Source: Rhodoferax sp.
GTDB taxonomy: Bacteria > Pseudomonadota > Gammaproteobacteria > Burkholderiales > Burkholderiaceae_C
Assembly: GCA_013791765.1 (NCBI GenBank)
Contig: VMTC01000053.1
Span: 1-51,721, forward strand
DNA length: 51,721 nucleotides
Reading direction: 5' to 3'
Shown here: in pieces, positions 1 to 51,721 of the stretch
Position numbering within the stretch: position 1 is the stretch's first letter
Layout: each line of letters opens with the position of its first letter
Made by a program: the position numbers and the translations under genes
Notes under the pieces: generated by a model
Database searches by the model: none
What the model was told of the DNA's origin: nothing
What the model saw: the letters and a program-made list of their open reading frames with translations, nothing else

Positions 1-3000
1 CAACGTCTATGACGTGACGGTGACGGCCAACGACGGCGCTGGCGGCACAACGCAACAGGCCATTGCCGTGACGGTCACTGGCGTCAATGACAACAGCCCC
101 GTGATTACCAGCAACGGTGGTGGCGCGACGGCATCGCTCAGTGTGGCAGAGAACGCCACAGCAGTCACCACCGTGACCGCCACAGATTCCGATGTTGGCG
201 ACAGCAAAGCCTACAGCATCAGCGGTGGCGCCGATGCCGCGAAGTTCATTATCGATTCCACCACGGGCGCACTCGCCTTTGCGGCGGCACCAGACTTTGA
301 AGCGCCGACTGACGCCGGCGGCAACAACGTCTATGACGTAACAGTGACCGTGACCGATAGTGGCACCAACACCGACACCCAGGCCATCGCGGTGACGGTG
401 ACCGACCTCAACAACGAAGTCGCGCCCGTGATTACCAGTAACGGCGGTGGCGCGACGGCATCGCTCAGTGTGGCAGAGAACGCCACAGCAGTCACCACCG
501 TAACCGCCACAGATTCCGATGTTGGCGACAGCAAAACCTACAGCATCAGCGGTGGCGCCGATGCCGCCAAATTCAGCATCAACCCAAGCACCGGCGCACT
601 TGCCTTTGCGGCTTCACCGGACTTTGAAGTCCCAACTGACGCCGATGGCAACAACGTCTACGACGTGACGGTCACAGTCACCGACAGCGGCACCAACACC
701 GACAGTCAGGCCATCGCGGTCACGGTGACTGGCGTCAATGACAACAGCCCGGTGTTCATTTCAGGCGCATCGGTGAATGTGGAAGAAAACACCACCTTTG
801 TTTTGCCCGTGATAGCCGTGGATGGGGATCTGCCCACGCAGTCGCTGAGCTACAGCATCACCGGCGGCGGCGATTTTGCAAAGTTCACCATCAACGCCAG
901 TACCGGTACGCTCGCCTTTGTTGCAGCACCAGACTTTGAAGCACCGACCGACGCCGGTGGCAACAACGTCTATGACGTGACAGTGACCGCCAACGACGGC
1001 GCGGGCGGCATAACGCAGCAGGCCATTTCCGTGACAGTAACTGCCGTTAACGACAACAATCCGGTATTCACTTCGGCCGCAACGGCGAATGTGGCAGAGA
1101 ACAGCACCGCCGTGCTGACCGTAACGGCAACGGACGCTGACCTGCCGACCCCGACCCTGAGCTACAGCATCAGCGGGGGTGCCGATAGTGCAAAATTCAC
1201 TCTCAACTCCACTAGTGGCGCGCTCGCCTTTACAGCAGCACCCAACTTTGAAGCGCCGACCGATGCTGGTGGCAACAACGTCTATGACGTGATGGTGACG
1301 GCTAGCGACGGAACGGGCCGCACAACGCAGCAGGCCATCGCTGTGACGGTGACTGACGTCTTTGACAACAACCCAGTAATCCAGAGCGTGTCGGTTAACA
1401 ACGGGGCTTACGCGTTGAACGAAAACATCCAGGCAACCGTGACCTTTGACCAGATCGTAAACGTCACCGGCGCACCTGAGCTAGCGCTGAACATCGGTGG
1501 TGTCCCCAAGATCGCAAGCTTGGTCACGGGCAGTGGCAACAACACGCTTACATTCCAATACACGGTAGAGGCCGGCTTGACCGACAACGATGGCGTCGAC
1601 GTCATTGCCAATGGGCTGTCCCTTAACGGTGGATCGATCACGAGCACCTCTGCCGTTGCAGCGCTACTCACCTCTGCGGCTGCGACTTTTGCGGGTGCGA
1701 CCGTGGACACCACTCGCCCCACAGAAGCCGGCGCCAGCTTCACGGAATCGATGAACTCGACTGAAAGCATCAGCCTGTCATTTAGCGAAGCCGTGACAGC
1801 ATTCAACACCAATGGACTGACCCTGCACAAAAACCCCGATCTGAGCAACGGACAGGGCGGCTGGAATAATCCGACTGTTATATCGGCTACCGGTGTCAGC
1901 GGTTCGGGCACAAGCACGCTCACGATCACGACCAACACCGAACTGACCAGCACGGATGTTGTGCGGGCGTATTACGACGCAACTTGGGGCAATATCACGG
2001 ATCTGGCTGGCAACCCATTGAGTTCGGGCGAAATCTGGTTCGGTGGCTCTGGCGCCAGCGTCATTGATCTGAGCGAGTACGGCTCCAACCTCCCGATTAC
2101 CTTGCGCGGCAATGGCGGGGCTGACCAGCTGACGGGAGACAGCACGAACAACGCAATCATTGATGGCGGCGGCGCCGACACGCTCACCGGTGGACGCGGT
2201 GCGGACACGATCCGGCTGGTCGAGAACGGCGTCGACAGCAGGGCCTACGCTAAGGACACCATTGTCATCGGTTTGGGCGACAGCACGGTCAATGGCTGGG
2301 ATTTCATCAGGGGCTCAGGCACCAGCCCCACGGGCACCGGTTTCGATATTTCATCAGTCGACGCTACCAAGCATGACGTGCTGAGCCTGCCGTCTAACGT
2401 GATCGCGGCCAACACTGGCGCCGACATTGATGGGGTTGATTCGGGTGCGATAGGCAAACACAGCATCAGCGGCGGCATTGTCACTTTCAAGGATGCCTCG
2501 GGAACCGCAATTCTGATCAACCAGGCCAATTCAAGTGACGCTCGCAGCTACCTCTCTGCCAATATCCACAGCCCCGGCACGACCGTTGCATTCAAGTTGG
2601 ATGGCGACAGCAACGGCACCATTGACAGCCTGGTTGTGTTCCAGGACAACGGCACGATTCCCCTGTCCAACAACTTCGTTGTGCCGGACACCGTGGTAGT
2701 GTTGGCCGGCCTGATCAACGTGGCCAACGCCACGCTGGGTACTGCAGCCGGCGCGAACGTGGTCCAGTTGGTGGACACGACCGCACCCTACCCGGTCGGT
2801 TTTGCCCTCACCAGCAATGGCATTGCGCTCAACTTTGCCGAGAACACATTCGCCACCGCCAGCGTCGCGTTGTCATTGAAGCTCAATGGGAGCGGTGCTG
2901 ACATGGCGATCACCGGCATTACCGGTAGTGGCACCACCGCCATGGGCTTCACCACCGGCACGACGCTGTCAGCAAGTGACTGGGTGCTGCTGAATTACAC

Positions 3001-3709
3001 CGCAACGAGCGCCGTCAATGGCCTCAGCGACGCAGGCGGCAATTTTCTGGAAGGCGACAACGAAGGCGGATACGGCGGTTCGGCTGAAGGGTCCGCCGGC
3101 AACAACACGATCAACCTGAGCAACGCTGGCATTTACAGCGCCACGGGCGGCTACGACATTAACGGCGCTGGCGGCAACGACACCCTCACGGGCTCCGCTG
3201 CGGGGGACTGGATCTCTGGCGGCACCGGGGCGGACCTGATGACTGGCGGCGGCGGCTCGGACGATTTTGGCTTCGAGCAGGGCGACTCGCCAGCGGTGAC
3301 GGCCATGAGCCTGGGTGGCAACAGCATTCTTGACAACGGCGACACGTTCACCTTTGCCAATGGGGTTGACCGCATCACCGACCTTGTCACCGGCGAAGGC
3401 CTCGGCCTGAACGCCCTGAACGAAGATATGTCCGGCCAGGCGGGCGTGGGCTGGATGGGTGCGCAGAATCAGACGCCAGCCAACAGTGGTGTGCCCAGCA
3501 ACGGGCTGGCAGTGGACCAGGGTTTCTTCCTGACTCAGGGTAACTACAGCGGTACCGTATTCACCGTCAACAGCACTGGTGCCGATACGCTGGTGATGTA
3601 CGACGGCGACTTCTCCGGTGGCGTGACGCAAACCGGCATCGTGCTCAGCGGCGTCACGCTGGCGCAACTCAACGCTTACAGCGGCGGCAACTGGATCTCG
3701 CACATCTAA
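1..3709 (+). CDS. Giant cadherin-repeat / RTX-type secreted adhesin, 5' truncated by the window
   Basis: Extracellular adhesin-like protein, probably exported by the type I secretion system encoded directly downstream. The frame is open from base 2, so the start lies outside the window; about 1235 residues are visible. In order: four complete and one partial cadherin-like repeats (about 104-109 residues each, with recurring SGGADAAKF, STGALAF and NNVYDVTVT), a bacterial Ig-like region with NGAYALNENI and DTTRP, two glycine/aspartate-rich calcium-binding clusters (GGADTLTGGRGAD near base 2170, GGNDTLTGSAAGD near 3170), and an acidic, cysteine-free C-terminus ending in WISHI, as expected for an uncleaved type I secretion signal. 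It ends in TAA, followed by a strong terminator. Function in attachment or biofilm is inferred from the architecture; the ligand is unknown. Confidence 0.85.
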   Translation, partial: NVYDVTVTANDGAGGTTQQAIAVTVTGVNDNSPVITSNGGGATASLSVAENATAVTTVTATDSDVGDSKAYSISGGADAAKFIIDSTTGALAFAAAPDFEAPTDAGGNNVYDVTVTVTDSGTNTDTQAIAVTVTDLNNEVAPVITSNGGGATASLSVAENATAVTTVTATDSDVGDSKTYSISGGADAAKFSINPSTGALAFAASPDFEVPTDADGNNVYDVTVTVTDSGTNTDSQAIAVTVTGVNDNSPVFISGASVNVEENTTFVLPVIAVDGDLPTQSLSYSITGGGDFAKFTINASTGTLAFVAAPDFEAPTDAGGNNVYDVTVTANDGAGGITQQAISVTVTAVNDNNPVFTSAATANVAENSTAVLTVTATDADLPTPTLSYSISGGADSAKFTLNSTSGALAFTAAPNFEAPTDAGGNNVYDVMVTASDGTGRTTQQAIAVTVTDVFDNNPVIQSVSVNNGAYALNENIQATVTFDQIVNVTGAPELALNIGGVPKIASLVTGSGNNTLTFQYTVEAGLTDNDGVDVIANGLSLNGGSITSTSAVAALLTSAAATFAGATVDTTRPTEAGASFTESMNSTESISLSFSEAVTAFNTNGLTLHKNPDLSNGQGGWNNPTVISATGVSGSGTSTLTITTNTELTSTDVVRAYYDATWGNITDLAGNPLSSGEIWFGGSGASVIDLSEYGSNLPITLRGNGGADQLTGDSTNNAIIDGGGADTLTGGRGADTIRLVENGVDSRAYAKDTIVIGLGDSTVNGWDFIRGSGTSPTGTGFDISSVDATKHDVLSLPSNVIAANTGADIDGVDSGAIGKHSISGGIVTFKDASGTAILINQANSSDARSYLSANIHSPGTTVAFKLDGDSNGTIDSLVVFQDNGTIPLSNNFVVPDTVVVLAGLINVANATLGTAAGANVVQLVDTTAPYPVGFALTSNGIALNFAENTFATASVALSLKLNGSGADMAITGITGSGTTAMGFTTGTTLSASDWVLLNYTATSAVNGLSDAGGNFLEGDNEGGYGGSAEGSAGNNTINLSNAGIYSATGGYDINGAGGNDTLTGSAAGDWISGGTGADLMTGGGGSDDFGFEQGDSPAVTAMSLGGNSILDNGDTFTFANGVDRITDLVTGEGLGLNALNEDMSGQAGVGWMGAQNQTPANSGVPSNGLAVDQGFFLTQGNYSGTVFTVNSTGADTLVMYDGDFSGGVTQTGIVLSGVTLAQLNAYSGGNWISHI
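92..1375 (+). repeat. Tandem cadherin-like repeat array inside the adhesin gene
   Basis: Four tandem in-frame units begin near bases 101, 428, 752 and 1064, giving periods of about 327, 324 and 312 bp. Units 1 and 2 are very similar in DNA (the GTGATTACCAG and TGGCGCGACGGCATC blocks recur unchanged). Units 3 and 4 are more diverged, but the tract encoding GGNNVYDV is almost identical in all. Such an array can change length by recombination and is prone to assembly collapse. Confidence 0.85.
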
Positions 3710-3740
3710 GGGCTGCACCCGGCAGCTTCGTGCATGATTG

Positions 3741-3776
3741 AAAGACCGTCCGCGCAAGCGGGCGGTTTCTTTTTTT
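3741..3776 (+). terminator. Rho-independent terminator after the adhesin gene
   Basis: An 8-bp stem CCGTCCGC / GCGGGCGG (one G-T pair) closes a GCAA tetraloop and is followed by TTTCTTTTTTT. It begins 32 bp after the adhesin stop, so the adhesin is probably expressed separately from, or at a higher level than, the secretion genes that follow. Confidence 0.88.
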
Positions 3777-3812
3777 ATCGCTCACAAAAAAGCTGGCGGC
3801 GCCAACAAGAAC

Positions 3813-5036
3813 ATGGCTGTGAAAATCAAAACGATCTGCACCGGCGCGCTGAGCCTGCTGGCCCTGGGCGCGCTCGCGCAACCGGCCTGGAACCTCGGGC
3901 AACTGCTGCAAGCAGCCCAAGCCAGCCACCCGCTGGTGCTGGGTAAACGTGCTGCCCAGAGCGCTGCGCTTGCGGAGCGAGAAGGGGCCAACTGGCAACG
4001 CTTTCCTGCGCTCAGCCTGGAGGCCAGCACGCAGAGTGGCGGCGCCAACCTGATTCGTCTAGAGCAGCCGCTCTGGACCGGTGGGCGCATCACGGCCGCC
4101 ATGGACGCGGCGGCCAGTCGCATGGATGCTGCCGGTGCGGCGCTCGATGAAGCCCGGCAGGAACTGACACTCAAGGTGATCGCCGCCAGCACTGAGACGC
4201 TGCGCCAGCAGGCCCGCCAGCAACACGGTGGCAGCGGTGTGAAAGAACACGAGAAGCTGCTGGCCATGATTCAGCGACGCGTGGCTCAGGAAGTGAGCCC
4301 GCTGGCGGACCAGCGCCTCGCAGCGTCGCGCTTGTATGCCAGCGCGAACGAGCTTTCCGTCACCACGCAGGCACTCAACAATGCATTGGCTCAACTGGCC
4401 CAACTGGTCGGCCAGCCGGTAGTGGCGCTGGCTGTGCAGGACTTGCCTGAAGCTGGCGCCCCCGCCAGCCTGGAGTCAGTCCTGGGCCTGACGCTGGCCC
4501 GGTCGCCCACATTGCGGCGGCTGGTCTTTGAAGAAGCAACGGCCCAGGCCGACATCGCTGCCAAGCGCTCGGCCTACCTGCCGCAGCTGGTGTTGCGGCT
4601 GGAAAACAGCAGCGGCGGACAGACCCCAGAGCAGCGCGCCATGCTGGTGCTGCTGGCGCAGCCCGGTGCAGGCTTGTCGGCCAAATCCGGCGCCGACGCA
4701 GCGGTGGCCCGGCGCGAGGCTGCGCGCCTAGCCCGCGAGGCTGCAGAGCGTGATGTGCGCGAGCGCGTCACGCTGGACTGGAATGAATGGCAAGCGGCGC
4801 GAATGCGCCTGGACAATGCCAGTCAGGCGCGCGCCATGTCAACTGAGGTGTCCGACTCCTATGCCCGCCAGTACACCACCGGCCGCAAGACCTGGATCGA
4901 TGTGTTGAACGCGGTCCGCGAGGCGACCCAGTCAGAGCTGGCGGTAGACGATGCACAGGCCCAGATGCTGGCCGCAGGGCTGCGTTTGCGTGCGCTAACA
5001 GGCACACTGACCGACGGCATTGGCGCCACGCCATGA
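3813..5036 (+). CDS. TolC-family outer membrane channel of a type I secretion system
   Basis: Outer-membrane efflux/secretion channel, 407 residues from the ATG at 3813. That start is preferred over upstream in-frame codons, which would run back through the terminator, because it gives a clean signal peptide: MAVKIKT, then a hydrophobic CTGALSLLALGA stretch, then ALAQ-like cleavage. The mature part shows the TolC pattern of two long alpha-helical halves rich in Ala/Gln/Arg, with the characteristic late Y-(T)TGRKTWIDVLNA segment (family consensus Y..G..s..dvL.a). Next comes the ABC exporter (start 5086) and then HlyD, so all three parts of a type I system are encoded together behind the adhesin. 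The family assignment is firm; coupling to this adhesin is inferred from position. Confidence 0.85.
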   Translation: MAVKIKTICTGALSLLALGALAQPAWNLGQLLQAAQASHPLVLGKRAAQSAALAEREGANWQRFPALSLEASTQSGGANLIRLEQPLWTGGRITAAMDAAASRMDAAGAALDEARQELTLKVIAASTETLRQQARQQHGGSGVKEHEKLLAMIQRRVAQEVSPLADQRLAASRLYASANELSVTTQALNNALAQLAQLVGQPVVALAVQDLPEAGAPASLESVLGLTLARSPTLRRLVFEEATAQADIAAKRSAYLPQLVLRLENSSGGQTPEQRAMLVLLAQPGAGLSAKSGADAAVARREAARLAREAAERDVRERVTLDWNEWQAARMRLDNASQARAMSTEVSDSYARQYTTGRKTWIDVLNAVREATQSELAVDDAQAQMLAAGLRLRALTGTLTDGIGATP

Positions 5037-5085
5037 GCCGACGTGCGCCCACTACGGCGGCAACCGCCCCAGGAAGTCACACCTA

Positions 5086-7170
5086 ATGAACAAAGACATT
5101 GCTACGCTGATCGACAAGTGCGCGCGCCTGGCGGGCCAACGGGTTGCGGGTGGACGCCTGAGCGACCTCGGCCACCTGACTGCAGGTTTGGGCGCAACCG
5201 CGCTGTTCCGCGAGGCGTGGCGCGCCGCCGGACTGCACGGCGATCCAGCGCGGTTAGTCGACCCTACACCCGCCCACCTGCCGCTGGCCGGCTGGCGCCC
5301 CGACTTGGGCTGGCTGCTGGTGCAAGGGCGCGGCGCCGATGGCCAATGGCGGGCAGAACAACTCGACGGCACTTTTGTGCCACTGCAACGGCTGGATGAC
5401 GTCGAATGCCTGTCGCTGCCCCGGCGCGACGACACCGCCACCACCGCGCCACGAGCCATCGGGTTGGTCTGGCAGGCACTGCTGGCACGCAAGCGCGTAT
5501 TCCTGGAGGCGGTTCTGGCGACAGGGCTGGTCAACCTGCTGACACTGGCCACGTCCATCTACAGCATGCAGGTCTACGACCGGGTCATTCCCAATCAGGG
5601 CTTCCAAACCTTGTGGGTGCTGAGTGTCGGTGTGGCGCTGGCCGTTGGGCTGGAACTTTTGCTCAAGCAGGTGCGCAGCCACACAGTCGACCGGGCCTGC
5701 AACGCCATTGACCAGCAATTGTCAGAATGGTTCTTCAGCCGCATGATGGGCATCCGCATGGAGGCACGCCCGGCCTCGGTCGGGACGCTGGCCTCCCAGG
5801 TCAAAGGCTTTGAGATGGTGCGCGGCGTGCTGGCTTCGACCTCGCTTTTTGTGCTCGCCGATGTGCCATTTGCGCTGTTTTTCATTTTGGTGATCGGGCT
5901 CGTAGGTGGCTGGGTGGTAGCGGTGCCGTTGATCGCGCTCCCGATCGCATTGGCAGCGGGCTTGATGTTCCAGCGCGCGATCCAGCGCCACACCCGGCTC
6001 AATCTGGCTGGAAATAACCGCAAGGCCGGCCTGCTGGTCGAGGCGGTCGACGGCGCCGAGTCGCTTAAGGCCAACAGTGCCGAATGGCGCCTGCAGGCGC
6101 GCTGGAACCGCCTTGTGGCCGAAACGGCCGAATCAGACCAGCGCATTCGCACCTATTCGGCCCTGGCGCAAAACCTCACCGTGGCGCTGCAGCAGCTGGG
6201 TTATGTGGCGCTGGTGGCGCTGGGCGCGTATTTCGTGACCCTCAACGAATTGACCATGGGCGGTTTGCTGGCGTGCACCATCATCAGCAACAGGGCCATG
6301 ATGCCAATCGTGCAATTGCCAGGCGTGATGGTGCAATGGGCACATGCCCGCGCCGCCGTCGAGGGGCTAGACCAGATTATTGCGCTGCCAAGCGAAGCCG
6401 ATGACGCGCCGCACGCCCTGGCACCCCAGACGCTGGCAGGAGGGCTGCGGCTGGAGCGCGTGCGCTTTGCCTATGGCCTGGCGCCGCGCCCGGCACTTGA
6501 AATCGAGCGTCTGGAAATCAAAGCAGGCGAGCGCGTGGGCCTGCTCGGTGCCATTGGCTCGGGCAAGAGCACGCTGCTCAAGCTGTGCTCGGGCCTGTAT
6601 CGGCCGACTGAGGGAAAATTGTTTCTGGGTGGCCTGGACGTAGCCTTACTCACTCAAGCCGTGGCACGGGAAGCACTGGGCTACTTGCCGCAGGACGCAC
6701 GCCTGTTCAGTGGCACCCTGCGCGACAACTTGCTGCTGGGTCTGCCCGACCCCGGCGATGAATCGATTTTGCTGGCCGCACAGCGCACCGGGTTGATCGA
6801 ACTGATCGGCGCGCAGCCCAAGGGCCTGGCGCTGGAAATCACCGAGGGCGGGCGCGGTGTATCGGGCGGGCAAAAGCAACTCATCATGTTGACACGCACC
6901 TTGCTGGCCAGTCCCCGGGTCTGGCTCCTCGATGAGCCGACCGGCGCCATGGATTCAATGACCGAAGCGCGTGTCGTCAGCCTGCTGCGCGAGATAACCG
7001 GCGCGGGCGCCACCCTTGTGGCGGCCACGCACAAGACCGCCCTGCTGCCACTGTTCGACCGGCTGATCGTGCTGCAAAACGGACGCATCCTGCTGGACGG
7101 GCCACGCGACGCGGTGCTAGCCAAACTATCAGGTCGGCCGCAATCGGCTGCTCAGGAGAAACTGGCATGA
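5086..7170 (+). CDS. Type I secretion ABC exporter (permease fused to ATPase)
   Basis: Inner-membrane ABC exporter, 694 residues, that energises export of the adhesin. The ATG at 5086 is chosen because AGGAAG lies about 10 bases upstream. Residues about 1-120 form an N-terminal domain like the degenerate peptidase-like domain of LapB-type exporters; I see no catalytic cysteine motif, which fits a substrate exported without a double-glycine leader. Membrane helices follow at about 140-420. The ATPase domain has Walker A GAIGSGKST (about 488-496), signature VSGGQ (about 591-595) and Walker B VWLLDE (about 612-617). Its stop overlaps the start of the HlyD gene as ATGA, so the two are translationally coupled. 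Confidence 0.9.
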   Translation: MNKDIATLIDKCARLAGQRVAGGRLSDLGHLTAGLGATALFREAWRAAGLHGDPARLVDPTPAHLPLAGWRPDLGWLLVQGRGADGQWRAEQLDGTFVPLQRLDDVECLSLPRRDDTATTAPRAIGLVWQALLARKRVFLEAVLATGLVNLLTLATSIYSMQVYDRVIPNQGFQTLWVLSVGVALAVGLELLLKQVRSHTVDRACNAIDQQLSEWFFSRMMGIRMEARPASVGTLASQVKGFEMVRGVLASTSLFVLADVPFALFFILVIGLVGGWVVAVPLIALPIALAAGLMFQRAIQRHTRLNLAGNNRKAGLLVEAVDGAESLKANSAEWRLQARWNRLVAETAESDQRIRTYSALAQNLTVALQQLGYVALVALGAYFVTLNELTMGGLLACTIISNRAMMPIVQLPGVMVQWAHARAAVEGLDQIIALPSEADDAPHALAPQTLAGGLRLERVRFAYGLAPRPALEIERLEIKAGERVGLLGAIGSGKSTLLKLCSGLYRPTEGKLFLGGLDVALLTQAVAREALGYLPQDARLFSGTLRDNLLLGLPDPGDESILLAAQRTGLIELIGAQPKGLALEITEGGRGVSGGQKQLIMLTRTLLASPRVWLLDEPTGAMDSMTEARVVSLLREITGAGATLVAATHKTALLPLFDRLIVLQNGRILLDGPRDAVLAKLSGRPQSAAQEKLA

Positions 7171-8321
7171 CGATTGACACAAACACCGCAAGCAGCCGGA
7201 TGGTGATCTGGGGCTCATTCCTGGCCATCGCCGGCTTCCTGGTCTGGGCCAATTGGGCGGAGCTGGACCAGATCACGCGCGCCAGTGGCCAGGTTATTGC
7301 CAGCTCTCGCAACCAGGTGATCCAGGCGCCCGATGGCGGAGTGCTGGCCGCGCTGCCCGTGCGTGAAGGCGCCCAAGTCAAGCGTGATGAACTGCTGGCG
7401 CGCTTTGACAAGACCCGCACTGAAGCCAGTTATTTGGAGAGCGCCGCCAAGGCGGCAGCCCTGCGAGCGAGCCTGGCCCGGCTGACGGCCGAGATCGTCG
7501 GGGGCCAGCCCAAGTTCCCACCCGAGCTCGACCAGTACCCGGACTTCCGCACCACCCAATTGGCACTTTTCAACAAACGACAGGCCGCCGTGCGCGAGGA
7601 AATTGGTGCGCTGGAGCAATCCCGCACCCTGATCAAGGAAGAGCTCGACATGAACCTACCCCTGCTCAAGACCGGCGACGTCAGTCGGGCCGAAATACTC
7701 AAGCTCCAGCGCCAGGGCGCCGAGATTCAGGGCCAGATGACCAATCGGCGCAACAAATACCTGCAGGAGATTCAGACCGATCTGGCCAAAGCCCAGGAAG
7801 ACCTCGCTGGCGTTCTGCAAATCCTGGCGCAGCGCAAAGAGCAACTCGACTACACCGAGATCCGCGCACCCATGGACGGCATCGTGCGCAACGTACGCCT
7901 GACCACCCTGGGCGGCGTAGCCAAACCGGGCGAAGAAATCATGCAGATCGTGCCGCTCAATGACGACATGATTATCGAGGCCAAGGTCAAGCCCGCCGAC
8001 ATTGCTTTCATCCGACCCGGCTTGTCGGCCAACGTCAAGCTCGACGCCTATGACTACACCCTCTACGGCACGCTGCGCGGAGAGGTTATCTACATCAGCG
8101 CCGACACCCTGAACGAAGAGGTGCGCGGCAACGAACTGCCCTATTACCGCGTACAGATCAAGACGAGCGCCGACAACCTGGTCAGTCGGGGCAATCGGCG
8201 CATTGACATTCAACCGGGCATGACCGCCTCGGTTGAGATCAAGACCGGCAGTAATACGGTGTTGCGTTACCTCACCAAACCGATCACAAAAACACTCAAC
8301 GAGTCACTGGGTGAGCGCTGA
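7167..8321 (+). CDS. HlyD-family membrane fusion protein of the type I secretion system
   Basis: Periplasmic adaptor joining the ABC exporter to the TolC-like channel, 384 residues. The start ATG overlaps the exporter stop (ATGA at 7167-7170). One N-terminal membrane helix (about residues 12-30, IWGSFLAIAGFLVWANW) is followed by a barrel-sandwich lipoyl half (VIQAPDGGVL), a long coiled-coil hairpin (about 90-230) and the second lipoyl half with YTEIRAPMDGIVRNV. The C-terminal beta-barrel carries the HlyD-family block near residue 335 (RIDIQPGMTASVEIKTG). Length and domain order match LapC/PrtE/HlyD proteins. Confidence 0.92.
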   Translation: MTIDTNTASSRMVIWGSFLAIAGFLVWANWAELDQITRASGQVIASSRNQVIQAPDGGVLAALPVREGAQVKRDELLARFDKTRTEASYLESAAKAAALRASLARLTAEIVGGQPKFPPELDQYPDFRTTQLALFNKRQAAVREEIGALEQSRTLIKEELDMNLPLLKTGDVSRAEILKLQRQGAEIQGQMTNRRNKYLQEIQTDLAKAQEDLAGVLQILAQRKEQLDYTEIRAPMDGIVRNVRLTTLGGVAKPGEEIMQIVPLNDDMIIEAKVKPADIAFIRPGLSANVKLDAYDYTLYGTLRGEVIYISADTLNEEVRGNELPYYRVQIKTSADNLVSRGNRRIDIQPGMTASVEIKTGSNTVLRYLTKPITKTLNESLGER

Positions 8322-8323
8322 AA

Positions 8324-8965
8324 GTGAACCGCCCCTCGATCTTATTGCTCATGCCCACGGCCAGGTCCCTCACCCACCTGCTCTACCTGCATGGCTTTCG
8401 CTCGTCGCCGCAATCGGCCAAGGCGCGCTTGCTGGCGCAGCACATGGCCACGCAGCACCCCGCTGTGCACTGTTGGTGCCCGCAGTTGCCGCCCTCGCCG
8501 CGTGAAGCCATGGCGCTGTTGCTGCAGGGCAGCAAAGACTGGCCGCGCGCGTCGATGGCGGTGGTCGGCTCTTCGTTGGGAGGCTTTTATGCCACCAATA
8601 TTGCCGAGCAGACCGGCTGCAAGGCGGTGCTGCTGAACCCGGCGGTGAACCCGGCACGGGACTTGGAAAAATACATTGGTGAGCAAAGCTGCTGGCAAGA
8701 CCCGCAGGAAAAATTTTTCTTCAAACCTGAGTTTGTGCAGGAGTTGCGCGACTTGAGCTGCGGGGCACTGACCCAACCTGAACGCTATCTGGCCATCATT
8801 GCCAAGGGCGATGAACTGCTGGACTGGCGCGAGTCACTGGTGCGCTACGCCGGAGCCCACATCCGCCTGTTGCCAGGCAGCGATCACGGCTTGAGTGACT
8901 TTGCGCTGCATGTGCCTGCCGTGATGGCGTTTTTGGGCTTGCCGCAAGCGAATTCAGACTTTTGA
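8324..8965 (+). CDS. YqiA/YcfP-family alpha/beta-hydrolase (predicted esterase)
   Basis: Small cytoplasmic alpha/beta-hydrolase, 213 residues from a GTG two bases after the hlyD stop; an ATG at 8351 would give a protein nine residues shorter and is a real alternative. It shows YLHGFRSSPQS after the first strand, the nucleophile elbow GSSLGG (Ser84 in the longer form), the conserved NPAVNP block, a KGDELLDW acid region and GSDHGLSDF for the catalytic histidine. These are hallmarks of the YqiA/UPF0227 family, whose physiological substrate is not established. It may be co-transcribed with the secretion genes, but the link looks positional only. Confidence 0.82.
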   Translation: MNRPSILLLMPTARSLTHLLYLHGFRSSPQSAKARLLAQHMATQHPAVHCWCPQLPPSPREAMALLLQGSKDWPRASMAVVGSSLGGFYATNIAEQTGCKAVLLNPAVNPARDLEKYIGEQSCWQDPQEKFFFKPEFVQELRDLSCGALTQPERYLAIIAKGDELLDWRESLVRYAGAHIRLLPGSDHGLSDFALHVPAVMAFLGLPQANSDF

Positions 8966-9009
8966 CGCGCGCCGAGGGCAAATTGCCGGTGTGTCCCGTC
9001 GAGTTACGC

Positions 9010-9669
9010 TCAGTCTGGCAGGTCAATGATCTGCGCCAGTGGCACATCGCCAGGCGCCTCGTAGTGGGCCAGCACCCAAGCGCGGGTTGGATGCTGCGCC
9101 GCGCCCTGCAACAGTTCCAGCACCAGGCCAATGGAGGCTTTGTCGAGCGCGGCAAAGGGCTCGTCCAGCAGCGTCAAGGCGGCGCCCGAGGCAAAGGCAG
9201 CGGCCAACCAGACCTTGCGCTTGGAGCCGGTGGACAGCATGTACATCGGCTTGTCCAGATGCGGCGTCAGCGCCAAAGCTTGGCTCAGTTCGCCCAGCAG
9301 CGGCGCGTCAAAGCCGGGGTAGCTGCCGTGCAGCGACCTGAAGTAATTCACCGGCGTGATCTGATCAAAGGCCTGCGAGCGCGGGTCGACCCAGAACAGC
9401 TGTTGCCGGTAGGCTCGCGGCTGCTGCTGCATGCTGGCATTGTTGAGTTGGAGCTGACCGGCCTGCGCTGGCAGTTCCCCGGCCAGCAAACGCAGCAACG
9501 TGCTCTTGCCACTGCCGTCCCCGCCGCGCACCAGCGTGAGCCCCGGTGTGATGCTTGCCGACCAGTCGGTGAACAGCGCGCGCTGGGGGTAAGCAAAGCA
9601 CAAGCCTGTGACCTGCAGCACAACGGGCAGGGTGATGGCGTCATCTTCGAGGCGCGGGACCGGCGTCAT
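9010..9669 (-). CDS. Stand-alone ABC transporter ATP-binding protein, CcmA-like size
   Basis: ABC ATPase of 219 residues without an adjacent permease. Walker A is GGDGSGKST (residues about 49-57) and Walker B is LTLLDEPFAALD, with a final H-loop LAHYEAP. The signature motif reads STGSK rather than the canonical SGGQ/SAGQ, so ATP-dependent dimer closure may differ. Size and the compact helical part resemble haem-exporter CcmA or simple export ATPases, but no ccmB/ccmC or other membrane partner is nearby. It converges with the esterase gene. The partner, and therefore the substrate, cannot be told from this window. Confidence 0.7.
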   Translation of the reverse strand: MTPVPRLEDDAITLPVVLQVTGLCFAYPQRALFTDWSASITPGLTLVRGGDGSGKSTLLRLLAGELPAQAGQLQLNNASMQQQPRAYRQQLFWVDPRSQAFDQITPVNYFRSLHGSYPGFDAPLLGELSQALALTPHLDKPMYMLSTGSKRKVWLAAAFASGAALTLLDEPFAALDKASIGLVLELLQGAAQHPTRAWVLAHYEAPGDVPLAQIIDLPD

Positions 9670-9686
9670 TTTTATACTAAATACAT

Positions 9687-9733
9687 AGCGTTATAGCTAT
9701 ATTCCATGCGGTCCAGCGCCATTTTCTATTTGA
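9687..9733 (+). repeat. Possible degenerate copy of the AGCNN-N18-GGGCTA repeat
   Basis: AGCGT at 9687-9691 is followed after exactly 18 bases by GGTCCA (9710-9715), then GCGCCATTTTCTATTTGA. Spacing and the trailing ATTTGA agree with the better copies, but the core is changed at two positions. It lies just upstream of the ABC ATPase gene. Confidence 0.35.
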
Positions 9734-9744
9734 AAATTAGCGCC

Positions 9745-10143
9745 TTAGCGCGGCTGGCTGTGGGTGCGAATCCAATTGGCAAAGGCGGATTCTTCAAGTT
9801 CGCCTGCGGCAACTGACAACATCGTCAAAACGCAATCGGCGTCTGTTGCGCTCAGGTCGTAGCCATTGAGCGCCAAAAACAACTCCAGCGCCACAAAGCC
9901 CGTGCGCTTGTTGCCATCGATAAATGGATGGTTGGGTGAGATACCGTAACCGTAGCTGGCGGCCAGGTCGGCCGCATCGGGTGAACCATAGTGGGCGAGT
10001 TGTTGCGGCCGGGCGAGGGCAGACTCAAGTAAATTGGGGTCTCGCAGGCCAGCGCCACCCCCGTGTTCTGCCAGCTGTTCGTCGTGAACAGCATGAATCA
10101 AGGCACTTTCAATCCACACCCAGTTTTGACGCTGTGCGCTCAT
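9745..10143 (-). CDS. doc: Doc-type (death-on-curing, Fic fold) toxin
   Basis: Toxin of a type II toxin-antitoxin pair, 132 residues. The Doc/Fic motif HPFIDGNKRTG spans residues 72-82, with the histidine, acidic residue, GN and arginine all present, so the active site looks intact. In characterised Doc proteins this fold phosphorylates EF-Tu; that this homologue does so is inference. Length is close to phage P1 Doc (126). Its start overlaps the antitoxin stop by four bases (ATGA at 10140-10143), so the antitoxin is made first, the usual order. Confidence 0.88.
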   Translation of the reverse strand: MSAQRQNWVWIESALIHAVHDEQLAEHGGGAGLRDPNLLESALARPQQLAHYGSPDAADLAASYGYGISPNHPFIDGNKRTGFVALELFLALNGYDLSATDADCVLTMLSVAAGELEESAFANWIRTHSQPR

Positions 10144-10364
10144 TTGGCCAACTCATGCAAGACCGCGCGACGTTTTTTCATAATGCTTCGCGCCTGCATC
10201 ATTTGCTCATCAAAAGTGGGGTCGTAGGGCGAAATGGTGAAACCATTGGCTGTGTCTGTCATAAAAACAGCGTCGCCCTTTTCAAGATGCAAGCGCGCCA
10301 ACACCTCTTTGGGCAAAATCACGCCCACCGAATTGCCAATTTGTGAAAGTTTAAGTGTGGTCAT
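10140..10364 (-). CDS. AbrB/MazE/SpoVT-family antitoxin
   Basis: Antitoxin of 74 residues with an N-terminal swapped-hairpin DNA-binding fold: LKLSQIGNSVGVILPKEVL is the typical AbrB/MazE strand-helix block, followed by LEKGDAVFM. The basic C-terminal tail (IMKKRRAVLHELAK) would bind the toxin. It precedes doc with ATGA overlap. The classical partner of Doc is Phd, which has a different fold, so this is the AbrB-type variant of the module. A perfect palindrome 18-31 bases upstream of its start is the probable autoregulatory operator. Confidence 0.85.
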   Translation of the reverse strand: MTTLKLSQIGNSVGVILPKEVLARLHLEKGDAVFMTDTANGFTISPYDPTFDEQMMQARSIMKKRRAVLHELAK

Positions 10365-10381
10365 GATCAGCCTTTGAAGTT

Positions 10382-10395
10382 ATAACATTTGTTAT
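10382..10395. promoter_or_regulatory. Palindromic operator of the doc/antitoxin operon
   Basis: Perfect inverted repeat ATAACA-TT-TGTTAT, with a further GTTAT directly after it (10396-10400). It lies 18-31 bases upstream of the antitoxin ATG, where promoter -10 elements and transcription start would be. AbrB/MazE antitoxins bind such AT-rich palindromes to repress their own operon; binding here is inferred. Confidence 0.65.
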
Positions 10396-10466
10396 GTTAT
10401 CAGTTTTTGCCTACCACAGCCACAACGGGCCGGGCCGCGCCAAGATGGGTTCGGGCGGCTCTGGCG

Positions 10467-10955
10467 TCAATCCTGCGGGTCGATCTTTTCCTGCACTGCG
10501 CTGAGCACGCCTTCGCACCCGTTCTCGATCACATCGAGCACCTGCTCAAAATCGTTCGGCTGGCCGTAAAAGGGATCAGGCACATCCTGGCTGACTGGCT
10601 CGCTGCAATACTGCGTGAAGTAGTGCAGCTTGTGCGCAAACCTGGGCGGGCAGCTCAGTCGCAAGGTCAGCAGGTTGCTCTCCTCCATCGCCAGAATCAG
10701 GTCAAAGCGCTCGAAGTCCTCGGGCTGCAACAGCTTGGCCGTGAGGCTGGAGAGGTCGTAGCCCCGGCGCATCGCGTGTTTTTGGGCATGAAAATCGACC
10801 GGCTCGCCCGCGTTGAAGTCATGGGTGGCCGCCGACGCCACCAACAGCCGATCGCCCAAGCCCTGCTCAATCGCCTTCCGGCGCAAGACTTCTTCAGCCG
10901 TGGGGCTGCGGCACAGGTTGTCGGTGCAGACAATGAGTATTGAATAGGGATTCAT
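10467..10955 (-). CDS. Low-molecular-weight protein-tyrosine phosphatase
   Basis: Cytoplasmic phosphatase of 162 residues. The P-loop CTDNLCRS (Cys10 to Ser17) matches C-X5-R-S, and the general-acid loop is VPDPFYG near the C-terminal third. Both are diagnostic of the LMW-PTP family, which includes the Wzb-type partners of tyrosine autokinases. No kinase or polysaccharide gene is adjacent, so the substrate cannot be inferred. It is transcribed away from the RNase gene across a 122-bp divergent promoter region that holds an inverted repeat GGGTGATG (10973-10980) / CATCACCC (11005-11012) of unknown role. Confidence 0.9.
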   Translation of the reverse strand: MNPYSILIVCTDNLCRSPTAEEVLRRKAIEQGLGDRLLVASAATHDFNAGEPVDFHAQKHAMRRGYDLSSLTAKLLQPEDFERFDLILAMEESNLLTLRLSCPPRFAHKLHYFTQYCSEPVSQDVPDPFYGQPNDFEQVLDVIENGCEGVLSAVQEKIDPQD

Positions 10956-11077
10956 AGGGCAAGGCGGCTAATGGGTGATGGTGGTCACGATTGTCCAGCA
11001 GAATCATCACCCTGCCCTGGCGGGGACGGATGGACCAGCGGCGAGAGCATTCCCAATTTGCTGTAACAATCGCGCCC

Positions 11078-13192
11078 ATGTTTTTACTCTTTGAAGAAGC
11101 CGGAAAATTTATGGCCGGTCGGGTGCTGTCTGAGGCAGAGTCCTCGGCTCAGGTGGAATTGGACAGCGGCAAGCGGGTCAAGGTCAAAGTCGCCAACTTC
11201 TTGATCAAATTCGAGAAGCCCACGCCAGCGCAGTTTGTGCTGGAGGCACAGGCGCTGAGCCAGACGATCGAGCTGGAGATGGCCTGGGAGTTCGCGCCCG
11301 AGGAAGAGTTCGGTTTTGCCGACCTTGCGCGCGACTATTTTTCACTGCACGCTAGCCTAGGCGAACAAGCCGGGATGCTGGTGCGCCTGTTCGAGGCACC
11401 GCATTACTTTCGCCGCGCCGGCAAGGGGCGCTTTCGCAAGGCCCCGGCCGACATCATCGCGCTGGCGCTGGCCGCGATCGAGAAAAAGAAGCTGATCGCG
11501 CAGCTGACCGAGCAGTGGGTGGCCGAGCTGAGCCAGGGCACTTGCCCGCAGGCGATACGCGACCAACTCTACAAAATCCTGTTCAAACCCGACAAGAACG
11601 CGCCCGAGTACAAGGCCGTGGTCGAAGCCTCGCGCGCCACCCATCTGGGTCCATTGGAGCTCTTGATCAAAGCCGGTGCCATTGATTCGCCCTACCAGTT
11701 CCACTGGAAGCGCTTCCTGCTGGAGAACTTCCCCAAGGGCACGGGCTTTGCCAAGATTGACGCCCCGCTGATCAAGGACGAGTTGCCGCTCTCTACAGCG
11801 CGCGCGTTCTCGATCGATGACTCGGCCACCACCGAGATTGACGATGCGCTCTCGGTGCAGGGCCTGGGCAGCGGCACCGTGCGCCTGGGCATCCACATTG
11901 CGGCGCCGGGCCTGGCGTTCCAGCCCGGCAGCCCAATCGACCAGCTGGGCCGCAACCGCCTGTCCACCGTCTACATGCCGGGCTACAAGATCACCATGCT
12001 GCCCGACGAGGTGGTGCAAAACTACACCTTGACCGAAGGGCGCGACTGCCCGGCTGTGTCGCTCTATGTCACGCTCGATGAAGCCACGCTGGAGATCAAG
12101 AGCACCGAGACGCTGCTGGAGCGCGTGCACATTGGCGCCAACCTGCGCCATGACCAGCTGGACGCGATCGTCACCAACGAGTGGCTGGAAAAGCCGGATT
12201 TTTTACACGAAATCGACCCGCAGCCCCTGCAGAATAAGCGTGAGCAGCTCTCATTTTTATACCGTCTGGCGAAGGATCTGAAAGCCAAGCGTGAAGTGGT
12301 GCGCGGCAAGCCCGAGAACTTCAATCGGCCCGACTACAACTTCAAACTCGTGGGTAATGACGGGGCCGAGCCGCAGGGTTCTGAAGAGGTGCAGATCAGC
12401 ACCCGCCAACGCGGCGCGCCCCTGGACCTGATCGTCTCCGAGGCCATGATTCTGGCCAACAGCACCTGGGGCAGCTGGATGGCTGAGCTGGGCGTGCCCG
12501 GCATCTACCGCAGCCAGGCCTCGATGCTGCCGGGCGTGAAGGTGCGCATGGGCACGCGCGCCCTGCCGCACGCCGGCCTGGGTGTGAAAAGCTATGCCTG
12601 GAGCAGCTCGCCGCTGCGCCGCTACACCGACCTGGTGAACCAGTGGCAGATCATTGCCTGCGCGCGACACGGCAAGACCGCCGCCCTGGCAGCGCCGTTC
12701 AAGCCCAAAGACGCCGAGCTGTTTTCGATCATCTCCAGTTTTGACGCCGCCTACTTTGCCTACAACGACTACCAGCGCGCGATTGAACGCTTCTGGACGC
12801 TCAAGTATGTGCAGCAGCAAGGCATCACCGAGATTGAAGCCACGCTGTTCAAGGACAACCTGGTGCGCGCCGACGAGCTGCCGCTGGTGCTGCCGGTGAT
12901 GGGCGCGCAAGGCTTGCCACGGGGCGCACGCGTACGCGTCAGGCTGGGCGATATTGACGAGGTGTCGCTGGACATTCATGGCACGGTGATCGAGCGGCTC
13001 GATGTGGCGCTTGAGGCCGGCGCAGAGCCTGCCGAAGTGGGTGACGACGAAGACGATGACAGTCTGGTGGCCGGCCCGATTGCGATTGCCGTTGACATGA
13101 GCGAGCCCGGCGCCGACAACGTTGAAAATGCCGGGGATGCCGCAAGCGCGGCGCCCGCCACAACGCCCCCCGCCGACCAACCTGCCGATTAA
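11078..13192 (+). CDS. RNase II/RNase R-family 3'-5' exoribonuclease (RNB domain)
   Basis: Single-strand-specific 3'-5' exoribonuclease for mRNA turnover, 704 residues from the ATG at 11078; the frame is open further upstream, but the MFLLFEEAGKFMAGRV start is the natural N-terminus. The RNB catalytic block FSIDDSATTEIDDALSV (near residue 247) carries the acidic metal-binding cluster. LDRLP-type and LDLIVSEAMILAN segments follow, with the SPLRRYTDLVNQWQ signature near residue 512. A C-terminal S1-like part ends in an acidic low-complexity tail. It is shorter than E. coli RNase R (about 810) and closer to RNase II. The TonB-like gene overlaps its 3' end. Confidence 0.9.
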   Translation: MFLLFEEAGKFMAGRVLSEAESSAQVELDSGKRVKVKVANFLIKFEKPTPAQFVLEAQALSQTIELEMAWEFAPEEEFGFADLARDYFSLHASLGEQAGMLVRLFEAPHYFRRAGKGRFRKAPADIIALALAAIEKKKLIAQLTEQWVAELSQGTCPQAIRDQLYKILFKPDKNAPEYKAVVEASRATHLGPLELLIKAGAIDSPYQFHWKRFLLENFPKGTGFAKIDAPLIKDELPLSTARAFSIDDSATTEIDDALSVQGLGSGTVRLGIHIAAPGLAFQPGSPIDQLGRNRLSTVYMPGYKITMLPDEVVQNYTLTEGRDCPAVSLYVTLDEATLEIKSTETLLERVHIGANLRHDQLDAIVTNEWLEKPDFLHEIDPQPLQNKREQLSFLYRLAKDLKAKREVVRGKPENFNRPDYNFKLVGNDGAEPQGSEEVQISTRQRGAPLDLIVSEAMILANSTWGSWMAELGVPGIYRSQASMLPGVKVRMGTRALPHAGLGVKSYAWSSSPLRRYTDLVNQWQIIACARHGKTAALAAPFKPKDAELFSIISSFDAAYFAYNDYQRAIERFWTLKYVQQQGITEIEATLFKDNLVRADELPLVLPVMGAQGLPRGARVRVRLGDIDEVSLDIHGTVIERLDVALEAGAEPAEVGDDEDDDSLVAGPIAIAVDMSEPGADNVENAGDAASAAPATTPPADQPAD

Positions 13193-14057
13193 CCTGCCCG
13201 TGAAGCTGCCGTCCTTCAGTCCGCTGCAGTGGGCGCTCGGCGCCTCGATTGCCGTGCACGCCGCGCTCTTGACGGTGCGCTTCGTCGACCCAGAGACCTT
13301 TAACCGCGTGTTTGAGGACACGCCGCTCGAAGTGATTCTGGTCAATGCCCACACCGAGGAACGTCCCGACAAGGCCCGCGCCATTGCCCAAGCCAACATG
13401 GCTGGCGGCGGCGACGCCGAGCGCGGCCGCGCCACCAGTCCGCTCCCGCCCGCGCTCATCTCCGAGGTGGGCGACGACACCCAAGACCAGGCGCAGCGCC
13501 AGCTGCAGAATATGCAGGAGCAGCAGACGCTGCTTTTGGCCCAGGTCAAAAGCCTGCTGGCCGCCCTGCCCCCGGTCGATCCGCGTCAGTCCAGCACCTC
13601 ACCCGAACACGCTGAGCGCGAACAGAAACGCCGCCAGCTGATCAAGCTGCTGGCCGAGATTGAGCGACGCATCAACTTGGAAAATGCCCGCCCCAAGAAG
13701 CGCTACATCAGCCCGGCCACGCGCGAGGCGGTCTACGCCATCTATTACGACCACCTGCGCCGCGCCATTGAAGACAAGGGCACGCAGAACTTTCCCGAAC
13801 TGGCGGGAAAGAAGCTGTATGGCGAACTGGTGATGTCGGTCACGGTCAATTTTGACGGGAAGATTCTGGCCACGCGAATCGAACAAAGCTCGGGCAACCG
13901 AACGCTGGACCGACGCGCCCAAGCCATCACCCAAAGCGCGGCGCCCTTTGGACTCTTTAATCAGGCGATGCGCCAGCGGGCCGACCAGATCGTGGTGATC
14001 TCAGCCTTCAAGTTCACGCGCGATGAAACGCTGGAAACCCAGCTCCGGTCCAAGTAA
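13128..14057 (+). CDS. TonB-like energy transducer / TonB C-terminal domain protein
   Basis: Inner-membrane-anchored periplasmic protein, about 309 residues. The ATG at 13128 (a TTG two codons earlier and an ATG at 13137 are alternatives) lies inside the 3' end of the RNase gene, in another frame. A proline-rich start is followed by one membrane helix (WALGASIAVHAALLTVRF). A Gln/Arg-rich coiled-coil linker and a C-terminal TonB-like domain (GELVMSVTVNFDGKILATRIEQSSG) follow. No ExbB/ExbD or receptor is nearby. The overlap with the RNase gene and close spacing to aroE (21 bp) suggest one transcript. Confidence 0.8.
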   Translation: MPGMPQARRPPQRPPPTNLPINLPVKLPSFSPLQWALGASIAVHAALLTVRFVDPETFNRVFEDTPLEVILVNAHTEERPDKARAIAQANMAGGGDAERGRATSPLPPALISEVGDDTQDQAQRQLQNMQEQQTLLLAQVKSLLAALPPVDPRQSSTSPEHAEREQKRRQLIKLLAEIERRINLENARPKKRYISPATREAVYAIYYDHLRRAIEDKGTQNFPELAGKKLYGELVMSVTVNFDGKILATRIEQSSGNRTLDRRAQAITQSAAPFGLFNQAMRQRADQIVVISAFKFTRDETLETQLRSK

Positions 14058-14078
14058 CAACCCACACAAGCTGCCACG

Positions 14079-14915
14079 ATGTCACCCGATCTCTATTGCG
14101 TCATGGGCAACCCTGTGGCCCACAGCCGCTCGCCCTGGATTCATGCCCGCTTTGCCGAGCTCACTGGCCAGCGCCTGCATTACGTCAAACGCCAGATTGA
14201 ACTGGGCGGCTTTGCGCAGGCGCTGCACGCCTTTGCCCAAGAGGGCGGCCTCGGCTGCAACGTGACCGTGCCCTTCAAGTTTGAAGCCGCTGCGCTGGCG
14301 ACCCAGACCAGTGAACGCGCTCTATTGGCGCAGGCGGCCAATACCTTGAGCTTCAAAGAGGGTGAAATCCTGGCCGACAACACCGATGGCGTGGGGCTGG
14401 TTGACGACATTGAGCAGGGCGCCGGGCTGGACCTGCAGGGCCGCCGTTTGCTCCTGATCGGCGCCGGCGGCGCAGCGGCGGGCGTGCTCGGGCCTTTGAT
14501 CCTGGCGCACCCGGCCAGCGTCACCGTGGCGAACCGCACGCTGGACAAAGCCGACTCGCTGGTCCAATGCCATGCAGCGCTGGCAATGCTACACAATACA
14601 GAGCTGCTCGCGCACGACCTCCAAGGGCTAAAGGGCACATTTGATGTGGTAATCAACGCCAGCAGCAGCAGCCTGGGTGGCGCAGCAGTACCGGTGCCGG
14701 GCAGCACGCTCAAAGCTGGCGCCCTGGCCTACGACATGATGTACGGCCCCGCCGCGCAAGGCTTTTTAACCTGGGCGCATGAGCACGGAGCCTTGCCGCG
14801 TGACGGCCTGGGCATGCTGGTCAGCCAGGCGGCCGAGGCCTTCCTGATCTGGCGCGGCGTGCGGCCACCGGCCCAGAAGGTGCTGGCCGAGTTGCGCGCC
14901 GTGATGGCCCAGTGA
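14079..14915 (+). CDS. aroE: Shikimate dehydrogenase
   Basis: Reduces 3-dehydroshikimate to shikimate with NADPH in aromatic amino acid synthesis; 278 residues, the usual length. The substrate site shows NPVAHSRSPWIH and NVTVPFK (with the catalytic lysine), the second acidic residue sits in NTDGVGLVDD, and the nucleotide loop is GAGGAAAGV. Residues encoded at 14602-14646 (ELLAHDLQGLKGTFDVV) coincide with a copy of the short AGCNN-N18-GGGCTA repeat, yet the protein shows no extra length. In many Burkholderiales mtgA follows aroE; here a repeat element and lpxC follow instead, and mtgA lies inverted 3.3 kb away. Confidence 0.95.
   Translation: MSPDLYCVMGNPVAHSRSPWIHARFAELTGQRLHYVKRQIELGGFAQALHAFAQEGGLGCNVTVPFKFEAAALATQTSERALLAQAANTLSFKEGEILADNTDGVGLVDDIEQGAGLDLQGRRLLLIGAGGAAAGVLGPLILAHPASVTVANRTLDKADSLVQCHAALAMLHNTELLAHDLQGLKGTFDVVINASSSSLGGAAVPVPGSTLKAGALAYDMMYGPAAQGFLTWAHEHGALPRDGLGMLVSQAAEAFLIWRGVRPPAQKVLAELRAVMAQ
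14602..14646 (+). repeat. Short AGCNN-N18-GGGCTA repeat inside aroE
   Basis: AGCTG at 14602-14606, an 18-base spacer, GGGCTA at 14625-14630, then AAGGGCACATTTGATG. It reads in frame with aroE as part of ELLAHDLQGLKGTFD. The flank and spacer match the murC/ddl copy closely (CAGAGCTG and GCGCA at the same offsets). Confidence 0.7.
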
Positions 14916-14950
14916 TCGCTTGTGACTGCTCGGTCGGCTGCGGGTCAGGT

Positions 14951-14978
14951 TTGATGGTTGATGGTTGATGGTTGATTG
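14951..14978 (+). repeat. Short tandem repeat, four 7-bp units
   Basis: Three exact TTGATGG units and a fourth TTGATTG lie between the aroE stop and element R1. Such a tract can vary by slippage; it marks the left side of the segment that may have been inverted. Confidence 0.75.
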
Positions 14979-15011
14979 TTCAGGATTGAGGCTGCGGCGG
15001 AGACGGTGTTT

Positions 15012-15478
15012 TTCTGGGATTTTTCCCCCACTCACTCCCCCAACCCCTCTCTCGCCCCGCCGGGCGAAAGAGGGGGGCTTCATGTGGCCGCGTGTTCTAA
15101 GGCGGGAACTCTGCGCTTGACTGTTCGCTGGCCTCAAAGTGCAGGCAACCCAGCGACCGGTCGCCGTAGCCAAATTCGCGTCGCAACAGTTGGCCTGCCC
15201 TGGATTTCTCGGGCAGCCGCGCACAAGGCGGCCACTCAGATCAAGCGCTGCCGCAACGCCAAGCGGCCTCAAGCCGCTTGCAGCCCATTGAAAGGAGCCT
15301 CAATCAGCTCCCCACGCAGTTTGATGGCAACGCGCCCGTGTGCGCCTTTTTCCCACCTTTAAAAACGCGGCCACATGTGGCTGTTTGCTCCCCTTTCCGC
15401 CCCGGCGGGGGTGGAGAGGGGTTGGGGGAGAGGGGGGGAATACAACGCATAAGAAACAAGAACGCCACAGATAACCGC
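15012..15478 (+). repeat. Element R1: 470-bp intergenic repeat with inverted hairpin arms, opposite orientation
   Basis: Copy of the R element in the 671-bp gap between aroE and lpxC, oriented opposite to R2-R4 in the window but still in the sense of the following gene. The left arm (15025-15077) contains a long hairpin around CCCCGCCGGGC. The right arm (15388-15438) contains one around CCCCGGCGGGGG. The outer sequences CCCCCAACCCCTCTC and GAGAGGGGTTGGGGG are inverted copies. The interior matches R2-R4 over about 300 bp (e.g. CAAAGTGCAGG, TTTGATGGCAACGCGCCCG). Relative to R4 it has lost one base near 15175, so the reading frame open in the other copies is broken here. No separate gene was found in this gap; the lpxC promoter must lie in or after the element. 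Confidence 0.85.
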
Positions 15479-15586
15479 TTTGGAAGTTCAGCCATCAAAC
15501 GGCGCCGTTTGACCGCTAAGCCTTGCTGCTCAATCCCCATCTCCCCAAGAAGTTGAGCCGTGCCAATGCCTTGATAAAATCAGGGC

Positions 15587-16510
15587 GTGCTGCAACAAAG
15601 AACGATCAAATCCCTGACCCGCGCCATTGGCGTGGGCATGCACAGTGGCCAGCGGGTCGAAATTGTGCTGCGTCCCGCGCCGCCCGACACCGGCATCGTG
15701 TTCCGCCGCGTCGACCTGCCCCAAGTGGTGGAGATTCCGGTCTCGGCCACGTCCGTGTCGGACACCACCATGGCGTCGACCATCGCCAATGGCAACGTCA
15801 AGGTACACACGGTAGAGCACCTGCTGTCGGCCTGCGCCGGCCTCTGCGTGGACAACCTGTATGTCGACATCACAGCCGAAGAAGTGCCGATTCTGGACGG
15901 CTCGGCCGCCTCCTTCGTGTTTCTGCTGCAGAGCGCCGGCATTGTCAAACAGAACGCGCCCCGGCGCTTCGTGCGGGTGACCCAGACGGTGGAGGTGCGC
16001 GAAGGCAGCGGCGCCACTGAAAAATGGGCCCGCCTGGCGCCCTACCACGGCTACCAGCTCAGTTTCGAAATCGATTTTGCCCACCCCGCCGTGGACGCCA
16101 CCGGCCAGCGCGTGCTGTTTGACATGAGCAGCGGCTCCTACGCCAAAGACATTGCCCGTGCCCGCACCTTTGGCTTCACCAAAGACGTTGAGATGATGCG
16201 CGCCAAGGGTCTGGCGCTGGGCGGCGGGCTGGACAACGCAATCGTGATGGACGACTACAAGATCCTCAATGCCGAGGGCTTGCGCTACGACGACGAGTTC
16301 GTCAAGCACAAAATTCTGGACGCCATGGGTGACCTGTATCTGCTGGGCAAGCCCCTGCTGGCGAGCTACAGCGCGCGTCGCTCGGGCCACGCGCTGAACA
16401 ACCTGCTGCTGCGCGAACTGCTCAAACGCACCGACGCCTGGGAAGAGCTCACTTTTGAAGATGCCGAGCGAGCGCCGCAGGGCTTTGCGCAACTGGCACC
16501 GGCCTGGTAA
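15587..16510 (+). CDS. lpxC: UDP-3-O-acyl-N-acetylglucosamine deacetylase
   Basis: Committed step of lipid A synthesis: zinc-dependent deacetylation of UDP-3-O-acyl-GlcNAc. It is 307 residues from a GTG start giving MLQQRTIKS, the normal N-terminus of the family; no better start exists. Zinc and catalytic motifs are visible: [19 protein letters not shown], and the late [13 protein letters not shown] with its second histidine and aspartate. In most proteobacteria lpxC lies directly downstream of ftsZ. Here it is on the opposite strand 3.5 kb from ftsZ, with R1 just upstream, which suggests an inversion. A small membrane protein gene follows 17 bp later. Confidence 0.95.
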
Positions 16511-16527
16511 CGGCAGCGGCTCCCACC

Positions 16528-16704
16528 ATGGTATTGGCCCGCACGCTCATCTTCTTGCTGCTGCTGGGCGCCATCGTGTCCTTTGCTTTTTTTGCTTTCA
16601 CCGGTGAGCAACGCTTCAAACGCTACGGCTTGCTCATATTGAAATGGGTGTTGATCAGCGGCTTTGCCTTTTTTGCCGTCTTGATCGTGCAGCGGCTGGG
16701 CTGA
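16528..16704 (+). CDS. Small two-helix membrane protein downstream of lpxC
   Basis: Predicted protein of 58 residues starting MVLARTLIFLLLLG and ending VLIVQRLG. Two hydrophobic segments (about residues 4-24 and 36-54) flank a short basic loop with EQRFKRYG. It follows lpxC by 17 bp in the same direction and is followed by a hairpin, so it is probably the last gene of the lpxC transcript. I do not recognise a characterised family; function unknown. Confidence 0.65.
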   Translation: MVLARTLIFLLLLGAIVSFAFFAFTGEQRFKRYGLLILKWVLISGFAFFAVLIVQRLG

Positions 16705-16711
16705 GCCGTGG

Positions 16712-16731
16712 CTGTCAGGCCGACCTGACAG
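16712..16731. terminator. Hairpin between convergent lpxC-side and rquA transcripts
   Basis: A perfect 8-bp stem CTGTCAGG / CCTGACAG with a CCGA loop sits between convergent genes. There is no T-run on either side, so it may be a stabilising or Rho-assisted 3' end rather than a classical intrinsic terminator. Confidence 0.45.
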
Positions 16732-16770
16732 GGCGACGGCGGGCAACAGCCCACCCGCGCCCACAGCGTT

Positions 16771-17520
16771 TCAGCGTGTGATCACCACTTTTTGGTACAG
16801 ACCGCCAAAGTAGGTCTCTTTTTTGACCTGAGTCACCGGAATGTCAGCGGGCAACCAGTCGGTGATCTCGCCGCGCCACAGGTCCATGGCGAAGGGCTCC
16901 AGCGTGGTCAGGATCGGTACCATGATGTAGCGAAAGGGATTGACCGCCACGGGCCGGTGGTAGTCGACGAAAATCAGCTTGCCGCCCGGCTTGGTCACGC
17001 GCAGCGCCTCGGAAATGGTCTTGTGGCGCGCCTCGACCGGCTGCTCATGCAAGAGAAAAAACACGATCACCGTGTCGCGGCTGGCGTCGTCAAACTGCAT
17101 GTCGGTGGAATCCTGGCGCTGCACCGTGACTTTGCGGGCGTCTTTAAGCTTGGCGTGCATGTTGGCAATCTGCACCGGCGCGACATCAATCACATCGAGG
17201 TGGCCGTTCGGGCCCAGGCGCTTGACCAAATGCTCGGTGAAGTTGCCGTAGACGCAGGCCACCTGCAAGACCTTGCCGTCAATCACCTCACCCATCTCGG
17301 CCAGAGCAGCGTCGCGCAAGCGGGCAAAGTTTCCCCACAGAATCAGGTTCACCAGCCACTGGCGTTCAAACACGCGCACCGCGTTGGGGTGCGTGTAGGC
17401 CCACCAATAGGTTTCCTGCAAATACTTGGGCACCGGCACCGCGGAGAAGGAAGGCTCAGCCTGCAGCACAGCCAATGCGGGCTCAGCGTCGGCCACAGTG
17501 GCAAATTCTTTGGGACTCAC
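16771..17520 (-). CDS. rquA: Rhodoquinone biosynthesis protein RquA (SAM-dependent, methyltransferase fold)
   Basis: RquA converts ubiquinone to rhodoquinone, replacing a methoxy group with an amino group; rhodoquinone lets fumarate serve as electron acceptor under low oxygen. The 249-residue protein has a Rossmann methyltransferase fold whose first motif reads VACVYGNFT instead of an acidic D/E-x-G-x-G-x-G. That departure from classical methyltransferases is described for RquA. Other features I associate with the family are YWWAYTHP, VFERQWLVNLILWGN, FFLLHEQP and the long VDYHRP/VNPFRY region. It stands alone, converging with the lpxC side and followed by ruvC in the minus-strand group. A ubiquinone/menaquinone C-methyltransferase is the alternative, but these motifs fit it less well. 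Confidence 0.78.
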   Translation of the reverse strand: MSPKEFATVADAEPALAVLQAEPSFSAVPVPKYLQETYWWAYTHPNAVRVFERQWLVNLILWGNFARLRDAALAEMGEVIDGKVLQVACVYGNFTEHLVKRLGPNGHLDVIDVAPVQIANMHAKLKDARKVTVQRQDSTDMQFDDASRDTVIVFFLLHEQPVEARHKTISEALRVTKPGGKLIFVDYHRPVAVNPFRYIMVPILTTLEPFAMDLWRGEITDWLPADIPVTQVKKETYFGGLYQKVVITR

Positions 17521-17677
17521 AAATAAATAACCTTAAACAAAGCCCCTTGAGAGGGCAGTCAAGCCCTGAGTGGGCTGAAGATGGATAAAACAGGGCAGAG
17601 GAAGATGCCTCAGAAACGAAGACGGCAGGTCACTTTAAAAGTCAGGCCAGCCGTGTCCTAAATATATACCAACTTGT

Positions 17678-18226
17678 TTAGCGCGTACGCCCGGCCTTGT
17701 ATTTGCCATTGCCCGCGCCAATGACACCGTCGGCCTGCGCCAGTCGGGCCAGGGCCTTGGCCGCGTGGGCGTGGGTGATGGCCAGACCCAGCGCATCAGC
17801 GGCGTCCGGCCCCGGCAGGCCCAGCAATGCCAGCAGGCGACGCACCATTTCCTGCACCTGGCCCTTGTCGGCGCGGCCATAGCCCACCACCGCCTGCTTC
17901 ATCTGCAGCGCGGTGTACTCCGCCACAGTCACGTCGCTAGAGACCAGCGCCGTGATGCAGGCCCCACGCGCCTGTCCGAGCAGCAAGGTAGATTGCGGGT
18001 TGACATTGACAAACACGATCTCGACCGAAGCGCACGCTGGCTGGTAGCGCGCCACCACCTCGCGCACGCCGTCAAACAGCACCTTGAGCCGCGCCGGCAA
18101 CTGCCCTTTGTCCAGATGCACCGTGCTGATGGTGCCGCTGGCGACGTAGCTGAGCTGCTGGCCGTCGACGTCAATCACGCCAAAACCGGTGGTGCGCAAG
18201 CCGGGATCAATGCCGAGGATTCTCAT
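17678..18226 (-). CDS. ruvC: Holliday junction resolvase RuvC
   Basis: Endonuclease that resolves Holliday junctions with RuvAB; 182 residues, near the usual 173-180. The start [16 protein letters not shown] carries the first catalytic aspartate, VEIVFVN the glutamate, and [14 protein letters not shown] the two late acidic residues. RuvA and RuvB are not in the window. It lies 19 bp after the mtgA stop in the same direction, so the two are probably co-transcribed. The 157-bp gap between rquA and ruvC holds no gene that I can see. Confidence 0.95.
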
Positions 18227-18245
18227 TCTTGGGTCTGATGACGAC

Positions 18246-19037
18246 TCAGGGCAATTCAGCGCTGTTCAGGCGGTTAACAATCACGCCCGCGCGCCCGGCC
18301 ACATAGCTGGAGTTGGGCAGCTTTTCAAAATATTTGGGGCGCGGCAGCATCACGGCCAGGCGTGCAGCCTCATAGGCACTCAATCTGGACGCCGGTTTGC
18401 CAAAGTAGCGCTGCGCGGCGGCTTCGGCGCCAAACACGCCCTCGCCCCACTCGGCGCTGTTGAGGTAAATCTCCAGAATGCGCTGCTTGCTGAGCAAAGC
18501 CTCCAGCAGTACCGTCAACACCAGTTCCTGCCCTTTGCGCAAGAGCGTGCGCTCGCCCGACAAGAACAGGTTCTTGGCAAGTTGCTGCGTGATGGTGGAG
18601 CCGCCAACGACTTTGGGTGCGCGAACCGTGGGTGCTTTTTTGGCCGGGGCCGCCGCGTTGCTTTTGGTGGGCGGCAATTTGCTGGCGCGAGCGGCCTGGG
18701 CTGCCTGCTGTTTGGCCACTTGCGCCTCGGCTTTGGCATTTTTTTGCCAGGCTTTCTCCAGCGCATCCCAGTCAACCCCGTCGTGAAGGGTGAAGCTATC
18801 GTCTTCCGAGGCGATCACCGCACGCTTGAGGTTGTTGGATATCTGCGGGTAGTCGACCCACTGCTGACGCCAGTGCCAAGCGCCATCGCTGTGCAGCTGG
18901 CGCCACGCCTGCGAGCGCTGGAAGGCGGTGGACTGCGGGTCCACCAGCGCCATGGCGGCAATGCGCAGCACAAAATAGAGTTGCAGCGCCAGCACCGCTG
19001 CCGCCACCAGACCGAGCCAACGCAGCGCCGGCTTCAT
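18246..19037 (-). CDS. mtgA: Monofunctional biosynthetic peptidoglycan transglycosylase
   Basis: Membrane-anchored glycosyltransferase (GT51) that polymerises lipid II; 263 residues. An N-terminal helix (about 8-30) precedes [13 protein letters not shown] (the catalytic-glutamate motif) and [15 protein letters not shown]. Between them is an Ala/Lys/Pro-rich insertion at about residues 99-142, roughly 35 residues longer than the E. coli loop, without disturbing the motifs. Later motifs [18 protein letters not shown] and [11 protein letters not shown] are intact. It starts 30 bp from the ftsZ stop. In related genomes I expect mtgA next to aroE; see the inversion finding. Confidence 0.93.
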
Positions 19038-19067
19038 CGCCCGCTCAAACCCGGCATCCTGGATCCC

Positions 19068-20321
19068 TCAGTCGGCCTGCTTGCGCAAGAAGGCCGGAAT
19101 CTCGAAGTCGTCCATACCGCCGCTGGCCAGCGCATCCACCTTGGCCGCTGCCTGGGTGCGGTCTGGCGGGCGGCGCCACACGCTGGGCGTGGCCAGGGCG
19201 TTGTAGTCGGGCTGCGTGCGGGCGCCATTGCTCATTGCGCCGGGCATCATGCCAGAAGCATTGCCGGTGGTACCGGCAGGGTTAAAGCTGGGCACTTGGA
19301 ACGGCACGTTGTCGGTGCCGGTGCGCAGCACCTGCAGCGGCGGTGCAGTGCGGCGTACGCCCTGGCGCGACAGGCCGGTGGCCACCACGGTGACGCGGAT
19401 TTCATCGCCCAGCGCGTCGTCATAGGCGGTGCCGTAGATCACATGGGCGTCGGCCGAAGCGTAGGCACGAATGGTGTTCATGGCCAGCTTGGACTCGCTC
19501 AATTTCAGCGACCCCTTGGCCGCGGTGATCAGCACCAGAACGCCTTTGGCGCCCGAGAGGTCAATGCCCTCAAGCAGCGGGCAGGCCACGGCCTGGTCGG
19601 CGGCAATGCGCGCCCGGTCTGGTCCCGAGGCCATGGCAGTGCCCATCATGGCTTTGCCGGGTTCACCCATGACGGTGCGAACGTCTTCAAAGTCGACGTT
19701 CAACAGGCCCGGCACGTTGATGATTTCGGCAATGCCCCCCACGGCGTTTTTCAGCACGTCGTTGGCATGGGCAAAGGCTTCGTCTTGCGTCACGTCGTCA
19801 CCCAGCACGTCGAGCAGTTTTTCGTTCAGGACCACGATCAGCGAGTCAACATTGGCTTCGAGCTCGACCAGGCCGCTGTCGGCATTGGTCATGCGCCGGC
19901 CACCTTCAAAGTCAAACGGTTTGGTCACCACGCCGACGGTCAGAATGCCCATTTCACGCGCCACACGCGCAATCACCGGCGCCGCACCGGTGCCCGTGCC
20001 CCCGCCCATGCCGGCGGTGATGAACAGCATGTTGGCACCATCAATGGCAGCTCGAATGTCGTCAATGGCGGCTTCTGCGGCTTCGCGCGCTTTGTCGGGC
20101 TTGCTGCCCGCGCCCAGGCCACTGGTGCCGAGCTGGATGCATTTGTGCGCATCGCTGCGGCTCAGGGCCTGCGCATCGGTGTTGGCGCAAATGAACTCCA
20201 CGCCCTGCACGCCGCTGTCAATCATGTGGCCGACGGCGTTGCCGCCGCCACCGCCAACGCCGATGACTTTGATCTGGGTGCCCAGGTTAAAGGCTTGTTC
20301 TTCAATCATTTCGATAGGCAT
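19068..20321 (-). CDS. ftsZ: Cell division protein FtsZ
   Basis: Tubulin-like GTPase that forms the division ring. The ATG at 20321 gives MPIEMIEEQAF and has AAGGAG at the right distance, so the upstream in-frame ATG is not used; 417 residues. It shows the GTP-binding GGGTGTGAAPV, the T7 synergy loop NVDFEDVRT, a variable linker, and the conserved C-terminal peptide DDFEIPAFLRKQ that binds FtsA and ZipA. The 144-bp gap to ftsA is the largest in this part of the cluster and may carry an extra ftsZ promoter, though I see no clear -35/-10 pair. lpxC, the usual next gene, is missing downstream. Confidence 0.97.
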   Translation of the reverse strand: MPIEMIEEQAFNLGTQIKVIGVGGGGGNAVGHMIDSGVQGVEFICANTDAQALSRSDAHKCIQLGTSGLGAGSKPDKAREAAEAAIDDIRAAIDGANMLFITAGMGGGTGTGAAPVIARVAREMGILTVGVVTKPFDFEGGRRMTNADSGLVELEANVDSLIVVLNEKLLDVLGDDVTQDEAFAHANDVLKNAVGGIAEIINVPGLLNVDFEDVRTVMGEPGKAMMGTAMASGPDRARIAADQAVACPLLEGIDLSGAKGVLVLITAAKGSLKLSESKLAMNTIRAYASADAHVIYGTAYDDALGDEIRVTVVATGLSRQGVRRTAPPLQVLRTGTDNVPFQVPSFNPAGTTGNASGMMPGAMSNGARTQPDYNALATPSVWRRPPDRTQAAAKVDALASGGMDDFEIPAFLRKQAD

Positions 20322-20465
20322 TTTCTGCTCCTTGAGTTTCAATAAATTGGACGTTGCTGACAGATTTCAAATACTTGGCTTGGGCGGGCGGCTCTGCGGG
20401 TCGCCATCGACATCGTTTGTGCGTGTGCGCCCTGGCACGGCTTAGCCCTAGTTGGAGCTTCATGG

Positions 20466-21695
20466 TTAAAAGTTCCCCACAAACCAGTCTTTGACCTGGC
20501 TGAATGCGGTCTTCATGGAGCCATTCTTTTGCGCCACCTTGAAGCCGCGCAGGCGCGCCATGCGGGCTTCTTCGAGCAGACCCATGACGGTGGCAGCGCG
20601 CGGCTGCGCCACCATGTCGGCCAGCGCGCTGGAATACTTCGGGATGCCACGGCGCACCGGCTTCAAGAAGATGTCTTCGCCCAGTTCGACCATGCCGGGC
20701 ATGACGCAACTGCCACCCGTGAGCACGATGCCGGAAGACAGCATTTCTTCAAAGCCCGACTCGCGCATCACCTGGTGCACCAGCGTGAAAATCTCCTCCA
20801 CCCGGGGCTCGATGACACCGGCGAGCGCCTGGCGGCTGAGCATGCGCGGGCCGCGGTCGCCCAGGCCCGGCACTTCTACCTGGGCGTCGGGGTCAGCCAG
20901 CAACTGCTTGGCGTAGCCGCTCTCGACTTTGATCTCCTCGGCGTCCTTGGTCGGCGTGCGCAATGCCATCGCAATGTCGCTGGTGATCAGGTCGCCCGCA
21001 ATCGGGATCACTGCGGTGTGGCGAATGGCGCCGTTGGTAAATATCGCGATGTCGGTGGTACCGGCGCCAATATCGACCATGGCCACGCCCAGTTCGCGCT
21101 CATCCTCAGTCAACACCGACAGGCTGCTGGCCAGCGGGTTGAGCATGAGTTGCTCCACCTCCAGGCCGCAGCGGCGCACGCATTTGATGATGTTCTCGGC
21201 CGCACTCTGCGCGCCGGTCACGATGTGCACCTTGGCCTCCAGGCGGATGCCGCTCATGCCGACCGGCTCTTTCACATCCTGCCCGTCGATGATGAACTCT
21301 TGCGGCTCCACCAGCAGCAGGCGCTGGTCGGTCGAGATGTTGATGGCCTTGGCCGTCTCTACCACGCGCGCCACATCGGCGGCGCTCACCTCCCGGTCCT
21401 TGATCGCCACCATGCCGTGCGAATTGATGCCGCGGATATGGCTGCCGGTGATGCCGGTGTAAACGCGGGTGATCTTGCAGTCCGCCATCAGCTCGGCCTC
21501 TTTGAGCGCTTGCTGGATGCTTTGCACTGTGGCGTCAATATTGACCACGACCCCGCGTTTGAGCCCGTTGCTCGGCGCCACCCCCAGGCCGGCGAGTTTG
21601 AGTATGCCGCCCGGCAGCACCTCGGCCACCACCACCATCACTTTGGCGGTGCCGATGTCCAGCCCCACTACCAAGTCTTTGTATTCTTTTGCCAT
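20466..21695 (-). CDS. ftsA: Cell division protein FtsA
   Basis: Actin-like ATPase that ties FtsZ filaments to the membrane; 409 residues. It begins MAKEYKDLVVGLDIGTAKV (phosphate-1 motif) and has MVDIGAGTTDIAIF (phosphate-2) and GIVLTGGSCVMPGM (adenosine motif). The C-terminus, near KNGSMKTAFSQVKDWFVGNF, is an amphipathic helix expected to insert into the inner membrane. It starts 26 bp after ftsQ, in the canonical ftsQ-ftsA-ftsZ order. Confidence 0.97.
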   Translation of the reverse strand: MAKEYKDLVVGLDIGTAKVMVVVAEVLPGGILKLAGLGVAPSNGLKRGVVVNIDATVQSIQQALKEAELMADCKITRVYTGITGSHIRGINSHGMVAIKDREVSAADVARVVETAKAINISTDQRLLLVEPQEFIIDGQDVKEPVGMSGIRLEAKVHIVTGAQSAAENIIKCVRRCGLEVEQLMLNPLASSLSVLTEDERELGVAMVDIGAGTTDIAIFTNGAIRHTAVIPIAGDLITSDIAMALRTPTKDAEEIKVESGYAKQLLADPDAQVEVPGLGDRGPRMLSRQALAGVIEPRVEEIFTLVHQVMRESGFEEMLSSGIVLTGGSCVMPGMVELGEDIFLKPVRRGIPKYSSALADMVAQPRAATVMGLLEEARMARLRGFKVAQKNGSMKTAFSQVKDWFVGNF

Positions 21696-21721
21696 AGGTT
21701 CACCTGTTGCTTGTATTGCTG

Positions 21722-22507
21722 CTACTTCTTGACCGGGTCCGCTGCCAGCGTGCTGACGCCGCGCAGGCGGATGGCATAGCCGTCCTGATGCCGCAGGTCC
21801 GCGCTTTGCAGCGCCTCGGGCTTGCGCCCGTAACGTGAGGTGACCTGCGTCAAAGTTTGCAGAAAGCGCTGGCTGCGCGCCAGCACCTCCAGGGGAGCAC
21901 CACTGCCCAGCTGCAGCTCTGCGCCGGTGTCCAGGCGCGCGCGCCAGCCGCCGTGCGGGTTCAACTCCAACTGTTCCAGGCCCAGGTCCATGAGTTCAAA
22001 AGGCGCTTGCAGCGTCTGGTACATGGCCAGCACCAAGCTGGCCTGGCCGTCCGGGCCTGCCAAGCGTGGCAGGTCCTCGCGCTCAAGCTCACCGAGGTTG
22101 GCCTCGAACACTTCACCAAGATTATTCAGCAGCCGGGATTCGCCTTCCCCTCCCCAATAGGCCACGGCCTGGTGTTCCTGCAATTGCACCCTCAGGCGGT
22201 TGGGGAAGTCGCGATGCACCACCGCGTGTCGCACCCAGGGCAGTGACTCAAAGGCCTGACGCGCGGCACTCAGGTCCAGCGTCAGGAAGGTGCCGCTCAG
22301 GTGCGGCAGCACATTGGCGCGCAGGGTCACCGCGTTGTGGTGCGTCACCTCACCCGTGACCGCAATGCTCCGAATGGAAAAGCCCGCATGGCGCGATGCC
22401 CACAGCGCCGCCCCGCCGAGAACACCCAAGGCCAGCAACACGAACAAGACGCTCGCCGTCAGGTTCATGAGTTTGACATCGAGCGGCACGAGGACGGTTG
22501 CGTTCAT
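21722..22507 (-). CDS. ftsQ: Cell division protein FtsQ
   Basis: Bitopic division protein that recruits FtsB/FtsL and later divisome parts; 261 residues. A short cytoplasmic start precedes one helix ([20 protein letters not shown]). The POTRA domain follows ([24 protein letters not shown]), then the beta domain with [22 protein letters not shown]. Its start overlaps the ddl stop as ATGA (22504-22507). Confidence 0.95.
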
Positions 22508-23559
22508 GCCGGGTGCTCGCTCGGTTGACCCGCTTGGGCCAGCGCCTTGGCACCCGCATCGGCGCCGGCATAGTCAAGCGTGGCATGCTGCAACACCTCC
22601 AGGCACAGCGCCGGGTAACTCATGCCAGCGGCCTTGGCCGCCATCGGCACCAGCGAATGCGGCGTCATGCCCGGTGAGGTGTTGATCTCCAGCAAATAGG
22701 GCGCGCGCGTGGCAGCGTCAATCATCACATCCACGCGGGCCCAGCCGCGGCAACCCAGCACCTGGTAAGCCTTGAGTGCCAGTGCTTGAATATGCGCTTC
22801 TTCACCTGCGGGCAAGGCGGCCGGCACCAGGTATTGCGTGGTGTCGGTGAAGTACTTGGCCTGGTAATCGTAATTACCGCCCGGCGCCACGATGCGTATC
22901 ACCGGCAAGGCATGCGCGCTGGCGCCCGACCCCAGCACGGGGATGGTTACCTCGTCGCCTTTGATGAACTGCTCGCACAGCACCATGGCGTCGTGCTGGG
23001 TCGCCAGGGCGTAGGCCGCGCCACACTGCTCAGTTTGCGTGACCTTGGTGAGGCCGATGGTGGAGCCTTCGCGGTCGGGCTTCACAATCATCGGGCTGCC
23101 CAGCAGGGCAAAGGCTTCGCTCGTGGCGACGGCGCTGTCCACCTGTTGCCATTCGGGTGTGGGCAAGCCTTCGCTGCGCCAGATGCGTTTGGTCATGACC
23201 TTGTCGATGCCGATGCTCGACGCCATCACGCCGGAGCCGGTGTAGGGGATGCCGAGCAACTCCAGCGCACCTTGCACCGTACCATCTTCGCCAAAGCGGC
23301 CATGCAGGGCAATGAAGCAGCGCGCAAAACCCTCAGCCTTGAGCTCGGCGAGGTCACGCTGCGCCGGGTCAAAGGCATGGGCGTCCACCCCTTGCGACAA
23401 AAGCGCCTGCAGCACGCCCTGGCCAGACATCAGCGACACCTCGCGCTCAGCGGAGGCGCCGCCCATCAGCACGGCGACCTTGCCCAGGCGCGCCGCAAGG
23501 CGCTCCATGGTGCGGCTGCGCTGCTGGCTCGCGCCAGCATTTTGATCAATTTGACTCAT
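22504..23559 (-). CDS. ddl: D-alanine--D-alanine ligase
   Basis: ATP-grasp ligase making the D-Ala-D-Ala dipeptide used by MurF; 351 residues. It has [19 protein letters not shown], the [10 protein letters not shown] loop, RVDVMID and [16 protein letters not shown]. The start overlaps the murC stop (ATGA), and the first codons MSQIDQNAG fall within a copy of the short repeat that also spans the end of murC. An internal ATG 18 codons on ([13 protein letters not shown]) is closer to the family N-terminus, so initiation there is possible. Confidence 0.95.
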
Positions 23560-23592
23560 AGCCCACGTCCTTCCTGCGCTAACAGCTCTGAA
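23540..23592 (-). repeat. Short AGCNN-N18-GGGCTA repeat spanning the murC/ddl junction
   Basis: On the minus strand, AGCTG (23587-23583), 18 bases, then GGGCTA (23564-23559) and TGAGTCAAATTGATCAAAATGC. The TGA is the murC stop and overlaps the ddl start, so the repeat supplies the last residues of MurC, the overlap itself and the first residues of Ddl. Confidence 0.65.
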
Positions 23593-24989
23593 ATTTGTAG
23601 CAAATCAAGTACCTTGGCCGCCACCGCGCCGATCGAACCTGCGCCCATGCACAGCACCACATCACCGTCCGTGGCGGTGTCCACGATGGCCTGCGGCATA
23701 TCGGCAATGTCATCGACAAACACCGGTTCGATGCGCCCAGCCACACGCAGCGCGCGCGCCAGCGTGCGGCCATCGGCCGCCACAATCGGTGTTTCGCCAG
23801 CGGCATAGACTTCGGCCAGCAACACCGCATCGGCTTGGGCGATCACCTTGATGAAGTCTTCAAAGCAATCACGCGTGCGGGTGTAGCGATGCGGCTGGAA
23901 CGCCAGCACCAGGCGCCTGCCCGCAAAGGCCCCGCGCGCCGCTGCCAGCGTCGCTGCCATTTCGACCGGGTGGTGACCGTAGTCGTCAACCAGGGTGAAC
24001 GTGCCGCCGTCCCGACTTGGGATCTCGCCATAGCGCTGGAAGCGCCGCCCGACGCCTTTGAAGTTCTCCAGTGCCCTTTGCACCGCGCCATCGTCAATGT
24101 TGAGTTCGACCGCCACGGCTATCGCCGACAAGGCATTGAGCACGTTGTGGCGCCCCGGCAGGTTCAGCACCACCGCCAAATCAGGCAGCACCACGCCGTT
24201 GCGGCGCTGCACCGTGAAATGCATTTGGCCGCCGACCGCACGCACGTCGACGGCGCGCACTTCGGCGCCTTCTTCAAAGCCGTAGCTGGTGATCGGGCAG
24301 GTCACTTGCGGCACGATCTCGCGCACGGCCGGATCGTCGGTGCACAAAATGGCGTTGCCATAAAAGGGCATGCGGTGCAGAAAATCGACAAAGGCCTGCT
24401 TGAGCCGGCCAAAGTCGTGGCCGTAGGTCTCCATGTGGTCGGCGTCGATATTGGTTACCACCGCCATCACCGGCGACAGGTTCAAAAACGAGGCGTCTGA
24501 CTCGTCGGCCTCGACCACGATGTAGTCGCCCTTGCCCAGACGCGCATTGGCGCCCGCGCTGTTCAGGCGCCCGCCGATCACGAAGGTCGGGTCGAGGCCC
24601 GCCTCGGCCAGCACGCTGGCAACCAGGCTGGTGGTGGTGGTCTTGCCGTGCGTGCCGGCAATGGCAATGCCGGTTTTGAGGCGCATCAGTTCAGCCAGCA
24701 TCAGGGCGCGCGGCACCACCGGAATGTGTTTCTCGCGCGCGCTCAGGACCTCGGGGTTGTCGGCCTGCACTGCGGTGGAGGTGACCACGGCGTCGGCGCC
24801 CGCCACATGATCGGCGTCATGGCCGACAAAGGTCTGGATGCCCAAGCCCGCCAGGCGTTGCAGCGTGGCACTGTCGGCCAAGTCCGAGCCCGAGATGGTG
24901 TAACCCAGGTTCAGCAAAATCTCGGCGATACCCGACATGCCGACGCCGCCGACACCGACAAAGTGGATGTGTTTGATGGCGTGCTTCAT
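23556..24989 (-). CDS. murC: UDP-N-acetylmuramate--L-alanine ligase
   Basis: Adds L-alanine to UDP-MurNAc in the cytoplasm; 477 residues. It has [19 protein letters not shown] at the start, the ATP loop [28 protein letters not shown] and the late [14 protein letters not shown]. The start ATG overlaps the stop of the long frame spanning element R2 (ATGA at 24986-24989) rather than the murG stop, as would be usual. An eight-base copy of its start region (ATGAAGCA) is found 716 bp upstream at the end of murG. Confidence 0.97.
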
Positions 24990-25705
24990 GCGGTAAGTTC
25001 CTGGATTGTGGTCTGAGGATATTGGCTATTTATTTTTGTCTTTTTGGCCTCTAGCCCACGTGCTATATGATTTGTATGCTCTTGTTTTTGCTTCATCTTT
25101 TGGCTACAGGGGAATTCATTGCTTGAATTACCACGTCGGTTATCTGCGGCGGTTTTGTTTCTTATGCGTTGTATTCCCCCCCTCTCCCCCAACCCCTCTC
25201 CACCCCCGCCGGGGCGGAAAGGGGAGCGAACAGCCACATTTGGCCGCGTCTTTAAAGGTGGGAAAAAGGCGCGCAGGGGCGCGTTGCCATCAAACGGAGT
25301 GCGCGCGTTCTCGATGCGCTGCACGCAGCTAGGGGCCAATTGGTGTTGAGGCAGCGCTTGATCTGCGTGGCGGGACTCCGGGCGACGGACCGAAAAATCC
25401 AGGCTTGGCGAGCTGATGCGAGGCCGAATTTGGCTACAGCGACTGGTCGCTGGGTTAGCGCCACTCTGAGGCCAGCGCGCAGTCAAGCGCAAAGTTCCCG
25501 CCTTAAAAAACGTGGCCAAATGAAGCCCCCCTCTTTCGCCCGGCGGGGCGAGAGAGGGGTTGGGGGAGTGAGTGGGGGAAAAATGGCAAGAAACACGCCC
25601 TGACCCGTCGACCACAACACATTCCAACATGCCAAGAACCCCAACCCTTCCCGCCAAGGACGGCCCAGCCGAGACAAACAAAACAGGACCAAGAACTTGC
25701 TTCAT
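24986..25705 (-). CDS. Element-spanning open reading frame between murG and murC (R2 frame)
   Basis: A 239-codon frame fills the whole murG-murC gap. Its ATG (25705) overlaps the murG stop, and its TGA overlaps the murC ATG, both as ATGA. The peptide starts [11 protein letters not shown] and is Pro/Arg/Gly-rich, with blocks shared by the R3 and R4 frames: [45 protein letters not shown] and GIQRIRNK. It ends [10 protein letters not shown] then IQELTA. I recognise no protein family. Composition and repeat origin argue for caution: it may serve only to keep ribosomes moving from murG to murC. Translation is not shown. Confidence 0.35.
25047..25080 (-). repeat. Short AGCNN-N18-GGGCTA repeat between R2 and murC
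   Basis: On the minus strand, AGCAT (25080-25076), an 18-base spacer, GGGCTA (25057-25052), then GAGGCCAAAAAG. It lies at the downstream end of R2 and encodes GLEAKK in the long frame; the R3 copy is at the matching place. Confidence 0.6.
25125..25610 (-). repeat. Element R2: intergenic repeat between murG and murC
   Basis: Second copy of the R element, in the sense of the mur genes, filling most of the 712-bp gap between murC (ends 24989) and murG (begins 25702). The arms lie at about 25175-25226 and 25525-25578, each a G/C-rich hairpin with outward GAGAGGGGTTGGGGG. The homologous region continues past the left arm with R3 (TATGCGTTGTAT, then CACGTCGG and TTATCTGC). Relative to R4 it lacks 12 bp (four codons) in the interior, keeping frame. 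The eight-base direct repeat ATGAAGCA flanks the whole insert (24982-24989 and 25698-25705 on the plus map). Confidence 0.85.
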
Positions 25706-26796
25706 CGCACCAACTCCTCGCAAGCCGCGACGATCTTCTGCGTAGCGTCAATCTTTTGAAGCTTTTTAGCCTCTAGCCCGCATGAAACAAGCGCAGTTCG
25801 CTCTACATTCAGTAGCATATCGGCCAACCATTCAGGACTCAACTCGGATTGGGCTTTGAGCCAGCCCGCGCCTTGATCGGCCAGAAAACGGGCATTCACA
25901 GTCTGGTGATCGTCCACGGCAGACGGGAACGGCACGAACAACGCTGCCGCACCAACTGCGGCGATCTCCGTCACGGTGCTGGCACCGGCGCGGCAGATCA
26001 CCAGGTCAGCCTCAGCCATGGCGCGCGCGGTGTCGTCAATGAACGGCGTCAGCTCGGCTTGCACGCCCGCTTGAGCGTAGTTGGCGCGCAGGGCCTCAAT
26101 TTGCTTGGCGCCGCTCTGGTGCGTCACTTGTGGGCGTTGCGCAAGTGGCAACAGCGCCAGCGCACGCGGCACGATCTCGTTCAAGGCCTTGGCGCCCAGG
26201 CTGCCGCCCAGCACCAGCAGTTTGAGCGGCCCGGTGCGATCGGCAAAGCGGGAGGTGGGATCGGGCACCTGCAGGAAGGCGGCGCGCAGCGGGTTGCCGA
26301 CCCAGATTGCGTTTGGCAGAACGTTGGGAAAAGCGCTGAACACGCGGGTGGCGAAGCGCGCCAGCAGCTTGTTGGCCATGCCGGCGACTGAATTTTGTTC
26401 ATGCAGGACCAAGGCCTTGCCCGCTAACACGCTCATCAGCCCGGCCGGCAGGGTGATGTAGCCGCCCAGGCCCAGCACCACGTCGGGCTGGACCCGGCGC
26501 AGCAGCGCCACGCTTTGCCAGCAGGCACGCGCCAGGCGCCAGGGCAAGCGCACCAGCGTGCCCAAGCCTTTGCCGCGCACCCCGGAGAAATTAATAGCCT
26601 CAAAGGCAAAGCCCTGCGCTGGCACCAACTGGCTTTCCATGCTGGGCTGAGTCGGCGTGCCGCTGCCACCGAGCCAGTGCACGCGCCAACCGCGCTCGCG
26701 CAGCGCTTGCGCCAGTGCCAGCCCCGGGAAGATATGGCCGCCGGTGCCACCGGCCATGATCAAAGCCACTCTTTGGTGTTTGTCATGGGCGGTCAT
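25702..26796 (-). CDS. murG: UDP-GlcNAc:lipid I N-acetylglucosaminyltransferase
   Basis: Peripheral membrane GT-B enzyme that converts lipid I to lipid II; 364 residues from the ATG at 26796, which overlaps the ftsW stop as ATGA. It has [46 protein letters not shown] and the donor site [16 protein letters not shown]. The C-terminal stretch [16 protein letters not shown] is encoded by a copy of the short repeat, in the same frame (GLEAK) as in the R2 and R3 frames, before the native-looking tail [14 protein letters not shown]. Confidence 0.96.
25763..25802 (-). repeat. Short AGCNN-N18-GGGCTA repeat inside murG
   Basis: On the minus strand, AGCGA (25802-25798), 18 bases, GGGCTA (25779-25774), then GAGGCTAAAAAGCTTC. 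It encodes the GLEAKKLQ part of the MurG C-terminus. Confidence 0.65.
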
Positions 26797-28028
26797 ACGC
26801 GCCCTCCATGCATCAATTGCCGATTTTCGTGGTCCACGCGCAGCACCACAGCAAGCGCCACCAGATTGACCAGAATAGCCGAGCCGCCGTAGCTCATCAA
26901 GGGCAGGGTCAGGCCCTTGGTCGGCAGCGCACCCAGATTGACGCCGATGTTGATGAAGGCCTGAAACCCCACCCAGATGCCCACGCCCTGCGCCACCAGC
27001 CCGGCAAACACCCGGTCCAGCGCAATCGCCTGACGGCCAATGTGCATCATGCGCCGGGTCAACCACAAGAACAGGCCAATGACCAAGACGATGCCGACCA
27101 GACCAAACTCTTCGCCAATCACGGCCAGCAAAAAGTCGGTGTGGGCCTCAGGCAGCCAATGCAGCTTCTCCACGCTGCCGCCCAAGCCGACACCAAAAAT
27201 CTCTCCTCGACCCACCGCAATGAGGGAATGGGTCAGCTGGTAGCCCTTGGCCAGCACATTCTCTTCACTCCAGGGGTCCAGGTAGGCAAAAATGCGCGCG
27301 CGCCGGTAGTCGTTGAAGGCGATCATCATCATGAAGGCCCCCACCAGCACGGTGACAATCAAAAAGAACATGCGGGCATTGACGCCACCCAGAAACAAGA
27401 TACCCATCGCAATCACAGCGATCACCATGAACGCGCCCATGTCGGGTTCGGCCAGCAGCAGCACGCCCACCAGCGCCACCGCGACGCCCATGGGCGCCAC
27501 GGCGCGAAAGAAATGCTCCTTGACATCCATCTTGCGCACCATGTAGTCGGCCGCGTACAGCAGCACCGTGAACTTGGCCAGTTCGGACGGCTGAAAACTC
27601 AAGGGGCCGAGCGCAATCCAGCGCCGCGCGCCGTAGACCACTTTGCCGACATGCGGGATCAACACCAGGGCCAGCAGGAGCAGCGACAGCACAAAGAGCC
27701 AGCGCGCCGACTTCTCCCACAGGCGCATGGGCACCTGATAGGCCAGGAGCGCGGCGACAAAAGCCATCGCCATCCAGAGCGCGTGGCGCACCAGGAAATA
27801 GCTATGGGTGTAGCGGGCAAAGCGTGGGTTTTCCGGCATCGCAATCGAGGCGGAATAGACCATCACCAGGCCCCAGGCCAGCAGCGCCACCGTGACCCAA
27901 AGCAGGGTCTGGTCAAAGCCCAGTACCGGGGTCGGGGCCGCGGCGGTGGCGGCGCGGCGTGTGGCACCCAGACGCACCGGCAGCGCATCGCCCACGGGAC
28001 CGGCCAACGCATGCAACCACTTTTTCAT
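26793..28028 (-). CDS. ftsW: Lipid II polymerase FtsW (SEDS family)
   Basis: Septal SEDS glycosyltransferase working with FtsI; 411 residues from the ATG at 28028, which overlaps the murD stop as ATGA. About ten membrane helices are visible (first [23 protein letters not shown]). SEDS motifs include [14 protein letters not shown], the large periplasmic loop with [20 protein letters not shown] and the late [18 protein letters not shown]. Position between murD and murG is canonical. Confidence 0.96.
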
Positions 28029-29545
28029 GCTGCGCCGCCTTCCCACACCACACCCGCAGCGCTGGCGAGCTCAAACACGGCTTGCGCGAACATCCGGGCG
28101 CGGTGCTCGTAGTTGTCAAACATGTCAAAACTGGCGCAGGCTGGCGACAGCAGGACTGCATCACCCGCGTGCGCCTGGGCATTGGCCAGCGCGACCGCCT
28201 GCGCCATCGACTCGGCATCAAGCAGCGGCACAGGGCTGGCCTGCAGCGCCTCGCGCAGCAGCGGCGCGTCGCGCCCGATCAGCACCACGGCGCGGGCGTA
28301 GCGCGACACCGGATCGAGCAGCGGCGCGAAGTCCTGCCCCTTGCCCTCACCGCCCAGGATGACAATGAGCTTGCGCTCAGCCCCCAGGCCGCTGAGCGCC
28401 GCCACCGTCGCGCCCACGTTGGTGCCCTTGCTGTCGTCAAAAAACTCAACTTCGTTGAACAGGCCAATTGACTGCACCCGGTGCGGCTCACCGCGGTAGT
28501 CGCGCAGGCCATAGAGCATCGGGCCCAGCGCGCACCCGGCCGCTTGCGCCAGCGCCAGCGCGGCCAGCGCGTTGACCGCGTTGTGACGGCCGCGAATGCG
28601 CAGTGCGTCAGCGGGCATCAGGCGCTGCAGGTGCAGCTCGGGCGTTTCGCCCTTGCGCGTCTTGAGCGTCTCGTCGGCTTCGAGCGCACGCACCAGCCAC
28701 AGCATGCCGTTGACCTGCTCCAGGCCAAAGTCGCCGGGGCGCTGCGGCAAGTCAGCACCGAAGGTGATGTGGGCGCGTACCTGCGGGCGTTGCAGCTTTT
28801 GTCGCACCGGCTCGGGCAGCATCGCCATGACTTGCGGGTCTTCGCGGTTCAAAATCATCAGGCCGGTGGCACCAAAGATGCTCGCCTTGGCGCCCACGTA
28901 CGCCGCCATGCTGCCATGCCAGTCCAGATGGTCTTGCGTGATGTTGAGCACCGCTGCGGCGCTGGGCTCAAAGCCGCTCTGAAACTCCAACTGAAAGCTC
29001 GACAGCTCAAGCACCCAGACCTCGGGCAGCGTGCCTGCATCCAGATGGTGGATCAGCGTGTCAAGCAAGGTCGGGCCAATATTGCCCGCCAGCGCCACGG
29101 TCTTGCCAGCGCGCTCGACCAGTTGCCCGGTCAGGGCGGTCACGGTGGTTTTGCCGTTGGTGCCGGTGACGGCCAGCACTTGGGGCGCGTAATTTTGCGT
29201 TGCCTTCAACTCGACCAAGGCTTGAGAAAATAAGCTCAATTCGCCTGTAGCCCTTATGCCACTTGCGTTAGCAGCTTCTGTAACAGTAGCAACGTCTTGC
29301 GGCGAAAGACCTGGGCTCTTGAACACGGCCTGCACATCGGTGTCCAGCACCAACGCGGCATCGAAGGCCCCTTGGATGAACCGGGCCGCTGGCACATCGC
29401 GCTGCAACGCCGACAGCTGCGGCGGCGCGTCGCGCGTATCAGCCACCGTGACCCGCGCGCCACAGCGCGCGCACCAGCGCGCCATCGCCAGACCCGAGGC
29501 GCCCAGGCCCAGAATCAGCACGTGTTGGTCTTGCAGCGTGTTCAT
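28025..29545 (-). CDS. murD: UDP-N-acetylmuramoylalanine--D-glutamate ligase
   Basis: Adds D-glutamate to UDP-MurNAc-L-Ala; 506 residues from the ATG at 29545, two bases after the mraY stop. The frame is open well upstream inside mraY, but [18 protein letters not shown] is the family start. It has the ATP loop [32 protein letters not shown] and [15 protein letters not shown]. It is longer than E. coli MurD (438), partly in the central domain. The segment [14 protein letters not shown] is encoded by a short-repeat copy, at no cost in length compared with E. coli. Confidence 0.96.
29238..29276 (-). repeat. Short AGCNN-N18-GGGCTA repeat inside murD
   Basis: On the minus strand, AGCTG (29276-29272), 18 bases ending ATAA, GGGCTA (29253-29248), then CAGGCGAATTGAGC. 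It is read in a different frame from the MurG copy (RATG rather than GLEA), so the repeat tolerates being coding in more than one frame. Confidence 0.65.
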
Positions 29546-29547
29546 GC

Positions 29548-30726
29548 TTACCTGAGTTTCAGGGTGGACAAGCCGACCAGACACAAGAGCATGGTGATGA
29601 TCCAGAAGCGCACCACCACCTGCGTTTCTTTCCAGCCGCTTTTCTCGAAGTGATGGTGCAAGGGTGCCATCTTGATCAGACGCCGGCCCTGTCCATAGCG
29701 CTTCTTGGTGAACTTGAACCAGCTCACCTGGAACATGACCGACATCGCCTCCACCACAAAAATGCCGCCCATGATGGCCAGCACAATCTCCTGGCGCACG
29801 ATCACCGCAACCGTGCCCAAGGCGGCGCCCAGCGCCAGTGCGCCGACGTCGCCCATGAACACCTGGGCCGGATGGGTGTTGAACCACAAGAACGCCAGAC
29901 CGGCTCCCGACATGGCGGCACAAAAGATCAGCAACTCGCCCGCGCCGGGAATGTGCGGGAAGAACAGGTACTTGGAGTAAACCGCGCTGCCCGCGACATA
30001 GGCAAAAATCCCCAGGCAAGCCCCCACCATCACCACCGGCATGATGGCCAGCCCATCCAGACCATCAGTCAGATTGACGGCGTTGCTGGAGCCGACAATC
30101 ACCAGATAGGTGAGGATCACAAAACCAAGCACACCCAGCGGATAGCTGACCGACTTGAAGAACGGCAGCAGCAACCCGGCCTTGGGCGGCAAGTCCAGAT
30201 CAAAGCCCGATTGCACCCAGTTCAGGAACAGCTCCAGCACGCGCATATTGGTGTTCTCTGAAATGCTGAACACCAGGTACAGGGCGGCCAGCAGGCCAAT
30301 CACTGATTGCCAGAGGTACTTCTCACGCGAGCGCATGCCCTCGGGGTCTTTGTTGACCACCTTGCGCCAGTCGTCGACCCAGCCGATCGCGCCAAAACCG
30401 AGCATGACGAGCAGCACGATCCAGACAAAGCGGTTGCTCAGGTCGGTCCACAGCAGGGTGGAGAGCGTGATGCTGAACAGGATCAGGACGCCACCCATGG
30501 TGGGCGTGCCGCTCTTGACATGGTGCGAGTCCATGCCGTAGCCGCGAATCGGCTGGCCAATCTTGAGCTCGCTCAAGCGGCGAATCACGTAGGGGCCTGC
30601 CGCCAGGCCCACCAACAAGGCGGTGAGCGCGGCCATGACGGCGCGCAGCGTCAGGTACTGAAACACCCGCAGAAAGCCAAATTCGGGCGACACGGTCTGC
30701 AACCACTGGGCCAGGCTAGGCAGCAT
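29548..30726 (-). CDS. mraY: Phospho-N-acetylmuramoyl-pentapeptide transferase
   Basis: Polytopic enzyme forming lipid I from UDP-MurNAc-pentapeptide and undecaprenyl phosphate; 392 residues. It has [17 protein letters not shown], the aspartate pair [22 protein letters not shown], and the C-terminal [19 protein letters not shown]. The start ATG lies inside the last codons of murF (11-base overlap), implying translational coupling. Confidence 0.97.
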
Positions 30727-32158
30727 GGTCGGCCTCCTGGGTGGCTTGGGTTTGATTCACGATGGTCTCAACCACGCGTTCCATCTGCATGAAGCGCGAG
30801 CCCTTGACCAGCACACTGCCGACCATCGGCAGCTCGGCCAGCACGGCGGCTTGCAGCGCTGCCATGTCTGCAAAATGACGGCCGGAGCCGTAACTCGCCG
30901 CTGTTGCCTTGGACAACCCACCCAGCGTGAACAAGGATTCGATGCCAAGCGCGAGCGCGTGCTCACCCGCTTGGGCGTGAAACTGTGGCCCCTGGTCGCC
31001 CACTTCACCCATGTCGCCCAGCACCAGCAGGCGTGGTCCGGGCAAAGTGGCGAGCACGTCGATGGCCGCCTGGACTGAGTCGGGGTTGGCGTTGTAGCTG
31101 TCATCGACCAGCGTGATCTGACGCCCGCCAATCTGAACCAACAGGGCGCGCGAGCGGCCCTTGACCGGCTCAAAGGCAGACAGACCAAGCGCAATTTGCT
31201 TTAAAGGGACGCCCACCGCCAAGCTACACGCCAGCGCCGCCAATGAGTTCTTGACGTTGTGCAGGCCGGCAATCGGCAAGCTGTACTGCAGGGGACCAGA
31301 CGGCGTGCTGACCGCCACCTGCCAGCAAGCACCGAGCCAGTCGGCCTGCAGGCAACGCACTTCCAGCGCCGTAGCGCCAAGGTCGACCCCGCCAAAGCGC
31401 AGCGTGGCACGCGCGCCGGACTTTGCCGCCCACAACGGGCTGTACAAGTCATCCCCCGGGAACACCGCCACACCATTTGCTGGCAAGGCGTCAATGACGC
31501 AGCCGTTTTCTTGCGCGACCCGCTCCACCGTGGCCATGAATTCAAGGTGCTCGCGCTGCGCGTTGTTGACCAGCGCCACGGTGGGTTGGGCGATGGCGGC
31601 GAGCAGCGCAATTTCACCGGGATGGTTCATGCCGAGCTCGACCACCGCGACCTCGTGCTGGCGACGCAGACGCAAGAGGGTGAGCGGCACGCCGATGTCG
31701 TTGTTCAGGTTGCCTTGCGTGGCTAGAAAAGCCTGCGGCTTCCAGGCGCGCAGGATGGCGGCAATCATCTGCGTCACCGTGGTCTTTCCGTTGCTGCCGG
31801 TGACCGCTATCAAGGGCAGGGTGAACTGGGCGCGCCATTGAGTGGCCAGTTGCGCCAGCGCCAGTTTGGTGTCTGGCACCAGCAGAGCGGGCAGGCCCAG
31901 CGCGCGCAATTGGACCTCTATGTCGCTGCCTTCGCTGGCCTGGCAAATAGCTGCCACTGCGCCTTGTGCCTTGGCCTGCGCCAGAAAATCATGGGCATCA
32001 AAATGTTCGCCGCGCAAGGCCACGAACAGGTCGCCTGGTGCCAGGGTCCGGGTGTCGGTGTGCACGCGCTCGATCAAAACGTCGGCGCCGTCGGTCCCGG
32101 TCACACTGACCAGGCGTGCGTTGCCAAGCCAAGCGGCGGCCTGCTGCAAAGTCATCAT
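30716..32158 (-). CDS. murF: UDP-N-acetylmuramoyl-tripeptide--D-alanyl-D-alanine ligase
   Basis: Adds D-Ala-D-Ala to complete the UDP-MurNAc-pentapeptide; 480 residues. It has [19 protein letters not shown], the ATP loop [34 protein letters not shown] and [15 protein letters not shown]. Two ATGs stand in tandem; the first overlaps the stop of the R3-spanning frame (ATGA). murF normally starts at or over the murE stop, but here 733 bp of repeat element lie between. Confidence 0.97.
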
Positions 32159-32895
32159 CGTGTGAGCTCCCGGCTGGCTTTGGCGAACTGCACGTTTTCA
32201 GCCATTTTTTGAAGATTTTTGGCCTCTAACCCATGTGTTATATGCATAGTTTGCTCTTGTTTTTGCAGTTCTTTCTGGATACAGGAGAATGCATCGCTTG
32301 GATTGCCACGTCGGCTATCTGCAGCGTTCTTGTTTCTTATGCGTTGTATCCCCCCCCTCACCCCCACCCTCTCCACCCCCGCCGGGGCGGAAAGGGAGCT
32401 AACAGCCACATTTGGCCGTGTCTTTGAAGGTGGGAAAAAGGCGCGCAGGGGCGCGTTGCCATCAAACAGAATGGGGAGCTGATTGAGGCGTCTTTCACTT
32501 GGCTGCAGGCCGCTTGAGGCGACTTGGCGTTGCCGCAGCGTTTGATCTGCAAAACCGCCTTGTGGGTGGTTGGCCGGAAAATCCAGGGCAGGCCAACCGA
32601 TGCGAGACCAAACTTGGCTACAGCGACTGGTCGCTGGGTTACCGCCACTTCGAGGCCAGCGCCAAGTAGCGCGCAGATTTCCCACCTTTAAAGACGCGGC
32701 CAAATGAAGCCCCCCTCTTTCGCCCGGCGGGGCGAGAGAGGGGTTGGGGGTGTGAGTGGGGAAAAAATGGCAAGAAACAAGTCCTGACGAGGCAACGGTG
32801 ACGCCTTCAAAGACCCCATCAATTCCGGCAAGCAACGGCTCAACCAAGGGCAAGGCCAACCAATCCGGACCTAAGCAATCCATCATCGCGCTCAT
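32155..32895 (-). CDS. Element-spanning open reading frame between murE and murF (R3 frame)
   Basis: A 246-codon frame fills the murE-murF gap. Its ATG overlaps the murE stop (ATGA at 32892-32895) and its TGA overlaps the first murF ATG (ATGA at 32155-32158). It aligns with the R2 and R4 frames over most of its length ([60 protein letters not shown]) and ends with GLEAKNLQKM then SRELTR. Compared with R4 it has lost one base and then two bases in the right arm, changing about a dozen residues ([13 protein letters not shown]) but restoring the frame. Whether a stable protein is made is unknown. Confidence 0.35.
   Translation of the reverse strand: MSAMMDCLGPDWLALPLVEPLLAGIDGVFEGVTVASSGLVSCHFFPTHTPNPSLAPPGERGGLHLAASLKVGNLRATWRWPRSGGNPATSRCSQVWSRIGWPALDFPANHPQGGFADQTLRQRQVASSGLQPSERRLNQLPILFDGNAPLRAFFPPSKTRPNVAVSSLSAPAGVERVGVRGGIQRIRNKNAADSRRGNPSDAFSCIQKELQKQEQTMHITHGLEAKNLQKMAENVQFAKASRELTR
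32222..32255 (-). repeat. Short AGCNN-N18-GGGCTA repeat between R3 and murF
   Basis: On the minus strand, AGCAA (32255-32251), 18 bases, GGGTTA (32232-32227), then GAGGCCAAAAATCTTC. One base differs from the consensus core. Position relative to the R element equals that of the R2 copy. Confidence 0.6.
32306..32790 (-). repeat. Element R3: intergenic repeat between murE and murF
   Basis: Third copy of the R element, in the sense of the mur genes, in the 733-bp gap between murF and murE. The arms lie at about 32349-32397 and 32708-32763. The interior is the same length as R4. Direct repeats flank the insert: GCTCCCGGCT at 32166-32175 and 32902-32911, and CATCATCG at 32153-32160 and 32881-32888, i.e. 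the murE-end / murF-start junction sequence is present on both sides. Confidence 0.85.
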
Positions 32896-34481
32896 GCCCG
32901 CGCTCCCGGCTCGGCGGTAGCCCCAGCGTCAGGCGCAACCCACTGACCCAAGGCCAGCCGCACCTGCTGCGCATCCGAGAACGGCAGACGTCGGCCCGCC
33001 ACTTCCTGATACTCCTCATGGCCCTTGCCCGCTATCAGCAACACATCCTCCGGCGCGGCCTGCGCGAAGGCCTGCGCAATCGCCAGCGCCCGATCCGGCT
33101 CGACGGTGAGCGCCGGGTGGCCGGCCAGGCCCAGCAATATCTGGCTGATGATGACATCGGGCTTTTCGCTGCGCGGGTTGTCGCTGGTCACCACGACGCA
33201 GTCGGCATGGCGGGCGGCGATCGCACCCATCAGGGGCCGCTTGGCCGTGTCGCGGTCACCGCCACAGCCAAAAACGCACCACAGCCGGCCACCACGCTGA
33301 TCCGCCAAGGGGCGCAGCGCCAGCAGGGCCTTGGCCAGCGCGTCGGGCGTGTGGGAATAGTCCACAGCGGCCAAGGGCTGGCCCGGGGTGCCCCAACATT
33401 CCATGCGGCCGGGCACCGGGCTCAGGTCAGCGCAGGCCGCAACGGCGGCCCCCAAAGGCACACCCAGGCCACGCATGGCGGCGATCACACCCAACAGGTT
33501 GGCAACGTTGTAGCTCCCGATCAGCCGGGTCTGCAGCACATGGCGCTCGCCCACCTCGCCGGCGTCGTTCGCGCCCTCAGGCTCGCGCTCCAGCAGCGCA
33601 AAGCGCAAACCCTGTGCGCCATGGACGATGTCGCAGGCCTGCAAGCGGGCGGCGGTGAGGCAGGACACGGTCCAGACATCAAGCGCTTGGTCGCGCAGCG
33701 CGCCGGCCAATTGGGCGCCCTGTTCGTCGTCGATATTGATGACGCCAGACTGCAAGCCCGGCCACTGGAACAGGCGCGCCTTGGCCTGCCAGTAGTCAGC
33801 CATGGTGCCGTGGTAGTCCAGGTGGTCCTGCGTGAAATTGGTGAAAATCGCGGTGCGAATGCGGGTGCCGCTCAGGCGTTGCTCGTCCAGGCCGATGGAC
33901 GACGCCTCCAGCGCACAGGCCTTCAGGCCACGGCCCACAAAGCGGCGCAAGGCTTGCTGCAGTTGCACCGGGTCCGGCGTGGTCAGACCGGTCGCCACCA
34001 TGGCGGCCAGGGGATCGGCGTCGAGCGGGGCGCCGGTCAGCGGCGGCGTGCCAATGCCCAAAGTGCCCACCAGAGCGCAAGGGATGGGCGCCGCCAGTTT
34101 CAAATTTGACAGCGCTTGTGCCAGCCACCAGGCCGTTGATGTCTTGCCATTGGTGCCGGTCACGGCCAGCACATCGAGTTGGCGCGAGGGGTGGTCGAAA
34201 TACGCAGCGGCAATCGGGCCGCTGGCGGCCTTGAGACCGGGGTAAGTCGCGACCAGCTCACTGCTGAACGCATAAGGCTCGGCGCCAGCGCGCTCGACCA
34301 GACAGGCTCGTGCGCCGCTGTCCAAGGCTTGTGCGACAAACTGCCGCGCATCCGCAGCAGCACCTGGCCAGGCGATGAAGCCGTCGCCGGGCTGCAGCTT
34401 GCGGCTGTCGGTTTGCAGCGTGCCGGTGACGTGCTTGCGCAGCCAGTCGGCAGCGTCTTGCGGGCTTTGCAGTTCAGGCAT
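32892..34481 (-). CDS. murE: UDP-MurNAc-L-Ala-D-Glu--2,6-diaminopimelate ligase
   Basis: Adds meso-diaminopimelate to the stem peptide; 529 residues from the ATG at 34481, which shares one base with the ftsI stop (TGATG); a TTG one codon earlier is less likely. It has the ATP loop [43 protein letters not shown] and the diaminopimelate-specificity motif SDNPR, so this is the meso-A2pm form. The C-terminus ends EPGARA with the stop overlapping the R3 frame. Confidence 0.97.
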   Translation of the reverse strand: MPELQSPQDAADWLRKHVTGTLQTDSRKLQPGDGFIAWPGAAADARQFVAQALDSGARACLVERAGAEPYAFSSELVATYPGLKAASGPIAAAYFDHPSRQLDVLAVTGTNGKTSTAWWLAQALSNLKLAAPIPCALVGTLGIGTPPLTGAPLDADPLAAMVATGLTTPDPVQLQQALRRFVGRGLKACALEASSIGLDEQRLSGTRIRTAIFTNFTQDHLDYHGTMADYWQAKARLFQWPGLQSGVINIDDEQGAQLAGALRDQALDVWTVSCLTAARLQACDIVHGAQGLRFALLEREPEGANDAGEVGERHVLQTRLIGSYNVANLLGVIAAMRGLGVPLGAAVAACADLSPVPGRMECWGTPGQPLAAVDYSHTPDALAKALLALRPLADQRGGRLWCVFGCGGDRDTAKRPLMGAIAARHADCVVVTSDNPRSEKPDVIISQILLGLAGHPALTVEPDRALAIAQAFAQAAPEDVLLIAGKGHEEYQEVAGRRLPFSDAQQVRLALGQWVAPDAGATAEPGARA

Positions 34482-36214
34482 CAAAAACTCTCCTCTTCGG
34501 CCTGCGCCACGATCTGCGGGATGACCGACACGTCGGGTTGAATGCCCAGCATTTTCAGCGTCTGCTGCACGGTCTCACTAAAAACAGGTGCCGCGACCTC
34601 CCCACCAAAATACTTGCCGTCGCCCGGCTCATCAATCATGACCGCCACCACAATGCGCGGTTGCTCGATCGGCGCAAGGCCAACAAAGAACCCGCGGTAT
34701 TTTTTATCCGCATAACCTCGGCCCTCTTGCTTGTGGGCGGTCCCGGTCTTGCCGCCGACCGAATAGCCCATGGTCTGCGCCTTGGGTGCCGTCCCGCCTG
34801 GGCCGGTGGCCATGTGCAGCATATTGCGCACCGCGCGGGCGTGGCGGGCATCGATGACCTGCACCCCCGCAGCGCGCCCGCTGGACTTGAGCATGGTCAC
34901 AGGCACCAGTTCACCATCGCGCCCAAACACGCTGTAGGCATGGGCCAACTGGAACAGGCTGCTCGACAGGCCATAGCCATAACTCATGGTGGCCTGCTCA
35001 ATCGGGCGCCAGGTTTTGTAAGCCCGCAGGCGGCCACTGACAGCGCCGGGAAACGGCACGCTCGGCTTCTGCCCAAAACCGACCTGGTTGTACATCGACC
35101 ACATTTCGCGCGGTTGCATCTGCATGGCCAGCTTGACGGTGCCCACATTGCTGGATTTCTGGATCACCTCGCTGACGGTTAGCACGCCGTGCGGATGCGA
35201 ATCGCTGATGGTGGACCGACCGATGGAGATCCGCCCGGGCGCCGTCTGAATCGGCGTGGTGGGCTTCACCAGGCCCTTTTCCAGCGCCAGCGCGATCACG
35301 AACGGCTTCATGGTGGAGCCGGGCTCAAAGGTATCAGTGAGCGCGCGGTTGCGCAACTGGGCGCCACTGAGATTGCGTCGTTTGGCGGGCGAGTAGCTGG
35401 GGTAATTGGCCAGCGCCAGCACTTCACCACTCACCACGTCCAGCACCACCACGCTACCCGCCTTGGCCTTGTGCAGCAACACGGCATCACGCAGCTTCTG
35501 GTAGGCAAAAAACTGGATTTTGCTGTCAATGCTGAGCTGCAGATCACGTCCGTCCACGGGCTCAATCTGCTCCCCCACCGCCTCCACGACCTGGCCCAAG
35601 CGATTCTTGATGACGCGGCGTGAGCCGGCACGACCGGCCAGGTCTTTGTTGAAAGCCAGCTCGATGCCCTCCTGGCCCTTGTCTTCCACGTTGGTGAAGC
35701 CCACCACATGCGCGCTGGCCTCGCCTTCGGGGTACTGGCGCTTGTATTCCTTGCGCTGGTAAATGCCTTTGAGCTGCAGCGCCGTGATCTGCTTGGCCAC
35801 GCTGTCGTCGACCTGGCGCTTGAGCCAGACAAAAGTCTTGTCTTCATCCGCGAGGCGCTTGTCGAGCTCGGTCATGGGCATTTCCAGCAGTTTGGCCAAC
35901 TGCCGCAAGCGCGCCGGGTCGCGTTCCACGTCTTCGGGAATGGCCCAGATGCTGGGGGCCGCAATGCTGGACGCCAGGATCAGGCCATTGCGGTCCAGAA
36001 TGCGTCCGCGATTGGCCGGCATGGCCAGCGTGCGACCAAAACGCACCTGACCCTGCTTCAGGAAAAAGTCGTTGGCCACTACCTGGATATAGGCCGCGCG
36101 GGCGATCAGGCCGACCGATCCCAGCGCAATGGCAGCCACAATGAATTTGCTGCGCCACAACGGCGTGCGGCTCGCCAGCAAGGGGCTTGAGGTGTAGGCG
36201 ATGCTGCGGCTCAT
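34481..36214 (-). CDS. ftsI: Septal transpeptidase FtsI (PBP3)
   Basis: Class B penicillin-binding protein cross-linking septal peptidoglycan with FtsW; 577 residues. One N-terminal helix (KFIVAAIALGSVGLIARAAY) and a pedestal domain starting at RGRILDRNG precede the transpeptidase domain. The active serine is Ser300 in GSTMKPF, the second motif is SSN in IQKSSNVGTVK and the third KTG in GGKTGTAHK. The start overlaps the ftsL stop (ATGA at 36211-36214). Confidence 0.97.
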   Translation of the reverse strand: MSRSIAYTSSPLLASRTPLWRSKFIVAAIALGSVGLIARAAYIQVVANDFFLKQGQVRFGRTLAMPANRGRILDRNGLILASSIAAPSIWAIPEDVERDPARLRQLAKLLEMPMTELDKRLADEDKTFVWLKRQVDDSVAKQITALQLKGIYQRKEYKRQYPEGEASAHVVGFTNVEDKGQEGIELAFNKDLAGRAGSRRVIKNRLGQVVEAVGEQIEPVDGRDLQLSIDSKIQFFAYQKLRDAVLLHKAKAGSVVVLDVVSGEVLALANYPSYSPAKRRNLSGAQLRNRALTDTFEPGSTMKPFVIALALEKGLVKPTTPIQTAPGRISIGRSTISDSHPHGVLTVSEVIQKSSNVGTVKLAMQMQPREMWSMYNQVGFGQKPSVPFPGAVSGRLRAYKTWRPIEQATMSYGYGLSSSLFQLAHAYSVFGRDGELVPVTMLKSSGRAAGVQVIDARHARAVRNMLHMATGPGGTAPKAQTMGYSVGGKTGTAHKQEGRGYADKKYRGFFVGLAPIEQPRIVVAVMIDEPGDGKYFGGEVAAPVFSETVQQTLKMLGIQPDVSVIPQIVAQAEEESF

Positions 36215-36534
36215 GGGACGCGTGCACCTGAACCAGTGTCATTCGGAGCCAACGCGGCCGCTGGGGCGGCGTTGCCATAGCTGACATAGTGCGTGATGGC
36301 CGGCGTGGCAGTGCGCATCTGCAATTTGGCTCTCGCCAGGCTCTGCACGCGCGAGGGCGTGGCCTGCGCCCGCTGCTCCACCTGCAAACGTTCGCTTTCG
36401 GCTTCCAGGCGACGCGCTTGCGCGTGTGCCTGGTCCAACGCGGAAAACAGCTGGCGCGACTGGTACTGCACATTCACCAGGTACAGGGCACTCGCCAGTA
36501 CAGCCAGCAACAGCATGAGGTTGATTCGGGTCAT
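36211..36534 (-). CDS. ftsL: Cell division protein FtsL
   Basis: Small bitopic division protein, 107 residues: [25 protein letters not shown] forms the helix, followed by a leucine-zipper-like coiled coil ([21 protein letters not shown]) that pairs with FtsB. Proline/alanine-rich tail. ATGA overlaps on both sides with rsmH and ftsI support tight coupling. Confidence 0.93.
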
Positions 36535-37472
36535 GCCGGCGTCCGCTGCGCCACGCGCATGATGGCGCTGCGAGCGCGCGGGTTGAGGCTCACCTCGGTG
36601 GCACTGGGCTTGCAGCGCGACAGGGCCTTGAGCAGCATCACCTTGGGCGGGGCAAAGGGTGTACGCCGGTCATAGACCTCGCGGGAATGCTGGGCGATGA
36701 ACTGCTTGGCGATGCGGTCTTCGAGTGAATGAAAACTGATGACCACCAGTCGCCCGCCCGGCTGCAACACCTTCAAACTGGCCGCTAGCGCCTGCTGCAA
36801 CTCCTCAAGCTCGGCGTTGATAAAAATCCGAAAAGCCTGAAAGGTGCGTGTGGCGGGGTTTTGCCCCGCCTCGCGAGTCTTGACCGTGTCAGCCACGAGC
36901 TGGGCCAGCTCGGTGGTGCTTGACATTGGGCCGCGCTCCTGTCGGCGAGCAACAATCGCCTTTGCAATGGGCCCAGCAAACCGTTCTTCACCGTAGTCAC
37001 GTATCACCTCCGCTATTTTGTCGGCCTCGGCGTTGGCCAGCCACTGCGCCACGCTGATGCCGCGTGTGGTGTCCATGCGCATGTCCAGGGGCCCCTCGAA
37101 CCGGAAGCTGAAGCCCCGTGCCGGGTTGTCAATTTGTGGTGAACTGATGCCCAGATCCAGCAACACACCGGCCACACTCGCTTCGGGCAATTCGCCCAGG
37201 TGGCTAAACCCCTGGTGCCGGATTGAAAAGCGCGGATCAAGAATCGTGGCCGCCTCGGCCAGCGCAGCGGTATCCTTGTCGAACGCGATCAGCCGGTCAC
37301 CTGGGCCCAAACGCGAAAGGATCAGACGACTGTGGCCACCGCGACCAAAAGTGGCATCCACATAGACCTGCGGGGCTGCATCAAGCGTCTGGGTCGATGC
37401 GTCCGGATTGAACAGCAGAGCGTCCACCGCTTCGTTCAACAACACGGTGGTGTGTGTCAGGGGGCTTTGCAC
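36531..37472 (-). CDS. rsmH: 16S rRNA m4C1402 methyltransferase RsmH (MraW)
   Basis: N4-methylation of C1402 in the ribosomal P site; 313 residues. It has [14 protein letters not shown], the SAM motif [34 protein letters not shown] and [17 protein letters not shown]. It starts nine bases downstream of the mraZ stop, in the usual order at the head of the dcw cluster. Confidence 0.97.
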
Positions 37473-37481
37473 CGGGGGCCT

Positions 37482-37910
37482 TCAGAAAGAAAATTCTTTA
37501 AGGACGTCGGGCATGTTGCCCTGCATCGCCGCGGACTCTGCTGCGCTATAGGTTGCCTGGTCCCACAATTCGAAGTAATTGCCCATTCCGAGCAACACCG
37601 CGTCTTTGGCAATGCCGGCGGCAACGCGCAACTCGGGCGCCACCAGCACGCGGCCGGTGCCGTCGAGTTCGACATCCATGGCGTTACCCAGAAAGATGCG
37701 CTTCCACCAGTGGGCATCCATCGGCAACGCAGCGATGCGTTCACGAAATTTTTCCCATTCAGGTCGCGGAAAGACCATCAGGCAACCGTGTGGATGCTTG
37801 GTGATGGTGAGCTGGCCCGAGGCGGTGGCGCTGAGGACGTCACGATGCCGGGTCGGCACCGACAGCCGCCCCTTCGCATCCAGACTTAAAAACGATGCCC
37901 CTTGAAACAC
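37482..37910 (-). CDS. mraZ: Transcriptional regulator MraZ
   Basis: AbrB-fold repressor of the dcw cluster, 142 residues from a GTG at 37910 giving [19 protein letters not shown], the family N-terminus. The in-frame ATG further upstream would add a non-conserved 21-residue extension running towards the operator, so it is rejected. Two SpoVT/AbrB half-sites are visible: [16 protein letters not shown] and the second near [16 protein letters not shown]. Its probable binding site lies 51 bp upstream. Confidence 0.94.
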
Positions 37911-37960
37911 GACTGCACTCTCTCTTTTGGTGATTTGGCGAATAAATGGAAGTGCAAAGG

Positions 37961-37995
37961 CACTTTTCACCACTTATTTGCACTTTTTTGCACTG
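37961..37995 (-). promoter_or_regulatory. MraZ operator: four AAGTG repeats at 10-bp spacing
   Basis: On the plus map CACTT, CACTT, CACTT and CACTG start at 37961, 37971, 37981 and 37991; in the sense of mraZ this is (C/A)AGTG repeated with exactly 10-bp phase, one helical turn. Tandem GTG-containing repeats upstream of mraZ are the known MraZ binding arrangement. The site is 51-85 bp upstream of the GTG start. I could not choose a single -35/-10 pair with confidence. The 294-bp mraZ-hslU gap contains no gene. Confidence 0.8.
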
Positions 37996-38204
37996 TATCA
38001 GCAAAAGCGAGTCATACCAACCGGTTTGAAAATAAACATTTCCAATGAAATCAAGGGCTTAGAGATGAATCCGAATGCTGATGAGCATCGAAAAACCTTC
38101 TAAATTAAGGACTTAGGACGTGTAATCAATGTGATGCTTGAAGACGACCCTGTTTCAACTTTCAACAAATGAGGACTTGGCCGCGAATCCGCTGCGCGAA
38201 CTAA

Positions 38205-39527
38205 TTACAGGATGTAACGAGAAAGGTCTTCGTCCTGGCTCAACTCGCCCAGACGCGCCTGCACATAGGCCGCATCGACCTGAATCGTCTGCCCGGCCAG
38301 GTTGGCGGCGTCAAAACTGACCTCATCGAGCAAGCGCTCCATGACGGTCGACAGACGCCTGGCGCCGATGTTTTCGGTGCGTTCATTGACATCAAAGGCA
38401 ATATGCGCCAGGCGCTTGATGCCCTCCTCAAGAAACTCGATGTGAACGTTTTCCGTAGCGAGCAAAGCCTGGTACTGCTTGACCAGCGAGGCGGTGGTTT
38501 GGGTCAGGATGGCGACAAAATCATCGACCGAAAGCGACTGCAGTTCCACCCGAATCGGAAACCGCCCCTGCAACTCGGGAATCAAATCGCTGGGCTTGCT
38601 CAGGTGAAACGCCCCTGAGGCGATGAACAGGATGTGGTCGGTCTTGACCATGCCGTATTTGGTTGACACGGTGGTGCCCTCGACCAAGGGCAGCAGATCG
38701 CGTTGCACGCCCTGGCGCGAGACCTCGCCGCCGCTTCCCTCCGAACGCGAGGTTACCTTGTCAATCTCGTCGATGAACACAATGCCGTTTTGTTCCAGCA
38801 TGTGCAGCGCCTGTGTCCTGATCTCTTCTTCGTTGACGAGTTTGGCCGCCTCTTCGTCGACCAGCAGCTTCAAGGCATCGGGGATTTTGAGCTTGCGCGT
38901 CTGGCGCTTTTGCTGCCCCATCTGGCCAAACATGCCGCGCAGTTGTTCGGTCATTTCTTCCATGCCGGGCGGGCCCATGATCTCGAGTTGCGGCGCCGAC
39001 TGCGCCAGGTCAATTTCAATCTCGCGATCTGCCAACTGGCCCTCGCGCAATTTTTTGCGAAAAGTCTGGCGCGCGGTGCTCTCGGGCTCGGTGCTCTGGG
39101 TGACGCCAAAATCACCGCGCGGCGGTGGAATCAGCACATCAAGGACCCGGTCTTCGGCCGCGTCTTCGGCGCGCGCACGCACTTTCTTCATCTCAACGAC
39201 ACGCGTTTGCTTCACGGCAATATCGGCCAGATCGCGAATGATGGCGTCAACATCCTTGCCCACATAGCCGACCTCGGTGAACTTGGTGGCCTCGACCTTG
39301 ATGAAGGGCGCATCGGCGAGCCGCGCCAGCCGCCGCGCGATTTCGGTTTTTCCAACCCCCGTAGGGCCGATCATCAAAATGTTCTTGGGCGTGATTTCTG
39401 CCCGCAGGCCGGGCTCGACCTGCTGGCGCCGCCAGCGATTGCGCAAGGCAATGGCCACAGCCCGCTTGGCCTGTTGCTGGCCAACAATGTGCTTATCAAG
39501 TTCAAAAACGATTTCTTGAGGGGTCAT
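38205..39527 (-). CDS. hslU: ATP-dependent protease ATPase subunit HslU
   Basis: AAA+ unfoldase of the HslUV protease; 440 residues. It has [21 protein letters not shown], Walker [16 protein letters not shown], the pore motif GYVGKDV, Walker [12 protein letters not shown], and the C-terminal tail DLSRYIL that docks into HslV. It follows hslV by nine bases and is the usual partner. Confidence 0.97.
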
Positions 39528-39536
39528 GACTTGTCG

Positions 39537-40094
39537 CTACGGACTTTCGCCCAGGGTTTCAATGGTGTGGCTCATGTTGGTATAGATGCATATCTCAGCG
39601 GCGATCTCCAGGGATTTCTTGACAATCTCCGGCGCCGACAGGTCAGTGTGGTTGAGCAAGGCCATCGCCGCCGCCTGGGCATAGGCGCCGCCTGAGCCAA
39701 TCGTCACGATGCCGTTCTCGGGTTCCAGCACGTCGCCATTGCCGGTAATGATGAGCGAAGCCTCGCTGTCAGCCACGGCCAGCATCGCCTCCAGGCGGCG
39801 CAAGACGCGGTCGGTGCGCCAGTCTTTGGTGAGTTCAATAGCGGCTCGCACCAGATGGCCCTGGTGCTTCTCCAGTTTGGCCTCAAAACGCTCGAACAAG
39901 GTGAACGCATCGGCAGTGGCGCCGGCAAAACCGGCCAGCACCTTGCCATGGTAGAGCTTGCGTACCTTGCGGGCCGTGCCCTTGACAACGATGTTGCCCA
40001 GGGTGACCTGGCCATCGCCGCCAATGGCCACAGAGTAACCCGTGGGCGTCTTGCGCCGTACGCTGATGATGGTAGTGCCGTGAAATTGTTCCAT
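39537..40094 (-). CDS. hslV: ATP-dependent protease proteolytic subunit HslV
   Basis: Threonine protease of the HslUV complex; 185 residues. The leader MEQFHG precedes the catalytic threonine of [10 protein letters not shown], so the first six residues must be removed to expose Thr7; the same type of leader is common in Burkholderiales. [19 protein letters not shown] and [11 protein letters not shown] are conserved proteasome-type motifs. Operon with hslU. Confidence 0.96.
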
Positions 40095-40112
40095 GCTTGC
40101 TGTCGCTAAAAG

Positions 40113-41921
40113 TCAACTGGTGCGCAGCACAACGCGCGCATGTTCGTTGATGCCAATGACGCTGAAAAATGCGGCCACCAGTCGCGGCACGTCGCGGAAC
40201 TGAACCGAACAACCCTCGGATTCACGTTGGGCAACCCAGTTCAAAATGCTGCCGGCAGCCGAAAAATCGACCCGGATCAAACGGGCGCAGGAAATGACCA
40301 GGCGCTTGGCGTCATGCAATCCCGCCTGCAGCGTGTCCAGTGCCTCGGCCGCGTCGCCCAGCACCTCACCGTTGAGCTCCACCACGGTCGCCGTCAGCAA
40401 CGGGTCAAGCCCCATCGGTACGGTGGCTGACTGACTCACAGCAAAAGCGGGGATGGTACTGACCGCTCCCAGTGCGCCGACCATCGTCTCACCGGGCAGC
40501 GTTGGACTGAAGCGCTCCTGCACATATTCACACTGGGCGTCTTCCCAGGGGGGTGGAGACACTTCATAGGTGACACAGTAATCAAGTGCCGTCAATTCAA
40601 ACTCATCTTGCAAACGCATGATGCGCAAGGCGTCCAGGCGCAGACGCCACCACACCTTGTCCACAGCCTGATCGCCCGAGGGCGTGAAGGACTTCAAGGT
40701 GTTGTGCAGCACCTCAGACCCGTCAAACTGCAGCTTGACAGGCTGCGCGCACCACTGGTGAAAAAGCGCCGCCAAGGCAGGGGCCGCGTCAAGCGTGATA
40801 CCTTGGCACTGACTCCAGCGCAAATGCCAGAGCCGCCCAGGCGCAGCCGCCAAACTGGCGCGCAGCGCTTGCACTGCCGCCTTATCGAGATCAACCGGAC
40901 AATCCCATACCAACTGCTGGCCAGACGCTGGCGCAGCGCCTTGAGGTAATGCAGCTGGGCGCGAATGGTGCCCCAGCAACTCAGGGGTTGAGAACCAGGC
41001 GGGTGCCGAGCGGCCGTAGCGTTGCGCATACTCAATGGCGACTCGGTCAAAACTGGCCTGCTGGCCGGTGGAGCGGTACAGGTCAAACAAAGCGGCGGCC
41101 CAGCCGTCTGCGGCATCGGCATCCACCTGAGCAGCCTGTAACGCGGTCAGCAAAGTCGCCTCGGCCCCTGCGTCATCGCCATTGGCAAAGCGGATCGCCG
41201 CTTCTTCCAGATCGGGATCAGCCAGACGGTCTCCCAACTCGACCGAAAACAATTTGGAAGTTGAAAATTCGCTCAGGCCCGCATCCGCGCTTCTGCCAGC
41301 CGAATTCCTGGGAGGCAACATCTGCCGCGGCGCACCAAAGGACAGTGGCTCCTGGGAAGCGGCCAAGCCCATCTGCGTCGGCTCGTACTCTAAACCGGAT
41401 GCCGAGTCTTCGGCCGGGCTTAACTCCGACACCGTCGTGGAGTTAAATGTATCAGCCGTCTTGCTTTTTGAGAGCTTCTGCGGCACGGTTGTATCGGCCG
41501 CAGGCGCGACGCTGTCGACTCCGGTCGGATGGCCGGCCCGCACCAATGCCTCGTCCTGCTTGCCCTTCCACCACTGCTTGGACATCTGGGCTTCAATTTC
41601 ATCGATCTTTTTGAGCGTCGTGGCACGCTCATCCAGGTTGGAAATCGAACTGGTTTGAAAGAAAGAGGGTCGACCCGCGAGTTCTGGGCTCGGCACCGGC
41701 TCATTGCGACGGATCTTGCGCAGATGGTCAAATTCGCGCCGACGCACGAAATCGTTTTGCCGCTTGCGCTCAATCATCTCCTTGAGCGCCGCCTTGCCAT
41801 ATTCATTCTCCTGCTCTGCGTCGGGTTCGGGCGCGTCCAGTTCCGACCAATCCTTGGTCGGGTTGCGGACAAACCGGGCCATCTTGGACAGCAAGCCGGT
41901 GTTAGTGTCTTTGGTAGCCAT
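40113..41921 (-). CDS. STAS-domain protein of unknown function between dksA and hslV
   Basis: Protein of 602 residues with no signal peptide or membrane helix. The first 110 residues are strongly charged with helical stretches (KAALKEMIERKRQNDFVRRREFDHLRKIRR). A low-complexity Ser/Pro region follows to about 230, then an alpha-helical repeat-like part, and two STAS-like segments: one near residues 330-410 (WHLRWSQCQGITLDAA) and one at the C-terminus (LVISCARLIRVDFSAAG to GINEHARVVL). STAS folds bind regulatory partners or anti-sigma-like proteins. It sits between dksA and hslV in one minus-strand group, so it may belong to stress or stringent control; this is inference. Confidence 0.7.
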   Translation of the reverse strand: MATKDTNTGLLSKMARFVRNPTKDWSELDAPEPDAEQENEYGKAALKEMIERKRQNDFVRRREFDHLRKIRRNEPVPSPELAGRPSFFQTSSISNLDERATTLKKIDEIEAQMSKQWWKGKQDEALVRAGHPTGVDSVAPAADTTVPQKLSKSKTADTFNSTTVSELSPAEDSASGLEYEPTQMGLAASQEPLSFGAPRQMLPPRNSAGRSADAGLSEFSTSKLFSVELGDRLADPDLEEAAIRFANGDDAGAEATLLTALQAAQVDADAADGWAAALFDLYRSTGQQASFDRVAIEYAQRYGRSAPAWFSTPELLGHHSRPAALPQGAAPASGQQLVWDCPVDLDKAAVQALRASLAAAPGRLWHLRWSQCQGITLDAAPALAALFHQWCAQPVKLQFDGSEVLHNTLKSFTPSGDQAVDKVWWRLRLDALRIMRLQDEFELTALDYCVTYEVSPPPWEDAQCEYVQERFSPTLPGETMVGALGAVSTIPAFAVSQSATVPMGLDPLLTATVVELNGEVLGDAAEALDTLQAGLHDAKRLVISCARLIRVDFSAAGSILNWVAQRESEGCSVQFRDVPRLVAAFFSVIGINEHARVVLRTS

Positions 41922-41961
41922 GGCAGCAACAAGAAGGGGCAGAGCTCACCAAGGTAGCAGG

Positions 41962-42966
41962 TCAATCCCCAAACATCTTCTGCTTGAGTTCGCGGCGCTG
42001 CTGGGCTTCGAGGGACAGGTTGGCGGTGGGCCTGGCCAACAGGCGCCCGACCCCGATGGCCTCACCGGTTTCATCACAATAGCCATAGTCGCCCGAGTCA
42101 ATGCGCCCGAGAGACTGCTCTATTTTCTTGAGCAGCTTGCGTTCGCGGTCCCGGGTGCGCAGTTCCAGAGCATGCTCTTCCTCAATGGTGGCCCGATCGG
42201 CCGGATCAGGCACAACCACTGTGTCCGCTCGCAAATTCTCCGTGGTTTGACCCGCATTGCTCAGAATGTCCTGCTTGAGCGTGGTGAGCACACGACGAAA
42301 AAACGCCATCTGGGTCTCGTTCATGTACTCCTCTTCAGGCATGGCGATCAGTTCAGCATGGCTGAGCTGATCAACCGGCTTGAGCTTCCAGTTGTTGGCC
42401 AACGCCGGGTCTTTTTTGACGGCTGACGGAACTGGCGGAACAATGTAGGGCGCATCAACAGTTTGTGAAAAACTCGCTTTTGCAGCGGTAGAAGCCACCG
42501 ACTGCGCCATGGAGGGCACCGTCAACTGCGCCAGCCTTGAAGATGGACGCCCCGCTCTGACGGGTACAGAGGATGCGGCAGTTGCTACCGGGGCCGGGGT
42601 CGGCGCCGGGGCCGGCGCCACTTTAACTAAGGGCGCAGTCGAGACTACCGTCTTTTTGGGTGCTGTCGCCTCAGTTTTTTCGGCTTTCGCGATCGTCGTT
42701 TTCACTGAATCCTTTACTTCGATTGTTGCTGTCGGCTTGACAGCTTTAACGGGGGCGTTGCGGGTCACACTGGCCACGGCCACGGGGGTCGACTTTGACT
42801 CTTTGGCCTGCACCTTGGTCGCCACCAAGGGCTTGGCCAGTGCCGCCTTGACGAGCGCTGGCTTGGCAGCAACTGGCGCTGATTTGGCCATCGGCGCGGG
42901 CTTGAGCTTGACGGCCGCAGGGTTCGCTTTGGGCGCCTCCTTGGCTTTCACGGTCTGAGTTTTCAT
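41962..42966 (-). CDS. dksA: RNA polymerase-binding transcription factor DksA with long AKP-rich N-terminus
   Basis: DksA binds the RNA polymerase secondary channel and acts with ppGpp. It is 334 residues from the ATG at 42966, which has GAGGAGA upstream; the frame is open for 67 more codons, so a longer form cannot be excluded. Residues about 1-180 are Ala/Lys/Pro/Val-rich and disordered. The C-terminal 150 residues are DksA: the coiled-coil tip DPADRATIEEEHALELR, then DYGYCDETGEAIG and RPTANLSLEAQ. The four zinc cysteines of E. coli DksA are reduced to one (CDET and SLEA), so the fold is probably zinc-free. Next to it is a COG0523 GTPase, a family tied to zinc limitation. Confidence 0.93.
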   Translation of the reverse strand: MKTQTVKAKEAPKANPAAVKLKPAPMAKSAPVAAKPALVKAALAKPLVATKVQAKESKSTPVAVASVTRNAPVKAVKPTATIEVKDSVKTTIAKAEKTEATAPKKTVVSTAPLVKVAPAPAPTPAPVATAASSVPVRAGRPSSRLAQLTVPSMAQSVASTAAKASFSQTVDAPYIVPPVPSAVKKDPALANNWKLKPVDQLSHAELIAMPEEEYMNETQMAFFRRVLTTLKQDILSNAGQTTENLRADTVVVPDPADRATIEEEHALELRTRDRERKLLKKIEQSLGRIDSGDYGYCDETGEAIGVGRLLARPTANLSLEAQQRRELKQKMFGD

Positions 42967-43198
42967 GTCTTGTCTCCTCGCTGAATTATTGTGCTTGATG
43001 ACATCGCTGGCAGGTGTTCTCTTGGTGTTGCCAGCACTATCGGAAGCCTTTGCGCGGATTGCCCCGGTGCCCGCTTTCGCGGGCTGGCTCTGCGCGCCTT
43101 CTTTGGCGGGCGAGTTTACAGGTTTGAGCGCGGGAAATCCCATCAATTGAAAAAACGAGGAAAACATGGTGTTTAGCGCTTAGTGGCGCACAGTTGAA

Positions 43199-44257
43199 TC
43201 ACAGCAGACACTGTTCCATGCCTTGCAAAAAAATATCTTGCGGCAGGTCAATGCCGATGAACACCATTTTGCTGACCCGCGGCTCGCCTTGCGCCCATGC
43301 GGGACCCAAGTCACTGCCCATCAGCTGGTGCACACCCTGAAATATGACCTTTCGATCAGTGCCCTTCATGAGCAGGACGCCTTTGTAGCGCAACATGCGC
43401 GGACCGTAAATATTGACGATGGCGCCGAGAAAATCTTCCAGCTTGGCGGGATCAAAGGCGCGATCCGACTTGAAAACGAAGCTCTTGACGTCGTCATCGT
43501 GATGGTGGTGGTGTCCGCCGCCGGCAGTGTGTGAGGGATGGTCGCAGGACTCGCCGGGCGCATGATCATGGTGATCGTGCCCTTCGTGGTCGTGCTCCCC
43601 CTCTTTGAGGAAATCCGGGTCAATATCGAGCTTGGCATTGAGATTGAAACCGCGCAGATCAAACACCTCGCTCAGGGCCACTTCACCAAAATGCACCGCC
43701 TTCTGCGGCGCACGCGGATTCATGTGCTTCAAGCGGTGCATCAGGGCATCCACTTCATCTGCGGCCACCAGATCGGTCTTGCTGATAAAAATCTGGTCGG
43801 CAAATCCCACCTGACGACGGGCTTCCTGGCGTTCGTCGAGCTGGCTCTGGGCGTGCTTGGCGTCGACCAGCGTCAAAATCGAGTCCAGCAAGTAGCTTTC
43901 GGCGATTTCATCGTCCATGAAGAAGGTTTGCGCCACCGGGCCGGGATCGGCCAGGCCGGTGGTTTCGATCACGACCCGGTCAAAGTCAAGCACACCCTTG
44001 CGCTTTTTCTCGGCGAGATCGCGCAGGGTGTCACGCAGATCTTCGCGAATGGTGCAGCAGATGCAGCCATTGCTCATCTGGATGATCTGCTCTTTGGTGT
44101 CGGTGACCAATATGTCGCTGTCGATGTTTTCTTCGCCAAACTCATTCTCGATCACGGCAATTTTCTGACCATGCGCCTCTTCCAGCACGCGCTTGAGCAA
44201 CGTGGTTTTACCCGAGCCAAGGAAGCCCGTCAGGATGGTTGCAGGGATAAGACTCAT
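43199..44257 (-). CDS. COG0523/CobW-family GTPase (putative metal chaperone)
   Basis: G3E GTPase of 352 residues from the ATG at 44257 (an in-frame ATG ten codons earlier is possible). It has Walker A GFLGSGKTTLL, the metal-binding GCICCTI, ETTGLADPGPV and SKTDLV (NKxD variant). A histidine-rich stretch (about residues 220-260: HDHEGHDHHDHAPGE and GGGHHHHHDDD) separates the G domain from the C-terminal CobW_C domain. Such proteins move zinc or other metals to client proteins. It lies 232 bp upstream of dksA in the same direction. The exact metal and client are not known. Confidence 0.88.
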   Translation of the reverse strand: MSLIPATILTGFLGSGKTTLLKRVLEEAHGQKIAVIENEFGEENIDSDILVTDTKEQIIQMSNGCICCTIREDLRDTLRDLAEKKRKGVLDFDRVVIETTGLADPGPVAQTFFMDDEIAESYLLDSILTLVDAKHAQSQLDERQEARRQVGFADQIFISKTDLVAADEVDALMHRLKHMNPRAPQKAVHFGEVALSEVFDLRGFNLNAKLDIDPDFLKEGEHDHEGHDHHDHAPGESCDHPSHTAGGGHHHHHDDDVKSFVFKSDRAFDPAKLEDFLGAIVNIYGPRMLRYKGVLLMKGTDRKVIFQGVHQLMGSDLGPAWAQGEPRVSKMVFIGIDLPQDIFLQGMEQCLL

Positions 44258-44321
44258 GGCTTTTCTTAATGAATGGGGGGGCGTCAACAGGGGGGGAGTG
44301 TAGCGGCCAATTGTTTCTGGC

Positions 44322-45503
44322 TTATTTACGCATCACCACCAAACCTTTGAGGTATTCGCCCTCGGGGAAATTGATGGTCATCGGGTGATCCGGTGCGCCA
44401 CCCATGCGCTCCACGATGTAGCCGTCCACCTGGGCGTCAATGCCGGCCGATGCCACGATTTTGTGAAACAGGTCGGCACTGACACCGCCAGAGCACGAAT
44501 AGGTGAACAACACGCCGCCCGGCGCCAGCAGTTTGAAGGCCAGCCGGTTGATGTCCTTGTAGGCCCGCGCCGCGCGGTCGGCATGGGTCACCGTGGGCGC
44601 AAATTTCGGCGGGTCCAGCACGATGGCGTCAAAAGTCCGGCCCAGCGCGCCCAACTGGCGCAGCGAGGCGTTCACGTCGGCATCGAGAAAAGTCGCGCGA
44701 TCCGGCGCCAAACCATTCAGCGCCAAGTTTGCGGCGGCCTGCTCCAAAGCCGGGCCGGAGGAGTCAATCGACGTCACGTGCGTGGCCCCACCCATCAAAG
44801 CCGCTACGGTAAAGCCGCCGGTGTAGCAATAGCAGTTGAGCACACGCTCGAACTTCAGGCGCGCGCAATAGTGCGCAAACTTGGCGCGGCTATCGCGCTG
44901 GTCCAAATAAAAGCCGGTCTTGTGACCCGTGGCAATGTTGACACCCAGTTGCCAGCCGTGCTCGCGCAAGACCAGTTCCACCGGGCCGTCACCGCGCAGC
45001 CAGCCACTCATCTGCGGCAGCCCCTCCAGCGCGCGGCCGCTGGCGTCGGAGCGTTCATACAGTCTGGACAGACCAGTGGTCGACAGCAGGGCATCGGCCA
45101 GCACCTCTTTCCAGCGCTCGGCACCAGCGGAGAGAAACTGCGCCACCAGCGTGTCGCCATAGCGATCCACGATCAGCCCCGGCAAGCCGTCCGACTCGCC
45201 GTGGACCAGCCGCATGCTGTCACTATTTATATCAAATCTGGCTCTAGCCCTTATGGCGCCTGCACAAGCGGCTATTAAAAATGCTGAATCGATGCGCTGG
45301 GCTTCGACAAAACTCCAGACCCGGGCCCGGATTTTGGACGCCGGGCTGTACGCGGCCCAGGCCAGGAACTGCCCCTCGTGCGACTGCACCCGCACAGTCT
45401 CGCCGGCATCGGCCCCACCCTGGCCAATGGCAGACTCAAAAATCCACGGGTGGCGACGCAGCAAGGAGCGCTCTTTGCCAGCTTTCAAGCTAATGGTTTT
45501 CAT
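44322..45503 (-). CDS. rlmI: 23S rRNA m5C1962 methyltransferase RlmI
   Basis: SAM-dependent rRNA methyltransferase, 393 residues, with an N-terminal PUA domain (KAGKERSLLRRHPWIFESAI) and a Rossmann catalytic domain: VLNCYCYTGGFTVAAL, IVLDPPKFAP and YSCSGG. The segment FLIAACAGAIRARARFDINS is encoded by a copy of the short repeat, placed between the PUA and catalytic domains without a gain in length relative to E. coli RlmI. Confidence 0.93.
   Translation of the reverse strand: MKTISLKAGKERSLLRRHPWIFESAIGQGGADAGETVRVQSHEGQFLAWAAYSPASKIRARVWSFVEAQRIDSAFLIAACAGAIRARARFDINSDSMRLVHGESDGLPGLIVDRYGDTLVAQFLSAGAERWKEVLADALLSTTGLSRLYERSDASGRALEGLPQMSGWLRGDGPVELVLREHGWQLGVNIATGHKTGFYLDQRDSRAKFAHYCARLKFERVLNCYCYTGGFTVAALMGGATHVTSIDSSGPALEQAAANLALNGLAPDRATFLDADVNASLRQLGALGRTFDAIVLDPPKFAPTVTHADRAARAYKDINRLAFKLLAPGGVLFTYSCSGGVSADLFHKIVASAGIDAQVDGYIVERMGGAPDHPMTINFPEGEYLKGLVVMRK
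45231..45280 (-). repeat. Short AGCNN-N18-GGGCTA repeat inside rlmI
   Basis: On the minus strand, AGCCG (45273-45269), 18 bases ending ATAA, GGGCTA (45250-45245), then GAGCCAGATTTGATAT. The ATAAGGGCTA block is identical to the murD copy; the trailing ATTTGAT matches aroE. Confidence 0.7.
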
Positions 45504-45586
45504 GGGCCCATTGTCAGGCCTGGAAAAGCGGCCTCAGCCCCGGTCGCTTATAAATTGTTCGCGCCCGAGTGCGTGGGCGCACCAGC

Positions 45587-45895
45587 TCAGAACGTGACGG
45601 TCATCGCGGGCACGTCGACCCGGATCAGGGGCCGGGCCAGCGCGGCATGCACCGCCTGCACGTAATCCAGCGCCCATTTTTCGTCCTTGAACATATTTGC
45701 ACCGGCGGCTTCGGTCACCCGCAGCACCTTGTCTGCCGTCAACACCTTGCCGCTGGCGCGCAGCGGCTCGCAGTCCAGCGCAGTGAACTGATCGTCAAGC
45801 CAGCTGCGTGCCGCATCCGGTGCCATCGGGGTCTCGCCGACGTTGAACTGAAGCTGAACCCCTTTGTCCAACAAAACCGTGACTTGATTGCGCAT
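45587..45895 (-). CDS. Conserved hypothetical protein, 102 residues
   Basis: Small soluble acidic protein, MRNQVTVLLDKGVQLQFNV at the start and VDVPAMTVTF at the end, with no signal peptide or membrane helix. It lies 35 bp after xerC and upstream of rlmI in the same direction. I do not recognise the family. Coding status is supported by the start, spacing and composition like its neighbours. Confidence 0.65.
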   Translation of the reverse strand: MRNQVTVLLDKGVQLQFNVGETPMAPDAARSWLDDQFTALDCEPLRASGKVLTADKVLRVTEAAGANMFKDEKWALDYVQAVHAALARPLIRVDVPAMTVTF

Positions 45896-45930
45896 GGATT
45901 ACCTTTTTTGATGATGATCGCAAGTGTGCC

Positions 45931-47028
45931 CTATTTTGGCGTTGTTGCCTTGATTTTGGCGCGCGGGTGGGCCGCATCGTAGGCCTTGGCCAGATGCTGA
46001 AAGTCGAGCCGGGTGTAGACCTGGGTCGTGGTGATGCTGACGTGGCCCAGCAGTTCCTGCACCGCGCGCAAGTCGCTGCTGGACTGCAGCAGGTGGCTGG
46101 CAAACGAGTGGCGCAGCATGTGCGGATGCACCGGCGTGCTCAAACCTGCTTGCTGGCTACGCTGGCGCAGGCGTTGCCAGATCGACTGGGCGCTTAAGCG
46201 GGTGCCGTTGCGCCCGATGAAGAGGGCGGCTTGAAGGCCACCATCAGGGTCGGCTTGCCCCGACTCTGTGACTTTGAGCGCCTGATCGCGCAGCGCCAGC
46301 CAGTGCCTCAGGGCCAGCACCGCCTTGGCGCCCACCGGCACGCTGCGGCGTTTGCTGCCTTTGCCGAGCACATGCGCCTCGCCATCCTGCAAGTCAATCC
46401 AGCCGCGTGCGTTGCCGCTGGCCACCGCGTCCAGCCCGGTCAGCTCGCCTACCCGCAGACCCGCGCCATAGAGCAGCTCGACGATGGCCGCGTCGCGCGC
46501 TTCCAGCCACGGGTCGCCGCTGCTGTTGGCAAAACTGGCCAGTTGCACCGCGTCGTCCACACTCAGCGCCTTGGGTAGCGGCTTGCCGGCCTTGGGCGCG
46601 CGCACGCCCTGCACCGGGTTGCTGCTGACCAGGCCTTCGCGCCCCAGCCAGACGTAAAAACCGCGCCAGCCCGACAGAATCAAGGCAATGCCGCGGCCAC
46701 TGCGCCCGCCTGAATTCATCTGCGCCACCCAGCGCCGGATGTGGCTGTTTTGCACCTGAAGGAGCTCGACGCCGGCCTGCGCGGCGTGCTGGGACAACTT
46801 CTGCAGATCCAGCGCATAGAGTTCGACCGTGCGTTGCGCCAAGCGCTTTTCAACGCGCACGTGTTCGAGGTAGCGCTCAATCAAACCCGTCCCTGCGCTG
46901 GTCGCTTCGCCGCGTGCGAGAACCTCCGGTTGGGTACCCAACGCTGTGCTGGCCGCTGCGGGAACTGTGCCTTGCCGGTGGCCGCCTCGCGCAGCGGCAA
47001 TTGCACGGTTATAGGGTGCGTTCGTCAT
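45931..47028 (-). CDS. xerC: Tyrosine recombinase XerC
   Basis: Site-specific recombinase that resolves chromosome dimers at dif with XerD; 365 residues. The N-terminal 40 residues (MTNAPYNRAIAAARGG...) exceed the usual length, but the start overlaps the stop of the upstream R4 frame as ATGA, supporting it. SAM-like core-binding domain (IERYLEHVRVEKRLAQRTVELY) then the catalytic residues: GAGLRVGELTGL (Arg), GKGSKRRSVP (Lys), HPHMLRHSFASHLL (His-x-x-Arg), LGHVSITTTQVYTR (His and nucleophile Tyr). In E. coli xerC directly follows the DUF484 gene; here R4 separates them. Confidence 0.95.
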   Translation of the reverse strand: MTNAPYNRAIAAARGGHRQGTVPAAASTALGTQPEVLARGEATSAGTGLIERYLEHVRVEKRLAQRTVELYALDLQKLSQHAAQAGVELLQVQNSHIRRWVAQMNSGGRSGRGIALILSGWRGFYVWLGREGLVSSNPVQGVRAPKAGKPLPKALSVDDAVQLASFANSSGDPWLEARDAAIVELLYGAGLRVGELTGLDAVASGNARGWIDLQDGEAHVLGKGSKRRSVPVGAKAVLALRHWLALRDQALKVTESGQADPDGGLQAALFIGRNGTRLSAQSIWQRLRQRSQQAGLSTPVHPHMLRHSFASHLLQSSSDLRAVQELLGHVSITTTQVYTRLDFQHLAKAYDAAHPRAKIKATTPK

Positions 47029-47795
47029 GGCGCACCATCCGCCGGTGTGCGCGACGGCGCATGAATCTTCCGCTCTGGTGTTTGGGATATTTCTTGACCG
47101 TCGTGGTCAACACTGATCGATCGAATCACGCGGCTTTGAGCAGCATTTCTATTTTTTCTGCGTTGTATCCCCCCCCTCTCCCCCAACCCCTCTCCACCCC
47201 CTTTGGTGCGGAAAGGGGAGCGAACAGCCACATTTGGCCAACTCTTTGATGGTGGGAAAAAGGTGCGCACGGGCGCGTTGCCATCAAACAGAGTGGGGAG
47301 CTGATCGAGGCGTCTTGCACTTGGCTGCAGGCAGTTTGAGGCGAGTTGACATTGCCGCAGTGCTTGATCTGCGTGGCCGCCTTGTGGGCGACAGACCGGG
47401 AAATCCAGGGCAGGCGAGCTGATGCGAGGCCAAACTTGGCTACAGCGACTGGTCGCTGGGTTAGCGCCACTTTGAGGCCAGCGAACAGTCAAGCGTAAAG
47501 TTCCCGCCTTTAAACACGCGGCCACATGAGGCTCCCCTCTTTCGCCCGGCGGGGCGAGAGAGGGGTTGGGGGTGTGAGTGGGGAAAAAATGGCAAAAAAC
47601 AAGCCCTGACCCGACGACCACACGCCGCGAAATTTGGCGATGGCGACTGGTCCCTGCGTTGCCTTCACTTTGAGGCCAGCGCACAGTCAGGTGCAAGGTT
47701 CCCACCTTCCAACACGCGGCCACATGAAGCCCCCCTCTTTCGCCCGGCGGGGCGAGAGAGGGGTTGGGGGAGTGAGTGGGGACAAGAACGTTCAA
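47025..47795 (-). CDS. Element-spanning open reading frame before xerC (R4 frame)
   Basis: A 256-codon frame (nominal TTG start at 47795) crosses element R4 and stops with TGA overlapping the xerC ATG (ATGA at 47025-47028). It is open further upstream and is in the same phase as the DUF484 gene beyond its TAG stop. The repeated block [22 protein letters not shown] occurs twice because the element is partly duplicated; otherwise it aligns with the R2 and R3 frames. The last 45 residues differ from those copies. No family recognised; translation not demonstrated. Confidence 0.3.
   Translation of the reverse strand: MNVLVPTHSPNPSLAPPGERGGLHVAACWKVGTLHLTVRWPQSEGNAGTSRHRQISRRVVVGSGLVFCHFFPTHTPNPSLAPPGERGEPHVAACLKAGTLRLTVRWPQSGANPATSRCSQVWPRISSPALDFPVCRPQGGHADQALRQCQLASNCLQPSARRLDQLPTLFDGNAPVRTFFPPSKSWPNVAVRSPFRTKGGGEGLGERGGIQRRKNRNAAQSRVIRSISVDHDGQEISQTPERKIHAPSRTPADGAP
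47140..47619 (-). repeat. Element R4: intergenic repeat between the DUF484 gene and xerC
   Basis: Fourth copy, in the sense of the genes, inside the 815-bp gap between xerC and the DUF484 gene. The arms lie at about 47168-47220 and 47529-47584. The interior is nearly colinear with R3. It lacks the short repeat and the 100-bp tail that R2 and R3 share on the downstream side. Confidence 0.85.
47571..47787 (-). repeat. Partial tandem duplication of the R-element end (R4')
   Basis: About 215 bp behind R4 repeat its upstream end again: GGCGACTGGTC, TTTGAGGCCAGCGCACAGTC, GTTCCCACCTT, CACGCGGCCACATGAAG, then a third hairpin arm at about 47729-47780. It is more diverged than R4 itself and lacks the other arm, so it is an incomplete second copy or an unequal crossover product. 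The rest of the gap up to the DUF484 stop (47844) shows nothing. Confidence 0.75.
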
Positions 47796-47843
47796 AATGC
47801 CAACCCAGTCAAGCCTGGCGCGGCAAACAAATGTAAACGTTGC

Positions 47844-48530
47844 CTAGCGCAATTTGGACAGCGCGGCGCTGGCCAGTTCGGCGATGCGTGCCAGCAAGTC
47901 GGTGCCCATGGTGCTGTTGTAGCGCTGCGCGTCGGGTGACGCCAGCACCAGCAGGCCAAAAGCCGGTGCCGTGCTGCCCAGCGGCCCGCTGCGCAAGGGC
48001 AGAATCGCCAGCGACGCGGCGGCCTGCGGGTCAGCCAGCCAGCTGACGACCTCAAAGCCGGTGTTGACGCCACAAAAAGGCTCGCTCAGGGACGACGCAA
48101 ACAGCTTGGCATCGTCGCTCACGCCCTGGGCAAAGTCGGCCTGGGCAAAGGGCGGCGCCACGTCCCACACTTTGATGCCCACTTGCGGCACCGCAAACTG
48201 GTCCTGGATTTCGGTGGCGATCTCACCGGGCAAGGCCAGGGGATCGGTCGCGAGGAACAGGCTGCGCGCCCACTGTAAGAGCTTGTCGGTCAGCAGCAGA
48301 TTGTCATGGCCGTTGCGCATCATGTCCATCAGCCGATGCTCGAGCATCTTGATTTTTTCGCGCAGCATCTGCGCCTGGCGCTCCTGCAGGCTCACGGCCC
48401 GGTTGCTGTGCGGGCTGTTGAGCTGCACGGCGGCCAGCAACTCGGCGTGGCGCTCAAAAAAATCGGGCGTATTGGCCAGGTAGTTGGCGATGTCGTCTTC
48501 GGTGATGGGGTTGGTAAAAGGAGTCGTCAT
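47844..48530 (-). CDS. DUF484 family protein (GAF-like)
   Basis: Cytoplasmic protein of 228 residues: an N-terminal helical start [20 protein letters not shown], a coiled-coil segment ([28 protein letters not shown]), then a GAF-like domain with [14 protein letters not shown] and [22 protein letters not shown]. This matches DUF484, found between dapF and xerC in many proteobacteria; its role is not established. The start overlaps the dapF stop as ATGA. Confidence 0.88.
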
Positions 48531-49402
48531 AGAGAGTCAGGTAGGTTAATTTCGCCGTGAAAAACTGTGGTGGCCGGGCCGGTCATCAGCACGGGTGCTG
48601 CGCCCTGCGCCCAGGAAATAGTCAAGGTGCCGCCGTGGGTCTGCACTTGCACCGTGTCGTCCAGCAGCCCAAGTCGAATGCCGGCCACCACCGCCGCACA
48701 AGCGCCGGAGCCGCAGGCCAGGGTTTCGCCAGCGCCACGCTCATAGACGCGCAACCGGATGTGGCCGCGGTCCAGCACCTGCATGAAACCGGCGTTCACC
48801 CGATTCGGGAAAGTGGCGTGGTGTTCAATCAAAGGGCCTTGCGCCAGCACCGGCGCGGTGTCCACATCGTCCACGAGCAGCACCGCATGTGGATTGCCCA
48901 TTGACATAACCGCTACGAAAACGGTAGCTGATGACGACCTATCGACGAGGGCCAGAGGCCATTTTTGCCATGATCCTGAAGGCTGTGGCGCCAGACCGGT
49001 GGCATCAAACGGGATCCCGGCCAGTTCAAACACGGGCGCGCCCATGTTGACGGTCACGCGGCCGTCAGGCTTAAGCTGCGGCTCAATCACGCCGCCCTTG
49101 GTTTGCACCCGAATCGCGTCCTTCAGCGTCAAACCCTGATCACGCACAAAACGCGCAAAGCAGCGCGCACCGTTGCCGCATTGCTCGACCTCGGCGCCAT
49201 CGGCGTTGTGAATGAGATATTCAAAATCAATGCCGGGTGCGGGCGCGGGGCGCACCGTCAAGATCTGGTCAGCGCCGACGCCAAAATGGCGGTCTGCCAG
49301 CAAGCGGTAATGCGCGCTCGTCAAGCCAAATGGTCCTTGAGTCTCATCGAGCACCACGAAATCGTTGCCGGCGCCTTGCATTTTGGTAAAAGGGATTCGC
49401 AT
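48527..49402 (-). CDS. dapF: Diaminopimelate epimerase
   Basis: Converts LL- to meso-diaminopimelate, the substrate of the MurE encoded earlier; 291 residues. The two catalytic cysteines lie in [13 protein letters not shown] and [13 protein letters not shown], and the start [19 protein letters not shown] is typical. The region encoding [18 protein letters not shown] overlaps a short-repeat copy on the opposite strand. It is 15-20 residues longer than E. coli DapF (274), around this region and the loop before it. Confidence 0.95.
48926..48966 (+). repeat. Short AGCNN-N18-GGGCTA repeat inside dapF, antisense
   Basis: AGCTG at 48926-48930, 18 bases, GGGCCA at 48949-48954, then GAGGCCATTTTTG. 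This is the only clear copy that is antisense to its host gene; one core base differs. Confidence 0.6.
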
Positions 49403-49414
49403 GCGGCCGATTAT

Positions 49415-49756
49415 CTACGGCACAGGGTGTTTCACTGCGTTCTTCACCAGCTTGTTCGCGATCGCACGGGGAATGTCAATGGCGCACTGGTCGGCCACTT
49501 GCAACAGGTACAGCAGCACATCGGCAACTTCGTCCGAGATCCGCTCTTTCGTCGCGGGATTCAGATGCGCTGCCTGCGACTCTTCGGCGCTCATCCACTG
49601 GAATATCTCGCCCAGCTCCGCCGCCTCGACCATCAGCGCGGTGCTCAGATTCTTTGGGGTGTGAAAGGGCTGCCAGTGGCGCGCAGCGGCGAATTCGCGC
49701 AATTTGAGTTGAAGCGCATAAATGTCTATGGGATGATTTTCCGCGTGTTCAGTCAA
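49415..49756 (-). CDS. MazG-like nucleotide pyrophosphohydrolase (dCTPase/XTP3TPA type)
   Basis: All-alpha NTP pyrophosphohydrolase of 113 residues, a house-cleaning enzyme for non-canonical or excess dNTPs. It shows the family pattern FHTPKNLSTALMVEAAELGE then IFQW, and ISDEVADVLLYLLQVADQ with the acidic metal-binding residues. Length matches the single-domain RS21-C6/XTP3TPA group rather than full MazG. It starts upstream of dapF (12 bp gap) in the same direction. Confidence 0.87.
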   Translation of the reverse strand: MTEHAENHPIDIYALQLKLREFAAARHWQPFHTPKNLSTALMVEAAELGEIFQWMSAEESQAAHLNPATKERISDEVADVLLYLLQVADQCAIDIPRAIANKLVKNAVKHPVP

Positions 49757-49820
49757 GGCAAATCCTTCAATGTCATGGTGGGGGACTCCGTGATGCGTGA
49801 GAAGTCTGCCAGCTCAGACA

Positions 49821-51620
49821 TCAGACCCCCAACACCTTCAGAACGGAATCGGCAAAGCCCTCCAGCCCACGCCCGAACAAGCCGGTCCTGGCACCGCCAT
49901 GCGGCATTTCCTCGTATACATAAAAGCCCGGGCCACCACCAAAATGGTCGTTGAACAACTCTTGCCGGCCCATCAGATAGGCGCCAAAGGTTTCGCAGCG
50001 CAGGGTCGAATACGCCAGATTGGCGCTAAAGCCGATGGTGGCCGCCTGGTTGATGCTGCGGCCCTGGTCGGCGCGCTCCACGCGCACGCCGCGGCAGCCC
50101 TTGACCACCAGTTGGGCCGGGCCGTGAAATACCAGATAGCGCAGCTGCAGAGTCAGCCAGGCGTTCAGGGTGCCCAGGCGCCAATGCCGCGTGATCTTGA
50201 GCGGCTGAGCTTGCTCTTGCACCACGCCAATCAGCCGATGCGGCTGAAACACCAGCGCCGCACCCAACGGCAACGAGATGACCCCGACCTCGCTGAGCGG
50301 GTCTTTGGTGGCAGACACCACGACCGTGGCGGTGGCATCCGTGCGAATGCGGGTCAAGCCAAACAGACCCGCCGCCAGGCTGGTCAAAGGATAGGACCAG
50401 TCCAGCAGCCACTGGGTGGCCTTGTCGCCCTGCATGGCGGAGCTCTGCAGGTACTCGGGATGAATCAAGAGTTCCTGGCCGGGCTTGAGCGTGATCGCCT
50501 GCGACACCTCGGACACCTTCAAGCGGTCCGCAGCGCCCGTCATGGACGCATCGACGCCTTCAATTTGCCCGGAAACATCGGGCAACAGCGTGATGGCAGC
50601 GCGCCTTGAGGCGAACGGCGCGATCAGAAAATAGAAAAACGCCTTGATCGCCAGTGGCGCGAGCATGATGCCCAGCAACAGGGCAAGCGCCGTGGGCAGG
50701 ACCTTGCCCGCCGAGTCCGACAACAGCGTGACCCAGTTCTTCTGGTAAGTGGCTTCGCGCGCGCCAATTTCCTGGTCCAGAGACTGAAACACGGCCGCCA
50801 CCTGATCCTGGGCCCCTTTGACAAGCGCGTCTGCCGTTTTGATTGCCGCAAGGACCTGGCTCTGCCTCACATAAGCCGCATGCGCCCGCTGGTTCTGGGC
50901 ATAGAGATCATCACGCCTTTGAGCCAGCGGCTGAACGCCTTGATTGGCCTGCGACAAAGGCAGCCACCAGGTCGCGTTGGCCGCCTTGAAGGCCGACAAG
51001 GCCGCCTCGTTGTCTTGGTAGGCGCGGTAGACCGCAGCGTGGGCCTGGCGCAGGCGTTCAAGCTCTTGGGTACCACGCCCCAGTGCGAGCGCGGTGCGCA
51101 AGGAGGCCAGGTAGTCGCGCTCCTGCACCAGCAGGCTGATCCCGGCCGAGCGCTTCAAACCCTCAAAATAGCTGGCGCAAGCCTCGCCCCCCAGCAGCAC
51201 GCACATTTTGGGATCGGGCGGCGCGCCGGCGGCCTTTGACTGGCGCGCAATTTCCTGCTCCAGTTGGGCCATGCGCTGCGCCAGCGCGCTGTCGCCCGCC
51301 GCCTTGAAGCGCTGCGCGCGCTGCTCGAATTCGGCTTTTTGGGCCTGAATGTCGCGCTCCAGCAGCGCTTTGCCCGCTTTCAAGGCGGCTATCCCGTCAC
51401 GCGTCAACAGATACGCCTTGACTTCTTTCTGGATCATGCCGGCGGCGACCAGCACGGCGACGATCAGCAGCAGTGACAACACATTGCGGATGATCCAGCG
51501 GCCGATGATTCCTATGAGATTGCCCAATTTTTTCCCTGACGCTGATTTTTGAAAACTGCCCCGGGGCTGATGGACCAGAGACGCAGCGACAAGCGAGGCC
51601 TGATCCAGATCACTCGCCAT
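49821..51620 (-). CDS. Large membrane-anchored coiled-coil protein, possibly with an AIM24-like domain
   Basis: Predicted protein of 599 residues from the ATG at 51620; the frame is open to the window edge region (51716), so a longer start is possible. One helix at about residues 33-60 (RWIIRNVLSLLLIVAVLVAA), a long Ala/Gln/Arg coiled coil (about 65-270), a second helix pair (about 285-325, VLPTALALLLGIMLAPLAIKAFFYF), and a beta-rich C-terminal domain (about 330-599). The latter has LPLGAALVFQPHRLIGVV and LVFHGPAQLVVKGCRGVRV, which recall the AIM24/TIGR00266 beta-sandwich. I do not recognise the full protein. It ends GLEGFADSVLKVLGV, 64 bp before the MazG-like gene. Confidence 0.6.
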   Translation of the reverse strand: MASDLDQASLVAASLVHQPRGSFQKSASGKKLGNLIGIIGRWIIRNVLSLLLIVAVLVAAGMIQKEVKAYLLTRDGIAALKAGKALLERDIQAQKAEFEQRAQRFKAAGDSALAQRMAQLEQEIARQSKAAGAPPDPKMCVLLGGEACASYFEGLKRSAGISLLVQERDYLASLRTALALGRGTQELERLRQAHAAVYRAYQDNEAALSAFKAANATWWLPLSQANQGVQPLAQRRDDLYAQNQRAHAAYVRQSQVLAAIKTADALVKGAQDQVAAVFQSLDQEIGAREATYQKNWVTLLSDSAGKVLPTALALLLGIMLAPLAIKAFFYFLIAPFASRRAAITLLPDVSGQIEGVDASMTGAADRLKVSEVSQAITLKPGQELLIHPEYLQSSAMQGDKATQWLLDWSYPLTSLAAGLFGLTRIRTDATATVVVSATKDPLSEVGVISLPLGAALVFQPHRLIGVVQEQAQPLKITRHWRLGTLNAWLTLQLRYLVFHGPAQLVVKGCRGVRVERADQGRSINQAATIGFSANLAYSTLRCETFGAYLMGRQELFNDHFGGGPGFYVYEEMPHGGARTGLFGRGLEGFADSVLKVLGV

Positions 51621-51721
51621 TGTGCACTGCTCTTTTTCTAGCCCCGATGCACCTGGCAGCCTCGGGCGCAATTCAAAGTGATGTGGCACCCGGAAGAAAT
51701 CAAGGCCGCACGTCAAACCCG

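Follow-up and report, generated by a model that had tools for sequence, protein, structure and literature searches.

MITE-like hairpin repeats at operon junctions in Rhodoferax: an open frame kept without constraint on the peptide

Two bridged mur junctions

The window analysed here (the whole 51,721-nt stretch of DNA, from the Rhodoferax genome G000) contains a cell-wall/division cluster in which the murG/murC and murE/murF gaps are each filled by a 700-740 bp repeat, with one sense frame running from ATGA to ATGA (copies R2 and R3; Table 1). An earlier note made from the letters alone had described a single frame, of 239 codons in R2 and 246 in R3, that fills each gap exactly with ATGA at both ends, and this was confirmed on the minus strand. 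As read from the sequence, a Shine-Dalgarno-like motif (AGGAG, AGGAA or GGGAG) starts 12-13 nt ahead of the ATG of each of these junctions. The five other frames of R2 and R3, two in sense and three in antisense, are each interrupted by 4-10 stops, and the chance of a start-stop chain across the two gaps is ~0.01 in shuffles. Together with the control copies described below, the shuffles rule out a chance open frame for the bridges.

The difference in length between R2 and R3 is frame-neutral, as the note had it, and the alignment shows the pair of -1 and -2 changes that sets the right arm of R3 apart from that of R2. Since other copies are separated by the same kind of pair, this is a shared variant of the element and not one private to R3. 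Direct repeats of 8 bp, TGCTTCAT at R2 and CATCATCG at R3, fall on the start-stop junction itself, so that selection could explain them as well as target-site duplication. By eye, the likeness of the R2 and R3 ends (Shine-Dalgarno-like motif plus ATGA) seems longer than 8 bp, in which case a plain 8-bp duplication may not be the whole story. The 3' flank of R2/R3 (window 25041-25140) also resembles, by eye and in the same reading frame, the 3' end of murG (25740-25800), which would reflect either duplicated murG sequence or a common REP-like motif.

Table 1. Features of the window discussed in the text (window positions; - is the minus strand)
Feature	Position	Strand	Remarks
R1	14996..15500	+	same element, between aroE-like gene and lpxC; no bridge; one stop in element frame
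murC, R2 downstream partner	23556..24989	-	ORF list and Pfam
ATGA, bridge stop/murC start overlap	24986..24989	-	AGGAA at 24998-25002; read from sequence
R2 bridge ORF	24986..25705	-	720 nt, 239 codons; overlaps murG stop and murC start, each as ATGA
R2 inverted-repeat arm, mRNA 3' side	25174..25265	-	...GGAGAGGGGTTGGGGGAGAGGGGGGG; pairs with 5'-side arm in predicted hairpin
R2 inverted-repeat arm, mRNA 5' side	25495..25582	-	CCCACTCACTCCCCCAACCCC...; pairs with other arm in predicted hairpin
ATGA, murG stop/bridge start overlap	25702..25705	-	AGGAG at 25714-25718; read from sequence
murG, R2 upstream partner	25702..27066	-	listed ORF; start not settled
murF, R3 downstream partner	30716..32158	-	ORF list and Pfam
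R3 bridge ORF	32155..32895	-	741 nt, 246 codons; overlaps murE stop and murF start, each as ATGA
R3 Shine-Dalgarno-like GGGAG	32903-32907 and 32167-32171	-	before the two ATGA junctions
murE, R3 upstream partner	32892..34484	-	ORF list and Pfam
R4	47025..47795	-	open frame ending in ATGA on xerC start; includes duplicated half element

The earlier note had grouped a further copy, R4, with R2 and R3. Its ending fits, since R4 does run into the xerC start as ATGA (...GCCATGACG), but no start-stop overlap joins it to the stop of the upstream DUF484 gene, so its 5' end is uncoupled. The fourth copy, R1, lies between an aroE-like gene (our label for a shikimate-dehydrogenase-like gene) and a gene that we take to be lpxC. 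Altogether, positions 14996-47790 carry four copies and one half copy of the element within 33 kb of this cluster, and roughly 16 element sites can be counted from matches in the same 4.17-Mb genome. The window also starts with tandem direct repeats of ~312-327 bp (positions 1-1377), inside a long ORF at 14-3709.

A MITE-like element

The repeat is MITE-like: it consists of two ~90 bp inverted arms that are predicted to pair in a single giant hairpin, and it has no match in Pfam. When the 720-base R2 sequence was used as a query, regions 189-280 and 510-597 matched each other's copies on opposite strands, as terminal inverted repeats do, and the core RNA (25125-25610, minus strand) is predicted to fold into one long hairpin of -242.7 kcal/mol (z -8.75). 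The R2 and R3 ORFs gave no hit against Pfam at E 0.001, hence no transposase was found, which is typical of MITEs, as is the dispersal of 52 matching pieces over the element's own genome. A search of the window with Rfam at gathering scores returned no RNA family. Copies catalogued in four genomes range from ~305 to 740 bp, and a C-rich tract opens the 5' arm in sense, as read from the sequence.

In a set of 60 genomes (the element's own, 35 others of the genus and 24 from other families of the order), the query matched in 24, mainly via its arms. The core matched in 5 of 89 genomes of the genus (G000, G068, G071, G085 and G028), the match in G028 being one single stretch of 35 nt.

Bridges and controls in four genomes

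In four genomes, copies of the element were catalogued, stops were counted in all frames, the element frame was scored and neighbouring genes were called by a hexamer model (the names addB, addA, hpnD, hpnE, moaD, cysW, cysA, sdaA and those of the mur genes are readings of Pfam hits). A copy was considered chained when each start overlapped the preceding stop by 4, 1 or 8 nt, all in-frame starts around the predicted start being tried. By this strict rule, 13 of 13 complete copies at murG/murC, murE/murF, addB/addA and hpnD/hpnE are chained, against a null of 0.003-0.08 per copy. The downstream overlap is 4 nt in nine of them (murG/murC, murE/murF and hpnD/hpnE) and 8 nt in the four addB/addA copies, and the chain at hpnD/hpnE in G085 takes three ORFs. 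None of 20 control copies (element in sense in 8, antisense in 12) is chained at eleven other co-directional pairs, namely moaD/moaE, cysW/cysA, SirB/norB, aroE-like/lpxC, SLT/GST, sdaA/SLT, acyl-CoA dehydrogenase/CoA-transferase and four unnamed ones.

Frame-breaking follows the pattern that the earlier note predicted for copies between co-directional genes and copies elsewhere. The element frame is free of stops in 25 of 31 sense copies between co-directional genes vs 2 of 26 in other settings (Fisher P 2e-8), with the provisos that orthologous copies are not independent, that the first figure becomes 22/28 without three hand-assigned edge copies and that L218, which is among the two open copies from other settings, is a partial one. 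These edge copies, all from G071 (L135, L215 and L219), were assigned to the sense class on the basis of orthology; the stop count of L215, in which the anchor had slipped, was set to 0 by hand, its frame being open to the contig end. Five partial contig-edge copies lacking a 5' anchor are excluded from this count, the catalogue leaves out short hits (L068, L069 and L227) and duplicate loci (L232 and L226), and the orientation of the element is ambiguous for some copies (anchor errors of, e.g., 10 against 12).

Other sites are less clear-cut. At DUF484/xerC (3 copies) and exbD/lpxK (4), all seven copies have a long ORF whose terminal ATGA includes the downstream start, and just one of the seven is also chained upstream, by four ORFs of doubtful meaning (null 0.07); two stops interrupt the element frame of the exbD/lpxK copy in G000. 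Since these copies are mostly unchained upstream, and 3 of the 20 controls likewise have a long ORF that ends on a possible start, the two sites lend weak support. Copies at moaD/moaE are unchained in all three species that have them (relatives have gaps of 4-8 nt there in 5 of 7 cases), and so is, by eye, an independent MITE at addB/addA in G032, so the bridging rule, strong at murG/murC and at the four sites together, is not universal. In that last case (L341), the addA frame is open upstream, by eye, through the 3' half of the MITE, and a possible reading is that addA has gained an N-terminal extension instead of a bridge. Element-free relatives at addB/addA are two, one with a 52-nt gap. 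The gaps of relatives at cysW/cysA, SLT/GST and moaD/moaE are mixed, which means that closeness there is by itself no predictor of bridging.

A frame kept, a peptide ignored

Between copies at the same site, bridge dN/dS is 0.65-1.20, compared with 0.08-0.09 for murC (the set comprises complete ORFs and one partial, GC_G071p). Differences between bridges are spread evenly over codon positions 1/2/3 (354/399/374 of ~1873 each, in 11 partly overlapping pairs), those between murC genes being 23/19/130 and 24/23/136 of 477 each. In 9 of the 11 bridge pairs the two sequences are in the same phase over just 67-95% of aligned sites (100% in the other two), because compensated indels put part of the interior in another frame, and yet both copies are open. 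If substitutions were random, ~1.5-3.8 new stops would be expected per ortholog path; none is seen in seven paths, which amounts to a combined 10^-8.6 if the paths are taken as independent.

Taken with the counts of open copies given above, these values support the view of the earlier note, which had also proposed the dN/dS measurement, that selection acts on uninterrupted translation over the peptide: a dN/dS near 1 and flat codon positions indicate that it is openness that is maintained. The obvious objection is that the element carries a functional small protein, as might be surmised from a frame that is open in many copies and species and from a 16-residue peptide of the 5' arm that recurs among copies. 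We find this hardly credible, and a functional peptide was rejected in view of the dN/dS, the codon positions, interiors that are partly out of phase between open copies and the absence of any Pfam match to the ORFs of R2 and R3; other inserts at murG/murC, which are discussed below, behave likewise.

Sister species and probable exchange of cores

Three sister species (G068, G071 and G085) carry the element at both murG/murC and murE/murF, which makes four species with that of the window. Those of G068 and G085 are complete and all open in the bridge frame, and the G071 copies at both mur sites are split by contig ends, with the sequenced parts open. The frame survives even in a G068 copy with a nested insert (an 81-nt net alignment gap) and in one from G071 that contains a nested repeat. 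Within the MITE, a nested GGTCAGAGCCCAAATTCGCC...GGTGTCTGACCCC repeat is found in G068 (L134:6230-6330) and a similar one in G001 (L410), and the frame is open in both.

Flanks and cores tell different histories. Identity of the 5' flanks is higher between orthologs (0.66-0.80) than between paralogs (0.61-0.65), and the same goes for the murG/murC 3' flanks (0.73-0.84 vs 0.60-0.70); at the murE/murF 3' flanks orthologs are not clearly above paralogs (0.62-0.72). Core identity is 0.80-0.83, equal within and between sites, and cores mix between sites on the tree, from which it seems that exchange of cores between sites probably occurs and leaves the frame open. Bridge dS (0.10-0.37) is below that of murC (0.48-0.52), hinting at homogenisation or at a constraint on the DNA/RNA.

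Mixing of this kind means that gene conversion may spread open frames and make copies less independent, and together with the low bridge dS it invites the reading that the open frames are a by-product of the element's composition or of the spread of an open master copy, with gene conversion keeping them open and no selection at the level of the site. We regard this as very unlikely, because orthologous non-bridge sites in the same genomes (SLT/GST in four species, sdaA/SLT in three) are unchained, with 1-4 stops breaking the element frame, because the 5' flanks and the murG/murC 3' flanks follow the site and remain open, and because murG/murC inserts of other kinds obey the same rule.

The murG/murC junction in relatives

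The latter point rests on a survey of murG/murC across the genus (51 loci, from 50 of the 60 genomes plus G085, of which L100 of G008 was dropped for lack of a murG hit) and the family (88 of 118 genomes of other genera, comprising the 28 with the best scores and 60 chosen down the list). The junction is an ATGA overlap in 36 of 50 cases in the genus and 68 of 88 in the family; murE/murF in relatives is ATGA, an 8-nt overlap or a gap of 1-5 nt, depending on the start chosen. With ATGA being usual in element-free relatives, the ATGA pair of R2/R3 probably copies an old junction. To call the elements domesticated couplers, as the earlier note did, is therefore an overstatement: the evidence is for an existing arrangement that the element preserves rather than for an added function.

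Where murG and murC are separated by at least 10 nt, 28 of 31 gaps are chained vs 6.3 expected (dinucleotide shuffles with random phase; P 4e-22 if junctions are independent, as assumed for all P values unless stated). In the genus, 13 of 14 gaps are bridged, all 1 mod 3 and 16 to 718 nt long, and 9 of 10 are chained when one is counted per insert class, as grouped by the author (1.6 expected; P 2e-9). The family has 19 gaps, two of which, under 10 nt, were left out, and 15 of the other 17 are bridged (L464 is a 1-nt overlap); in four of these, L455, L482, L499 and L500, the bridge is a series of two or three ORFs. For comparison, 6 of 106 ordinary co-directional gaps of 10-800 nt devoid of the element are chained, even with a generous choice of starts. 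The unchained murG/murC gaps are those of G062 (92 nt), L460 (23 nt) and G201 (262 nt, in which the ORF stops 2 nt before murC). Many of the assemblies are drafts, and bridges are also present in one- or two-contig genomes (G010, G079 and G085).

What fills these gaps, by eye, is diverse: the MITE family (also in G001 and G010), REP-like sequences (G079 and G004), what seem to be duplicated murC 5' ends, and spacers of short length. In other genera, the bridge ORFs ahead of murC often start like murC itself, with MKHA(I/V)..IHFV or similar, again by eye (L421, L430, L439, L447, L474, L491, L455, L482, L499 and L500). This gives them the look of duplications of the murC 5' end, some of which surround a small palindrome.

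A proposed hand-over of the ribosome

What can be read from the DNA (the anatomy of the bridges, their conservation in four species, retention of the frame relative to controls, a peptide free of constraint and the recurrence of bridges with other kinds of insert) would find its simplest common cause in termination-reinitiation. The element would have inserted where the downstream gene is translated in this way, at a start-stop overlap. In sense orientation it supplies a stop-free frame, and each end of R2 and R3 has a Shine-Dalgarno-like site with a start-stop overlap. One hand-over would become two in series. A ribosome would (i) end the upstream gene and restart at the overlapping ATG/GTG, (ii) read a throw-away peptide of ~130-250 residues through the hairpin and (iii) terminate at the bridge stop and restart on the downstream gene. 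The ribosome would thus not be kept in frame between the genes, as the earlier note had put it, but would terminate and restart at each overlap, in some genera on two or three ORFs in series. Selection would then purge stops and net frameshifts, and be indifferent to the peptide, because the downstream gene, an essential one at the mur sites, would otherwise starve and a long untranslated stretch could expose the mRNA to Rho.

That last danger might be the whole explanation, if the bridge merely holds ribosomes on the mRNA against Rho termination in a long C-rich insert and the overlaps matter little. This would suit the C-rich start of the 5' arm and the long frames at exbD/lpxK and xerC, which have no 5' coupling in 6 of 7 copies. 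We consider it unlikely, since bridges span gaps of just 16, 19, 31 and 34 nt, which are too short for Rho loading, and since start and stop overlap exactly at both ends, with chains of two to three ORFs that are exact at every joint. In one report (PMC10666635), three E. coli pairs lost 80-90% or all of their re-initiation when a gap of 38 nt lay between the genes, and reporter work showed strong loss at gaps of ~20-38 nt. That gaps of 16-34 nt are bridged as well favours re-initiation over Rho alone. Rho protection would not be the main reason for the bridges and may add to it for inserts of 400-700 nt.

We thus think it likely that insertions persist at translationally coupled junctions if they split one termination-reinitiation event into several, the frame being kept and the peptide ignored. 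A bolder version, for which we see the chances as evenly balanced, is that selection on the hand-over at certain essential junctions, chiefly murG/murC, is so strict that nearly any tolerated insertion (a MITE, a REP-like repeat or a local duplication) must form a chain of throw-away ORFs, in which case operons would gather gene-like, translationally transparent ORFs that are free of peptide constraint and kept only for delivering ribosomes.

These bridges would amount to a natural experiment on how strict the requirement for translational coupling is in vivo, in which apparently separate insertions at one essential junction have reached the same solution. They would also (i) account for a class of 'hypothetical proteins' lacking any function as proteins and (ii) provide a sequence-only test for operon junctions that depend on termination-reinitiation.

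Comparison with known systems

Several known systems resemble parts of this picture, the nearest being MIRUs (mycobacterial interspersed repetitive units), repeats with a unit of under ~100 bp. They were the closest match found in the literature on this element family or on bridged insertions. A 2025 review (PMC12548453, citing Supply et al. 1997) describes them as apparently mobile repeats whose insertion at a start codon places their internal ORF at -4 nt to the downstream gene, to which it is coupled, and is said to affect expression little. Insertion at a start codon and an internal ORF coupled at -4 nt are features of 9 of the 13 chained copies. Unlike MIRUs, the Rhodoferax-type elements are ~305-740 bp long, have long inverted arms and a giant hairpin and occur in Betaproteobacteria; moreover, frame retention, the lack of peptide constraint and the recurrence with other inserts were measured here between species.

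Termination-reinitiation at ATGA overlaps, which depends on short distance, is described between adjacent genes in the parts of PMC10666635 and PMC6728339 available to us. The hand-over proposed here at -4/-1/-8 overlaps would be the same, and a start-stop overlap is likewise present in the bridges, but an insert is crossed by throw-away ORFs, at times several in series. Rickettsia palindromic elements, as described in PMC10969869, also stay open in a host reading frame, but do so inside genes and in frame with the host ORF, whereas bridges are separate ORFs between a stop and a start. The same source mentions the Chunjie MITE, which like ours is inserted in an operon (in Geobacter) and whose cited title speaks of undisturbed operon structure. 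As for the betaproteobacterial repeat element BRE, a ~90-bp repeat, it is listed with four copies in R. ferrireducens T118 in PMC3110155.

In conclusion, the idea is that of MIRUs, met here in another phylum and in a long hairpin MITE, with comparisons between species that point to selection on the frame only and with other inserts that behave alike.
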